Below, piece after piece: positions 1-64,000 of a stretch of 64,000 bases of DNA. The position numbers and the translations under genes were made by a program. This DNA is from Beroe forskalii (Eukaryota > Ctenophora > Nuda > Beroida > Beroidae), in assembly GCA_011033025.1 (NCBI GenBank), contig WFMF01000262.1, positions 62,001 to 126,000 of the forward strand. The letters are read 5' to 3'. Each line of letters starts with the position of its first letter. Positions within the stretch are counted from its first letter, which is position 1. The notes beneath the pieces were generated by a model, which had not been told where the DNA came from, searched no databases, and saw nothing but the letters and a program-made list of their open reading frames with translations.

Positions 1-1150
1 GTTACTGGGGGTAGGGGTGCAACGTAACGAAATTACGAAATATTTACATAGGATTTGAATATGAATCAAAATATATTGCAGATTTTGCGATTTAATGTCA
101 ATTGCGATTTAATGTCAATTGTCAAGGACACATAACAGTAAATAAGAAGAACTCAAGAACAATGGTTTTATAATCCAAAGTTCTGATTCGGAGAAAAGAT
201 GGGCAACAAATTTGAATCCAATCTCATTGAAATCAAAAATTGTACGCATTTTCATCTGTTTTTAACCCACTCTAACTTTAATTGGACGTATAGTCAGTTG
301 GACGTACAATAAATTGAACGAAGTCATTGATGCAATTTTGTTACTGGGGGGTAGGGGTGCAACGTAACGAAATTACGAAATATTTATAGGATTTGAATAT
401 AAATGAAAAATATTGCAGATTTTGCGATCGTAAATTAACGTCGAGGACACAACATTAAATAAGGAGAACTCAAGAACAATGACCGTTTTCTAATCCAAAG
501 TTCAGATTCGGGAGAAAAGATGGGCAACAAATTTGAATCAAAAGCTCACTGAAATCAAAATTGTCCGCATTTTCATCTGTTTAGAACTCACTTCTCACTT
601 GAGTAAATATGAATTACTCCTTCTGTCGAGTCCTCATAGCCAACCATCGAATCTACAAAAATATCTTGATATGAAAGAATTATCGCTGATTTTCACAATG
701 GAACAAATTGTTCAACTCTTACCTTTTCTCCTACAATAGTGATTAGAGGTGATATGCTTCTGTCGTAAATTTTACCAAACTCGAAAATTCCATTGAGAAC
801 GTAAATTATGACTTTAAACAGTTAAAACGTTTCCAAATGACACAGCAACGAAATGGCAGATGCTTCGTTAAAATGCACGTGCAGTTTTTGCGCGCGCAAT
901 CACCAATCACCATAACTTAGCGGCGCAACTGGTGAATTTAACCTAGAGCATAATCTTCTTTTTAGGGTCGATTTTTCGAACTTTCGACGTTATTTACGAA
1001 AATTCTAAAGCCTAAATCCTATTTTTGGCCATGCTATCTTTTAAGTTTAGCCATTTTCTACTGCCTTGCAAAAAATCGCGGCTGTTTAGCTCCATTTGTG
1101 TCAGTTATTCACATACAAACGTAGAAGTGCCTCTTTCCTTTATATAATAG
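1..1150. repeat. Dispersed/tandem AT-rich repeat units at window start
   Basis: The stretch beginning GTTACTGGGGGTAGGGGTGC occurs at 1 and again at about 341, followed each time by the same diverged text. A third, longer copy lies at about 7560-8625. The window therefore opens inside a repeat family with roughly 340-bp partial and 0.8-1.1-kb longer units. No convincing protein is encoded; the short open frames are interrupted differently in each copy. The repeat class is not recognised. Confidence 0.7.
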
Positions 1151-1629
1151 ATGGGCATAAGCACGTCGCACAAGCCTATTTTGGCCCATAACTTGGAAAA
1201 ATAAAAATATTTTTGAATGAAACTAACTTTATTTGATAAATAGCGTTAAGTTACGTATTCTCTGCAAGTATGGGGTTGATTGCTGCTAAAATGGCGATTT
1301 GAGGTCCAAAAAACCTCTAAAAACCACAAAATCGCCATTTTCTCGGTTAGTGGTCTTGCGATAACTACTTGGTAACTTGGTAACTTGGTAGAGTTTATCC
1401 GAGAGTCGAAAAGGTCATCAGAGGTCCGACCACCGCGCTGGTGAGTAGTCTACCAGAGAGTTTGACCAATTGCAGCTGTAGCCAGCGACCGGTGGGTTGT
1501 CCGGTATCAAAGCAACATAATTCGACAAATTGATTTTAAACGAATCAAATGTTTCAGCTGCTTTAACTGCGCCCGGTATAGTGTTCCACAGTTTGGTCCT
1601 GACTGCAACTTTATTTTTTCAAAATCTCA
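1151..1629. other. No gene seen; outside the duplication arm
   Basis: Non-coding sequence between the dispersed repeat and the outer end of arm B. It contains a short AACTTGGT tandem repeat near 1365-1390. Similarity to arm A stops at about 1630, so this marks the outer boundary of the duplication. Confidence 0.5.
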
Positions 1630-1834
1630 CAAAGGTATATACCTCAGTAATCAGTATTTAGCTGATAAAGTGCCAAATAGCCACTATAGTACCTACACCT
1701 GCACTTCCTAAATAAGAACTTGCAACTCCTTTCGCAATACACTACACCTACTTTGTCACTGAACAACTGACACGAAAATACGAAGAAAATTAATTACGGT
1801 CAAGTTTCGAAATTTTTGGTACACAAACTGACAA

Positions 1835-2204
1835 GGAGCCGTCACATATCACGTCAAAGGGGAGGGGTTTCCAAATGATGACAAAGGGAGGGGGTATGGG
1901 CTTTGCTGACTTCAGCAAAATCCACAATCCCACTCTTAAAGTTGTAATTTCATCCTTTTGAATCATTTTAGATTTATGAATATGGTTGCTTATAAACTAT
2001 TAATTCCATACAAATGTTACAAATGCATTGTACATCTAAGGTAAATAATCACAATTTAACTGAAAATTTGCTTCATCAAAGATTTGATTTAAAGTTGGGG
2101 AGATTGGTCAATGCTGACGTCAGCATGAGGAGGGGTCTGCTGATGATGACAGAGGGAGGAGGGGGTTAACAAAGGCTGAAACATGCAGTAATGTGAGGGC
2201 TCCC
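1835..2204. mobile_element. MITE, copy in arm B
   Basis: An inverted-repeat element of about 370 bp with ends GGAGCCGTCACATATCACGT and a matching GGGCTCCC end. G-rich and C-rich subterminal stretches and TGATGACA-type motifs lie inside each end. It corresponds to the arm A copy at 36741-37130. No coding capacity. Confidence 0.65.
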
Positions 2205-2401
2205 AAATACACAAACCGGAACTTATTGAATGAAAGTAGTTCTCCTTACTTCTATAACTATTCTCACTTCTATGACTACCTTACATTTCGACTGACTGTA
2301 GGCACTCACATTTTGACTGTAGCTGTCCTGCACAGGTATGTAGTTCTGGGATAGATCCGGCAGGAGATTGTCTTTGTGGCGATGTTTCTCTGTAGGACCT
2401 G

Positions 2402-2640
2402 CAAAACAGAAAGAATGTGAGTTGGGGCATCAAAGGGGAAAGTTGAAAGGAGGGGATGTGAGTGGGGCATTAAAAAGGGGGAAGATTGAAAGGAGAGGGA
2501 TGTGAATGGGGCATCAAAAAGAGGAAGAAACGAAGGGAATTAAGTGAGGGCATCAAAAGGGGGAAAGTTGAAAGGAATGGAATGTGAGTGGGGCATCAAA
2601 GAAAGAGTTGAAAGGAGGGGGGAATGGAGTGCCAAAGGTG
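2402..2640. repeat. Purine-rich 46-bp-type minisatellite, arm B
   Basis: About five diverged units containing GGGGCATCAAAAGAGGGAAG and AGTTGAAAGGA lie directly upstream, in gene sense, of copy B exon 7. The equivalent array in arm A (36045-36531) has about ten units, so copy number differs between arms. Confidence 0.75.
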
Positions 2641-2682
2641 ACAATTATCGTGAAATCGGAGATTAATGCAGACTAAAGGGAG

Positions 2683-4625
2683 GGCCCCCACCGGCCAAAA
2701 TTTAAAAGAAAAAAAAATATCCAAAGAGGGTCAATTTTGGGAAAATCTGCCCATCATGGTTTTAAAGTTAAACAAATTTCAAAAAAATCGTTTTTTGGCA
2801 GTTCTTTTAAACCCCATTCCCGGGGATTTGAAGGTTATATATTTGAAAGGGAAATTTTAATACAACAATAATTTGCATTAACTGTCTTGGAAATTATCTT
2901 GGAAGGTTAAAATTTTCCCCCTTAATAAATTTACAAGACCCCACCTCCCTCCTTTAAAGGTTCAAAATATAAAATATTTCTTTTTTTTAATATGCTTTGG
3001 CGTGTTCAAAAATTATTGAATATATTATACTTTCCCGTGTCCCACTATTTTTCATCATGCCATAAATCATCTAATTCATGATTATTTTGCTTTTATTCAT
3101 CCCCTAGATGGGGGAGAAGCTGAACTTTTCTTCCTGGATAGGATTGAAATGGAGAAAATTGGGTTTAATTTCAAAATTTTGTCCTAAAAATCGTATATAG
3201 GTTCACACACCTTGCCTCACAAAAGTCCCATTAAATTTTCATTTTTCTTCTGTTATGAAATATAATTGAACCCATGCAGGCTCATTTCTTGATTTATTTG
3301 CCTTCATCCTGAAAGTATTTTAGTGTTTACAAACAAAATTAATGTCTTATTTTGGAGTTTTTGAAAAAATGATGCCTCACAAAAGTCCCATGATATGAAA
3401 AAATGTAACATTTTTTGTTGAAGCAAAATAAATCTCTTCATTTTTATTGTTTTTAAGGATGCTAAATAAGTTAAATTTATGTAATAGATGGTTTCCTTGG
3501 ACACATGAATGGCTAAATGGAGTAAAATTTTGTGCAATCAATTGGTACTTTTGTGAGGCAGTCTTGTAGTTGGCTATATTATTCGAATAAAGTTCGTAAT
3601 TTTCTTATCCTCAAATTTTGCATTGTATTTCTGAAGATATTCATTGACCTATGAAAAAATTTCGTATTTTCAACCTTTTCCAAAGAAAATCGACGGTAAC
3701 AGTCTCAATAAAAATTTCTGTCCATAAAATATTGTTTTTCAATCAAATTCTGATAAATGAAAGCTTTTTGAGTCACCAGCAATGATGTTAGCTTCCTTTT
3801 CGTCCCGAAGATCTGCCTAATAGAAAAGAATTGGCAAATAAAAAATTATTTTTCGTGCAAAACCTTTTTTTTGAAAATTTGGACTTTTGTGAGGCAAGAA
3901 TGATGATTTCTCTCATTGCCTCACAAAAGTCCAATCAACATTTTTTTTCTTTTTTATAGATGCAATAAAGCATTTATGTTGCTGATATTAAGGTGAAATT
4001 CTGAAAATCAAATTTACTTCCTTAATTTTGCCATTCCAGGCATTATAATAAAAGTCCATGGTATTTTTGTAAGCTTGAAAATGTTTTATGCCTCACAAAA
4101 GTCCCATTTTTGAAATTATGGTGCGAATTTTGAATTTCCAAGCATAATTACTTATTATATTTGGGTCATAAAGGTTCATACCACAAAACCAATATACTTT
4201 TTATCAAACATCTAAAAGCCAATGCAACCAAATTCTATTTTATGGTATGGTACTTTTGTGAGGCGATGTTATTTTTTCAACTTTTTTTCCTTGTACTTGA
4301 TCACACATTTTCTAAACTTTCTTTACATGCTCTATTTATATGGGCCCAATTGAATTATACCCCTTTTCATGACTTATCTCAACGGATTTATCATGATAGA
4401 CACCCAGAAAAATTCCATGGCCTAAAAATGTGCATTTATTGAGTCATTGCCTGTAAAATAAAAACCATTCAAGCTTATATGGTCCGAGGAAGTTTACTTT
4501 GTTCTTTCATTAACACAGCACAATGATCAAAAACTACTTATATGTAGGATATAATTTCTTGTGCATACATATTATGCGATAGGACTTTTGTGAGGCATGG
4601 AATTTTGTGAGGCATTCACCTGTAC
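2683..4625. mobile_element. Arm B-specific insertion with repeated 15-mer GCCTCACAAAAGTCC
   Basis: About 1.94 kb is present only in arm B, where arm A has an unrelated stretch of about 0.43 kb. It is AT-rich with no supported gene. The motif GCCTCACAAAAGTCC occurs on the + strand near 3214, 3374, 3918 and 4090, and on the - strand near 3546, 3881, 4248, 4581 and 4601. The first eight form the pattern + + - - twice, with spacings of about 160, 172, 335, then 172, 158, 333. The sequence between motifs is much less conserved than the motifs. The class is unknown. Confidence 0.6.
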
Positions 4626-5029
4626 GTGTACAAAATAATATATGGTCAGGTATATTATTTGGTGTAAAGTATTAATATATATTACATTAACAAGTTGTCA
4701 TCAGCATTTCAATAACTCACATTAAATGAAAGTTATAATATTATACTAAGTTACATACATTGCATTTAACCTAGAACGACAGTTATTATATAATATATTG
4801 CGAATTTAACTAATTGCCTGTTTAAACAGTCATCTGAATTTTACATCAAATAGGAATGATTCCTGATATAAGATACGGTGGGAGTAATAACTAAAAGTCA
4901 GGATTAACATCGTTTTTAAAAGATACACCAGATTATATCTACAGAGCTACAGATATGTTTTTCTTTCCGTGAAGTTTTCAGTGTTATACACAGTACACAC
5001 CACACAGTACTGTCCACACAGCTAACCCT

Positions 5030-5160
5030 GAACAAGTGAACACAGACCACAGTAAACCTAAACACAGTAAACACAGATCAAATTAAACGCAGTAAACCTA
5101 AACACATTAAACACAGATCAAATTAAACGCAGTAAACCTAAACACAGCATTACACAAAAC
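5030..5160. repeat. AAACACAG-type minisatellite; empty site of the arm A LINE
   Basis: Tandem units built from AAACACAGTAAACACAGATC and AAATTAAACGCAGTAAACCT. In arm A the same array is interrupted by a LINE fragment at 33980-35107. This copy shows the uninterrupted state. Confidence 0.7.
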
Positions 5161-6830
5161 ATACGGAGTACGCAGACCTAGGAAAGTAGGAAACGGAGGT
5201 CTATAATAGCACTGTATTTATCTGTTGTGAGCTGTAACAATATCACAATGTTTATAACCATGAGAGTTGAACAACAAGCAGCTGACATATGATTTGTTTA
5301 CCATTGATACACAGTTACACGTGTATGTTGTGTGTACAATGTACAATGTACATCTAGATGCGTGTGTTGCACGATGTAAAAACTCATCTATATCGGTAGC
5401 TGCTGGTATAGAAACTACTAACTATAGACATAATATGGTCATATGGATTATGGATTGATCAGATTACAGTGCTTCTGTACTGTGGTCCGAGATAGTGCTT
5501 TTCAGGTGTATTCTCAAAATCATGGGTGTATTTCAAGGAGTATTAGGTACATTCACTAAAAGTAGATCAACAAATCAATCCGAGATATCTAGCTTATTAG
5601 GTGCATTTCCGAAATATATGGTCGACCTATTTTTGGAAACCGCCCACAAAATAAACCTATTTAAGGCCGTGAATCTTTGGTGTATTTTGGGAAGGGTCAA
5701 AAAGGAGGGCAAATTGAGCTAAAAGAGGGAAAAAATAGGGCTCGGAGGGCAAGACCCAAAAAGGAGGGCAAAAAGGAGGGCAAAAAGAGGGCATGAGAAG
5801 GCGCCCTCTCAAAAAGAGGGCAGTTCAGACGCTATGCTGGTAAAATAATGAAACACAATCATCTATTTAATCTCTCATCAGCATTAAATCATCTTTAATT
5901 AAGGTACTCTAATTAAAGTAAACATGATTTGATGTAAGTATGGCATACCTGGAATATCAAATGTACAATGAAGTCTTTTAGCTCAATACTAAGTACTGAC
6001 ATTCTTATAAATAAAAAAAAGTCTACGGTGTCCCATGTGGTCTATTCTATTCAGTAGAACATTAAAAGTTTGAGCAGAAAATAAATTTGAAAAATGAGTT
6101 GAATATCCAGTGATTACAGAAAATATTATAATAATCAAGATGTACTCACTTAACGCTCAGTGCTGACTTGGGTCTCGGAAGCTGAAATTTTGGACTAAAT
6201 CAATATCAAATTCAAGTTATTAAAATCCAGTTGAATACAGTAGTGAATAGAACAGTATGGTAATATTATGGTCAGGACAAAAGTCCAACGGTTAGGTTGT
6301 GCTAAGGGTTATTTCAAGAAGTAAATCAGATGGAAGAACACAGCATCTTCTCTAAAGATCATTGTCTCCTATGGAGTCTAACAGCAATACTAGACAAATA
6401 ATAAAGCAGACCGGAGACTGTACTTGTACAGATCATATACGGTAGTGCAACGAGCAAAGGTGGATTGTGCACTTATCTTGAACTGTACAAAATCAGCAAG
6501 ATCCGTCAAGCAAAATTTGCAGAATACAATACAATATACACCCCCACACATTTTCAGAATGTCATAACTTCTCCTATATTCGTGTTTAACTAGCCGTTCA
6601 ATATTAATAACATCCAATCGTTTGAATTGATTTATAAAACGATGCACTCAACAAATCTTTAAAAGCATTGCTTTACAAGGCATAGTGAATTATTAAACTT
6701 TCAGTCAGATGAAATTCCAAATAAGTCCAAAAGAAATGGTCTACTGACATTTTACTATGTCTGACATTTCAATACTATATCTGACATTTCACACAGATAT
6801 ATATACATATACCCGCAGCCTCTAGGGCTG

Positions 6831-6870
6831 AATTTCATATCGCACGCGCATGCGCGTGCGATATGAAATT
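6831..6870. repeat. 40-bp perfect palindrome
   Basis: The sequence AATTTCATATCGCACGCGCA is followed immediately by its exact reverse complement. A second hairpin (GTATAGCAC ... GTGCTATAC, about 6910-6947) follows. Both are enclosed by GGGCTGAATTTC / GAAATTCAGCCC. The nested palindromes could extrude as cruciforms. Confidence 0.95.
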
Positions 6871-7559
6871 ATATCCCTCGAGGGCGCTAGCCCGAGTGGG
6901 ATATATATCGTATAGCACGCAGGGCTCGAAGAGCCCGAGTGCTATACGAAATTCAGCCCATGAGGCGAGGAGTATTTGGTATATATCCACTCGCGTGAGC
7001 TTTTTGGGATAAGGCATATCTAAGATGAAAGGAGTTGAATGTTCAAGTAAATCCTCGGAGATTTGAACACACACGAAGGTTTTGCCACAATAATATTGAG
7101 TTTTTCTTGAATTATCCAAAAAAAATTTACAAATGCAATACAGACACGATTAAGCATCGTAAGCATTAGATCGAAGGGTTGGCAAAGCCTATGTATGGGT
7201 TGTGAGCCCGAGGGCCCGAAGGGCCCGAGGGCAAAAATTTTTAAAGGCGAATCGAGTCAAAACATGGATCAATCTCAAAGGTCTTGCAATCGAAAGATTA
7301 TTGTGGTGAGATGCTGTTAATGAAACACTAGCAATATTGGAAAAACAAATAATAATTGGAAAAAAAAACAAAGGAGAAAATTAATTAATCTTGTTAGCAT
7401 GTCACTTTTTGAAACGCATCAATCACAACAGAACTTGAAAAGATATACAAAAGATGAAAGGAAATGGAATAAATGAGCGTATTTACATTTTACATTTGGC
7501 GAAACTCTGTTTTTGCAGCACTGTTAAATATAGACCAACGAGAAAACCCGTTGGGTTTT

Positions 7560-8625
7560 CTCTTAAATTGGACGTATAGTTAGTTGGATGTACAATAAAT
7601 TGAACGAAGTCATTGATACAATTTTTTCGTTACTGGGGGTAGGGGTGCAACGTAACGAAATTACGAAATATTTGAATAGGATTTGAATATGAATAAATAA
7701 ATATTGCAGATTTTGCGATTGTAAATTAATGTCGAGGGCACATAACAGTAAATAAGTAGAACTCAAGAACAATGGTTTTCCAATACAAAGTTCCGATTCG
7801 GAGAGAAGATGGGCAGCAGATTTGAATCCAAGCTCATTGAAATCAAAATTGTCTGCATTTTCATCTGTTTTGAACCCACTTCTAACTTGAGTAATTGAAA
7901 ATTCCTCCTTCTGTCGAATCCTCGCAACAAACCATCAAAACTACAAATATCCGCAATGACCGTTTTCTAATCCAAAGTTCAGATTCGGAGAAAAGATGGG
8001 CAACAAATTTGAATCCAAGCTCACTGAAATCAAAATTGTCCGCATTTTCATCTGTTTAGAACTCACTTCTCACTTGAGTAAATATGAATTACTCCTTCTG
8101 TCGAATCCTCATAGCCAACCATCGAAACTACAAATATCTTGATATGAAAGAATTATCGCTGATTTTCGCAATGGAACAAATTGTTCAACTCTTACCTTTT
8201 CTCCTACAATAGTGATTAGAGTTTATATGCTTCTGTGGTAAATTTTTACCAAACTCGAAAATTCCATTGAGAACGTGAATTATGACTTTAAACAGTTAAA
8301 ACGTTTCCAAAATACACAGCAACGAAATGGCGCAGATGCTTCGTTAAAATGCACGTGCAGTTTAGCTGCCGCAATCACCAATCACCATAGCAACGCGCGA
8401 ACTGGTGAATTTAACCTAGAACGATTCTTCTTTTTAGGGATTTTTCGGACTTTTCGAAGTTATTTACGAAAATCTAAAGCCTAAATCAAAATTCTGGCCA
8501 TGCTATCTTTTAAGTTTATCCATTTTCTACCGCCTTGCAAAAAATTGCGGCTTTTTAGCTTCATTTGTGTCAGTTATTCAAGAACAAACGTAGAAGTGCC
8601 TCTTTCCTTTATATTAAAGATGAGA
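7560..8625. repeat. Third copy of the window-start dispersed repeat
   Basis: Matches 290-1150 over most of its length, including GTTACTGGGGGTAGGGGTGC and the downstream AAGTTCAGATTCGGAGAAAA text. It lies inside the arm B-specific insertion, so the family is mobile or was carried along by it. Confidence 0.75.
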
Positions 8626-8644
8626 ATGACGTAATTACTATGGT

Positions 8645-8890
8645 TGTATATATCCCAATTGTCCCAGTCCCAATTCACTTTTAGAGTCCAATTTTTCTCT
8701 GCCTCATTTGTCCCAATTGTCCCATTTGTCCCAATTGTCCCAATTTTCCCAGTCCAAATTCACTTTTTGAGTCCCATTTGTTCTATTTTCTCTGTCCCAT
8801 TTGTCCCAATTGTCCCATTTGTCCCAAATGTCCCAATTGTCCGTCCCAATACACTTTTTCTTGAGTTTGGGACAATTGGGACAGTGACAC
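8645..8890. repeat. GTCCCAATT short-period array
   Basis: Tandem nonamers GTCCCAATT / GTCCCATTT end in an inverted AATTGGGAC segment followed by AGTGACACCCC. The same organisation occurs at 18395-18690, 18880-18992 and 27110-27236. Open frames through it read as short peptide repeats and are not genes. Confidence 0.85.
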
Positions 8891-11800
8891 CCCTCCCCTT
8901 TACAGAATTTGAACTGCTGCTATCACTGCTTTCACTGCAGTTCACCGTTTTCTCTGCAATTTGATTCGACTTTCGTCTACTGTTGGCCACATATTTTGCT
9001 GAATGTTTATTAATTATCGTTGTTTTGCTGTTAATTTTATCCACTTCTATTTCGAAGTTGAGCTACTTCTCATCATAATTTCATAATTCAGTACGCTGCT
9101 GGACAATGATGAACAGCAATTTCAGTCTTTTGACTTTTTACTTCCCATGGCCTCGATGTTTTTGTCGATGATCAACTCCACAAAAATCCTATTTTTTGTC
9201 AGTTTTTTGCCTCATGTTCGAGACTTTGCTGCTAAATTTGTTTTTATGGACACTTTCAATGATCTGAGCCAGTTTAGCACCTAAAATATTTTCTTCCAAA
9301 AGGCGGGCTATATTGCGCCCGGCGTAGAACTGCTCTCGCGGGCCGGGCTATATCCAGTGGGTATATCAAATTTAGCGTGCAGATATTTCACCGGGCTATG
9401 CGCGCCCGCTACCTAAAATGTCTTCAAAAAGCGCACGCGAGTGGATATATATGGATATGGGTCATTAGTCATTCAGCACACTGCCCAATTAGCTGAGAAA
9501 GAGTACAGTACATGTGCAATAACACAAAATGTGTAATTAGTAATACAATATACCCCTGTCCTTTAATTGTCAAACTGTCAGAAATTCTATTATCTCTATG
9601 TACCCCTTGATAAAACCCCTTGACTGTTTTACATTTCTGAGTCAAAAAGTCCACAGATGACTGAGAAAATGAATACCTAGGTATTCCACCCGTTAACTTG
9701 AGCAGACCAGTAAGATGAGATTTCACTTTCGTACTACCTATTTAAATCTTTAAATTGTCTTCAAGTAAGGATAAGGAAACTTACCGAATGGTTGTTCCAG
9801 TTGTCCTCATCACTTTCCCGTTCCCCTGACTTGTGCAACTGTGAATCAGACAAAACTCTGAAACAAGGATTGGGAGTTTAACTGTTTAACTACTTAACTA
9901 AGTGATTTGGTAAAATTTAAGAAAATGTGAAAGTTCCAATGCCCCAGTAATATTCTCTTATCCTGTAAAGCTGTAAAATCAATTGGCAACAACTGAATTT
10001 ATCCAAACTACTCCACGCCTTCATGCATTCACAAACGAATGAAATGTAAATGATTAAGCAGCTTGTTTAGATTATTGTATTGTTGAATATCCAAATTACC
10101 TGCGAGATTGGGTTTCTGGCAGTTGCAGATTTAGTCCTTGATGGATGTCTGAAATTGCATATTATACTATTATAGTTAGATAGTTGGATAATGATAGCAG
10201 AGATACCTGAAAAATTTAATTCCATATATTAGCTCATTGGATAAAAAATCCACAGACAAGGTAATAGCCATTTTTCATGTTATAAAGTACAGGAAGGTAT
10301 TAAAATAATATAAGAGAACGATGTTGATGATATTGACAACTTGATAAACTAATATGATAAAGAATGTGAGATGTGACCAAAGGTTTTAAATGCAAAGAAT
10401 CTGCACCAATCCCGTTGTACAGTGATGTGTAAGTCTCTCCTGATAGGTGCCCGGAAGAAAGAGAGGAAAGTACTCGTGATGCAGATGAAGGAGAAATCAG
10501 CAGCCAGCCCGGCAGGTACCACTTCATCAGTAATGGAACAGTATGTGAGTATGCAGCAGAGAAAGAGTGATCGGATCTAACTCTCTAATGTTAATCACAG
10601 GGACTGCTAGCTCGACGAACTCTAAGCCAGTCGCACACCACTCCCTCATCAACACAGGCAATACAGCCATCTCAGACTGTCCTATCCCCCACCCCTACGA
10701 CTCAGGCCTCAGCCGAGAGATCATTGTATTGCTAATGCGTCAGCTCATCGGAGTGTGAAAACTGAGAAGTTTTCTGCTCAGATTCACAAAATGCTGAGCC
10801 TGACACTTGCCTTGGACGATGAGCATGATAATATTTTGCGATTATTGATTTTACATGCTGGATTAGAGTGGCAATTGGGCCATGTCAATGAACAACGGGC
10901 ACATGCTTTAATTGACATGCATGAGTATGAGTGGTTTTATTTAAATACTTCTTTGTATTGATTATATTTTGTTTCAAAACCTTATGTTATCATATGTTAA
11001 GGGTATGGTACCCCACCGCAGGTTTTCAGCAACAACAAATTTCCAGTTTGAATCTTTACTATGGATGAAGCTCTATTATGATCAGAATGAAACAAGCTTT
11101 TCATAGGTTTGTGAACTTGGCTTTAGACAAAAATTGTGCATGATTGATAAACATGGCTGGAACTACCAAACTTACATATCATACAACTAGTTTTGTTACA
11201 TGGTTACATGGTTAGCTAGCATGGTTAGCTAGCATTGGTATAAAATAGTTTTAGCCTTAATGATACCTGCAGAACCAATAATCACTTCTTCATACTTGCA
11301 TATGAAAACATGAGTACATACCTGTCCTAAAATTTTCCATATGGGTGACAGGAACATTGAAGGGAACATTCTGAAAAGTAGAAAGTGTTGATTACACTTA
11401 GGAAAAATGAATAATTCCATATTTCTTCATAAAAACTGCTAAATTAGTTCTTAAGGGAGCCACACCAAAAAACATAAATCCCAATAATTTAATAAACCCT
11501 GTTTTGATTTTTTCATATCCACTTTTTCGGAAAACTTTGACTATTAAGTTTGGTGTTAAGTAGGATTGAAATCTGCAAGTACTACTAAAAATGTGCTTAA
11601 TTTTATTGATTAATTCCTCAAAAAACTCCATTGGCCAATTTTTGTAGGTATACTATCAGGGTTTTTCAGAGTTCCCCCAAGGTAATGGAAGTGCCTTAGC
11701 AATATTAGAGACTTACATAAGGGTACATGCCAGGAGGGGGTCCATGGATGTTTGGTAATGAACGAAACTGATTGCACTGAAAATAATGTTAAAAATCAAG

Positions 11801-13172
11801 TGATTCTAATCTTTCAAAAGGGAAGTAAATATTATTAAATCTGGAAAAATACAATATGAATTGTGGGCAAAACTAAATGAGAACCTAGAATAACCAAATT
11901 TTCATGGATTACCTCGTTGTCACGAATTGTACTGACATCTCTTATGATATCTTCAAATTGCTTGTCTTGCTCCTTTTGCTTTTGATTATGGAGTGCAATC
12001 TTTTCCTCGAACTTTCTGGGATTCTGATTCATCCTGGAGCAGGTTTTCTTGCATCTCTTACTAACATTCCTCAAGAGGGAGCTATTATCTACTATAAATC
12101 AAAATCAAACTATCAAACAATATCATACAATAAATATTTTAAAATTAATAATAAATATAATTGTTACCCTATAGTGTTATTACTTTTTGAATTTTTGAGC
12201 AATTGTAATCATGTTACATCACAATACCAAGCAGTTGAATTACTGTTCAAGTGTGTAACTGTGTAAGTACACTGTTGAATGAAGGGTTTAGTAACAAGTG
12301 ACAAGTGCAAACCATAATATTAAGCATGAGTGTCAAAAGCCCAAGTGTGCTTAATGTAATATTGCATTAAGACTTTAAAAACTGAGGCAGAAGGCTGAGG
12401 ATTTTATTGCAGAGGTTTGTACTTCTAAATTTGGTCAGTTCTAAATTTGTGAACTAAAGATGTGTATTTGGATTAAAAAGAAATCTTTTTTCAAGACATC
12501 AATATGCAAGACTTTACACATATTGTTAATTCAATGCAAATCTAGCCCCAGTAGATTGTAAAATGGGATAAAAAGTTTATTTACTTGTTTCACTGATATC
12601 CTTGTTTTACTTAAAATTTGATTTGATCATCAATATTGACCTAAATGACAAGCAAAACAAGTTTGCAGCTCATATCTTGAAAAATGTGGCCAATGTGCCT
12701 ACTTTTGGGTCCAAATTAGGCCAACTGCCACTTTGGCGCATGTGCTTTGTAAGGCCATAACTTGGCTATTTTTCATCTGCTTCTGACAAACAAATACATT
12801 AAGATGATCAGCCAGTTGAAATAAGGTGCTTGTTTAAAATATTATTAAAAACTGTATTCGTAATGTTGGACCTATGGACTCAAAACCACTGTCAAAATTT
12901 TGGTACATGCCCATTGCCCAGGCCATCCTGGCCAAGTGTAATCCCAAAATCTTGTTTTTTTCCAATTATTGGGGGTGAACTTCTTAAATTTTCAAGAGAA
13001 ATGAGGACAAGATAGTGGGGGGGAGTCTACGAGGAGAGTCAAATATTATAAAGCTAGAAAAAACACCAAACATTAATGATGGATGGTGCATCACAACTAC
13101 AGAATTACAGAATGAAATAATAAAATGATAAAATCTGATAAAATTTAGGAAAGGAGAGTGATGTTAAAATAG

Positions 13173-14476
13173 GTAAGGAAAATATGCATATTTGAATTAA
13201 AAAGAAATCTCAATTCAATGCATATTATTCTTCAAAACACTTCATGCAACCTACCTTTCAACAGAACCTGTTTTATCTGGGTGGCCCTATCAACAGATTT
13301 TTAATTTGGCTTGGTGCCTGCCCTCAGCATAACCCAGCAGCCTCTTACTCTATAATATATAAATACAATAGAAGGGGAAAGAGTATATTTCAATAATTGT
13401 GCTGTAAAATTTTATAATTGAATTGAATTGAACATATGAAGACACATTTGCAATAAATATAGTGAATTTAATCATCATTTGAGTTCTAAACTCTGTTAAG
13501 TACCACATAATTTTGATTGGGTTTCTTTAGAAAGTTTTGAACTTTTATCATGCCATTGCTAAACACGTATATCCCTGTGTGGCTCGCGCGGCGCGCTTCC
13601 CCAGGGAAGCGCGCGGCGCGCGTACACACACCTATGCGGGCTTAGGAAATCATGCCAATTTGCGTTTTAAAACCTGTTTGCGTCATGCGCGGCGTGCTTT
13701 CTCGGAAAATAGAGATGAGCTGCATTTTTAATTATAAATTTAAACAGGTTTAATTCTGTTAGCGGTAGAATGGTTAAAAAATGATTTTATTTTTGTCCCT
13801 AGGGCCATGAATCCAAGAAGAGCTGATTGAAAAAAAGCCAGTTAAATAAAGGATTGCCCGCCCTAACCAGATCTTAGATCTAACCAGATCCCTAGTTTTA
13901 CGCGCACGCCGGCACGCCGCGCTTTGTCGTTTCGCGAGACCCCTGGTTAACCAGCGCCTTATTCTGCGCGCGCAGCCGCAGCGCGCCGTCGTTCAATCGT
14001 TCATTCTCAGAATAGGCCGTAGGCCGCGCGCGCGTAAGCACCTGGTTAGGTTTGCCAAACGTTGCAGTTGCCTGGCCCCCTGCGAGCGCGAATTTTGCTT
14101 TAGCCCAACATACTTTGGCCAGTCTCATCTTAAAATAAATCATAGTTATCTTACAGACGCGGCTGGCGTCAGCGGGTCACATCCTGATCATACATTGACA
14201 CATTGTACGAAAAAATCATAGTTTTTAACATCTTAACATCTAGCTCGTTTGTCTTGAAATTTCAAGTTTATTCAGCTGCACCACGCCTCAGAAAATCATG
14301 TATACCCCAATGAAAAATCAAAATAGTCCACCAGTCTATTGCATTTGATTTTTGGAAAATTCAATTAATTTGGAAAAATTGGAAAAATTGTTGAGCTTTC
14401 TCGTTTCCTTCTAAATGAAAAATACATTCAAAAATGACCAATTTTGTTTTAAAAAAGCAAGAAAATTTCCAAAGAA
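13173..14476. other. Spacer beside arm B; GC-rich repeat fragments, no gene
   Basis: AT-rich sequence with two GC-rich islands. At 13555-13650 a palindrome (GCGCGGCGCGCTTCCC / GGGAAGCGCGCGGCGC) is followed by TACACACACCTATGCGGGCT. At about 13900-14110 there is text such as TTGCCTGGCCCCCTGCG. Both are shared with 54780-55300, so they belong to a dispersed repeat family. No conserved protein seen. Confidence 0.55.
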
Positions 14477-14868
14477 CCTTGTCACGTCAGGGCACTGAAG
14501 GGCACTAGGGCACTACGTTAGGGCACTTAGGGCACTACGTTAGGGCACTCAAGGGCACTACGTCAGGGCACTCAAGGGTACTGGGGCACTAAGTTAGGGC
14601 ACTTGGGCACTTCGTAATGGCATTCGGTTAGTTGACATGTTCATTCATAAATATGTTTATTTACGGTGTTTATTCACCCTACAGATTTAAGCTGGTTTAC
14701 CAGCTGTATTTTGCGAAAGAACACAGACACAATAATGAACACCTTTGATCAGCACATTCCCCACATTGCATTTACTGCGTAGATTTACAAACTGTTATAG
14801 GTATCACTATCATAGCCAATGTATGTCACGTGATGTCGCTCCGTGAATGGAATGTGGTTAATAGGCTA

Positions 14869-15098
14869 GTGTCCCATATAACTCTGGGCTCTTCATTATC
14901 TATGATAATGACGTCAGTCAGAAAAATATAGTTAAGCGCACCTAGCGCTTTAAGGACTTGGGTTAGGGTCACGATTAGGGTCAGGATTTGTTAGGGTTAG
15001 GGTTAGGATTAAGGTTAGGGTTTTCGTTAGGTTTAGGATACAGAAAAATTGACCTTTAGGTCTGTGACGTCACTCAGCCGGAGTTATATGGGACACAT
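14869..15098. mobile_element. Small nested MITE containing telomere-like repeats
   Basis: Inverted ends GTGTCCCATATAACTC (14871) and GAGTTATATGGGACAC (about 15080) enclose about 230 bp. The interior includes imperfect TTAGGG repeats (about 14960-15030), CRE-like TGACGTCA at 14909 near the left end and another at 15065 near the right end. Non-coding. Confidence 0.7.
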
Positions 15099-16476
15099 AC
15101 CGGTTAATATGCCCCATGCATTTTTGAGAGTTGTTGCAACTGGCGATGTACACCGTGAGTGGTCATCGTGCCTCTTTCGTTCTCCATTTATATTTTGTAC
15201 ATTTTGTATGGTCGATCGTTCAGTGTTCACAGAGTGCATTCTGCCTATACTGCCTATACAGAGTGCATTCTGCCTATACTGCTATTTACCTACATTTTTG
15301 ATGAATTGATCTAGTGCTGATTTATACAATGTACCAATTGTAATGACAATTGAGCATGTACATACTACATACTTAATTTGATTTAAAGACAGTCAGGGCC
15401 GGGTATTTGAGCAGTCATTGGTGGTGTCTGTCTGTGTAACCATGTGTCATGCCAATGTGTAACTGTAAGCAATGATGGGACGAGGACTTTAACCTCATGA
15501 TTCATCGTATCTTTTCCCGATGTTTTAACTTTAAGTTTATGATGAGACAGCAGAAACAGAGGTTTTCTTTGTATCGTATGTAGTACACCAGCCAGCATAC
15601 CTACGGCTTCACGGGCCCATAAAAATCCTCACCCTCTCATAGAGATCCCACAAACCCCTCACCTACCACCACTGCAAAATTTCGTCGATTCTCCATTGCC
15701 TGAAAACACCAGTGCTCCAGTGGGGCCTTTTTTAGTCCTGTGTCCGACAGTTATCTTAATAATAAATACGTGAATAATGTTTGTGCGGGCGCACACCATT
15801 AAATTAGAGCTTGCCCAGGAAATATCAAGAGAAAGAAAGGCTAAGCCGGGCTTAGTCGCGCCGTTGCTATGGATACAGATATTCTGCACGTGCAGATTAA
15901 TTGCGCGCGGGTTCTTTACGGTTTAATGCTGTTTTGATTTCGGAGCTTTATAACTTTTGGTGTGATTAGAATTTTTTGATGCGGTAAAAATACTTTAGTT
16001 GATTTGAGTTGCGGGGTTTGAAATTTGCGAACGAGGTGCTGCGTAGCAGCGCCGAGTGAGCTCTGTGTATGCAGGCCCAACGGGCCTGCTAGTTTGTTAA
16101 TAATACATGTTCGCGCCTTCCATAAATTCCAACTACGTCAGGGCACTCGAGGGCACTTTTTAGGGCACTCCGGGGCAACTGGACGTAGAAGTAACATGTT
16201 GTACAGCACGGAACTTCAATGAGTTCACCATGGTTGGACACACATTAGCACCACGACAAAAGTTGGAATTATACCCTGTGTCTAATGAAAATGTTTCCTT
16301 GCGTTTGAAAATTGATGCTCACACAGTATTATTACATTTCCAATTTGATGTTATATAAGCTAGTCTTTATGTGAGAGACAAACCGGAAGAACCAACCAGA
16401 CAGTGGAATCAATCTAAATCTTGGCTGTATAATCACATTCGTTGCAATAGCTATGTCCTGTATTGAGCGCCCTTGC

Positions 16477-16541
16477 TTTCGATTCCTTAGATAGACTTGA
16501 TCACATGAATAATGTGATCAAGTTTATACAAGGAATCGAAA
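16477..16541. repeat. 30-bp stem hairpin
   Basis: The arms 16477-16506 and 16512-16541 pair at 27 of 30 positions around a 5-nt loop. The arm begins TTTCGATTCCTT and ends CTTGATCACAT. Four TTGATCA-containing units follow (about 16555-16620). It may be a MITE remnant; a structured RNA is possible but unsupported. Confidence 0.8.
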
Positions 16542-17362
16542 CTGAGGGACACATGATCTAAATCACTTGATCAAAAGATAATCACTTGATCAAAAGGTAA
16601 TCACTTGATCAAAAGGTATAGACTACATAACCACGTGACCAGAAATTGAGAGTCAGAATCAGTAGTGACACTAGTGTAGGTATATATAGGAGAATTCACT
16701 CTGTGAACACTGAACCGGAACGACCGACCAATACCATACAAAATGACAAAATGTACAAAATAAAAATGGATGACAAAAGAGGTACAACTCATGGTGTACA
16801 TTGCTATAGTTAAATGTACTCTCAAAAATGCATAGCAACCACATTCCATACCTGACACGTGACATGCATTGTCTATGATCATATAACGGTTTTCAAATGT
16901 ACAGTAATTACATTTACAATATTGTGCTGATTTCAAGGTGTTCATTATTGTACCCGTGTACATTCATTAAATACAGTAAAAGGAGCAAGTAAACCGGGTC
17001 AAATTAATGAGGTAAATAAGCAGGGTTAATTAATATTAAACTTAAAGTTAACGGTAAATATACATTGTAAACTGGTGACCTAAACAGGTGACCTAATGTA
17101 GTTCCCTGCTGCCCTAACGGAGTTCCCCGGTGCCCCAACGGAGTGCCCCAGTGCCCTGATGTAGTGCCCCAGTGCCCTGACGTAGTGCCCCAGTGCCCTG
17201 ACGTAGTGCCCAGTGCCCTGAAGTAGTGCCCCAGTGCCCTGATGTAGTGCCCTTGAGTGCCCTGACGTACGCTTAGTGCCCTTGAGTGCCCTGACTTAGT
17301 GCCCTAAGTGCCCTCACGTAGTGCCCTGTGCCCTGAGTGCCCTAAAACGTGACAAGGTTGTC

Positions 17363-18108
17363 TCAAAATTTCGCTACATTGATGACACCATTATGGCATC
17401 ATGATGATGTTACCAGAACTTCTCTTATAGCCTATTACCTTGAACTAAACTTGACCTCAATCATATCTATACTATTTGTGGATCTTGGAATCTGGCTCAG
17501 TGAGCACGGACAACTTAAACATAAATTTTGTATAACACACATCTTGCTAAACATTAGACACCTTGGCCACCATACTCATGACTATGAACCAAGGACCATG
17601 AATCGGCCATCATACTCATGTTTTGTTTTATTTGTCACAGTTGATCATTTATCACCTAATTCACTGTTAATGAATGATTTTAAGGATGTTTAATGGGCAC
17701 CTGAATTGAATGATGGTGTGTAAGAATCTTTAATGTGATCCTTCATCATATCAAGTGAATGAGATACGAGTGAAACTCAATGATGATAATGAATGGAATG
17801 AATCTAACAATTTCACACAACCACGCAAATCTACTGACAGTTTCGGAATTTAATAAAATTCCATCTTCAGGATCTTCTTCTTCTTCTTCAGGATCTCCAT
17901 GTGAATGTTAATCATCCTCAAATTTGATTGTAATTAGTAGTGTTGTTAAGTTTAAAAGTGTAAGAATGTTACCAATGTTTTTTTATATATTGTTTGTGTA
18001 AATAGTGATGGTTAAAGACCATTACCATTTTATTATTATTATGTTATGTCTAAGAACCATGAATCATGATAGATTCTGTTAGTATATAACTCAAACTTGT
18101 TGAGCTAT
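17363..18108. other. No gene seen upstream of the AP endonuclease exon
   Basis: AT-rich sequence between the foldback element and the APEX2-like exon. A 114-residue open frame (17349-17693) overlaps the element end and has no recognisable motif. A CTTCTTCTT microsatellite lies near 17875. Any promoter of the APEX2-like exon would be here, but I see no clear element. Confidence 0.4.
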
Positions 18109-18232
18109 ATGAAAATTTGCTCATGGAATGTGAATGGCTTGAGATCAATTGAAGATATTCAAAGTCATCTCAAGAATTTTGGTGCTGATATAGTTTGTTT
18201 TCAAGAAACAAAAATAGCAAGACACCAGTTAA
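18109..18232 (+). CDS. APEX2: AP endonuclease (APEX2/ExoIII family), first coding exon only
   Basis: The ATG at 18109 opens a 41-residue frame starting MKICSWNVNGLRSI and containing GADIVCFQETKIA, then a donor TTAA|GTATGT at 18233. WNVNGLR carries the conserved Asn, and QETK the metal-binding Glu, of the exonuclease III / AP endonuclease fold, which cuts DNA at abasic sites in base-excision repair. The start and spacing match APEX2, where an intron after QETK is plausible. No further exon (the SGYSGVAT region or later) was found in the following 9 kb, which is full of repeats. It is either the 5' end of a gene with distant exons or a captured, orphaned exon. Family assignment is firm; functionality is not. 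Confidence 0.6.
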
Positions 18233-18394
18233 GTATGTGATGTTCACTCACTTGTACTTGATAGTTTTGACTCTCATGGACTGCTTCATTGCATGAATTT
18301 CTATGCTTCTAGGGCAGTATAGCAGTATGGCATCACCCCATACACTCCCATTATATACAGTTTTTATTCTAAATTTCCTCTTCATGCTGGGGGG

Positions 18395-18690
18395 GGGGGT
18401 TTCACTGTCCCAATTGTCCCAAACTCAAGAAAAAGTGGATTGGGACAATTGGGACAAATGGGACATTTGGGACAAATGGGACAATTGGGACAAATGGGAC
18501 AGAGAAAACGGAACAAATGGGACCTAAAAAAGTGAATTCGGACTGGGACAATTGGGACATTTGGGACAAATGGGACAATTGGGATAAATGGGACAGAGAA
18601 AATGGAACAAATTGGACTCAAACAAGTGAATATGGACTGGGACAAATGGGACATTTGGGACAATTGGGACATAAGTGACAGAGACAACTG
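18395..18690. repeat. GGGACAATT short-period array
   Basis: GGGACAATT / GGGACAAAT units begin with a short inverted GTCCCAATTGTCCC segment and the linker AAACTCAAGAAAAAGTG. The same design as at 8645, 18880 and 27110. A poly-G run precedes it. Confidence 0.85.
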
Positions 18691-18879
18691 GGAATCAAAT
18701 GATTGTGTTTTTGAGTAGCAGTTTAGTGTTTTTGTCCCACAGCTTGTTACATAGAGGCAGAAAACCAAAACTTGTACTTATTAGCATAGTAGTATGAATA
18801 TAACTTTTATTTCAATGATAGAAAAACATTGATCAGTGTAAAAATGATAAATGACTGATTTTTTCAACTTTTTGGTTAT

Positions 18880-18992
18880 CCCCAATTGTCCCAAATGTCC
18901 CAGTTGTCCCAATTGTCCCAAAAACCAGTCCCAAACTCAAAAAAAGTAAATTGGGACAGGGACAATTGGGACAATTGGGACAGTGACACTCC
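18880..18992. repeat. GTCCC/GGGAC inverted array
   Basis: GTCCCAATTGTCCC units, the linker AAACTCAAAAAAAGT and then GGGACAATTGGGAC units form a long potential hairpin ending AGTGACACTCCCCCC. It closely matches the copy at 27110-27236, including the flank ATAAATGACTGATTTTTT. Confidence 0.85.
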
Positions 18993-19591
18993 CCCCCATG
19001 CTTGCCATTTTTGGGCTAAATACTTGGCGGAATTGACTCCACCATGGATATTGGATCCGCTGCAGAACTGGCCCGTCTGCTTTGGTTCCACCATGGACTG
19101 CAATAAATTCCACCAAAAATTTTTTTGGCGGAATTTAGTGTACTTAATTTAGCAGCAGGCTCCTTGAAAGTCCGCTGTAGAGTTGCGGGTCTGCCACAGA
19201 TTTTCCGGAGCCTGGGGGAAATTCTGCTGCAGAATCGTTAAAAGTTCTGCCAAAAAGTCTGCTGCAGAGTTTTTGAAGTCAAAGGCAAAATTCCACTGTG
19301 TAGTTTTGAAGTCCCCCATGGAGCTTTAGTAAAATCGCCAGTGGACTCTGCTGGTGGATTCAATTCCACTGGCGGACTCCAATGGCAGAGTGAAGTCCAC
19401 TGGTGTCTAAAAAATCCACAGCAGACCTAAACAAACTAGACTTAAGGTCATAGGTCCAGGACCTGTGTCCTTAAGCCTAGTTTTGGTATGTCTCCCATAT
19501 ATAAACGGCTCTGAGTCATGGTAAGTTGACCTAGACTTATATTTTGTAGGACCTTAACTCTAGTTTTAATCCCAAGCTTGACATTTTAATG

Positions 19592-19735
19592 GGATCATTC
19601 ACATATTATAACGTAATCAATTTTTGGCCATTGTCAACCCCTTCCCTCCCCACGTAATCAAATGTAATCAAAGCCCAACCCCCTCCCTCTTGAGGAGAAT
19701 ATTGTGTAATCATGGCTTAATCTTACCCCCCCAAC
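19592..19735. mobile_element. Truncated older MITE of the 20680 family
   Basis: GGGATCATTCACATATTA followed by AACGTAATCA, then CCCCTTCCCTCCCC and GAGGAGAATATTGTGTAATC matches the interior and one end of the complete MITE at 20680-21122. The other end is missing. Confidence 0.65.
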
Positions 19736-20679
19736 CTAGTTATTAGTTAGTTATTTAAAAGGTTATAGTTCCGCTAAGGAATTTTAAAGCAGATGTAAAG
19801 TCTGCCAGCAGACTCTGCTAGTGGACTCAACTGGCAGACTTAATTCCACCAGCAGACATGGCTTCAATCCACTGGCAGAGTCTGCTGGTGGATTCCACTG
19901 GCTGAAAAGATTCTGCCCTGGACTTTGAAACATCCGCGGTGGACTTTCATAAAGTCCGCTGCGGGTCCACCAAATTCCGCCAAAATTTTTCCTGTTCCCA
20001 ATCGCGTTTTTGTTTTACAAAAAGGCATTGAGAAAAGGTTAGCAGAGATCGTGTATTTTGGGGGTTGTGTGTATACTACCTTTACGCGTACTGTTAAATC
20101 TGAAATAGGCGGTGCTGCGCGCGACCGTATGTCGTTGGTGGTGGTTGGTGGTACACTTTCAACTTCAAGCATCCAACTGCTCCTTTATAATATCACTCGC
20201 GTCAGAGTAGCTTGGTGTAGTGGCATCCTTTGCAGTGTGGGTTGCAGCTAGCTATTACAGCGTTGTAAATATTTGAGTTCAATGCTCTGCTCTGTTCATT
20301 CTGATGTTGAAATTAATTCTCTCTCAAAAATTTAACAATTCTTTAATCATGAAATCAAATTTTCACGGAATTAATCTAATAATTGATTGGATTTCAATCA
20401 CATACTCATTTGGCTTCCTTTAAGTAGCGGGCAATTCGGGCAATTTACAATGGGCAGTATTAGTGCAATCAGTTATGAATGATCTTAAGAATTGACGAGA
20501 GGAAAGAAAGACATGAGAGTTTGTCTCGGTTCATTATTGATAATAATGATATATCTGAATCTTTTATCTTAATCTTGTTCAGTAAATATTATATTGTGTA
20601 TCTCAATCTCGAAAAACAATTAAGGCGGGATAAAACGATAACGAACATTGCATCAGTTTGATATCTGCAACGCAACACA

Positions 20680-21122
20680 TAAGGGATCGTTCACATATTA
20701 CGTAATCACCTAGGGGGAGGGGGGGGGGGAGTTTTCAAATGATTACGTTTGATTACGGGGAGGGGGGAGGAGGTTTGATGGTTGATTACGTAATCAAAAT
20801 TTGCAATTTTTGCCACAAATTCTCGGTATTTTTAGCAAAATTTTCAGAAAACCAACTCAAAAGCACCATTTTTCAGCACCATTATTTAAAATTTACCTCA
20901 ATATTTTCATAAATTTTTTCAAACTTGAAACAGTCAATTTTAAAGTATTTACACTGTCCATTTTCTTCATTTTCTACTCAAAAAGGTGGGGGGGTTAAGC
21001 CATGATTACGTAATATTCTCCTCAAGAGAGGGGGTTGGGCTTTGATTACGTTTGATTACGAGGGGGGGAGGGGGTTGAAAATGGCCAAAAATTGATTACG
21101 TAATATGTGAACGATCCCTAAG
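20680..21122. mobile_element. Complete MITE with 26-bp TIRs and TAA target duplication
   Basis: The ends start GGGATCGTTCACATATTACG and continue TAATCA, and are exact inverted copies (20683-20708; about 21093-21118). Both are flanked by TAA. G-rich and C-rich subterminal blocks carry GATTACGTTTGATTACG. At about 440 bp with no coding capacity it is a non-autonomous DNA transposon. The 3-bp TAA duplication resembles Harbinger-type integration. Confidence 0.85.
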
Positions 21123-21727
21123 AAAACGTAACGCGTAAGGAAAATGGTGATCGTAATTATGAAACTCTGAACGGCGCGCAACTGAACGAATCTTCAATTT
21201 CAAAGAGTTCTACGAAATGGCGGGAACGCATGTAACCTTTGGCATGAACGAAATCGCCCACGTGATACTTTTTATCTGTGCGCCGTCAGTTCAAACTTTA
21301 GAGAGAAATATATAGCGCCCAAGATAACAACGAAGATTTATAAAATTGATTCAATGATGTTAGTATTGCGATGTGACACTAATATTGATAGAAGAAGCGC
21401 CGATTGTATCATGATTTGATGGTCACTTTTATGCTTTATCGTCAACTCATCATGTCAGTAAATAAGTCGGACAACGATTGTCGATCAAATGACGGCGTGT
21501 TTTAATACCAGCTCCAGGGAACAGGAAATTAAGCGCCTGCATACGGGAACAACGGGCACAAGAAATAAGCCTGCAGGCGCATTTCTTGTTTTAATGGAAT
21601 TTATCAGAGTCTGCGGCAGAACCACAGTGGATCCGCCAGTTCTGCGGTGGATCAGCAGCGGAGTTGATTCTGCCAAGTTTTTAGCCCATTTATGTCCAAG
21701 ATCATCTCTCCTCGTTGATACTAAAAG

Positions 21728-21832
21728 GTGGAACCACCCGAAACCACCCGAAACCAGCCGAAACCACCCAACCCACCCGAAACCACCCCCGAAACCACCC
21801 AACATAACTCCGAAACCACCCGAAACCATAAT
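21728..21832. repeat. GAAACCACCC short tandem repeat
   Basis: About ten units of CCGAAACCACC. The frames read proline/threonine-rich or glycine/tryptophan-rich peptides with no gene context. Confidence 0.8.
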
Positions 21833-22761
21833 ACATCTGGAGGTCTATTGTATCATCTGTATTGTGACGATATGTACCGTTATAATTCATCAGACCAGTG
21901 GAGGCCTATTTAATGAAGCATGGCTTGACATGTTGATGTCTGCCATGGTATAGATGGCTCTTGAGCTTGGTCTGCTACACAAAGGAGAATGATACCAGAC
22001 TCCTTTGCAAAGCACATACTTCATGATATAGCAGTAAAGTATGCACATTGAGGAACACCAAGCATATAGAGAAATCTATTTTATATCAATACATGAAGTA
22101 ATATATAAGGCTATTTGAAACTGGTCCAATGAATTCACTATAAGTCACGATTTTGTTGACCAATTCCGTTTCAGGGGACCAAGTGATTAGTGTAGCAGTA
22201 TATGTGGCTGGAGAAAGGACACAGTTGCTATATGCTTAAGAGTGCCCCTGGGGACCACCTGCCACACCAATCAGGGCCCATTTTATTATCTTTATTCACA
22301 GTTATATTTATCTTCATAGAATATACTAATTCAATAGACATCTTTGTCTATAGCACTGAAATAAAGCCTTATCACGTACAACTCATCTAGTACGACTTTC
22401 ATGTATAGCTCTCATAAATTTTCACAACTCTCATTACAACATGAAAGTTGTTGCACTTGACTTTCAAGTGCTGTTAGTTTTATACCTTACAACACTTTAC
22501 AACACACATTCGTTTGAGATATCAAATAAATAAAAATTTGCCTTCCACCTTGCGCCATGGTCGACCTTTTGAACCTGTTTATTACTGCAATGAGTTTGAA
22601 TTAAATTATTGAAGTATAACATCAGCATTGGTCAGATGAGCTACAGTTTGTCCTAGTGAGCTCAATCGAGCAAAGGCCAGAAAGTTTTCGTTACTCCAAG
22701 ATTCCAGGTTGTTGTTTTGTCCTCTAAGAGAGACCTTTTCAGCAGACTTCTTATCAAGTTC
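21833..22761. other. No gene seen
   Basis: AT-rich sequence with short unsupported open frames. It ends where the reverse transcriptase remnant begins on the minus strand. Confidence 0.4.
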
Positions 22762-23630
22762 TCATCGCTTATCTAAGCCAAATTTCCCTAAGTCAAGAAT
22801 TTGGTGAAGCACCACAGCCAAGGGGCTCTGTATGAAATTCTTAGAAGGAACAGGGGTTATAAATCGGTTTGTATTACGTTTTGATCTGTTAAGAGTTTTG
22901 TATAGACTATAGAGACACAGGCTCCTCTTGCTTTATAATTTTGACTAGCTCCATTATGCAGTGTAAGCGGTATAGATTTTGTACAGTCAGTAGATCATGT
23001 TTTTTAAATAGTGGTTTTGAAGGTTCTCGAGAATAAAATTCCTTATCTAGCTTCTGTGCACCATGTTCCCGAGCTCGCACACAGGTTCGAAACTTTTCAA
23101 GGAAGGCCTCCGTATCACCAAACATAATACGTAGACATTTCTTTTGAGTTCTGAATACTGAGTCTAGATTGCTAAGGGCTACACCTCCCCATACAGAGAT
23201 CGCATAATTCAGGTGAGACTCAAAAGTGAATGATAAATTTGTTTGTGAAGTTGATTGGGCAGACAGTTAGTACGCGGTATAGCCTGCCGCATGCACTTTT
23301 AAGTTTCTTATTAAGTTTTAAGATGTGTGGCTTCCAGGACAGTTCATTATCAATAGTAACACCAAGGAATTTGGTTTCATCAACTGCATTGATTATTCTT
23401 CCCCTAATGGAAAGCTGAAGTTTATCTGAGTCTATGACAGCCTTTTTATTACTACGAGGTGAAAAAATCATATAAAAGCATTTCTTAGTATTAATGTGAA
23501 GTAAATTAGATTCCATGTATTGAGATATGTTATCAAGAACCTTGTTAGGTCCTTGAATAGCAGTCAATCCCCTCTGCACACAATCAAGAACAGCGTTAGG
23601 GACAGCTTGTCCGTGATTTTTGCTCGAAAT
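22762..23630 (-). pseudogene. Non-LTR retrotransposon reverse transcriptase remnant
   Basis: Minus-strand frames encode the part after the RT catalytic YADD box. QAVPNAVLDCVQRG is followed by a thumb-like INTKKCFYMIFSPR segment, FLGVTIDNELSWKPHI, and LNYAISVWGG with a C-terminal tail ending near 22762. A one-base frameshift near 23224 separates the two halves. FLGV.ID..L.W..HI is typical of CR1/Jockey-like LINEs. The catalytic domain is absent, so this is a dead fragment. Confidence 0.75.
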
Positions 23631-23689
23631 GGCAGTACAGCCTGCACTGGTTACCGGTAAGGGGTTCTATTAGACTACAAGTGGGGGGG

Positions 23690-24440
23690 GGAGGGTGATG
23701 AAACCCAAAAAACAAAGTCCTACCTAACCCTACTTTTACCATTATTGGGATAGGTTTTTTGGTTTTTTGGGGAGTATGCGACTTTTTTACCCCCCTGACT
23801 TTTTTTATCCTCGACCTTTACCACCCTAAGTGTATCATGCGACTTCCCCCCCCTCCCCCCCCCCCCGTCTTTTTATCACCATTGGTATAGAAATGGAAAG
23901 TGTTTTGCTCAACCATCTCTAATATTAGTGCGTTCCATAATTATTTGCATGTAAGCAATAAATGCCTGCCAGAATAACGAAACTGAAAAACGACTATCGC
24001 GAACTTGTAATATGAACCACCTGGTATTTGTTGCCGCCGGCAGGGTTCTAGGAGTTTTAGAGGCTTTATAACAGATAAACGTATAAACTGGCTTTTCGAA
24101 GACTGAGGTCGGCAAATTTGCGTAGCTTTATAACCCAAGGACAGAAAAATTTCCATAACATGTTCAACTATGGTTGCATATAATCCTCGTTTGAAACATA
24201 TGTTGAGCATATCAAGAATTATAAATGCGACCTTTATCCCCCTGCTTGATACCGAGCTCATTTTCAATGGGGGATAAAAAGTCGCAGTCTATGGCAGAAG
24301 TGCGCCTTTTTATCCCCTCAGAATACAGTACAGATCAAAGGCAAAGCAGGGGGTAAAAGGTCGCACCTTAACCCTAGGGTGGTAAAAGGTCGGGGGAAAA
24401 AAGTCGGGGGGTAAAAATTCGCATCACCTTTTTGGGTTAC
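23690..24440. mobile_element. Probable MITE with GTATGCGACTTTTTACCCCC ends
   Basis: The stretch near 23770-23835 (ATGCGACTTTTTTACCCCCC, ACCTTTACCACCCTAAG) reappears inverted at 24350-24430 (GGGTGGTAAAAGGTCGGGGG, GGGGTAAAAATTCGCATCACC). More copies of the GATAAAAAGTCGCA motif lie between. The open frame 23941-24267 (-) shows no known domain. Confidence 0.55.
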
Positions 24441-25200
24441 ATTTTAGTAATTTCTAGCATCTTTCCAAACGATTTTTAGGTTAAAATTCGATTGTTTTAT
24501 TATGTCTACTATGTGACCGTAGATCCACAGGAGCTTGGTATGTAGCATAAAAGACCTACCCTTGGTTTAATTTCGTCCAGAAGCATTATAGTTGAAATTT
24601 CTATAACTAACATTTTCCTGCTTATTTAATTGGTGGGGGAGTCAATCAAGGTCGTTCATACATGCGAAATTTGCCCTTGTGGTTGATTAAAGAAGGCCCA
24701 AGCTCTATTCGAAATTTGCCCTTGTGCTTTATGATATCTGGAACCAGATATCATATCCAGGATGTGCAGGCTGAGGAATTTGAGGAGGAGGCCAAGGTAC
24801 TATGGCGAGACAGGGCTGAGGAATCCATAGTACTATAGTGTAAGACACTGAGGCAGGGAGACTAGATGGGCAGGGGCACTTCCAGAGCTAAATTGGGGCA
24901 AAGAAGGCTGTACTGGAAAGGAGGACGGTGGAGGCAGGAGGTGAAACTGAAGCTGGAGGAAGCACTGGTCTTGAAGAAGGTAATATTAGTTGTGGAAAGG
25001 TGATATTAGTGCTTATTTTCGAACCTACCTTAGGAGGTTTATTTATAAAGGTTGTAATTTGGGGATTTTTCAGAAAAATCCCCATTTTATCACCCACCAT
25101 GACATTTCGAAATGACGTCATTATCATATGTTAACGAGAGTAATAACTTGAAAAATCCCCATCTTTTCAACTTACCAAAATTTGAAACACCGAAATTTTA
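24441..25200. other. No supported gene
   Basis: A repeated CGAAATTTGCCCTTGTG motif occurs at 24665 and 24709, with a palindrome GATATCTGGAACCAGATATC at about 24727. A short acidic frame at about 24753-24838 (DVQAEEFEEEAKVLW) looks faintly coding but has no partner exon. One full CRE, TGACGTCA, lies at 25113. Confidence 0.35.
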
Positions 25201-25229
25201 TCCCACATAAATACACCTCCTAAGGTATT

Positions 25230-25760
25230 CTGAAATGGTACCATTTTTGTTGACAATATTTTGCCTTTTTTGAAATGGTACCATTTTGTTAAGGATTTTA
25301 ATCCTTTTTGAAATGGTACCATTTTTTTCTTTAAGGATTTTAAACCCTTTTGTGAAATGGTACCTTCTTTTGTTGAAGATTTTTGGCACTTTGCTGAAAT
25401 GGTACCATTTTTTGTTGCGTGTATTTTCGAACCTTTTCTGAAATTGTACCATTTTTGGCCCCGCTATGAAATGCTACTATTTTTTCGTTGATGCTTCTCG
25501 ATCCGTGTCTGAATTGGTACCATTTTTTATTGACTATTTTTAGCCCTTCTTTGAATTGGTACCATTTTTCGTTGATGATTTTCTACCCTTTTTTGAAATG
25601 GTACCATTTTTTGTTGAGGGCTTTTGACAGTTTTCTGAAATGGTACCATTTTTGTTGCGGATTTTCGAACTTTTTTCTGAAATGGCGCCATTTTTGGCCC
25701 TTTTCTGAAATGGTAACATTTTTTGACCCTTTTCTAGAGTGGTACCATTTTTAAGAGATT
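25230..25760. repeat. Array of GAAATGGTACCATTTTT at about 41-bp period
   Basis: About 13-14 copies of the motif, centred on the palindrome AATGGTACCATT, recur every 38-44 bp (for example 25232, 25272, 25310, 25354, 25396). The intervening bases are poorly conserved. Some units have lost the central GGTACC. A related stretch occurs near 40400-40465. Confidence 0.85.
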
Positions 25761-26299
25761 TTTGGCATAACTTTTCTTCCTTTCTTCGCTTTTTAGTTGA
25801 AAAACGCCTCTAAAGTTGAGCAAGGATTGCAAATTTTTACCACAATTACTGTTTGAAATTTTTGTTTGAAATTTTGATCATTTCGGAAATGGCACCTGGA
25901 AAATTTAACCCCCATAAACCCCCAAGTGGATATCGGAAAAGGCAAATAGGGGTTAAATTTTTAGGGGTTGCCCCCCATATAATTGGGCTTATCCAGGGCA
26001 TTTCAATTGATCTCTATTTTTGCCCGTAAAAACTTAAAAACCCGTAATATAATTGTGGTTTTAGCCGTGTTGAGTTACTCAAGTTATGTGTTGCAGAGAT
26101 AAGTAGGAAGTTCTTACTGTATGATTCATTAAATATTAGTTGAAATTTTGAAATTCAAGAAAAATAATGATCGGCATTTACTTCCGAATGACCAGAAACT
26201 TGAAAGTAGATCATTTTGTTCACAATGTTACTCGTGTGTACGGTGTAGTTTATAATTAATTAAAGTGTATAATTTGATAATTGATGACGTCAGACGGGT

Positions 26300-26700
26300 T
26301 TCCACCGTTTTTTATGGGTTTGAACGGGCCTTTACGGGTTTTTTGCGGGTTTTTGTGGATTTTTATGGATTTTAACGTGTTCTTAGGGTCTTTGCGAGCT
26401 CTTGCGGTTTTTCGTGGGTTTTAACAAGTTCTTGCGGATTTTTTACGGGTTTTTACGAGCTAATGCGGGTTTTGACGGGTTTTGACGAGCTATTGCGGGT
26501 TTTTACGGGTTTTGACGAGCTATTGCGGGTTTTTACGGGTTTTGGCGAGCTATTGCGGGTTTTTGCGGGTTTTTCGCGAGTTATTGCGGGTTTTCTCGGG
26601 TTTTAACGTGCTAATGCGGTTTTTGCGGGGTATGACGGTTTTTTCGGGTTATTGCGGGTTATTGCGGTTTATTACGAGTTCAGCACGGGTTTTTTCCTAG
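26300..26700. repeat. ACGGGTTTTTGCGGG-type tandem repeat
   Basis: Diverged units of about 30 bp containing GCGGGTTTTTACGGGTTTTG and ACGAGCTATT. Strand-asymmetric (G/T rich). No gene. A CRE, TGACGTCA, lies just before it at 26285. Confidence 0.8.
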
Positions 26701-27109
26701 TTGTCACTTTTTATTTCGAGACACATGCGCTTTTTTGAGATAATTTGTTCAAAAATCCCGGTGTCCGACGTTACTTGGGGCCTTTTTCAGACAATATTGA
26801 TGATGTGCAAAACATGATTGACTTAGAATTTTAATTTTTCTGGAAGAAAAATGCATACTCTACTAGATTTAATGTTTTATGTTACCATAATGCTCATTTG
26901 TGATTCAATGTTCTTGAAAAGGATCCAAAAGGATGCGAAATGTCACTTAACAGTTACCGCTTAGATGCCTAGAGAATTAAGTTTCTTAATTATGGTTAAG
27001 CGGGTTAAAAATGTGTGCTTTATTATTATTATTATATAAATTTCATTACAATGTTAGAAAAACTTGGATCAATGTAAAAATGATAAATGACTGATTTTTT
27101 GAAACTTTT
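26701..27109. other. No gene seen
   Basis: AT-rich sequence leading into the GTCCC array. The last part (ATGATAAATGACTGATTTTT) is shared with the flank of the 18880 array. Confidence 0.4.
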
Positions 27110-27236
27110 TATTCGTCCCAATTGTCCCAAATGTCCCAGTTGTCCCAATTGTCCCAAAAACCAGTCCCAAACTCAAAAAAAAGTTAATTGGGACAGGGAC
27201 AATTGGGACATTTGGGACACTGATACTCCCCCCCCC
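27110..27236. repeat. GTCCC/GGGAC inverted array next to arm A
   Basis: Same element as 18880-18992: GTCCCAATTGTCCC units, an A-rich linker, then GGGACAATTGGGAC units ending in CACTGATACTCCCCC. It abuts the inner breakpoint of arm A at 27237. Confidence 0.85.
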
Positions 27237-27555
27237 CTATTTTAACATCACTCTCCTTTCCTAAATTTTATCAGATTTTATCATTTTATTATTTCATTCT
27301 GTAATTCTGTAATTCTGTAATTGTGATACACCATCCATCATTAATGTTTGAGTGTTTTTCAAGCTTTATAATATTTGACTCTCCTTGTAGACTTCCCCCC
27401 CCCCCACTATCTTGTCCTCATTTCTCTTGAAAATTTAAGAAGTTCACCCCCAATAATTGGAAAAAATAAGATTTTGGGATTAGACTTGGCCAGGATGGCC
27501 TGGGCATGTATCAAAATTTTGACAGTGGTCTTGAGTCCATAGGTCCAACATTACG

Positions 27556-27774
27556 AATACAGTTTTAAACTTTACAACACTACTTTATACTATCAAATTT
27601 GAGAAGGTGTTGAGGCTGCTCCTCGGAGATCCTGAAGATGATTCATAGCTTTTCATAAAGTCAATCTTAAAGTTATGTTTCGAAACTGTCAGTTGATATT
27701 GTGGAGTAGTTATTTGGCTTGAATCATAATTGTTACTTTCAATGAAAGACAGCAGTTTTATTAAATACAGTTTT
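27556..27774. mobile_element. 0.2-kb insertion with AATACAGTTTT target duplication
   Basis: AATACAGTTTT occurs at 27556-27566 and 27764-27774, and arm B has a single copy at the matching site. The inserted ~200 bp contains GATCCTGAAGATGATTCA and CGAAACTGTCAGTTGATA, similar in reverse to text near 17840-17880. This suggests a small dispersed non-autonomous element. Confidence 0.75.
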
Positions 27775-28147
27775 TAATAATATTTTAAACTAGCACCTTA
27801 TTTCAACTGGCTGATCATCTTAATGTATTTGTTTGTCAGAAGCAGATGAAAAATAGCCAAGTTATGGCCTTACAAAGCACATGCGCCAAAGTGGCAGTTG
27901 GCCTAGTTTGGACCCAAAAGTAGGCACATTGGCCACATTTTTCAAGATATGAGCTGCAAACTTGTTTTGCTCATCATTTAGGTCAATATTGATGATCAAA
28001 TCAATTTTTAAGTAAAACAAGGATATCAGTGAAACAAGTAAATAAAGTTTTTATCCCATTTTACAATCTACTGGGGCTAGATTTGCATTTAATTAACAAT
28101 ATGTGTAAAGTCTTGCAGATTGATGTCTTGAAAAAAGATTTTTTTAA

Positions 28148-29283
28148 ATCCAAATACACTTACTTACTTTGGGGTGGAACGGTAAATTCAGCCGAAGCCC
28201 TACAAACCGTGCCGTCAGGAACAACCTCTGCTGGCTGCGCCTAAGGCTCCCTGAGATATACAATATTAATACTACCAATATGATATGCTGCGACGATCTT
28301 CCCGGAGCCTAGATGATCGTCGCCATCCTGCAGCTTGCAATCCCTTATGGAGCAAGTCCAAAAGAGAAGACAGAGACCAAACTGCAGGGTGTAGTACCTG
28401 AGAGGATTCGCAAACTAGGAGTGCTTTGACCTGGAGATATGATCTATTAAGTGGGAACTGGGAATAGGAATCGAAGTCGCTTTAACTGAGACCAGGTCTA
28501 AGTGCAAAGAAGATACTGTTGTTATTAATCAGTCAAAACTTCTGAGAAACAAATCTGTACTTTCCTAAGTTGTGTTATCTGACTGCCATTAAATGCAAAG
28601 GGCCCCGGGATGTTACTAGGAGTTAGGACTGAGTGTTGATGCCTAACCAGAGAGGTTATTAAGGCAGCTATTTTCTGTCCTGTAGAGAAATGTGTTATGA
28701 AATCTAGGACGATTTGACTAAGAAACTATCTGCTAAATAAATACTGTATGTGGGAATCATAACTAAATGTTGGAGTTGCTAAGTGGTGAAAGCTCGATAC
28801 AAAGCCTCATTACCAGACAAACTTATAGGGTGCTGGGGGACATTTCCTGATAGTGGTAGAAGAATATCTCCCACTACCTCGAGATACTATAGGTCTCTTC
28901 CTGGTGAATCTGCATGTCCTGCGTTGCATCTAGATGTCTGAAGTCTGTGCCAACAGCAATCAGCATCCTACGGCTGCTCCATGTAGCTGATAGCACACTA
29001 ATTTGCATCATCAACCGCCTGATAGAGTGATAAATGCTTTTCCCGTGTAGGACTTCCTGCGTAACGTTAAATTTTCCTGGGTATTCGGGCTGGCTCATGG
29101 CTCATTGCCAATAGCAGTGGATCCTTTGCAGGAAAGCTAGCCTTTCTTTGAGAAAGAAACTGGTCCAAGAGTATCTTGGTCTGCGTCCTGTTGATGTAAG
29201 ACTGAGGTAGTCCAAACCTTTTGGAATCTTCCTTAGCTGTTTCCTATTTCGTTACAGTTGCCTGACGATAGATCCAAATACAC
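28148..29283. mobile_element. 1.1-kb insertion with 12-bp target duplication
   Basis: ATCCAAATACAC flanks both ends (28148-28159, 29272-29283); arm B has it once, with no insert. The element contains a 9-bp stem hairpin GCGACGATC / GATCGTCGC at 28290-28323 near one end. Minus-strand frames such as 28874-29098 show no known domain. A truncated non-LTR element, inserted in minus orientation, is likely, but the family is not identified. Confidence 0.8.
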
Positions 29284-29704
29284 ATCTTTAGTTCACAAAT
29301 TTAGAACTGACCAAATTTAGAAGTGCAAACCTCTGCAATAAAAACCTCAGCCTTGGCCTTAGTTTTTAAAGTCTTAATGCAATATTACACACTTGGGCTT
29401 TTGGCACTCATGCTTAATATTATGGTTTGCACTTTTCACTCATTACTAAACCCTTCATTCAACAGTGTACTTACACAGTTACGCACTTGAACAGTAATTC
29501 AACTGCTTGGTATTGTGATATAACATGATTACAATTGCTCAGAAATTCAATAAGTAATAACACTATAGGGTAATAATTATATTTATTATTAATTTTAAAA
29601 TATTTCTTGTATGATATTGTTTGATAGTTTAATTTTGATTTACAGTAGATAATAGCTCCCTCTTGAGGAATGTTAGTAAGAGATGCAAGAAAACCTGCTC
29701 CAGG

Positions 29705-29824
29705 ATGAATCAGAATCCCAGAAAGTTCGAGGAAAAGATTGCACTCCATAATCAAAAGCAAAAGGAGCAAGACAAGCAATTTGAAGATATCATAAGAGAT
29801 GTCAGTACAATTCGTGACAACGAG
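29705..29824 (+). CDS. CRTC: CRTC exon 1: CREB-binding domain
   Basis: Forty codons ending phase 0 at AACGAG|GTAATC. NPRKFEEKIALHNQKQKEQ followed by FEDIIRDVSTIR is the conserved amphipathic helix that contacts CREB and DNA in the family. The upstream in-frame sequence (TGCAAGAAAACCTGCTCCAG) lacks an ATG and may be 5' UTR or an acceptor. Confidence 0.93.
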
Positions 29825-32800
29825 GTAATCCATGAAAATTTGGTTATTCTAGGTTTTCATTTAGTTTTGCCCACAATTCATATTGTATTTTTTCCAGATT
29901 TAATAATATTTACTTCCCTTTTGAAAGATTAGAATCATTTGATTTTTAACATTATTTTCAGTGCAATCAGTTTCGTTCATTACCAAACATCCATGGACCC
30001 CCTCCTGGCATGTACCCTTATGTAAGTCTCTAATATTGCTAAGGCACTTCCATTACCTGTGGGGAACTCTGAAAAACCCTGATAGTATACCTACAAAAAT
30101 TGGCCAATAGAGTTTTTTGAGGAATTAATCAATAAAATTTAGCACATTTTTAGTAGTACTTGCAGATTTCAATCCTGCTAAACACCAAACATAATAGTCA
30201 AAGTTTTCCGAAAAAGTGGATATGAAAAAATCAAAACAGGGTTTATTAAATTATTGGGATTTATGGTTTTTTTGGTGTGGCTCCCTTAAGAACTAATTTA
30301 GCAGTTTTTATGAAGAAATATGGAATTATTCATTTTTCCTAAGTGTAATCAACACCTTCTACTTTTCAGAATGTTCCCTTCAATGTTCCTGTCACCCATA
30401 TGGAAAATTTTAGGACAGGTATGTACTCATGTTTTCATATGCAAGTATGAAGAAGTGATTATTGGTTCTGCAGGTATCATTAAGGCTAAAACTATTTTAT
30501 ACCAATGCTAGCTAACCATGCTAGCTAACCATGTAACCATGTAACAAAACTAGTTGTATGATATGTGAGTTTGGTAGTTCCAGCCATGTTTATTAATCAT
30601 GCACAATTTTTGTCTAAAGCCAAGTTCACAAACCTATGAAAAGCTTGTTTCATTACGATCATAATAGAGCTTCATCCACTTAGTAAAGATTCAAACTGGA
30701 AATTTGTTGTTGCTGAAAACCTGCGGTGGGGTACTATACCCTTAACATATGATAACATAAGGTTTTGAAACAAAATATAATCAATACAAAGAAGTATTTA
30801 AATAAAACCACTCATACTCATGCATGCCAATTAAAGCAGGTGCCCGCTGATCATTGACATGGCCTGATTGCCACTGTTAGAAAATCATACACACTCTAAT
30901 CCAGCATGTAAAATCAATAATCGCAAAATATTATCATGCTCATCGTCCAAGGCAAGTGTCAGGCTCAGCATTTTGTGAATCTGAGCAGAAAACTTCTCAG
31001 TTTTCACACTCCGATGAGCTGATGCATTAGCAATACACTGATCTCTCGGCAGAGTCGTAGAGGTGGGGGATAGGACAGTCTGAGATGGCTGTATTGCCTG
31101 TGTTGATGAGGGTGTGGTGTGCGACTGGCTTAGAGTTCGTCAAGCTAGCAGTCCCTGTGATTAACATAAGAGAGTTAGATCCGATCACTCTTTCTCTGCT
31201 GCATACTCACATACTGTTCCATTACTGATGAAGTGGTACCTGCCAGGCTCGCTGCTGATTTCTCCTTCATCTGCATCACGAGTACTTTCCTCCCTTTCTT
31301 CCGGGCACCTATCAGGAGAGACTTACACATCACTGTACAACGGGATTGGCGCAGATTCTTTGCATTTAAAACCTTTGGTCACATCTCACATTCTTCATCA
31401 TATTAGTTTATCAAGTTGTCAATATCATCAACATCGTTCTCTTATATTATTTTAATACCTTCCCGTACTTTATAACATGAGAAATGGCTATTACCTTGTC
31501 TGTGTATTTTTTATCCAATGAGCTAATATACGGAATTAAATTTTTCAGGTACAGTATATCTGCTATCATTATCCAACTATCTAACTATAATATGCAATTT
31601 CAGACATCCATCAAGGACTAAATCTGCAACTGCCAGAAACCCAATCTCGCAGGTAATTTGGATATTCAACAATACAGTAATCTAAACAAGCTGCTTAATC
31701 ATTTACATTTCATTCGTTTGTGAATGCATGAAGGCGTGGAGTAGTTTGGATAAATTCAGTTGTTGCCAATTGATTTTACAGCTTTACAGGATAAGAGGAT
31801 ATTACTAGGGCATTGGAACTTTCACATTTTCTTAAATTTTACCAAATCACTTAGTTAAGTAGTTAAACAGTTAAACTCCCAATCCTTGTTTCAGAGTTTT
31901 GTCTGATTCACAGTTGCACAAGTCAGGGGAACGGGAAAGTGATGAGGACAACTGGAACAACCATTCGGTAAGTTTCCTTATCCTTACTAGTTACTTGAAG
32001 ACAATTCAATGATTTAAATAGGTAATACGAAAGTGAAATCTCATCTTACTGGTCTGCTCAAGTTAACTGGTGGAATACCTAGGTATTCATTTTCTCAGTC
32101 ATCTGTGGACTTTTTGACTCAGAAATGTAAAACAGTCAAGGGGTTTTTATCATGGGGTACATAGAGATAATAGAATTTCTGACAGTTTGACAATTAAAGG
32201 ACAGGGGTATATTGTATTACTAATTACACATTTTGTGTTATTGCACATGTACTGTACACTTTCTCAGCTAATTGGGCAGTGTGCTGAATGACTATTGACT
32301 AATGACCCATATCCATGTATATCTGTGTGAAATGTCAGATATAGTATTGAAATGTCAGACATATTAAAATATCAGTAGACCATTTCTTTTGGACTTATTT
32401 GGAATTTCATCTAACTGAAAGTTTAATAATTCACTATGCCTTGTAAAGCAATGCTTTTAAAGATTTGTTGAGTGCATCGTTTTATAAAGCAATTCAAATG
32501 ATTGGATGTTATTAATATTCAACGGCCAGTTAAACACGAATATAGGAGAAGTTATGACATTCTGAAAATGTGTGGGGGTGTATATTGTATTGTATTCTGC
32601 AAATTTTGCTTGACGGATCTTGCTGATTGTGTACAGTTCAAGATAAGTGCACAATCCACCTTTGCTCGTTGCACTACCGTATATGATCTGTACTAGTACA
32701 GTCTCCGGTCTGCTTTATTATTTGTCTAGTATTGCTGTTAGACTCCATAAGAGACAATGATCTTTAGAGTAGATGCTGTTTTCTTCCATCTGATTAAGTT

Positions 32801-35800
32801 CTTGAAATAATCCTTAGCACAACCTAACCGTTGGACTTTTGTCCTGACCATAATATTACCATACTGTTCTATTCACTATTCAACCGGATTTAAATTACTT
32901 GAATTTGATATTGATAAAGTCCAAAATTTCAGCTTCCGAGACCCAAGTCAGCACTCAGCGTTAAGTGAGTACATCTTGATTATTATAATATTTTCTGGAA
33001 TCACTGGATATTCAACTCATTCTTCAAATTTATTTTCCGCTCAAACTTTTAATGTTCTACTGAATGGAATAGACCACATGGGACACCGTAGACTTTTTGT
33101 TTTATTTATAAGAATGTCAGTACTTAGTATTGAGCTAAAAGACTTCATTGTACATTGATATTCCAGTTATGCGATACTTACATCAACTCAATAACTCATG
33201 TTTACTTTCATTAGAGTACCTTAATTTAAGATGATTTACTGCTGATTAGAGATTAAATAGATGAATGTGTTTCATTATTTTACCAGCCTAGCGTCCTCAC
33301 TGACCTCCTCTTAAGAGGGTGCCTTCTCACGCCTTCTCATACTCCGAGCCCTCCTATTTGCCCTCTTTTCGGCCAAAATTGCCCTCCTTTTTGACCCTTC
33401 CCAAAATACACCAAAGATTCACGGCCTTAAATAGGTTTATTTTGTGGGCGGTTTCCAAAAAAAAGGTCGACCATATATTTCGGAAATACACCTAATAAGC
33501 TAGATATCTCGGATTGATTTGTTGATCTACTTTTAGTGAATGTACCTAATACTCCTTGAAATACACCCATGATTTTGAGAACACACCTGACAAGCACTAT
33601 CTCGGACCACAGTACAGAAGCACTGTAATCAGATCAATCCATAATCCATATGACCATATGTCTATAGTTAGTAGTTTCTATACCAGCAGCTACCGATATA
33701 GATGAGTTTTTACATCGTGCAACACACGCATCTAGATGTACATTGTACATTGTACACACAACATACACGTGTAACTGTGTATCAATGGTAAACAAATCAT
33801 ATGTCCGCTGCTTGTTGTTCAACTCTCATGGTTATAAACATTGTGATATTGTTACAGCTCACAACAGATTATAAGTACAGTGCTATTATAGACCTGCGTT
33901 TCCAAGGTCTGCGTACTCCGTATGTTTTGTGTAATGCTGTGTTTAGGTTGACTGCGTTTAATTTGATCTGTGTTTACTGATATCATCACAAAGTATGGTC
34001 CATCTCTATGCAGATGACACACAGATTTACTTTTCCTTTGATGTTCATAGTCCTTCACCTGACCTTACTGCTATAAAAAAGTGTTTTGTTGATGTTAAAG
34101 CCTGGATGACCAATAACTTCTTAAAGCTTAATGATGAAAAGACCGAATTCATAGACATTGGATACTATGTTAGTCCAATTGAATCCCTTGAACTGAGTGA
34201 ATCTGCTTCAAAAATCTCTGTTTGTCCTGTTTTAGCTACAAAGAACCTTGGATTTTATTTTGATCACAGGCTTAGCATGGAGGATCAAATTAATCACATT
34301 TCTCAAATATGCTTCCTGAACTTAAGGAATATTAGACGAATTGGAGCAAGACTGACACATGATTTGAAAGTGCAACTTGTTCATGCACATATACTGTCTA
34401 TGATAGACTATTGTAACTCTTCATATGCTCACATCACAGAGAAAAATCTTCATAAGCTTCAAAAGATTCAGAATAATGCTGTCAGGTTTATATTCAAGCT
34501 TACTGGTAAAAGGAAATGGACATCAATAAGTCCTTATTTGAAAGAATTGCATTTTCTGCCCGTTGTTTACAGAGTAAAGTTCAAGACTGCACTATTAGTG
34601 TTTAAATGCATTAACAACTTAGCACCTAAGTACTTATGTGATCTTATATCAGTGAGAGACACAAAGAGAATTAGTGTTAGACTAGACAATGATTTTTTTC
34701 TTTTAAAAATACCTTCTAAATCAAACTTTTCGAGGACTGAGGCAGCATTTATATATAATGGTCCAAGTACTTGGAATAGCTTACCTTACTCAATCAGATG
34801 TAAAGCTGATATTTTAGAGTTTAAAGTTCATTTGAAAACCTACTACTTTAACCTAGCTTTTAGTGATACTTGATAGATGATTTATCTAAGCTGTTTACCT
34901 CATTTTGTATCTGGCCTATCATAGCTAACTGGTACTATGCGTATAGTTATAGTAATATCTAGGTATTTGTGACTCTGTGGTTTTCTGAGTTCTTAGTTCT
35001 ATAAGTTTGTCACGCTTAAATGGCTAAAATATTTCCCTCTCTGATATTTATTTGACGATGTCTAGGCGTGTAAGAAATGTTTTAATTTATTTTATTTATT
35101 ATTACTGTGTTTAGGTTTACTGTGGTCTGTGTTCACTTGTTCAGGGTTAGCTGTGTGGACAGTAATGTGTGGTGTGTACTGTGTAAGACACTGAAAACTT
35201 CATGGAAAGAAAAACATATCTGTAGCTCTGTAGATATAATCTGGTGTATCTTTTAAAAACGATGTTAATCCTGACTTTTAGTTATTAAGCCCACCGTATC
35301 TTATATCAGGAATCATTCCTATTAGATGTAAAATTCACATGACCGTTTAAACAGGCAATTAGTTAAATTCGCAATATATTATATAATAACTGTCGTTCTA
35401 GGTTAAATGCAATGTATGTAACTTAGTATAATATTATAACTTTCATTTAATGTGAGTTATTGAAATGCTGATGACAACTTGTTAATGTAATATATATATT
35501 AATACTTTACACCAAATAATATACCTGACCATATATATTATTTTGTACACATATATATAATATATTTAATAATTTGTAGAACACGCCACACACGCATATT
35601 AAAGAATAGAATATATAATATATATTGTTGAACTTTGTAACGGAGGTAGGTGGGTGTCTTGATAGAATTTATTAATATATACGTATTAATTGTAACCTTC
35701 CATAGATAATTTACCAAGACAGTTATTAAATTGCAAGCAGGATATTATTGTTGTAGTAGTGTACCGTGCACATTGTCAAATATATAACTCTTCAAGCTCC

Positions 35801-38800
35801 AGCGCTGAGAACTGGTTTTAAACTGAGAACTGCTGCAAATTAACTTGATACATATTTGAATTTAGTTCTCAACTTTAAAACGCTATAGATGGGCAGATCT
35901 CTCCAAATTGACCTCTTCTTGGATATTTTTTCATCTGTAAGTTTGGCGTGCTATGAGAGGCTCAGTTGTGAGGCGCCCTCTTTTCCCTTTAGTCTGCATT
36001 AATCTCTGATTTCACGATAATTTTCACCTTTGGCACTCACATTCCCTCTCCTTTCAACTCTTCTCTTTTGATGCCCCACTTCAACTCTTCTCTTTTGATG
36101 CCCCACTCACATTCCATTCCTTTCAACTCTTCCCTCTTTTGATGCCCTCACTCACATCCCCTCTCCTTTCAACTCTTCCCTCTTTTGATGCCCCACTCAC
36201 ATCCCCTCTCATTTCAACTCTTCCCTCTTTTGATGCCTCACTTACATTCCCTCTTCTTTCAACTCTTCCCTCTTTTGATGCCCCGCTCACATTCCCTCTC
36301 ATTTCAACTCTTCCCTCTTTTGATGCCCCACTCACATCCCCTCTCCTTTCAACTCTTCCCTCTTTTGATGCCCTCACTTACATTCCCTCTCCTTTCAACT
36401 CTTCCCTCTTTTGATGCCCCACTCACATCCCCTCTCCTTTCAACTCTTCGCTCTTTTGATGCCCCAACTCACATCCCCTCTCCTTTCAACTCTTCGCTCT
36501 TTTGATGCCCCAACTCACATCCCCTCTCATTTGCAGGTCCTACGAAGGAAACATCGCCACAAAGACAATCTCCCTGCCGGATCTATCCCAGAACTACATA
36601 CCTGTGCAGGACGAAAGCTACAGTCAAAATGTGAGTGCCTACAGTCAGTCGAAATGTAAGGTAGTCATAGAAGTGAGAATAGTTATAGAATTAAGGAGAA
36701 AATGCTACTTTCATTCAATAAGTTCCGGTTTGTGTATTTGGGGAGCCCTGACATTACGTCATCATTGTTTCAGCCTTTGTTAACCCCCTCCCTCCCCTCT
36801 GTCATCATCAGCAGACCCCTCCTCATGCTGACGTCAGCATTGACCAATCTCCCCAACTTTAAATCAAATCTTTGATGAAGCAAATTTTCAGTTAAATTGT
36901 GATTATTTACCTTAGACTCTTAGATGTACATTGCATTTGTAACATTTGTATGGAATTAATAGTTTATAAGCAACCATATTCATAAATCTAAAATGATTTA
37001 AAAGGATGAAATTACAACTTTAAGAGTGGGATTGTGGATTTTTTGCTGAAGTCAGCAAAGCCCATACCCCCTCCCCTTTGTCATCATTTGGAAACCCCCT
37101 CCCCCTTTGACGTGATATGTGACGGCTCCCTTGTCAGTTTGTGTGTACCAAAAATTTCGAAACTTGATCGTAATTAGTTTTCTTCGTATTTTCGTGTCGG
37201 TTGTTCAGTGACAAAGTGGGTGTAGTGTATTGCGAAAGGAGTTCCAAGTTCTTATTTAGGAAGTGCACGGTGTAGGTACTATAGTGGCTATTTGGCACTT
37301 TATCAGCTAAATACTGATTACTGAGGTATATACCTTTGTGTAGAAAGTTTTTCTTGCTTTGTGCAGAAGTCTCAGTAAGTACTTAAATAGCAGCAGTGAG
37401 TATTTATTTACACCCACATACGTTCAAAAGAGTAGCTTGATCTGCTTAAAAGGGAAAAATACTTGATTATTATTGTTTTATTGCCTGCGATTCATTGATG
37501 ATAAAAAACTTTGTGCCTTAAGGGGGCAGGGGGGGGTCTTCGGGGTGTCGATGGCCAAAATGGACTTTTTGACTAGAAATGATAGAAGAGCATCGTAGCT
37601 ACCAGAAAAACTTTACGGAGTGAAAAAATCTTGTTCCTAGCCTGAGTTATGCGATTTTGAAAATCGGAATTTGCCTGTAATTACAGTACGCGCGCGAAAT
37701 TCAATCGCGATTTGCCGAAAATGATCTTAAAAATCTATCTCCTCCTACATTTTTGGAGAATCGTCCTGAAACTTTCCAGATATGTTCTAGGGATTAAAAT
37801 GAAGAGATTTGTTTAGTAGATTTTTGATTTAGGCCTCAGAACCGAAAATATTCGATTTTGAAATTTTGAACCCGACAAAAATCATCAAAATTTGGCACCT
37901 CGAAATTTCAAAATCGAATATATTCGGTTCTGAGGCCTAAATCAAAAATCTACTAAACAAATCTCTTCATTTTAATCCCTAGAACATATCTGGAAAGTTT
38001 CAAGACGATTCTCCAAAAAATGTAGGAGAAGATAGATTTTTAAGATCATTTTCGGCAAATCGCGATTGAATTTCGCGCGCGTACTGTAATTACAGGCAAA
38101 TTCCGATTTTCAAAATCGCATAACTTATGCTAGGAACAAGATTTTTTCATTCCGTGAAGTTTTTCTGGTAGCTACGATGCTCCTTTATCATTTCTAGCCA
38201 AAAACTCCATTTTGGCCATCGTCACCCCAAAGACCCCCCCCCCCTGCCCCCTTAACTGTGTGATTGTTAATGACAATTTCGTTACTTTCATGGATGTTAA
38301 TTTTACCTTAATTGGTAGTAGGATATCTTTATATTATATTTAGCTTGACAAATTCCAACTCGTTTTATATTTTTAAAGCTTTTAGTTCTGTTTAACGATT
38401 TGAGCATTCTTCACTGTAACATTCACGAAGCTATCTACTGAACATCAATGAGGCATGAGTTTCCCGGAACTTGATCTCATACTTAACATTAATTTAATGT
38501 TCTATTCCTTTTGGGGGAGTTTATGGGCTAAGTAGCTGACACGAAGGTAATTATGCTCATTTTTTTGCTATTTTTGGATACCACCCACCTCCCCGGGACC
38601 CCACCCACGTTAAATTCTGTCTGATTTTATGTGATTTTTGAACGACGATTAGGGAGTTGGAACCACCACCAAATTTGGAACAAGATAACGCATCTGTAAG
38701 GGAAAATCTTTATAAAGTTATTGCCAAACTGTATATCAGCCTACTCGCAATGCAGTGCAAAGCTTCATCCTGGGTTCAATTCCCCTGAATTTTTCAACTC

Positions 38801-41800
38801 CTCTCATGCCAAAGCCTCCTCCCTGAATTCTCTCCCCCCCCCCTTACGGCACCCCACCTCTGAATTTAGAAAATTTGACCAACCCCCCAGCAAAACTTGA
38901 AAAAATTTTCTACGATATGCCCATTGAATTGTTTACAAAAGAATCAACTGAAACTAGAAACTTAGAAGCTTAATGACAAAGTGACCACGCCCCCTAGTGG
39001 TACCGTTGCGCTAATTGCTCTCGGCTTTTCCTCGTGAAATAAGTGATACTTATGAAACTCGGCTTCGCCCCGAGTGATCAGTGCTGTTATTTTCACATAG
39101 CTTCGCTTCGTACAGACGTACAGTCACAGCAACACTTTGCGCCGTTACACTTTATCCCGTTACACTTTGCCCCGTTAGATTGGCGCACATAATCGCATTC
39201 TAGGATCGGAATTCCTGTTAAGCTGTTACATTATAATATTACAAAGTACCGCACGATAACTATAATCAGTCCTGCCCCCACATAACTTAGGGCTGTAATT
39301 GCTATATTGTCTCTTTCACATGCAATCGCGGGCAGGCCTCCGTCACTCAGTGACGTAGCATAATACCGTGCTTGCATATAACCGATGTAATTGTACATAT
39401 AAATCATGGGGTACAACTCCTGTGTCCCTTCAATTCCATGGTTGAATCATTGTAAGATTGTAATGTAAGAAAACATTCCATGATGGGGTTCCTTTCTTTC
39501 ATTCTTCCGCCCGACCTTATCAACGCAGCAATCAGCATTCAGCACTCAAAGTAGACACTAAGGAGTGAGCAGTGATGAAACTAATAAACCCCACGCGTGA
39601 AAAAATAGGTTGTTCTGCATCGCGCTTTTACAATGATGAGATCTCATTGATAGCTGCCTATGCAGTGTTTTTGCAGAACATGTTACTATGTTAAAGATAT
39701 TTACCCAGAAAGTTTAGTATTGAATAAGGAGAATGTGGACGATAGAAGTGCTAAGATTCTTGATTTGAATATAAAAATTGTTAATCAGCAATTTATTGTT
39801 GGCGTTTATAACAAGAGAGATGATTTCCCATTCAACCTTGTTCAAAACATGTCAAAATGTAGTAATATTTCCGTAGATACATTAATAATTGGTGTATTTG
39901 GGTCGCAGTTAATTAGATTTTTCAGAATAATTTTGTCCCTATGCAAAATCTAAAGTTTGTGAACTTCAATCAATAGCCTTTCACTTGTTATACATACATG
40001 TCTCCTGATTTAGCTTCTACAATACAAAATTTAGAAATTCTATGTATTCTTCAATATAAATCTTTCTCGAGCTCCTGATACCACCTTACTTTCAAGTTTC
40101 AATTTTGTTACAGGAGCTGTAAAAATATAAGTAAGTTGCAGTCTCAGTTTGTTAGAATTCAATACCAGTATTTTACCGCATTTCAAGTATTCTCCTGATC
40201 TATTTTGACCACCACCAATGGTATTTTAAATGACCGTAAATGATTATGCCTAATGTGATAAAATTGTTTCACTACTCTGTCTCAATCTGAAGTGATAAAT
40301 GAATGAAGAAGCTTTTTGAGGAACACTAGTTCTAGTAATTTATAGTGGGGGACCAACTTCCTAATTGTTGGTCGATATACAAAATCGCCATTAGGCGGTT
40401 TAGATGGTACCAATTTTGTTTGTGATATTTGGCACCCTTTAAATGGTGCACCATTTTTGTTAAATTTACCACCTTCATCCAATGGGTATCAAAAATGCCA
40501 ATAGGGGGTAAATTTGAGGGGTTTGGCTCCTCCTTTATAGTATTGATAGAGTGCACGATGTTCATGGGTGGTAAAGAATACGATACATTTAACAGTTTAT
40601 CAGTTTTTGATTATTTCATCGTACTAAAATAGGCATTTGTGTTTCTCAATGTTCAATTTTGGACAGAAATTTATAGTTACCGAGCTGATAGTATTTATGG
40701 AGCAATAAGACACGTTTCTAAATTGATACATTTCAGATCCTGCACCAGCACTATCAAGACGGAGTGCCCGGTAAGATAATATAACTATTTATTTCTGGGT
40801 TATTCAATACGTGCAAAAATCGTGAAAAAGTACGGCGTTTTGGCTCTTTGAGAAAATTAGGCGTATTTTTCTCCAGCACCAATTCAGACCTCGTGTTGCC
40901 TCTTGTCGCGTACTTTTGAAAAAAAAATACGCGTGTGTGTTTTTTCAATAGTACGAGACAAGAAATCGCAACACGAGGTCTGAATAGGGGTTGTTGAATA
41001 CGTGAAAAACTATGCGCGCAACGCGCTACCGAATAGAGTTTGATATCGTTAATCGTTATCATTTTGGCTAATTATTGCAGTCCCAAAAAATACGAAAATT
41101 TTCAGAAAAAATACGTTTTTTGCCGTACTTCAAAAAATGCGTATTTGACAACCTTGTTTATTGTTGAATAATTTGAGATTAACCGTTAATTTTATGATTC
41201 ACAGAACTTATTCGTTATTCGGGACTAACTAGCATAAATTTTGAATTTCATTATTTAAATTCTCTCTCTGATTATATCATCTTCATCGATAATCAACCAA
41301 ACGCAGCTACTGGACTTCTTTAATCTTTTTATGTAATGAATCATCCGGGAAAAGGAAGTCTCTACTACATATTTTCTCCTCACTCCACTATCGGTTTTTT
41401 GGCAGTCCGTTCTACCCAGTGCCCACATAGCACTATAATACTTTACATAGATTCCGCGAACTATGTGGTTGAGAGAAATGCACTAAATCTTACTGTATTG
41501 TAATGCACATGCGTGTACGCATACATAGTAGATAAATATACTGAACAAAGAGAGCGGGCTCGTACTGTGTACACTGACCAGTAACCAGCGTCTTTCTAAG
41601 TTCTAATAAGGAAACAACTTTCTATAAAGAAATAACTATCCAATCTCCGCGATTCTTCATGTCTTTGTAAAACGCTGTCGGTCTATCTCTTTTGGTGATG
41701 TCTTTTTGTCTTTAGAGGATGAAAATCTTTATTCACCCGTATATAGCAAATGGCAATATATCTAAATTGACGAATTTGGAATCATGCTGTAATCAAACAT

Positions 41801-44800
41801 TGTAAGAAAGAGATGGCTTGAATTCGGTGGCTGGTATGAAGGGGATCAATTGATTTCTTTTCCGATGAAACAAAGCACCTGCCATCCACGTTCCTCCATC
41901 AGAGAAAAGGGACCCACTGCAACTAGGACTAATGACTATATACTTATGTAGCAACATTTTTCCCTCTTCTCTGACCTTTTTGTTTTACAAAAAGTCATTG
42001 GGGAGGGTTGGCCATGGGCAAGTTCTGAACCATGTGGTAACCATGCTAACAACCAATCAGAAACCAGTATTTGCGGTGCACGTGCGCGCGCGCATTACAG
42101 CCGTTGTCCGTCCCTCTGCACCAATTTTAATGATTCATGATTGTGACAGGGAATCGCCTGATGAGCGATTATCAGCTTTTATCAGAACATTTCACTCCTG
42201 CAGAACATAAGGCCTTACAGACTCATTTCTAACTTTATTTCTGACATTTTAAACAACAAAAGTTGGCAACAGCTTTTCAAGGAAATAATAATCTGATAGC
42301 TTTGACATGAAAGCAATAGCGCAATTTGACAGGGTTATGGGACTAGCTACTGAATCGTCCAACGAAACAAAACTTACTAAAATGAAATAAAAGTATGGCA
42401 ACTGCAGTATGGCAACATTGGGCTGGCTTCCATAGTGCCACAGAATGGGACATCCTTTTGTACTGCCAAGTGTCTTGTACTCAATAAATTGGTATCAATT
42501 GTCAGCTAATTGGAATATAATTATCAGCAAAATTTCAAGCCACTTACTAGCACTTAAGAGTTATGCTACTAATTATTGTCGAAATAAAAATTGTTCACTT
42601 TGTCTTAATTTCATTTATATTTCAATCGCACGCCGTGTTGGACGCACTCTTCTTGGAAAGAAACCTTCACTCGGCTCGCTGTTGCTATGGCTGTTGTTCC
42701 TAACCAGAGGTTGTAACGGAGCCTCACTTTACACCTCAACACCTCTTCCCTAACCACATTGCATGACTTATTCTAATTAACGTATTGTGCTCGTGTAGCG
42801 AAACTCTCGGAAAACGCCGCACTTTCTGAGTGTAAGCACACTTCACACCGTCTTGAAACACTTTCTTTCCCTCTGAGAAACCGAGAGTTTCAGAGTTATG
42901 GACTAGCACAGACCACCCTGGCCATGCTATTATATTGAATAGAATATTCCTATGGTTTTCTCAAGAACGTTCTACATATTTGTATACACGAGAGAATGAA
43001 AACATATTATGATATTTTCCATGGCTGATATAAGGGAGGCAGGAAGGTACTTATTAGGGATGTTCATGAAAAGCAGTGCTTATCATGCTTCTCCGGTGCG
43101 TATGAAATGAATTCTTCCGTCGAAATACAACTATTTAAGGTATTTAGGCTGGTTCTATAGATATATCTATCTATATAAATAATATACTGGTAAATTCCCC
43201 CGTCCTCCCTGAAAGGGTAGTTCGTTTGTCTTGCGTCACACAAATAAATATATATTATTTCATGTACTACACTGTCTTTTGGAGGTACACACAATGTAAC
43301 TTACAGACAGTAACATATATAATATATATTGTCTTTGGAATGATCTGCCTGAGGAGAATGTTAGTTTATATATATGCTAATATTTTTGTCTCGTTCTCCT
43401 CTAACAGGCTCTCTTTGGTGACGTCACTATCAGAGTTTAACATGGGCAGCTGTTGACAGCGAGCTGTCTGTTCTTAACGAGCAGCTTTTAGTACTAGTAA
43501 GGTTTCGAGTGATGATCGTATATGTTTCGCTGTGGATATAGCATGCCCTAGACAGGGATAGCCGGTTGAGATGACGTCATTATCATAGCACAATGTAGTG
43601 AGTTGATGACGATGGACCGCTTATTTGTCCCGTACGCTGTACAGACTAGATCTAGCCTATATAAAGTTATATAACTCTGTGGGCGCACTGTGCGCGTACA
43701 GGAAGGTTTTTCTTAGAAATCGTGTAATCTTGGAACTTACTGGATTGTCGAAAATATTTAACACCGTTAGATACCATGGAACCATATCTGATACCATTAT
43801 AACATTAAACAAAGTTGTAATAAGTTAAATAAGATATGTAACAAATAATACAGTAATACAAAAGTACTGATGTACATTTTAAATGGGAATAATGTAATCA
43901 TGAAGTACATCTCCATAGTATTTTCATTATGCATAATTCTGTGATAAATTGGTACATTGAAGGTTCCTTCACACCACTAACTAATATTATTACGATTTTG
44001 ACGATCGTAACACTTTTCGGTGTACATTACATTAAAAAACCATAAGTGACCTTGCTAGGTTTCATATAAAGCCACTATTAGTCTAATAATGGCTTGAGAC
44101 CAAGCATGGTCTCTTCTTGTTTTTTAGAAAAGCGACCACCGAAAAGTGTTACGATCGTTAAATTCGTCGGTTTGAAGCTACAACTCGTATCCCTCCTTAC
44201 GTATACATTTTGATACATTTTGAAGGGTTCAGCAGGGATCGCAGTTGGGATCAGTGTAGTCCACGTACTCCAGCCCCTCGTTCAGTACTCCAGTCGAGTA
44301 GGGAGTTGCTGTTGGAGGGTGTGTAACCCGGAACCGGTGGCTTATCCGGGAATTGAGCCAGAAATTCTCCCAGTGCCATCTTGAAGGCCTCGAGTTCGTT
44401 GGCCATATAACGTTGGCCATATAACGAACAGTAAACATAATATAATAGTATAATGATGTACAAGTTCGTGAATATTGAATATGTTACTGTGCGATGCAAT
44501 TAAATTTTGATCTAAAAACAACCTAATTAGTCTTCTTTCGAACGCAAGGAGCCAAGTTTCATGCACTACTTAATTAATCTTGGGAAGTGTAACTTGTCAC
44601 CTGTGTAGAAGTATGAAGCAGCAACGTGTGCAATTCAAGGGAATCTCAAAATCTCCACCATCCAATGGGATATTAATTAATAGAGATTTACAGATCTTGA
44701 TTTTCTTGATTTTCTTGAATTCTCGAAGTGTATCAACTTATTTATGGTCATAGAATTAATATAGTGCAGATCGACGGTTGTTTCTCTATGAAAAAAAAGA

Positions 44801-47800
44801 GGGGAATAATTCAGAAAATAAGATACTTGCATCCTTACAAGCTTATATTATGTCTCGTGAGAAAGGTAGGTATTGCTTTTTAGGATCCCTTTGCCCTGAT
44901 CATTTTATTATGAGGTTCCCATACTTATACGTATTATTTCCCATGAGATTAGACAAACGATTTTGTTATGCCAACATACTAAATCTTTACATAGAGGTAG
45001 AGTACTTTCGTAACACTGACATCATCAGTACCTATAAAGATATATCAAGATTAGAATGGTTCCCAAGAAATGCAAACATCTATGACAGGAAAATTGAAAG
45101 TGATAAACATTCTAAATTGTAAGAAAAGACTCAATCTAGAAGTGGGAGGCCAAAAGAATCAACGGAGTTTATGCCACAAGTTTTATGGAGGAAAATTCAG
45201 AATCATCCCATAGTTAAGCTTTACTAGAACTTGTGGAGATATTTATGGGCTTTGAGACTTTTGCACGTTTTTAACGACTACCTTCTACTGTAAATTAGAA
45301 AATTTAAAATTGATGAATGAATTTTTTCTTAATCCATATGCTTTAAACATCCTGAAAAATCAAGCCATGTCCAACGTCTTAAATTGGCTATCGACTCGTC
45401 CAAAGCTCGTGCTCAAATTTGTCCAGAAAATTAGTCATCACCCGTTATAATAAGGTTCCCTGACTTTTCACATGCATATTATATAATACATGCATACGTA
45501 TGCATAATTATATTCTTCTCACCTTATTTATATAACAATAGGCCATCATCTCTATGCATACTGTGCATATTGAACTTAGCTGGGCCTCGTACAATATGCA
45601 CTAATATGTATCTTAATGCTACCCTATAGTAATATCATATTGTTTTACATGTACAATTGTATAATGTATTACAAGACATGTTCAATGTCTTCGTCTTACA
45701 GAAATACACCAATTACCATGAAAAAATCATGTACAAAATGTACTCAGTATGCAGCATGAAGACTGAATGTATATCGCTTGTATACCCGAAGAATGCATCT
45801 ATTAGCGTACGAGGTGAGTGGTGTTTATTGAAGTTGTAACGGTTATATTCTAATTCCAAAGTTCAGAGCTAAACGGCTAAATGCATTGCCTTTATTTGGT
45901 TAATTTGACACTCTCCGTCTCATTTTGGTGACAATTAGTTTTGATATTGCACATTATCTTCCTGAAATTTCTGACTTGCATGATTGCATCTCCTATCATG
46001 GTAAACAGATTTTAAAACTATAGATTTGTTCTCCAAATATTTTCTAGAAAAGTCGCCATGACATACACTTAGATATATAGCAGAATATAGAATTGAGATA
46101 GTCAATCATAGGACCTATGATGCTTACTAAGTTAAAATCATGGCCTGGGTTAAGCATGTTTTTACACTGCATTACGCAGTTCTGGCTATGTACCATGACA
46201 CATGTAACATGTTACATTATTTAACAGGGCTCTCTAAGTTAGAAATAAAATGTCATAATATGACGTCGCTGGGTGGTTATAATGTATGTTTGCTTATTGA
46301 ATTGTACGTAAAAGATCAATATTTGAATGTCATTGAGTCGGTAGAACTTAAGCTTTAGTACAAGGAAATTCTCGGAGTCCGTATGCAGACATGAGGGATT
46401 CCCTTATAGTTAGGAAAAGTTCCAATGTTAAATAACGAATGGTGACATGATTAGACCCCAACTAATTCTGACATGACACGAGCAAAAAGTGCAAGCCGTG
46501 ATATTACACGCGCCTGCCGCCTGTGACAGAGATTCTCGCAGTTCTGTTACTGAAACTGGCGCAGTTCTTCGACAGATTGTCGCAGTTCTGTTACTGAAAC
46601 TGTCGCAGTTCTGTTACTGAAACTGCCACAGTTCTGGTACTGAAACTGCCGCAGTTCTGTGACAGATTGTTTTATTTTTTGTCTTTAAATTTAGAATTTT
46701 ATTTAAACTATTTTAATTTGTTTTCTTTTATTTTATTTTGTTTTGATTTTATTATTTTTTTTTTTATTTAATATTTTATTTTATTTGACCTTTAGTTTTA
46801 TTTTTTTTTATTTTTATTTTTCTTTTTTTTTTTTTTTTTTTTATTTTTATTTCTTCGCATCAAACTTACATGTAGTTGGGTATAGGACCATCCGAGAGAG
46901 CAAAGGGTTTAGTGACAGTTTCTGTGCATTGCTTTGCTATCGTATTAGGTTCTAAGAATGATAGCAATAAAAGCAACCAGGAATATGTGTTTGACCATTG
47001 CATTCCAGTGCAGCGTGTACTTGATCTAATAAGCATACATCATACTGAAGTGCTGCAATTTGATTTGTTTTTGGTCAATCACAAACTCTTCAGGAGAAAC
47101 CTGATCGAATTACTGCTTTTCCATCGTGAAATCTTCACACAGTGATGTCATCAAGTTGACAAGGAATTTTAAATAGTTTACCACCCAATTTTTCTTAAAA
47201 CTTAAGCTATAACTCCAATTCTAATCACCCATTGTCTTTGCGAGACATTAAACATTTAAAGTTTTAAGAGGCTGATTTTTGATTGGCTATGCTTTACTAT
47301 GAAATGTGAAGGAAATCCCGCTAATAGGATGTAGTATTGGTATTCGCTTATACGCTGCACCAGCAATCTTGCATTTTATTTTACAAGATTACCATTTGTA
47401 GATAGAACATGACCCGAAAACATAAAATCATTTTCTTATTAGAATGTAAAGCAATTTCCATAGTCTAGTACTATGTAACTATTTTGCCCATCTAATTACG
47501 TCCTCCATTCCTTATTCTGCGCGCGGCTAATTGGCCGCGCGTCACTTGTTTGTAACGCGCGGAAAAATTTTACCGTATCAATAACCACAATAGTGCGCAA
47601 TTTCTTGTTATTTTTGGAATTTTCCCAAATATACATGGACGTGACATTCATTGAGCTACATTAACTTCCAAAATAATGTGAAAATGCACCGATGATCCAT
47701 GATTGAAACTTTTCACACATTAAAACGATTATTCTTTGTGGTTGAGAATCATCCCACCATGTTTCACATCCTTGTACCCTTGTCTGAACGGTTTAGCTCA

Positions 47801-49323
47801 TTTAACAACTCATCACTATTGACAAATCTCCAACAACAACCGGCAATAACAATAACAAGGACAATTTGAACAATGGAGAAGGCTCTATTTATCCCCTCCT
47901 TCCCGCAGATAGTTTGAGAATGGGCGGCCACCACCCCAGCCACCAGTTCCCCCTACCCCAGCACCCTGGTGGCGCCGCAGGCGGTTACTTCATGTCAATC
48001 GACGAGGCGACAGCTTCTGAGCTGAAGCACAGAGTGAGACAATACAGTCCTTCACCGCCCGCCACACCCCAAATGAACTACACTGTAAGTATAATCTACT
48101 AGTCCACTACGTAATTTGGATGTTACATCATGTGTGTATCAAAGAAATATCTGATCGATTGATCCGATTGATGGTTCTCAAAGACTTTGCTATTAATTAA
48201 GGAAATGGAAGAACTGACTTTGATTTGTGAAACTTCAGTTCGGATCGCCTAACGCCAACTACCAGCGGATGACTGCGCAAATGCAGGAGTTCAACCTGCA
48301 CTCGCCCACCAATCAGATGGGAATTCACAGTGGCAACTGCTCGCCGCACAGTCACACGGACCAGCCCTCGCCTGATGTGAGCGATGGAAATGTAATATCT
48401 TTATATGCCTTCCAAAATTGATGAACAATTTTCTTTTGCGACTTCTTTACAGTTGTTTTTCAAAGTCTCAATCTCCATCAGGTGTACGACATAAAGCCTG
48501 GTATCGAGGAGTCTATCCCTCAGTCACAACCTCAGTACATCAACTACTACCACAGTCAGCCCACTACTCCTCAAGACGCATCAAGTTACAGCAACCCGCC
48601 TTCAATACCCAAAATACAGGTAAATAGCCCGCCTTCAATACCCAAAATACAGGTAAATAGCCTGCCTTCAATACCCAAAATACAGGTAAATAGCCTGCCT
48701 TAAATACCCAAAATACAGGTAAATAGCCTGCCTTCAATACCCAAAACACAGGTAAATAGCCTGCATTGAATACCCAAAATACAGGTAAATAGCCTGCATT
48801 GAATACCCAAAATACAGGTAAATAACGTGCCTTCAATACCCAAAATACAGGTAAATAACCCACCTTCAATACCCAAAATACAGGTAAATAGCCTGCATTC
48901 AATACCCAAAATACAGGTAAATAACCCACCTTCAATACCCAAAATACAGGTAAATAGCCTGCATTCAATACCCAAAATACAGGTAAATAACGTGCCTTCA
49001 ATACCCAAAATACAGGTAAATAACCCACCTTCAATACCCAAAATACAGCCATACAGGTCAAAAACCCAAAATACCGAAATTATAAATAACACACTCCCCC
49101 GCAGGTTTACACCCCAGAAGAGGCCCTGTCGCCCCAGTACTTCCCCCCGGACGATGACATGGACGGTGCTGGAACGTCCGACATGAGCGAGTACCTCCTG
49201 AACTTCGAGGCGGAGCCCCAGGCGCCCCTCCTGCATGGGGGAGGGGTGGAGGACCTGGTGCAGGGTGGCAGCTCCATGGACTTGTACCACGGCACGAACT
49301 TCCAGAACTACCCGTACTCCTGA
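29705..49323 (+). CDS. CRTC: CREB-regulated transcription coactivator (CRTC/TORC), 12 exons
   Basis: The protein binds the CREB bZIP domain and recruits the transcription machinery; in the family, SIK kinases hold it in the cytoplasm through 14-3-3, and calcineurin releases it. Exons: 29705-29824, 29962-30021, 30370-30418, 31604-31652, 31895-31967, 32933-32964, 36537-36630, 40737-40770, 47909-48084, 48239-48376, 48482-48619, 49105-49323. All introns are GT-AG and all phases agree, giving 393 residues (vertebrate proteins are about 630-690). Residues 1-40 hold NPRKFEEKIALHNQKQ, the diagnostic CREB-binding helix. RRVLSDSQLHKS (about 92-103) matches the SIK/14-3-3 site. RPKS follows near 120, then SLPDLS (exon 7), Q/P/S-rich exons 9-11 and an acidic C-terminus. 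The start is the first in-frame ATG, just before NQNPRKF. Extra short exons or other 5' exons cannot be excluded. Confidence 0.93.
30022..30369 (+). other. CRTC intron 2
   Basis: Ordinary AT-rich intron, nearly identical in arm B. Nothing else seen. Confidence 0.6.
30419..31603 (+). other. CRTC intron 3, with an open frame of unclear status
   Basis: Contains a 75-residue frame (31228-31455) that would follow exon 3 in phase if the acceptor CCTGCCAG at about 31244 were used (SLLISPSSASRVLSS). It is preserved in arm B. It ends in a stop and cannot continue into exon 4, so at most it is an alternative terminal exon. Confidence 0.4.
31604..31967 (+). CDS. CRTC: CRTC exons 4-5: SIK / 14-3-3 regulatory site
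   Basis: Exon 4 (31604-31652) and exon 5 (31895-31967) join in phase 2 to give ETQSRRVLSDSQLHKSGERE. The R-R-x-x-S-D-S-x-L-H core aligns with vertebrate RRTNSDSALHQS, whose central Ser is the main SIK phosphorylation site. The joining codon (AG|A) encodes the second Arg, so correct splicing builds the kinase motif. Confidence 0.88.
31968..32932 (+). other. CRTC intron 5
   Basis: AT-rich. This is the empty site of the 2.65-kb arm B insertion (near 32330, AGATATAGTATTGAAATGTC). No gene. Confidence 0.55.
33980..35107 (+). mobile_element. 5'-truncated LINE fragment in CRTC intron 6
   Basis: Insertion into the AAACACAG minisatellite with a short TTACTG target duplication (33974-33979, 35102-35107); arm B has the empty site. 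The 292-residue open frame 33995-34873 begins at the RT catalytic box (LYADDTQIYFSF). It continues with WMTNNFLKLNDEKTEF, LGFYFDHRLSMEDQI and LKELHFLPVVYRVKFK, the C-terminal RT and tail of Jockey/CR1-like LINEs. The frame is intact, so insertion is fairly recent. The 3' end is TTTATT-rich. The upstream endonuclease and RT fingers are missing, so it is not autonomous. Confidence 0.9.
36045..36531 (+). repeat. Pyrimidine-rich 46-bp minisatellite before exon 7
   Basis: About ten units of CTCTTTTGATGCCCCACTCA plus CATCCCCTCTCCTTTCAACT run up to the acceptor TTTGCAG of CRTC exon 7. The array effectively lengthens the polypyrimidine tract. Arm B has about half as many units. Open frames here are repeat artefacts. 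Confidence 0.85.
36537..36630 (+). CDS. CRTC: CRTC exon 7: SLPDL motif
   Basis: Phase 2 in, phase 0 out; encodes SYEGNIATKTISLPDLSQNY and IPVQDESYSQN. ISLPDLSQNYIP aligns with GSLPDLTNIHFP of vertebrate CRTCs. This exon is frameshifted in copy B. Confidence 0.88.
36741..37130. mobile_element. MITE in CRTC intron 7, TTG target duplication
   Basis: Ends GGGAGCC.. and ..GGCTCCC with TGACGTGATATGTGACGG subterminally, flanked by TTG on both sides. C/T-rich and G/A-rich blocks carry TCATCAT and TGACGTCA. It is the arm A copy of 1835-2204 and shares design (GGGA, TCACATAT, ACGT) with 20680-21122. Confidence 0.75.
37518..38255. mobile_element. 0.74-kb near-perfect palindrome at TTAA
   Basis: Two arms of about 350 bp are inverted copies differing at few positions, separated by about 35 bp (centre near 37890). 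The outer ends read TTAAGGGGGCAGG and CCTGCCCCCTTAA, so TTAA flanks both sides, as at piggyBac-type insertion sites. Non-coding. The arms contain TACGCGCGCGAAATTCAATC. It lies in CRTC intron 7, just outside the arm A breakpoint. Confidence 0.9.
38256..39650. other. CRTC intron 7, no gene seen
   Basis: AT-rich with C-rich runs (38840-38860) and a CGGCTTCGCCCCGAG-type small repeat near 39055. No recognised element. Confidence 0.4.
39660..39953 (+). pseudogene. Reverse-transcriptase-associated fragment
   Basis: A 97-residue frame with ILDLNIKIVNQQFIVGVYNK, RDDFPFNLVQNMSKCSNIS and FGSQLIRFFRI. The order D-L-x-I ... Y-x-K-R-D-D-F-x-F ... S-N-I ... S-Q-L-I-R is familiar from the C-terminal part of RT proteins in many invertebrate retroelements. 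It lies in sense inside CRTC intron 7 and stops early. Family assignment is from memory of the motif pattern. Confidence 0.5.
40737..40770 (+). CDS. CRTC: CRTC exon 8 (34 nt microexon)
   Basis: TTTCAG|ATCCTGCACCAGCAC ... GTGCCCG|GTAAGA encodes ILHQHYQDGVP plus the first base of an Asp codon completed by exon 9 (phase 1). Phase agreement with exons 7 and 9 is the main support. No homologous motif is recognised. Confidence 0.75.
40797..41010. mobile_element. Palindromic MITE-like repeat
   Basis: ATTCAGACCTCGTGTTGC (about 40880) and its inverse GCAACACGAGGTCTGAAT (about 40970) enclose an imperfect stem. The outer sequences TTCAATACGTG and its inverse extend it. It starts soon after CRTC exon 8. 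Confidence 0.65.
41171..43400. other. CRTC intron 8, first part
   Basis: No gene seen. A pair GAAACTCTCGG (42800) / CCGAGAGTTTC (42882) suggests a small inverted-repeat element. Confidence 0.4.
43419..43579. promoter_or_regulatory. Two full palindromic CREs in CRTC intron 8
   Basis: TGACGTCA occurs at 43419-43426 and 43572-43579. The surroundings of the second (GGTTGAGATGACGTCATTATC) reappear inverted near 50138-50190. CRTC works through CREB at CREs, so feedback control is conceivable. This is inference from motif only. Confidence 0.35.
43991..44175. mobile_element. 180-bp MITE with AACGATCGTAACACTTTTCGG ends
   Basis: ACGATCGTAACACTTTTCGG at about 44001 and its exact inverse at about 44142-44164 flank a short AT-rich core with an internal CACTATTAGTCTAATAATGG palindrome. 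Non-coding. Confidence 0.8.
44229..44405 (-). pseudogene. Unrecognised coding-like minus-strand segment with frameshift
   Basis: Starting at ATG 44405, one frame reads MANELEAFKMALGEFLAQFP then DKPPVPGYTPSNSNS. The adjacent frame then reads YSTGVLNEGLEYVDYTDPNC and DPC before TGA. Both halves have GC-rich third positions unlike the surrounding AT-rich intron and look like one protein broken by a single extra base near 44300. It lies antisense inside CRTC intron 8. No family recognised. It could be a terminal exon of a nested gene, a processed remnant or a sequencing error. Confidence 0.4.
44570..46510. other. CRTC intron 8, middle part
   Basis: No recognised gene. The 114-residue frame at 44778-45122 (+) has no familiar motif and normal AT-rich composition. 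Confidence 0.35.
46520..46665. repeat. CGCAGTTCTGTTACTGAAACT tandem repeat
   Basis: About five units of GCAGTTCTGTTACTGAAACT, each semi-palindromic (AGTT ... AACT). A T-rich low-complexity stretch follows (46665-46860). Confidence 0.85.
46666..47908. other. CRTC intron 8, last part
   Basis: A poly-T/TTTTA tract, then AT-rich sequence with no recognised gene; 46876-47145 is an open frame without known motifs. The intron ends in a strong acceptor, CCCCTCCTTCCCGCAG, at 47908. Confidence 0.45.
47909..48376 (+). CDS. CRTC: CRTC exons 9-10: Q/P/S/H-rich central region
   Basis: Exon 9 (47909-48084) starts in phase 1, completing the Asp codon. It encodes SLRMGGHHPSHQFPLPQHPG, a glycine run, then SIDEATASELKHRVRQYSPS. 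Exon 10 (48239-48376) encodes FGSPNANYQRMTAQMQEFNL followed by S/H/P-rich sequence. Low-complexity Q/P/S regions are typical of CRTC central and activation regions. An open frame upstream of 47909 is ignored because of the excellent acceptor and phase fit. Confidence 0.87.
48482..48619 (+). CDS. CRTC: CRTC exon 11
   Basis: VYDIKPGIEESIPQSQPQYI then NYYHSQPTTPQDASSYSNPP and SIPKIQ. Phase 0 at both ends. The final PSIPKIQ joins exon 12 VYTPEE, giving IPKIQVYT, which lines up with vertebrate IPNIILT. The donor ATACAG|GTAAAT is the first copy of a tandem repeat. Confidence 0.87.
48597..49060 (+). repeat. 33-bp minisatellite duplicating the exon 11 splice donor
   Basis: About 14 copies of CTTCAATACCCAAAATACAG followed by GTAAATAGCCTGC. 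The first copy is the end of exon 11 plus its donor. Each later copy repeats the donor ATACAG|GTAAAT. Because 33 is a multiple of three, donors at 48653 and 48686 would add 11 or 22 residues (VNSPPSIPKIQ type). A TAA at 48701-48703 ends the frame in the next unit. Open frames on the opposite strand are artefacts of the repeat. Confidence 0.93.
49105..49323 (+). CDS. CRTC: CRTC exon 12: acidic C-terminal activation region
   Basis: Acceptor CTCCCCCGCAG|GTTTACACC. Seventy-two codons: VYTPEEALSPQYFPPDDDMD, GAGTSDMSEYLLNFEAEPQA, ending NFQNYPYS and TGA. Clusters of D/E with hydrophobics (YLLNFE) fit a transactivation segment. The exon is markedly GC-rich compared with the introns. Confidence 0.88.
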   Translation, partial: VYTPEEALSPQYFPPDDDMDGAGTSDMSEYLLNFEAEPQAPLLHGGGVEDLVQGGSSMDLYHGTNFQNYPYS

Positions 49324-51250
49324 GGGGCTGACTCCTCATTCGAGCTGGGGTTGAGTTACTGTACGGGCTCTGGAGTCACGCCCCTATCATTATGTGAAGA
49401 AAGTGTGTGTATGATTGAGTTATATAAAAAGATGATTTTTAGATCATTTTCACTTAATGCTGACTATGGCACGCCTTATTACAATACGAATGTAATTTAA
49501 CCTGGAAGTTTTGTTTTATATAGCTACTAATAATATAATATCCATGTAAAAAGGTAGAGCTTATTTTTATCCGCACCAATATTATTAATCACTGTGATTC
49601 GTCTGGAACTATCCGTGGCCCATTGTGAATCAGCCATTTTAGTGCGCTGAATGAAACCGGTCTATAGATCCTATACAACTTTTTCACTTTTTAAACCGTT
49701 TTATTCCAAATTGAACGAAATCTCTCATTCCAACTTCCAGGCGGTATTGCTGAACAGCTCGTTCAAGTTGTCCTGGTTAAAATATCACGGCATCAATCAA
49801 TCATTGAACTCTTACTTTGCATAGAGCATTGGATATATTAAAATTCATCTCGAATGGGATCCCAACTGAATATCATTTTGAGAATAGATAAAAACGAGAT
49901 AAGAACGTCTCCGTTTTGGAGTATTATATATAAATACGTGTTAGCTGATGCATTGTAACTATAGATTGACTTTATACTAGCTTGCGGCAGCATGTGTTGT
50001 AGTAGAAATGCTGTAGAAGGTTAATATAATATTAACATGGTTTGTACTCTTCTGAGATCTTTAGCAGAACCCGTTCTAAGACCTGAGCGCAAGAAACAGG
50101 CGGTTTGGCGACAACATAGCACCTTGCGTCGTGATAATGACGTCATCAACCGGCTCCTTTGTGCTATGACATGACGTCATCTCAACTGTGGATTGTTAGG
50201 CCGGGTTCTGCGGTACGAACTGCTTTATGAAGGAGGTGCCGCACACGTACAAACATGGAGGGGACTTAAAAGAGAAACAAAATGTGGCAAGGGAATCTTA
50301 ACTCTTCAGTAACAGTATGGTCTTCATCTTAACTTAGAATTGCGAATGATGTTGCGAAATAGTCCAACGTTCGTTACGTTACATTTTATCTATGTTCGTG
50401 AAAAATGTATTTTGAGCTCATGACTTATTGAGAAAAATGTCCAAAATTTTACCATCTTGATGTTACACCCTGAATTTAATGAAGCCTATTTTGACTAATA
50501 GTTAAACAAAGTTAAGGTGAAACTTCTTTATAATTATGTTTATAATTATTGGCTTACCTATTGGCAATAGTTTACTACAGAGCGGAGAACATATCATTTT
50601 TATGAGTTAACCGTATGCCTATTTTGTGAACAACGAAGGTGCATGAGAATATAGAATTTTAAATGTATTTAAAGTATCATCAAAACTTATTTCGGGGCAG
50701 GTTTTTGCAGAAACTTTCATCCCATCTGATGTTTGAGAGGGGCGAGCCGACTGTACACATGATAAAAATTGGATAATCTCGAGAAATCGTTGCTAGGGTC
50801 TCTTCTCATTAAAATACTGTCAGCCACTGACTTACTCTTTTTCCCGGCAGCCTCCGATTTGGCAGCCCACTCACTGAAAACAGTGAAAGTACCGGTTTAA
50901 CCCCTTTCATACCTTCGAATACGTAAATTGAAAATCTTTCACAACCAAGATTATGCCGGTTCTATTATTATTTTGCGCTAAATTTATTAGTTTTTTATGA
51001 GAATGTTCTTATTTCAAGAGGTTGTTAATTGTAAGTATATAATACATTATTAGTAACTGTAAGCTTCCCCTGTTAATACATATAGTAGCGGTCTAATGTG
51101 AACAGCGTGTAAGTCAATGTTTAATTTCTTATAATAATACTTCTTTTAACGTTATTTCCGTGTTTTCATTTGGAAATTCTTCTCATTGAAAAGATAGAAG
51201 TCGCCGTATGGCGTTAACACATTTTACCTTTCTGTGAAGAAACGCGTGCT
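49324..51250 (+). other. CRTC 3' UTR and downstream flank
   Basis: No further gene seen. The poly(A) site is not obvious. Two full CREs (TGACGTCA) lie at 50138-50145 and 50172-50179. Confidence 0.5.
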
Positions 51251-51279
51251 TTTCCCCAGTGACAGAATACCTCCTGTGG

Positions 51280-52080
51280 GTCGTCGAGCGCAGACTTTCA
51301 CTACTCAATTCGGTCGCCAACGTTTCAAGAATATTTTATCCGTCGAAAAATTTCATGGTATTTTCATCTGAATCTGCCTCAAAGATCAATTTGGTAATGT
51401 ATAATTTGATCACAACAGCCCGCCGCAGGCGAAAAATTTCATGGTTTTTCCCATCTGAATCTGCTTCTAAGATCAATTTGGTAATGTATAATTGATCACA
51501 ACAGCACGCCGCAGGCGAAAAATTTTATGGTATTATTCGCATTTGAGCATATGAATCTGAGTCTATGATCAATTTGGTAATGTACAATTTGATCAGAACA
51601 GCCCGCCGCAGGCGAAAAATTTCATAGTATTTCCCATCTGAATCTGCTTCTAAGATCAATTTGGTAATGTATAATTGATCACAACAGCCCGCCGCAGGCG
51701 AAAAATTTTATGGTATTTCGCATTTGAGCATCTGAATCTGAGTCTATGATCAATTTGGTAATGTAAAATTTGATCAGAACAGCCCGCCGCAGGCGAACAA
51801 TTTTTATGGTATTTCCTATCTGAATCTGCCTCTGAAATCAATTTGGTAATGTATAATTCGACTGACGACAGCCCGCCGCAGCGAAAAATTTCATGGTATT
51901 TCCATCTTAATATCCCTCTTAGATCAATTTGGTAATGTATAATTTGATCACAACAGATCGCAGAAGACGAAAAATTCCATGGTTTTGTGTATCTGAATAT
52001 GCCTCCAAATCAATTCAGTAATCTGCCTCTAAATCAATTTAGAAACATTATTTGATCACAACAGCCCGCCACAGGCGAAA
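51280..52080. repeat. Tandem repeat of about 90-110 bp
   Basis: About eight units containing CAACAGCCCGCCGCAGGCGA, AAAATTTCATGG, ATCTGAATCTGCCTCTAAGA and TCAATTTGGTAATGTATAAT. The last units are degenerate. Non-coding. Confidence 0.9.
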
Positions 52081-52089
52081 ATTTTTTGG

Positions 52090-52790
52090 AACACATCAAG
52101 CCATGTTTAAAACGTTCATCTTCTAGAGAAAATATCGATCAGACGAGGTGTTAGAGCCAAGACTTACTTTTTCATAAACTTCATATTTCCTTGTGTTTCA
52201 ACATTACTAAACTTATTTAAACATGTTTAGAACCTTCGAAAAACATTTATTTATCAAAGGAAAAAGAATTAAGGGAAAATATCAACCAGACGCAATGTTT
52301 CAGCCAAAAGTTAGCTTTTAGAAACTAAACATTTCCTTCTGTTTCAACCTCTTTTCATTGCTACTTAGCCTCTGAAGCATAATGAAAAATTTCGTGGATT
52401 ATTTATTAACTAGAGAAAAAAAGAATTTAGTAAATATATCGATCGGGTGCAATGTTATAGCCAAAACTAGATTTTTTCATCAACTGAATATTTCCTTGTG
52501 TTTCAACAGCTTGTTATTAATAATCAGCACATTTAAGCATGTTTAGAATCTTCGCAACACAAACATCTACCAGAGGGAAAAAGAATTTTGAAAAAATATT
52601 GCTCAGATGCAATGTTATAGCTAAAACGTGGATTTTCGTATACTTAATATTTCCTTGTGTCTCAACAGTTTGTTATTAATAATAAACATATTCAAGCATA
52701 TTTATAATCTTCGTAAATCATTCATCTACCAGAGGAAAAAATAATTTTGAAAAAATATCGATCCGTTCTTAAGTTATAGCCAAAACAGTG
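52090..52790. repeat. Diverged tandem repeat, about 150 bp
   Basis: Four to five units with ATATTTCCTTGTGTTTCAAC, CATGTTTAGAA and GAAAATATCGATCAGA motifs. AT-rich and non-coding. Confidence 0.75.
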
Positions 52791-52820
52791 TACACAGTGA
52801 ATATTGTAAGTATTTATTTC

Positions 52821-52908
52821 GCTGGTCGTCGAGCGCAGCTGACGACCAGCGAGCGTAGGATGAGATTTTACCTGTAATTGTATTGTGGTCGTCGAGCGTG
52901 ACGACCAC
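52821..52908. repeat. Two GTCGTC-GAGCG hairpins
   Basis: GCTGGTCGTC ... GACGACCAGC (52821-52850) and GTGGTCGTC ... GACGACCAC (52885-52908) are perfect stems around GAGCG-containing loops. GTCGTCGAGCG also occurs at about 51281, and a similar TTGTCGAGCGACG at about 53436. Confidence 0.8.
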
Positions 52909-53469
52909 CAATATCGAGCGTAGCTTTTTCAGCTTTTCACTGACGACCAGCACATTTTAGAGCTGCGTGTGCCTTTATCATTTGAACTATATATCATTTG
53001 AACGAGACTACTTTGGAGTTTCTCCACGTGCTCAAATATCACAAATAATTAACGTATGGTTAATACAAGTCTATTTCAAACACAAGTAAATATCCCACGC
53101 AATTTTATAGATCTTTAGAGTACGTTATCACGAGCTTTGCGGTACAATACAGCTGCGAGGGCTTTAGGCAGCTATCGTAAATGTACTACAGACTTTTGTC
53201 GGGATGATTCTTACTCTCCACGACATAAATAAACCTGTACACTTGTTAAACACAATGAAATACTTTGTTATTATAAGTCACGGTTATAATTTGGCGGCTT
53301 TTGTACAGTATCGTAAGTAATCAATTGCCAATTTGGTTTCGTTTATGCTAATTTCATTGGGAACTTCAATGCTAATTTTAATGAAAATTCGGTCGTTTGG
53401 ACGTTTGGGTCGCCACAAACGTGGCTGTTGGTTGTCGAGCGACGCTCTCTCGCTCGCTAGGGTTCTGTC

Positions 53470-54745
53470 ACTGGGTGCTTTTCTTCTCTGAAGAAACTAA
53501 ACGCGTGCTTTTCTTCTCTGAAGAAACGCGTGCTTTTCTTCTCTGAAGAAACGCGTGCTTTTCTTCTCTGAAGAAACGCGTGCTTTTCTTCTCTGAAGAA
53601 ACGCGTGCTTTTCTCTGAAGAAACGCGTCTTTTCTTCTCCTGAAGAAACGCGTGCTTTTCTTCTCTGAAGAAACGCGTGCTTTTCTTCTCTGAAGAAACG
53701 CGTGCTTTTCTTCTCTGAAGAAACGCGTGCTTTTCTTCTCTGAAGAAACGCGTGCTTTTCTTCTCTGAAGAAACGCGTGCTTTTCTTTGAAGAAACGCGT
53801 GCTTTTCTTCTCTGAAGAAACGCATGCTTTTTCTTCTGAAGAAGAAACGCGTGCTTTTCTTCTCTGAAGAAACGCGTGCTTTTCTTCTCTGAAGAAACGC
53901 GTGCTTTTCTTCTCTGAAGAAACGCGTTTTTTCTTCTCTGAAGAAACGCGTGAAGAAACGCGTGCTCTTCTTCTCTGAAGAAACGCGTGCTTTTCTTCTC
54001 TGAAGAAACGCGTGCTTTTCTTCTCTGAAGAAACGCGTGCTTTTCTTCTCTGAAGAAACGCGTTTTTCTTCTCTGAAGAAACGCGTGCTTTTTCTTCTCT
54101 GAAGAAACGCGTGCTTTTCTTCTCTGAAGAAACGCGTGCTTTTCTTCTCTGAAGAAACGCGTGCTTTTCTTCTCTGAAGAAACGCGTGCTTTTCTTCTCT
54201 GAAGAAACGCGTGCTTTTCTTCTCTGAAGAAACGCGTGCTTTTCTTCTCTGAAGAAACGCGTGCTTTTCTTCTCTGAAGAAACGCGTGCTTTTCTTCTCT
54301 GAAGAAACGCGTGCTTTTCTTCTCTGAAGAAACGCGTGCTTTTCTTCTCTGAAGAAACGCGTGCTTTTCTTCTCTGAAGAAACGCGTGTTTTTCTTCTGA
54401 AGAAACGCGTGAAGAAACGCGTGCTTTTCTTCTCTCTGAAGAAACGCGTGCTTTTCTTCTGAAGAAACGCGTGCTTTTCGTCTCTGAAGAAACGCGTGCT
54501 TTCGTCTTCTGAACGCGTGCTTTTCTTCTGAAGAAACGCGTGCTTTTATTCTCTGAAGAAACGCGTGCTTTTCTTCTCTGAAGAAACGCGTGCTTTTCTT
54601 CTCTGAAGAAACGCGTGCTTTTCTTCTCTGAAGAAACGCGCGTTTTTCTTCTCTGAAGAAACGCGCGTTTTTCTTCTCTGAAGAAACGCGTGCTTCTCTT
54701 CTCTGAAGAAACGCGTGCTTTTCTTCTCTGAAGAAACGCGTGCGA
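53470..54745. repeat. Satellite array 1: 25-bp unit with MluI-type ACGCGT
   Basis: About 50 units of ACGCGTGCTTTTCTTCTCTG plus AAGAA. Three units (75 bp) read through all frames, which creates a 468-residue open frame on the minus strand (repeats of KKSTRFFREEKHAFLQRRKARVSSE type). This is a by-product of the stop-free unit, not a gene. The core TTCTTCTCTGAAGAA is an imperfect palindrome. Confidence 0.93.
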
Positions 54746-55480
54746 CGTGAACAGTGGTATTACTACTCGACATTGTTTAGCATTAGCAATCTGCGCGTCG
54801 TCATTCCTAGGCCGCGCTTGCTTGCCAGACGTTGCCTGGAATGCCTGGCCCCCTGCGCGCCCCCCGACTCGCATTGAAAAAAATTTGGGGCACTAGGCAA
54901 CGGTCAGTTGTCTGACCCTTGCTTTGACGGACGTTGCCGTCTTCTGACTGGATCAGGATGGCCAGAGCGCAAAGTGACGTCCAACTCCAAATGTGGCCGA
55001 ACGTTTCAACGGACGTTGCCCCGTCTATTTCTTCTGACTGGATGGTGAGGTTGCAAAGTGACGTCCAAATGTGGAACGTTGCGCCGCGCGCGAGCTGGTA
55101 GGGTAACATCCATATAACGACCGAACGTTGCGCAGCGCGCAAGGTTCCTAAGCCCGCATAGGTGTGTGTACGCGCGCGGCGCTTCCCTACGGGAAGCGCG
55201 CCGCGCGACGATATAATAACAGGGATATACGTGTTTAGCAACGCGCAAGGGTAGGGTTTGCTGTTCGCGTCGCGCGTACACACACCTATGCGGGCTAAGA
55301 GAATTGTATTGTGCACACTTTCTGACAGGATGTTACCCCGCGAGCGCGGCGCAACGTTCCACATTTGGACGTCACCTTTGTGCCTTCAGCGACAACAAGT
55401 AACAACATGTCAGAAGAAAGGGACGGACATCGCCCGTCGACACACTTTCCTTCTCCTATTTTTATTCGTTACATTTACAA
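54746..55480. other. GC-rich spacer between the satellites; dispersed repeat copies
   Basis: Contains CGCGCGGCGCTTCCC-TACG-GGAAGCGC palindromes, CCTAAGCCCGCATAGGTGTG with its inverse near 55275, repeated ACGTTGCC text and GACGTCCAAATGTGGAACGT. Shared with 13555-14110. The 185- and 91-residue open frames have no recognised domain. Confidence 0.6.
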
Positions 55481-56830
55481 AAGAATTATTCTTCAGAGAA
55501 CTATTCTTCAAGAAACGTGCGCGGGCGCACAATTCTTCAGAGAAGAAAAGTGCGCACAATTCTTCAGAGAAGAAAAGTGCGCACAATTCTTCAGAGAAGA
55601 AAAGTGCGCACAATTCTTCGGAGAACAAAAGTGCGCACAATTCTTCGGAGACCAAAAGTGTGCACAATTCTTCAGAGAAGAAAAGTGCGCACAATTCTTC
55701 AGAGAAGAAAGCTGCACAAAATTCTTCAGAGAAGAAAACTGCGCAAAATTCTTCAGAGAAGAAAACTGCGCAAAATTCTTCAGAGAAGAAAACTGCGCAA
55801 AATTCTTCAGAGAAGAAAAGTGCGCACAATTCTTCAGAGAAGAAAAGTGCACACAATTCTTCAGAGAAGAAAAGTGCACACAATTCTTCAGAGAAGAAAA
55901 GTGCGATCAATTCTTAAGAGAAAAGTGCGCACAATTCTTCAGAGAAGTGCGCAAAATCCTACAGAGAAGAAAATTGATCTCGACACAATTCTTCAAAAGT
56001 AAAATGCTCACAATTCTTCAGAGAAGAAAAGTGCGCACAATTCTTCAGAGAAGAAAAGTGCGCAAAATTCTTCAGAGAAGAAAAGTGCGCAAAATTCTTC
56101 AGAGAAGAAAAGTGCGCAAAATTCTTCAGAGAAGAAAAATGCGCACAATTCTTCAGAGAAGAAAAGTGCGCAAAATTCTTCAGAGAAGAAAAGTGCGCAC
56201 AATTCTTCAGAGAAGAAAAGTGCGCACAATTCTTCAGAGAAGAAAAGTGCGCACAATTCTTCAGAGAAGAAAAGTGCGCACAATTCTTCAGAGAAGAAAA
56301 GTGCGCACAATTCTTCAGAGAAAAAAAGTGCGCACAATTCTTCAGAGAAGAAAAGTGCGCACAATTCTTCAGAGAAGAAAAGTGCGCACAATTCTTCAGA
56401 GAAGAAAATTGCGCACAATTCTTCAGGGGAAAAAAGGTGCACAATTCTTCAGAAAAAAGCGCACATTATCCAGAGAAGAAAAAGGTGCCCAATGCTTCAG
56501 AGAAAAATGCGCGCATAAAAAGCGCACAATTATTCAGAGTGAAGTAGGCAATATTCTTCAGAAATAAATGCACACAATGCTTCAGTAATTTTTGAGTAAA
56601 AACTGAAAGCGCGCAAATCTTCAAAGAATCAAAGTTGAAAATCGTCAAAAACGCTTCATCGAAGAAGAGTGTGCACAAAATACACTTAAGTTTGCAAAGA
56701 AAAGTGCACACAATTATAGAATTTTTCAGTGAAGAAAAGCGCGCACAATTATTCAGAGAAGAAAAGCACGTAAAATTCTTCAGCAAAGAAAAGTGCGCAC
56801 GATTCTTCAGCGAAAAAAGTGCGCACTAGT
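55481..56830. repeat. Satellite array 2: 27-bp unit TTCTTCAGAGAAGAAAAGTG
   Basis: About 33 regular units of TTCTTCAGAGAAGAAAAGTG plus CGCACAA, then degenerate units to 56830. The core TTCTTCAGAGAAGAA is the reverse complement of the core of array 1, so the two arrays form a large inverted pair. A 27-bp unit without stops gives long frames on both strands (up to 400 residues), which are not genes. Confidence 0.93.
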
Positions 56831-59561
56831 CGACAGCAAAGGAAAGTGCTGGTAGATGGACATTGGACATTGCTTACCCAAAACCTAGGCAATTCAAATG
56901 TGATTCTCATAGATATTGCATAATGAAGGCTTTTGTTCAAATGGGATACATACCAAAATTTGTCTAACTCTATCTAAGTTTGCTGCAACGTAAAAAGACG
57001 CTTTTCGCGATCTGGGGTATAAATATAACCCCTGTTTCGAAAGTGTCCACTGTCCAGTGTAAGAAATTAACCCAGCAGAATTGGTGTAAGGAGCAAGAGT
57101 TTTGCGCCATTAGACCTTATATAGGGGTGGAGTTAACGTCTCCAGCACTCAACTAGTCAAAGTGTATTGATCTGTCTTTATGTTTGCGACATTATGCTCC
57201 CTGTTTCGTTTGTTATCTATTTTAATATAACGAGGCCTATTCAGGTAGGCCATGCGTATCACTCCATTTATATTATTACGTCATCGCATTAATCGAGCAA
57301 AAATTGAGGTATGATTTTGGAAGAAGAAGGATTCGCCTGCTCTTGTTGTTAGACCAAGGGCCATTACAGAAAGCGATGGATATTTCACCTCACAACACTT
57401 ATTATCCTGCACTGTAAAACATAATAAGATTTCAACAAGTTGGAATTATAATTTAAAGCAAAAATCGGGATTTTTTGTCGAAAAGTTAAATTTCTTGGCG
57501 CAATAGGTCGCAAATTATCTACGAAAAGACGCAATTTTCGAAATTAAATTAATATTTCGAAAATCTTGACAGGCAAAAGATAACAATGGATTAAGATATT
57601 CTTTTTTAAATAATGAAATTTAAACAATATACATCAGAATAATCATTATCAATCCTGTCATAAAGAATCAAATTCAATCCGCTGAAAGGGTCGGATGAAA
57701 TCCTATCGAAATCTTAAATCAATGTTCTATTCTTCTACACTTTCCACTGAGTCTAAATTAAAATTCCCACGTTAAAATCAAAATGAGAGAGCCATGAATA
57801 AATGGTGAAAGTTACAGCTTTTGTCCACTTGAGACTTGAGTCATTCGAACCATTTGAAATGGACATGGGTAAAAGATCCATTGATCATTTCATTCATATC
57901 CATTGCATTGTGTACATTGTGCTAATTGTGTTAAATGAAACAATAGGTGTTATGCTTTTTGCCTTTAACAATGGATCCCCAATGAATACTTGTTTCGAAC
58001 GAAACTCTGGAATTTTGACGTCCAGTGGGGTTTCATTCACACGATGCACTTGATGGAACCATGGAAAGATTAGCTCAACTCTTATGAATTTTTATTTTTA
58101 AGCTTGATAATAATAAGTAAATCAAAAAAGTATCCTTTAAAGTTTAACAATTTTTAAGAAGAAGTCCCAATTCATAAACGACAGAATTTCAAACATTTAA
58201 CAACGAAAATGTTGAGCCAAACTGGATTAATTGCTTAAACTTCATATTATGTCTGTAGTATTGACTCAAAGAATTGGAGGCTATTAATTGGAGAATTTGG
58301 ATACTTGCAAAAATGAAATGAGTAATGACACTGCGATAACGCAAACAGATGCAAAGTGGCTAATCTTAACGTATAGGACAAAGGTAATTGAGCTACCAAT
58401 GTACAGCTTCATTTATCTTGACCAATGAAAATTTCACTAAAACAATTTTACTGTTCATGAGATTTAGTTAATTGCATTTAGTAACTTGACCCAGTAGTAA
58501 TGATTATAAACCTGCAATTTTGATACTTAGATACTTGCGTTACTTAGTTATCTAATTCTGATGCAAATATTAGGGCCCCAATCTACCAGTACCATTTTAT
58601 TCTTCCAAAATCTGTAATCCTTCTTCAACTGCTAGGCAGTACCTAGATTCTCTAACCGTACATCGTGAAAAGGAGTACAATATGCGCCAGTTTCACGGTT
58701 GGCTCAGAGTACCTATCATGTTAGATAATAGTATCATGTAAGATACTTTCAGCTCCTTCTACCCTACGGTATGAAACTTTACAGTTACTTCACGCCCAAG
58801 AACTCTGAACTGCGAAACAAGGAAAAAATTTAACATTTTCTCCTACAATTTTGAATGGTTGTGCACATCTAGTTCGACAGCTTTACTCGCAAAATGTCAG
58901 TATTCAAATCGCTCACCTCAATCCATATACCAATTAAATCGATGATGCAGAATTACCAAAGTGTATTCACAATATGATGTTTCGACCTTACTACGTTGTA
59001 TAAAAATCATCAATCAAGGAGTAGGCCGTTCAGCGTCACCGAATAACATTCCAAAACATGGGTAATCACGTCACCCTCAACCTCGTCAATGATCCGTTTC
59101 ACCAAGTCCAGATGCCAGAGCAGGTGCATTTATGAAGTACATATGGTGGCTATAAATCGCAGTTACAGCTGATGTAATTAATTAGTAACACCTACGGTGC
59201 TTGTTGGACCAACTCCATGTATTATTTTACGATCAGGACCTATGTTCTGGTAGGAATCTTAGTACCTACATTCTGCGTCTTTACGTTACTCGCATGATCT
59301 TCGGATGTAAAACTTTTATTGATTTGCTCTGCTTTGTGTACATGTATTTTCAATACATCATTAACCTTAATGAAACGAGGAATCGTCTGTAATCCCTTGC
59401 TTGTTCTGGGTCTAACCCCTCACTACTCCAATCGATTGGCAGTAGAATCTCAGTATTTGAGTTTAAGATAGATCATTGCTCTCCCTAGATATTAGATATA
59501 TATTATTACTTGATCCATCTATTGCTGAACATTACCTCTACCAACATATAGAAATAAAGCA
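56831..59561. other. No gene seen between satellite 2 and thioredoxin
   Basis: AT-rich. Frames at 57802-58053 and 59201-59392 have no recognisable motif. The thioredoxin promoter presumably lies in the last few hundred bases; no TATA or known motif is clear. Confidence 0.4.
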
Positions 59562-60626
59562 ATGATCAGAGTCAAGGACCTGTCCCACTTCCAGAAGATA
59601 CTTCAGACCATGAGTTTCAAGCAGGTCCTGGTCGTCAAGTTCTCAGCGGACTGGTGCGGGCCCTGCCGGCAGATAGCTAAGTTCTACGATAAGCTCGAGA
59701 GGAAGTTCCCATCCATCGTGTTTGTCCAGGTGGGTTATAGGCATTTAAGAAATAGAGAAATGAAACTGTTATTTAATCATTCATCAAATAGGGTTAAAGA
59801 TAATTTGGGATTGATGCAGGTGATACCTAGGACCGTATAATAAGAGAAAAATAAGTGTATGATCAGTCAGTATTCTCATGAAGGTTCAGAAGGGGCTTTC
59901 AGCCTTTAACTTATGTGTGTTAAGAGAAGTGTGTTAAGAAAAGGTAGTAAGTGCATGATCAGTCATTATTAAGGTTTAAAATTGGCTTCCAGCCTTTCAC
60001 TTATGACCCCTCAGTGTGACGTGGATATAGCTCCAGCAGTGGCCACAGAAGAGGGGATCACATGTCTACCAACCATTTCTAGTAAGAAGTCTTATGAACT
60101 TAAAACTTTGGTACAAAAAGTTACAACCAATTTCATGAAATAATACTAACTGCAATCTCAGTTATCAGAAACAGCGCACTGCTACAACAAATAATACTAA
60201 CTGCAATGTCTGCTCATCAGTGACAAGCTAAGGTTTAGGTAGTGAAAACTCAAAACAATGATCTGAAACTCTTTTAATGGTTCTGTTGCTGTCCCCAACC
60301 ACTCGAAAGCGATGCGAAATGGGACGCAACAGGACAAAAGTAAACTCTTTTTACTTCCCATTTCTCATTTGATGAGCTGTTTTTTACTGATGAGCACACA
60401 TCCTTGAGCATGCACAGTGAAAAATCCTTGAACCAGATCAGATAAACTCCCAGTACACCTAAGGAGAACAGAGGTAATAATGAAGTTTAAAATGTCTTTA
60501 ATTTCAGGTTACAAAGATGGAACTAAGGTGGAGAGCTTCATGGGAGCAAATGTGGAGAAGTTGACTGAATTCTGTGTCAGAATGTCGGGCACTTCCTGTA
60601 GCACGTCACAGAAAAACACTTCTTAG
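59562..60626 (+). CDS. TXN: Thioredoxin, three exons
   Basis: Small dithiol oxidoreductase that reduces protein disulfides and is recycled by thioredoxin reductase, here of cytosolic type (no signal or transit peptide). Exons: 59562-59729 (phase 0), 60015-60081 (phase 1), 60508-60626; acceptors CCCCTCAG and TTTCAG. The product has 117 residues (usual about 105-107), with a short Ser/Thr/Cys-rich tail. The active site WCGPC has its cysteines at 32 and 35, exactly the animal numbering. CLPT supplies the cis-Pro with a Cys at the position of the extra animal Cys73, and YKDGTKVESFMGANVEKL matches the last strand and helix. Residue 26, normally a buried Asp, is Lys (VVKFSADWCGPC). Intron 1 is in frame but not coding. 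Confidence 0.93.
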
Positions 60627-62090
60627 CAAATACTGAACTTACAAGCATGTGCTGACAATAAGATAATGTGGAAAGAGTGATATTAGTTCTTTTGCAATTT
60701 TTAAACGAAAAATCCAGATGTATTTCGGTATAATTTTCAGAATCGAATGCCATGATATTGACCGAATGTATCGATATTTTATTATTAATTGTAATATGAC
60801 TTTTATCATGAAGCTATCAAGTGATTAAGATTTCAGAGGATAGGGTCCTTCCTAAAATTCTAACCCTCTACCCATATCTATCCTCCAATTTACAAATGAT
60901 TGTTAAATGTTTTAAACGTTCTAAAGTTAAATCGCGGACCTGTCGACAGGAACAAAAGTTACGATTTGAACTGATGCGACTGGCATAATAGTGGCACTTT
61001 TATGAATACTATGTGTAGCATAAACTTGTTTCATAGATCAATGGATGTTTTATTTTGAAGGGTCTTTTTTCCATGATTATTCAATACACGTTAAAAATTT
61101 CCCAACAAAAATTTGCATATAAACGTCATGATAAAAGTGATGTTAGAAACCCCACAGTGACCCTCACCCCATTCCTCGATACCGGTATTACTGATACAAC
61201 CACATGTGTGTTCTAACTTCTACTGCCAGTCAGATAGGACAGCAGTTTATAGAGTTTACATTGGCGAGTGTTTGTTATTGTGTGAGCTGACTTTAACTGA
61301 TGCTTGTTGTCGTAAGACTAACCAGAGCGGGTTGTTGAGTTGCTTGTTTGTTGTTCTAGGAGCTAATGATACCATCGATAGGAAGGTTATTGGTTTGGTG
61401 TTGAGTGGGTATCATTGGTTTGTTGTCTTAGGAGCTGGCATTGCAAGACATATGACCGGAATGTGGTGACTACTAACAAGAGGCCTGCAGTGGACAATGT
61501 TATGACGAACAATCACTTTTTGCTCCTTAGCCGCGGAACTTGGGGGTAAATTGCATAAATACATAAAAGCCATAAATACACGGAAAAGACCTGTTTATTG
61601 TCTGTATACTGCCATTATCCTTAGCGTTTATATTCCATGTTTAAATCGAAACATACGAACCTTATCCGCCGCGCGCGCCTAGTGAGCACCTTCAGCGGTG
61701 GAATTTAAAGTCGGTTTTAATAATGCAGGATGAACTTGCTGCCGATTCTAAACCCTGCGCAACCCGTGTGAGTGTGTGTCTGTCTGTGTTTGAGTGTGTC
61801 CGTCTGTGTGTGTGTGTGTGTGCCGAGGTTGACTCCGACAGAATGCCTGATCATTGATATAATTGGAGCGCTCTCCTTGATTCTGCCAACATATACCGCT
61901 CCCCTGCTGTGCACTACTGCACTCTCCCACTAATTATAAATCATCAGCTGTTGCACGAATTATTTTATAAAATTCATCTTTACAACGTGTACAAGAGCTG
62001 ACATTTCTTTAGTCAGCAAAATACTTAATGATTGCAGGCAATAAACCTGGTCCCCAAATATTTTCAGATTCCCAAAGAGAGGGAGAGCCC
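60627..62090. other. Thioredoxin 3' flank; no gene seen
   Basis: AT-rich, with a GTGTGTCTGTCTGTGTTTGAG-type microsatellite at about 61768-61822. Open frames on both strands run into the microsatellite or lack motifs. Confidence 0.45.
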
Positions 62091-62115
62091 AGCATTCCCA
62101 CATGGCCGTTACGGT

Positions 62116-62343
62116 CACGTGACACGAGATCAACCAATCGCTTTAATCCCGACTAATAATTATCTGGAAGCAGCTCCTTCCTTTCCCCCTTCCTCATTGC
62201 CTGACCACCCCAAGGGTTATTCCGGCGGTTCTAGATTCCCTGATTCCCGGCTCAGCTCAGTACAATTATATAGGAATAGTGCGGCCTTGTAGTCTACCCA
62301 GTTACCATGGCAACTGTGCGGTAGTGGGTGCGTCACGTGACGC
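62116..62343. promoter_or_regulatory. Promoter-like cluster: E-box, CCAAT, RFX X-box, CACGTG palindrome
   Basis: CACGTG at 62116-62121 and CCAAT at 62134-62138. A textbook RFX X-box, GTTACCATGGCAAC, lies at 62301-62314. The 14-bp perfect palindrome GCGTCACGTGACGC (E-box with flanking CRE half-sites) is at 62330-62343. X-boxes of this form are bound by RFX factors, often at ciliary genes. No gene is identified next to it, so the target may start to the right of the window. Confidence 0.55.
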
Positions 62344-62469
62344 AGGCATGTGCTACGTATAGCCTACCGTCAATTAAATTGACTGGTAATTACCAGCAAC
62401 CAAGCAAACCGCAGAGCTGTCACACAATCCAGAGGTAAGGCAGAGGAAACTGGCTTGTGTGCGTGGTAC

Positions 62470-62690
62470 GTGTGTACTTGCACTGTGGGGGGGTGGCCGA
62501 GTCAAGGGGGGGGAGGGAAGGAAGGGAAAGGTAGCTAAAGCAGGGAGTTTGGATGGTAGCAGGGGGTTGCGGGTGACAGGGGTAGCTATACCAGGGGGTG
62601 GTAACCGGTAACAGGGGGTGGGGGATGTACTTGTAGCTATAGCAGGGAGTTTTGGTGGAAGCAGGGGGTGAGTTGCAGCCAAGCTGCGCC
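62470..62690. repeat. G-rich AGCAGGGGGT low-complexity repeat
   Basis: Imperfect units GTAGCTATAGCAGGGAGTT and GGTAACAGGGGGTGG with long G runs. Proline-rich frames on the minus strand are artefacts. Confidence 0.7.
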
Positions 62691-63100
62691 TGATAGTGAT
62701 GTAAGCTTGGGATGGTCGATGAAAGGGGGTTACAGCAAAGTCTATTAAAGTATTAAGTGTTGGTGGGTTAGTGGAATGATGTAATTTTATCGAAGGCCTG
62801 CAATTCGACCAAGTGTGAGGTGCCCCATGCTACATGCTTCTCTAAATCTCTCAGCTCAACATGCTCACTGGCTACTGATAAGCGATAATTAAACAGAGCA
62901 ATTCTCACAGAACAGTGTTCCCATTATTATTTTCTCTCGAAGTCTAAAGCGTTAATCACAGACACCATCATGTACAAATTCCTTAGCCGTGGATCACTTT
63001 TACTGTACTATATTACAGTTTGTGGAGACTTTTCCATGAGGGCCACTGCCAATATACCGCTAGGTGCAAGAGAAGAAGAGATTTGTTGGAGGTACGCGAG

Positions 63101-63215
63101 CCAATCACAAACGAGGGAAATGATAATCGTTAACCAATCGCAATCGGTTACAGTGGGAAATCACGTGATCGTTATCAACCAATAAGAAGACGGAACATTA
63201 TCAGCGTCAACCAAT
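63101..63215 (+). promoter_or_regulatory. Cluster of four CCAAT boxes with a CACGTG
   Basis: CCAAT on the + strand at 63101, 63134, 63179 and 63211 (spacing 33, 45, 32) with CACGTG at 63162. Multiple same-strand CCAAT boxes about three helical turns apart are typical of NF-Y promoters. GCAGTGAGGGAGGGGCTGGG (GC box-like) follows. A transcription start would be expected shortly downstream. No gene is recognised in the remaining 800 bp. Confidence 0.55.
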
Positions 63216-63564
63216 GGCAGTGAGGGAGGGGCTGGGAATGATAGGAAAGTGGTGTATTGTACGAGTGTATGAGACAGGTGTTTCAAGAATACTGCTAAGT
63301 TTTACCGAAGCAGCGCCCTCAATACCGTGTTAGAAAATATTACAATACCGCCAGTGATTATCATTTAAATTTATTAAAAGGAAATATTATTTATCGCGTT
63401 TGTAATAAAACGCGTATTTCTATGCGACATTATTGACTGATGATAATTTCCCAAATTTATGATTATGAAACTAATAGTGGTACCAAAGAATCGCAGATCC
63501 AGCAGATATTCATGGTTTCTTGAGAATTCTTATCTGATAAAATCAATGGAATCCAGTTAGAGCA

Positions 63565-63595
63565 TATGTAGATATGCCTAAGGCATATCTACATA
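63565..63595. repeat. 31-nt odd palindrome
   Basis: TATGTAGATATGCCT and AGGCATATCTACATA are exact inverted copies around one central base. Probably a small MITE core or chance hairpin; a short structured RNA is possible. Confidence 0.8.
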
Positions 63596-64000
63596 CATAC
63601 TTATTGGCCATTACTATAATTAACCATCTGTGTCTAGTCAATTGCCACTCTTTTCATCATATCAATCTGGATCCATTTAGAGACAGGGTTGTCGTTTGAT
63701 GTGGTAATTCAGCTTGCACCTGATGACTAGATGACATAGGTGTTAGGGTTATTACTATACGTCATGACTGCTGCTTTGGTGATAATCAAAATAATTATTT
63801 ATGCAGTCTTGTTTCCGCAGCAAAATTTGAAATTGGGGAAGTGGACAAATAAACATTAAATTGGAAGCAAAAGAAGATGAGAATTGAGAAAGGGAGTCAA
63901 ATGGTTTCACAGAAACAAAAATCCAAAAATTTTCATTTTGATTCATTCAATTGGCTTCATCAGTTAAATGCAACCTTCATTATTTTTACACTTTAAGGGC
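63596..64000. other. No gene seen at window end
   Basis: AT-rich; short unsupported frames only. Confidence 0.4.

Follow-up and report, generated by a model that had tools for sequence, protein, structure and literature searches.

A 33-bp minisatellite over a predicted exon-intron boundary carries 13 identical splice donors in a probable CRTC gene of the ctenophore Beroe forskalii

We identified a tandem array in Beroe forskalii in which a 33-bp unit, 23 bp from the end of a predicted exon and 10 bp from the start of the following intron, occurs 14 times and carries an identical splice donor (CAG/GTAAATA, the slash marking the junction) in 13 of the 14 copies. Exon-edge repeats of this type are already known from lancelets as mirages, and we consider it probable that the array is likewise a neutral mirage, that is, a minisatellite that arose where an exon meets its intron, with the first donor (donor 1) dominant. 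The array is a good natural test of the choice among many identical donors; it is not proof of tuned isoforms.

Anatomy and reading frame of the array

The array lies in the window, by which we mean the whole 64,000-nucleotide stretch that was analysed (C317:62001-126000), and the features of the gene model are given in Table 1. Tandem Repeats Finder (TRF) reported the array at 48598-49048 with a period of 33, 13.7 copies and 92% matches, and a listing by position found 14 copies of the exon end, starting at 48597, 48630 and so on to 49026. The sequence-only reading had described an exon end with its donor repeated about 14 times into the intron; this description stands, with the array ending at 49048. 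Its further statement that every unit has an identical donor is right for 13 copies and wrong for copy 14, which ends in ACAGCC without a donor. There are 13 perfect ACAGGTAAATA sites in the array, and the splice signal CAGGTAAAT is present in 13 of the 14 copies. Allowing up to 3 mismatches, the 23-mer AATACCCAAAATACAGGTAAATA occurred 13 times in the window compared with 0 times in 100 shuffles. A 24-mer of the array with up to 2 mismatches was found at those 13 places and nowhere else in the 216-Mb assembly, in a search that skips very common words.

Table 1. Coordinates of the array, its donors and the predicted exons in the window
Feature	Position	Strand	Basis
TORC_N-coding exon, start of the probable CRTC gene	29714..29830	+	Pfam PF12884, E 1.8e-12
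Predicted coding exon, CGCAG acceptor, ends ACT/GTAAGT	47909..48084	+	Read directly; predicted splice sites
Predicted coding exon, 138 nt, ends GAT/GTGAGC	48239..48376	+	Read directly; predicted splice sites
Second-last coding exon of the model, 138 nt = 46 codons, phase 0, ends SNPPSIPKIQ	48482..48619	+	Predicted splice sites
Minisatellite, 33-bp unit, 14 copies, over exon end and intron	48597..49048	+	TRF score 748; copies listed
Donor 1, CAG/GTAAAT, presumed authentic junction 48619/48620	48617..48625	+	
Intron, 485 nt given donor 1, 89 nt given donor 13	48620..49104	+	
Donors 2-13, identical CAG/GTAAAT, every 33 bp	48650..49021	+	
In-frame TAA, copy 4; stops any isoform via donors 4-13	48701..48703	+	
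Non-array intron tail with acceptor CCCCCGCAG	49049..49104	+	
Last coding exon of the model, 72 residues + stop (VYTPEEALSP...NYPYS)	49105..49323	+	

Read in the frame of the second-last exon, donors 1 to 3 would add 0, 11 or 22 residues, and the next unit (copy 4) has a TAA, both as had been proposed from the letters. Further stops follow at 48767 (TGA, copy 6) and 48800 (TGA, copy 7). The proposed truncation by later donors also holds as a prediction of frame, since these would end the protein ahead of the 72-residue last exon. Drift does not call for an open, in-frame sequence through copies 1 to 3, and this speaks against the neutrality of the array.

The units differ among the 13 donor-bearing copies at 7 of the 33 columns. 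Mean identity was 0.923 for the exon-derived part and 0.921 for the intron-derived part, so that the two have diverged equally, and unit types recur in blocks: copy 8 equals copy 13, copy 9 equals copy 11, and two types alternate across copies 9-12. Both the recurring blocks and the equal divergence are as in neutral turnover.

The host gene

The host gene is probably CRTC. An exon encoding TORC_N lies 18.8 kb upstream of the array, with a Pfam match (C317:91714-91830) that exceeds the curated cut-off, and we infer that this exon and the array exon are part of one transcript. For the 3' exons the support from sequence is weak. A Pfam search with the four exon frames gave 0 matches. TORC_C had no match across the assembly, a blank which does not show absence, and TORC_M had one weak match only, on another contig (E 0.69). 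The four-exon product aligned with a presumed human CRTC1 sequence, with a BLASTP E of 2e-4 obtained without composition correction; the alignment score was reached by 29 of 1000 shuffles against the whole protein and by 4 of 1000 against the C-terminal part.

The 5' half of the gene is also present as a large inverted duplication on the same contig, with six of seven pieces more than 90% identical; this duplication could represent an unresolved haplotype. We considered this paralogue as a source for the ancestral state and rejected it, since the inverted copy holds the 5' half only and the array exons have no second copy.

Donor arrays elsewhere in the genome

A second array of this build was found in a NEK-like kinase gene, where an exon at C248:400080 is followed by 25 perfect CAG/GTAAGT donors, spaced 39-47 bp apart and ending 53 nt before the acceptor. 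When the kinase exons are joined at the first donor, they give 79 residues with a Pkinase match (E 6.3e-18) that align with NEK1 at equal lengths (2-79 on 75-152, E 6.6e-23), whereas joining at the second donor gives an immediate TAA. By predicted frame, therefore, only the first of the 25 donors yields a continuous kinase domain.

We checked anchoring to an exon at the six distinct other loci obtained from the triple CAGGTAAGT matches listed (100 of 166); C562 and 12 other listed CAGGTAAAT arrays lay outside this check. Among the matches listed, two of the six loci are anchored to an exon: C209, where the exon is followed by an array with a 43-bp unit and three perfect donors, and the first C248 array, that of the kinase. 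Open frames of 90 and 45 residues, respectively, run into their first donors in the frame used. At C122, C247 and C281 the open frames leading up to the first perfect donor, or to the first degraded copy, do not exceed 28 residues. The C343 array lies between two coding-looking stretches with a longest open frame of 28, and its junctions could not be made out.

A further kinase array on C248 (C248:412219) resembles the first in degraded form and was left out of the count; it differs in length from the first and starts in odd-looking sequence. This start, along with the inverted duplication of the CRTC gene's 5' half and its possible unresolved haplotype, could be taken to mean that the copy number or the copy sequences of the CRTC array are an error of assembly or consensus. 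We regard this as the least credible of the explanations discussed here, as the copies differ at several columns, which simple read-stutter does not produce, and the array locus occurs once in the assembly.

Triple CAGGTAAGT gave 166 matches compared with 13 for the reversed word, or 22 compared with 5 at shorter gaps, and triple CAGGTAAAT gave 129 compared with 2; the latter formed at least 13 arrays, including the CRTC array, among the matches listed (100 of 129). However, a rotated, non-donor word, AAATCAGGT, had 93 matches in 9 arrays compared with 6 for its own reverse. We therefore make no claim of an enrichment of donor words in arrays, the rotated word being caught in them nearly as often; reversed-word controls understate the background.

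Origin of the array and choice of donor

Under the preferred reading, a segment comprising 23 bp of exon end and 10 bp of adjoining intron would have been duplicated in tandem and then spread within the intron by slippage or unequal exchange, leaving a donor in 13 of 14 copies. The extra copies, lying downstream of the presumed authentic junction, would be plain intron whenever donor 1 is used, and donor 1 would be used in nearly all mRNA because it is transcribed first, is nearest to the acceptor of its exon and is the sole donor directly after the full unique exon body. The other 12 donors may be inactive or show slight leaky use, giving longer in-frame proteins through donors 2 and 3 and truncated protein or decayed mRNA through donors 4-13. 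Tandem arrays make up about 10% of the window and 14% of a 304-kb sample, and some junctions should therefore be hit by chance. The kinase and C209 exons, with arrays built in the same way, count in favour of this reading, the kinase frame lending indirect support to use of the authentic junction. Against a preference for donor 1, the donors are identical, so the sequence itself does not explain why donor 1 should prevail. Moreover, work on duplicated donors reportedly found that, given two strong sites, the one lying downstream may be preferred.

If the donor nearest the acceptor were preferred, or use were spread downstream, most transcripts would stop at 48701, leaving the gene largely off or producing a truncated activator. 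In duplicated-donor experiments the downstream site is said to be favoured at high U1 occupancy, and the 89-nt intron left by donor 13 is of a possible length, the model intron just upstream of the array exon having 105 nt. However, the 72-codon frame of the last coding exon has stayed intact, and in the similarly built kinase gene, with a donor nearer to consensus, the frame is kept through the first donor and stopped through the second. We consider this outcome highly improbable.

In amphioxus, mirages have been described as minisatellite-like repeats that span exon-intron boundaries in Adh3, the globins BflGb6 and BflGb9, and troponin C, with similar boundary repeats in PGBD5, where splicing was deduced from homology (PMC3087553, PMC3902484). 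The units measure 10-72 bp in Adh3 and 150-160 bp in the globins, AG/GT signals occur in many repeats, and Adh3 data and globin RT-PCR suggested that regular splicing is undisturbed; the authors add that the repeated signals could serve as cryptic splice sites (PMC3087553). The CRTC array resembles them in being tandem over a boundary (here a predicted one), in a short unit within the published 10-160 bp and in having many copies that bear splice signals; copy number is variable in the mirages to which it is likened. BflGb9 repeats the 3' boundary of its exon, as the CRTC array does, whereas BflGb6 repeats the acceptor side. Unlike the amphioxus mirages, the present array lies in a probable CRTC gene and has 14 copies, 13 identical donors and a unit that is a multiple of three. 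Mirages are described from cephalochordates, and a search of the assembly for the GFP family, a possible pointer to a lancelet, gave 0 matches, a blank which does not show absence; a COX1 hit with 4 internal TGA lies on C1134. For the amphioxus huntingtin gene, the part of the report at hand mentions tandem repeats and not boundary repeats (PMC2206037).

Boundary repeats in human duplicated genes are said to generate alternative splicing through novel introns, with 27 intron modifications, 66% of which also had support for transcripts retaining the repeat as exon sequence (PMC2812944). These too are minisatellites at an exon edge, with units of about 30 bp; that study compared recent paralogues with RNA support and averaged about 4 copies, whereas the CRTC array is known from DNA. 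They can be cited for an alternative in which donors 1-3 are all truly used, adding 0, 11 and 22 residues, donors 4-13 act as poison donors, and the number or order of repeats sets the output. The donors are indeed identical, 33 bp is divisible by three, copies 2 and 3 are open with the TAA first in copy 4, and the insert repeats SIPKIQ, which in one alignment, again with the presumed CRTC1 sequence, takes the position of the CRTC1 IPNII motif. However, divisibility by three has a chance of 1 in 3, two open units are unremarkable without selection, the other two exon-anchored arrays are spaced 43 bp and 39-47 bp, and published mirages were reported with normal splicing (PMC3087553, PMC3902484). 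On balance we find this alternative unlikely. Slightly less likely is a splicing rheostat, in which 13 identical donors would vie for one acceptor, the first three giving three activator lengths around a probable activation motif and the other ten giving stops, so that the repeat number sets the productive share. If this were true, the repeat number should shift fast between individuals. Further loci built in this way are present in the genome.

The Rogers model offers another origin, intron gain by tandem duplication of a proto-splice site, with cases described in fission yeast and other genes (PMC4974935, PMC3629103). As in that model, the CRTC array consists of tandem repeats with a splice-site core inside a coding gene. 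Exonic copies, with CAGGT in 13 units and with these precedents, would then have become the intron by giving both its donor and its acceptor. In the CRTC gene, however, the acceptor AG (49103-49104) belongs to CCCCCGCAG in non-repeat sequence, 56 nt past the array, and the intron that contains the array thus has a 3' end separate from the repeats; intron birth by this route is very unlikely here. Recursive splicing through the AG/GT of the units is a separate matter: the 20 nt before each unit CAG/GT hold 9-11 pyrimidines, a poor tract, but the real acceptor is no richer (11 of 20), and on sequence alone such splicing could occur.

The runs of 13 donors in the probable CRTC gene and 25 in the NEK-like kinase gene pose a choice to the spliceosome at equal U1 match. 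If only the first donor is used, the choice rests on position, transcription order or exon context, and minisatellites may cover exon edges cheaply; if several are used, the repeat number becomes a fast-changing splicing dial. Repeated blocks inside the CRTC array, seen in one allele, and the differing length of the second kinase array suggest that such arrays turn over.

Selection on the donor was considered and rejected, as the probability of finding no variable column in the 9-nt donor is 0.083 and donor identity alone is unremarkable. The variable columns, with one exception, lie inside 10 adjacent columns (p 0.02), a clustering that is explained equally well by conversion of whole unit types.

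An exon end and its donor repeated in tandem

The array consists of a 33-bp unit in 14 copies at 48597-49048 of the window (C317:62001-126000 in an assembly of 216 Mb and 1134 contigs), and TRF delimited it as 48598-49048 with 13.7 copies, 92% matches and a score of 748. Each unit combines 23 bp of coding exon end with 10 bp of intron start. A sequence-only reading had described about 14 repeats of such a unit running into the intron, with an identical donor in every one. This observation was confirmed with small corrections: CAG/GTAAATA is present in 13 copies, while copy 14 retains its exon-derived bases but is without a donor. The 13 donors, numbered here from the exon side, are identical over positions -16 to +7, barring one base in copy 5. 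A 23-mer from the unit occurred 13 times in the window at up to 3 mismatches, compared with 0 times in 100 shuffles; a 24-mer from the unit, allowed up to 2 mismatches, had no further site across the assembly, in which 47840-49330 is single copy. The consensus donor is CAG/GTAAGT, from which the array donor departs solely at +5, and on a donor weight table it scores 8.8 bits, against 6.5 and 7.0 for the donors of the two preceding exons.

The exon at the head of the array (48482-48619; 138 nt, phase 0) ends in the residues SNPPSIPKIQ. The acceptor AG lies at 49103-49104, directly before a last exon of 72 residues (49105-49323), and the predicted intron measures 485 nt via donor 1 and 89 nt via donor 13. 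As that reading had proposed, donors 1-3 are in frame; donor 2 would insert VNSPPSIPKIQ, and donor 3 would add VNSLPSIPKIQ after it. The TAA that it placed in the next unit was found at 48701-48703, where donors 4-13 are predicted to meet it 15 to 312 nt ahead of the junction; under the usual 50-55 nt rule of mRNA decay, donors 6-13 would expose the message to decay.

Among the 13 full copies, variation is confined to seven of the 33 columns, and divergence is equal in the exon-derived and intron-derived parts of the unit (mean identity 0.923 and 0.921). Copies 9-12 alternate between two types, copy 8 equals copy 13 and copy 9 equals copy 11, a pattern that fits block duplication. Nothing in the array needs selection to account for it.

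Identity of the host gene

The gene is probably a CRTC, with a TORC_N exon on the array strand (see the table). Pfam gave 0 matches for the frames of the four 3' exons, and a search of the assembly for TORC_C likewise gave none. The product of these four exons aligns with human CRTC1 at E 2e-4 with composition correction off, and the alignment score was reached by 29 of 1000 query shuffles against the whole protein and by 4 of 1000 against its C-terminal part. The alignment pairs PSIPKIQVYTPEE with SGIPNIILTVTGE, the latter a stretch that we take to be conserved among CRTC proteins, and the exon junction falls inside it.

A large inverted duplication (1628-13173, minus, and 27236-37340, plus) involves the 5' region of this probable CRTC gene. 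It comprises seven pieces above 250 bp; identity exceeds 90% in six of them and is 73% in the other. Either a genuine palindrome or an unresolved haplotype could account for it.

Coordinates of the host-gene exons and of further donor arrays (C-numbers are contigs)
Feature	Location	Strand	Remark
TORC_N exon	window 29714-29830	+ (array strand)	18.8 kb upstream of array; plus side of inverted duplication
TORC_N exon	window 11907-12023	-	minus side of inverted duplication
Donor array after coding exon	C209:35500-36500	-	locus L040
Array, 23-bp unit, 17 perfect CAGGTAAGT sites	C343:165500-166500	-	locus L044
NEK-like kinase gene, exon end and donor repeated through intron	C248:399300-401200		loci L042, L045

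Further donor arrays and the tandem-repeat background

When the assembly was searched for three CAGGTAAGT words at distances of 10-40 bases, 166 matches came up, and flanks were read for the six distinct array loci among the 100 listed. At two of these six, on C248 and C209, a coding exon end starts the array. The C209 unit is 43 bp of exon end plus donor, with three perfect donors; joining at the first donor to a downstream exon leaves the frame open for 96 residues, a product without a Pfam match. The C343 array lies between coding-looking stretches, one of them an RWD-like exon (E 0.015), and on C122, C247 and C281 no open frame longer than 28 residues precedes the array.

The kinase gene on C248 is a good companion case from the same genome. 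There the residues AAMLSQLRHINIVSYKHSFQMNGYLHIIMQYCEGGDLHTWLSA(R) are encoded by an exon with its 3' end at 400080, and a terminal piece of this exon plus GTAAG recurs at 39-47 bp spacing, with 25 CAGGTAAGT sites, each a perfect CAG/GTAAGT, among the matches listed. The first donor gives a 1094-nt intron, and the last lies 53 nt ahead of the acceptor. Joined at donor 1, the exons encode an uninterrupted run of kinase sequence (Pkinase, E 6.3e-18) whose closest solved relative is NEK1 (E 6.6e-23, residues 2-79 on 75-152). Joined at the second donor they meet an immediate stop, a TAA where the exon frame enters GTAA, so every donor except the first would read a stop. The array recurs in a longer, partly degraded form at C248:412219-415233 (loci L046, L047); in the two ends read, the following exon is retained, odd-looking sequence directly precedes the array and no matching upstream exon was seen.

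Triple donor words outnumbered their reversed controls (166 against 13 for CAGGTAAGT, 129 against 2 for CAGGTAAAT). An excess of donor words in arrays beyond chance was nevertheless not upheld, since a rotated non-donor control word gave 93 matches in 9 arrays, against at least 13 arrays for CAGGTAAAT among the matches listed. In a 304-kb sample, with the CRTC array masked, single donor words were no more frequent than their reverses (2 and 2, 1 and 4). Within the window, 16 merged tandem arrays (at least 100 bases long, units of 10 bp or more) account for 10.4% of the sequence. For the 304-kb sample, a non-random draw that combines the window and its surrounding 40 kb with 200 kb from a second contig, the figure is 13.8% under a somewhat stricter filter, and 11 of its 72 arrays hold at least three donor-like sites. 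The simplest reading is that a minisatellite-rich genome catches some exon edges.

Two large arrays in the window (53475-54743 and 55525-56826; 25- and 27-bp units) are mutually inverted relatives, with minus-strand identity of about 66-75% and sizes of about 1.3 kb and 1.0 kb plus a shorter piece. Elsewhere in the assembly, a COX1 match with four internal TGA codons lies at C1134:40-1344, on what is probably the mitochondrial contig.

Donor choice and published boundary repeats

Because the donor sequences are identical, position or wider context must decide if one donor wins. Donor 1 would be transcribed first, lies closest to the exon's acceptor and is the sole donor with unique exon body directly upstream. 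In duplicated-donor experiments a downstream site can reportedly win. By analogy with published cases and with the kinase gene, whose product would be disrupted through the second donor, we infer that donor 1 is dominant in the CRTC gene.

The published cases are the "mirages", a name given in amphioxus Adh3 to tandem repeats across exon-intron boundaries, also described in amphioxus globin genes, with units of 10-72 bp and 150-160 bp, AG/GT signals in many copies and a length that is unstable, somatically too (PMC3087553). Adh3 data and globin RT-PCR are reported to suggest that regular splicing is undisturbed by them, and the same authors consider that the repeated signals could serve as cryptic splice sites (PMC3087553). 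Troponin C was added as a mirage gene and PGBD5 as holding similar repeats; the Adh and troponin C mirages reportedly generate no aberrant mRNA, and the same is suggested for PGBD5 by likeness (PMC3902484). The window array belongs among these known boundary minisatellites, and in literature on related topics, as distinct from CRTC itself, we noticed no published report of a donor array in a CRTC gene.

We regard a neutral mirage with donor 1 dominant as the probable explanation, held with slightly less confidence on account of a human study that points the opposite way, in which variable repeats at exon-intron boundaries are said to give rise to alternative splicing via novel introns (PMC2812944). 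That study speaks for the sequence-only proposal of a regulated isoform dial set by the array, which is possible, is other than the best-supported reading and seems to us unlikely. For 66% of the human novel introns, support for a repeat-retaining transcript is reported (PMC2812944), and intron gain from tandem copies with proto-splice sites has also been described (PMC4974935, PMC3629103).
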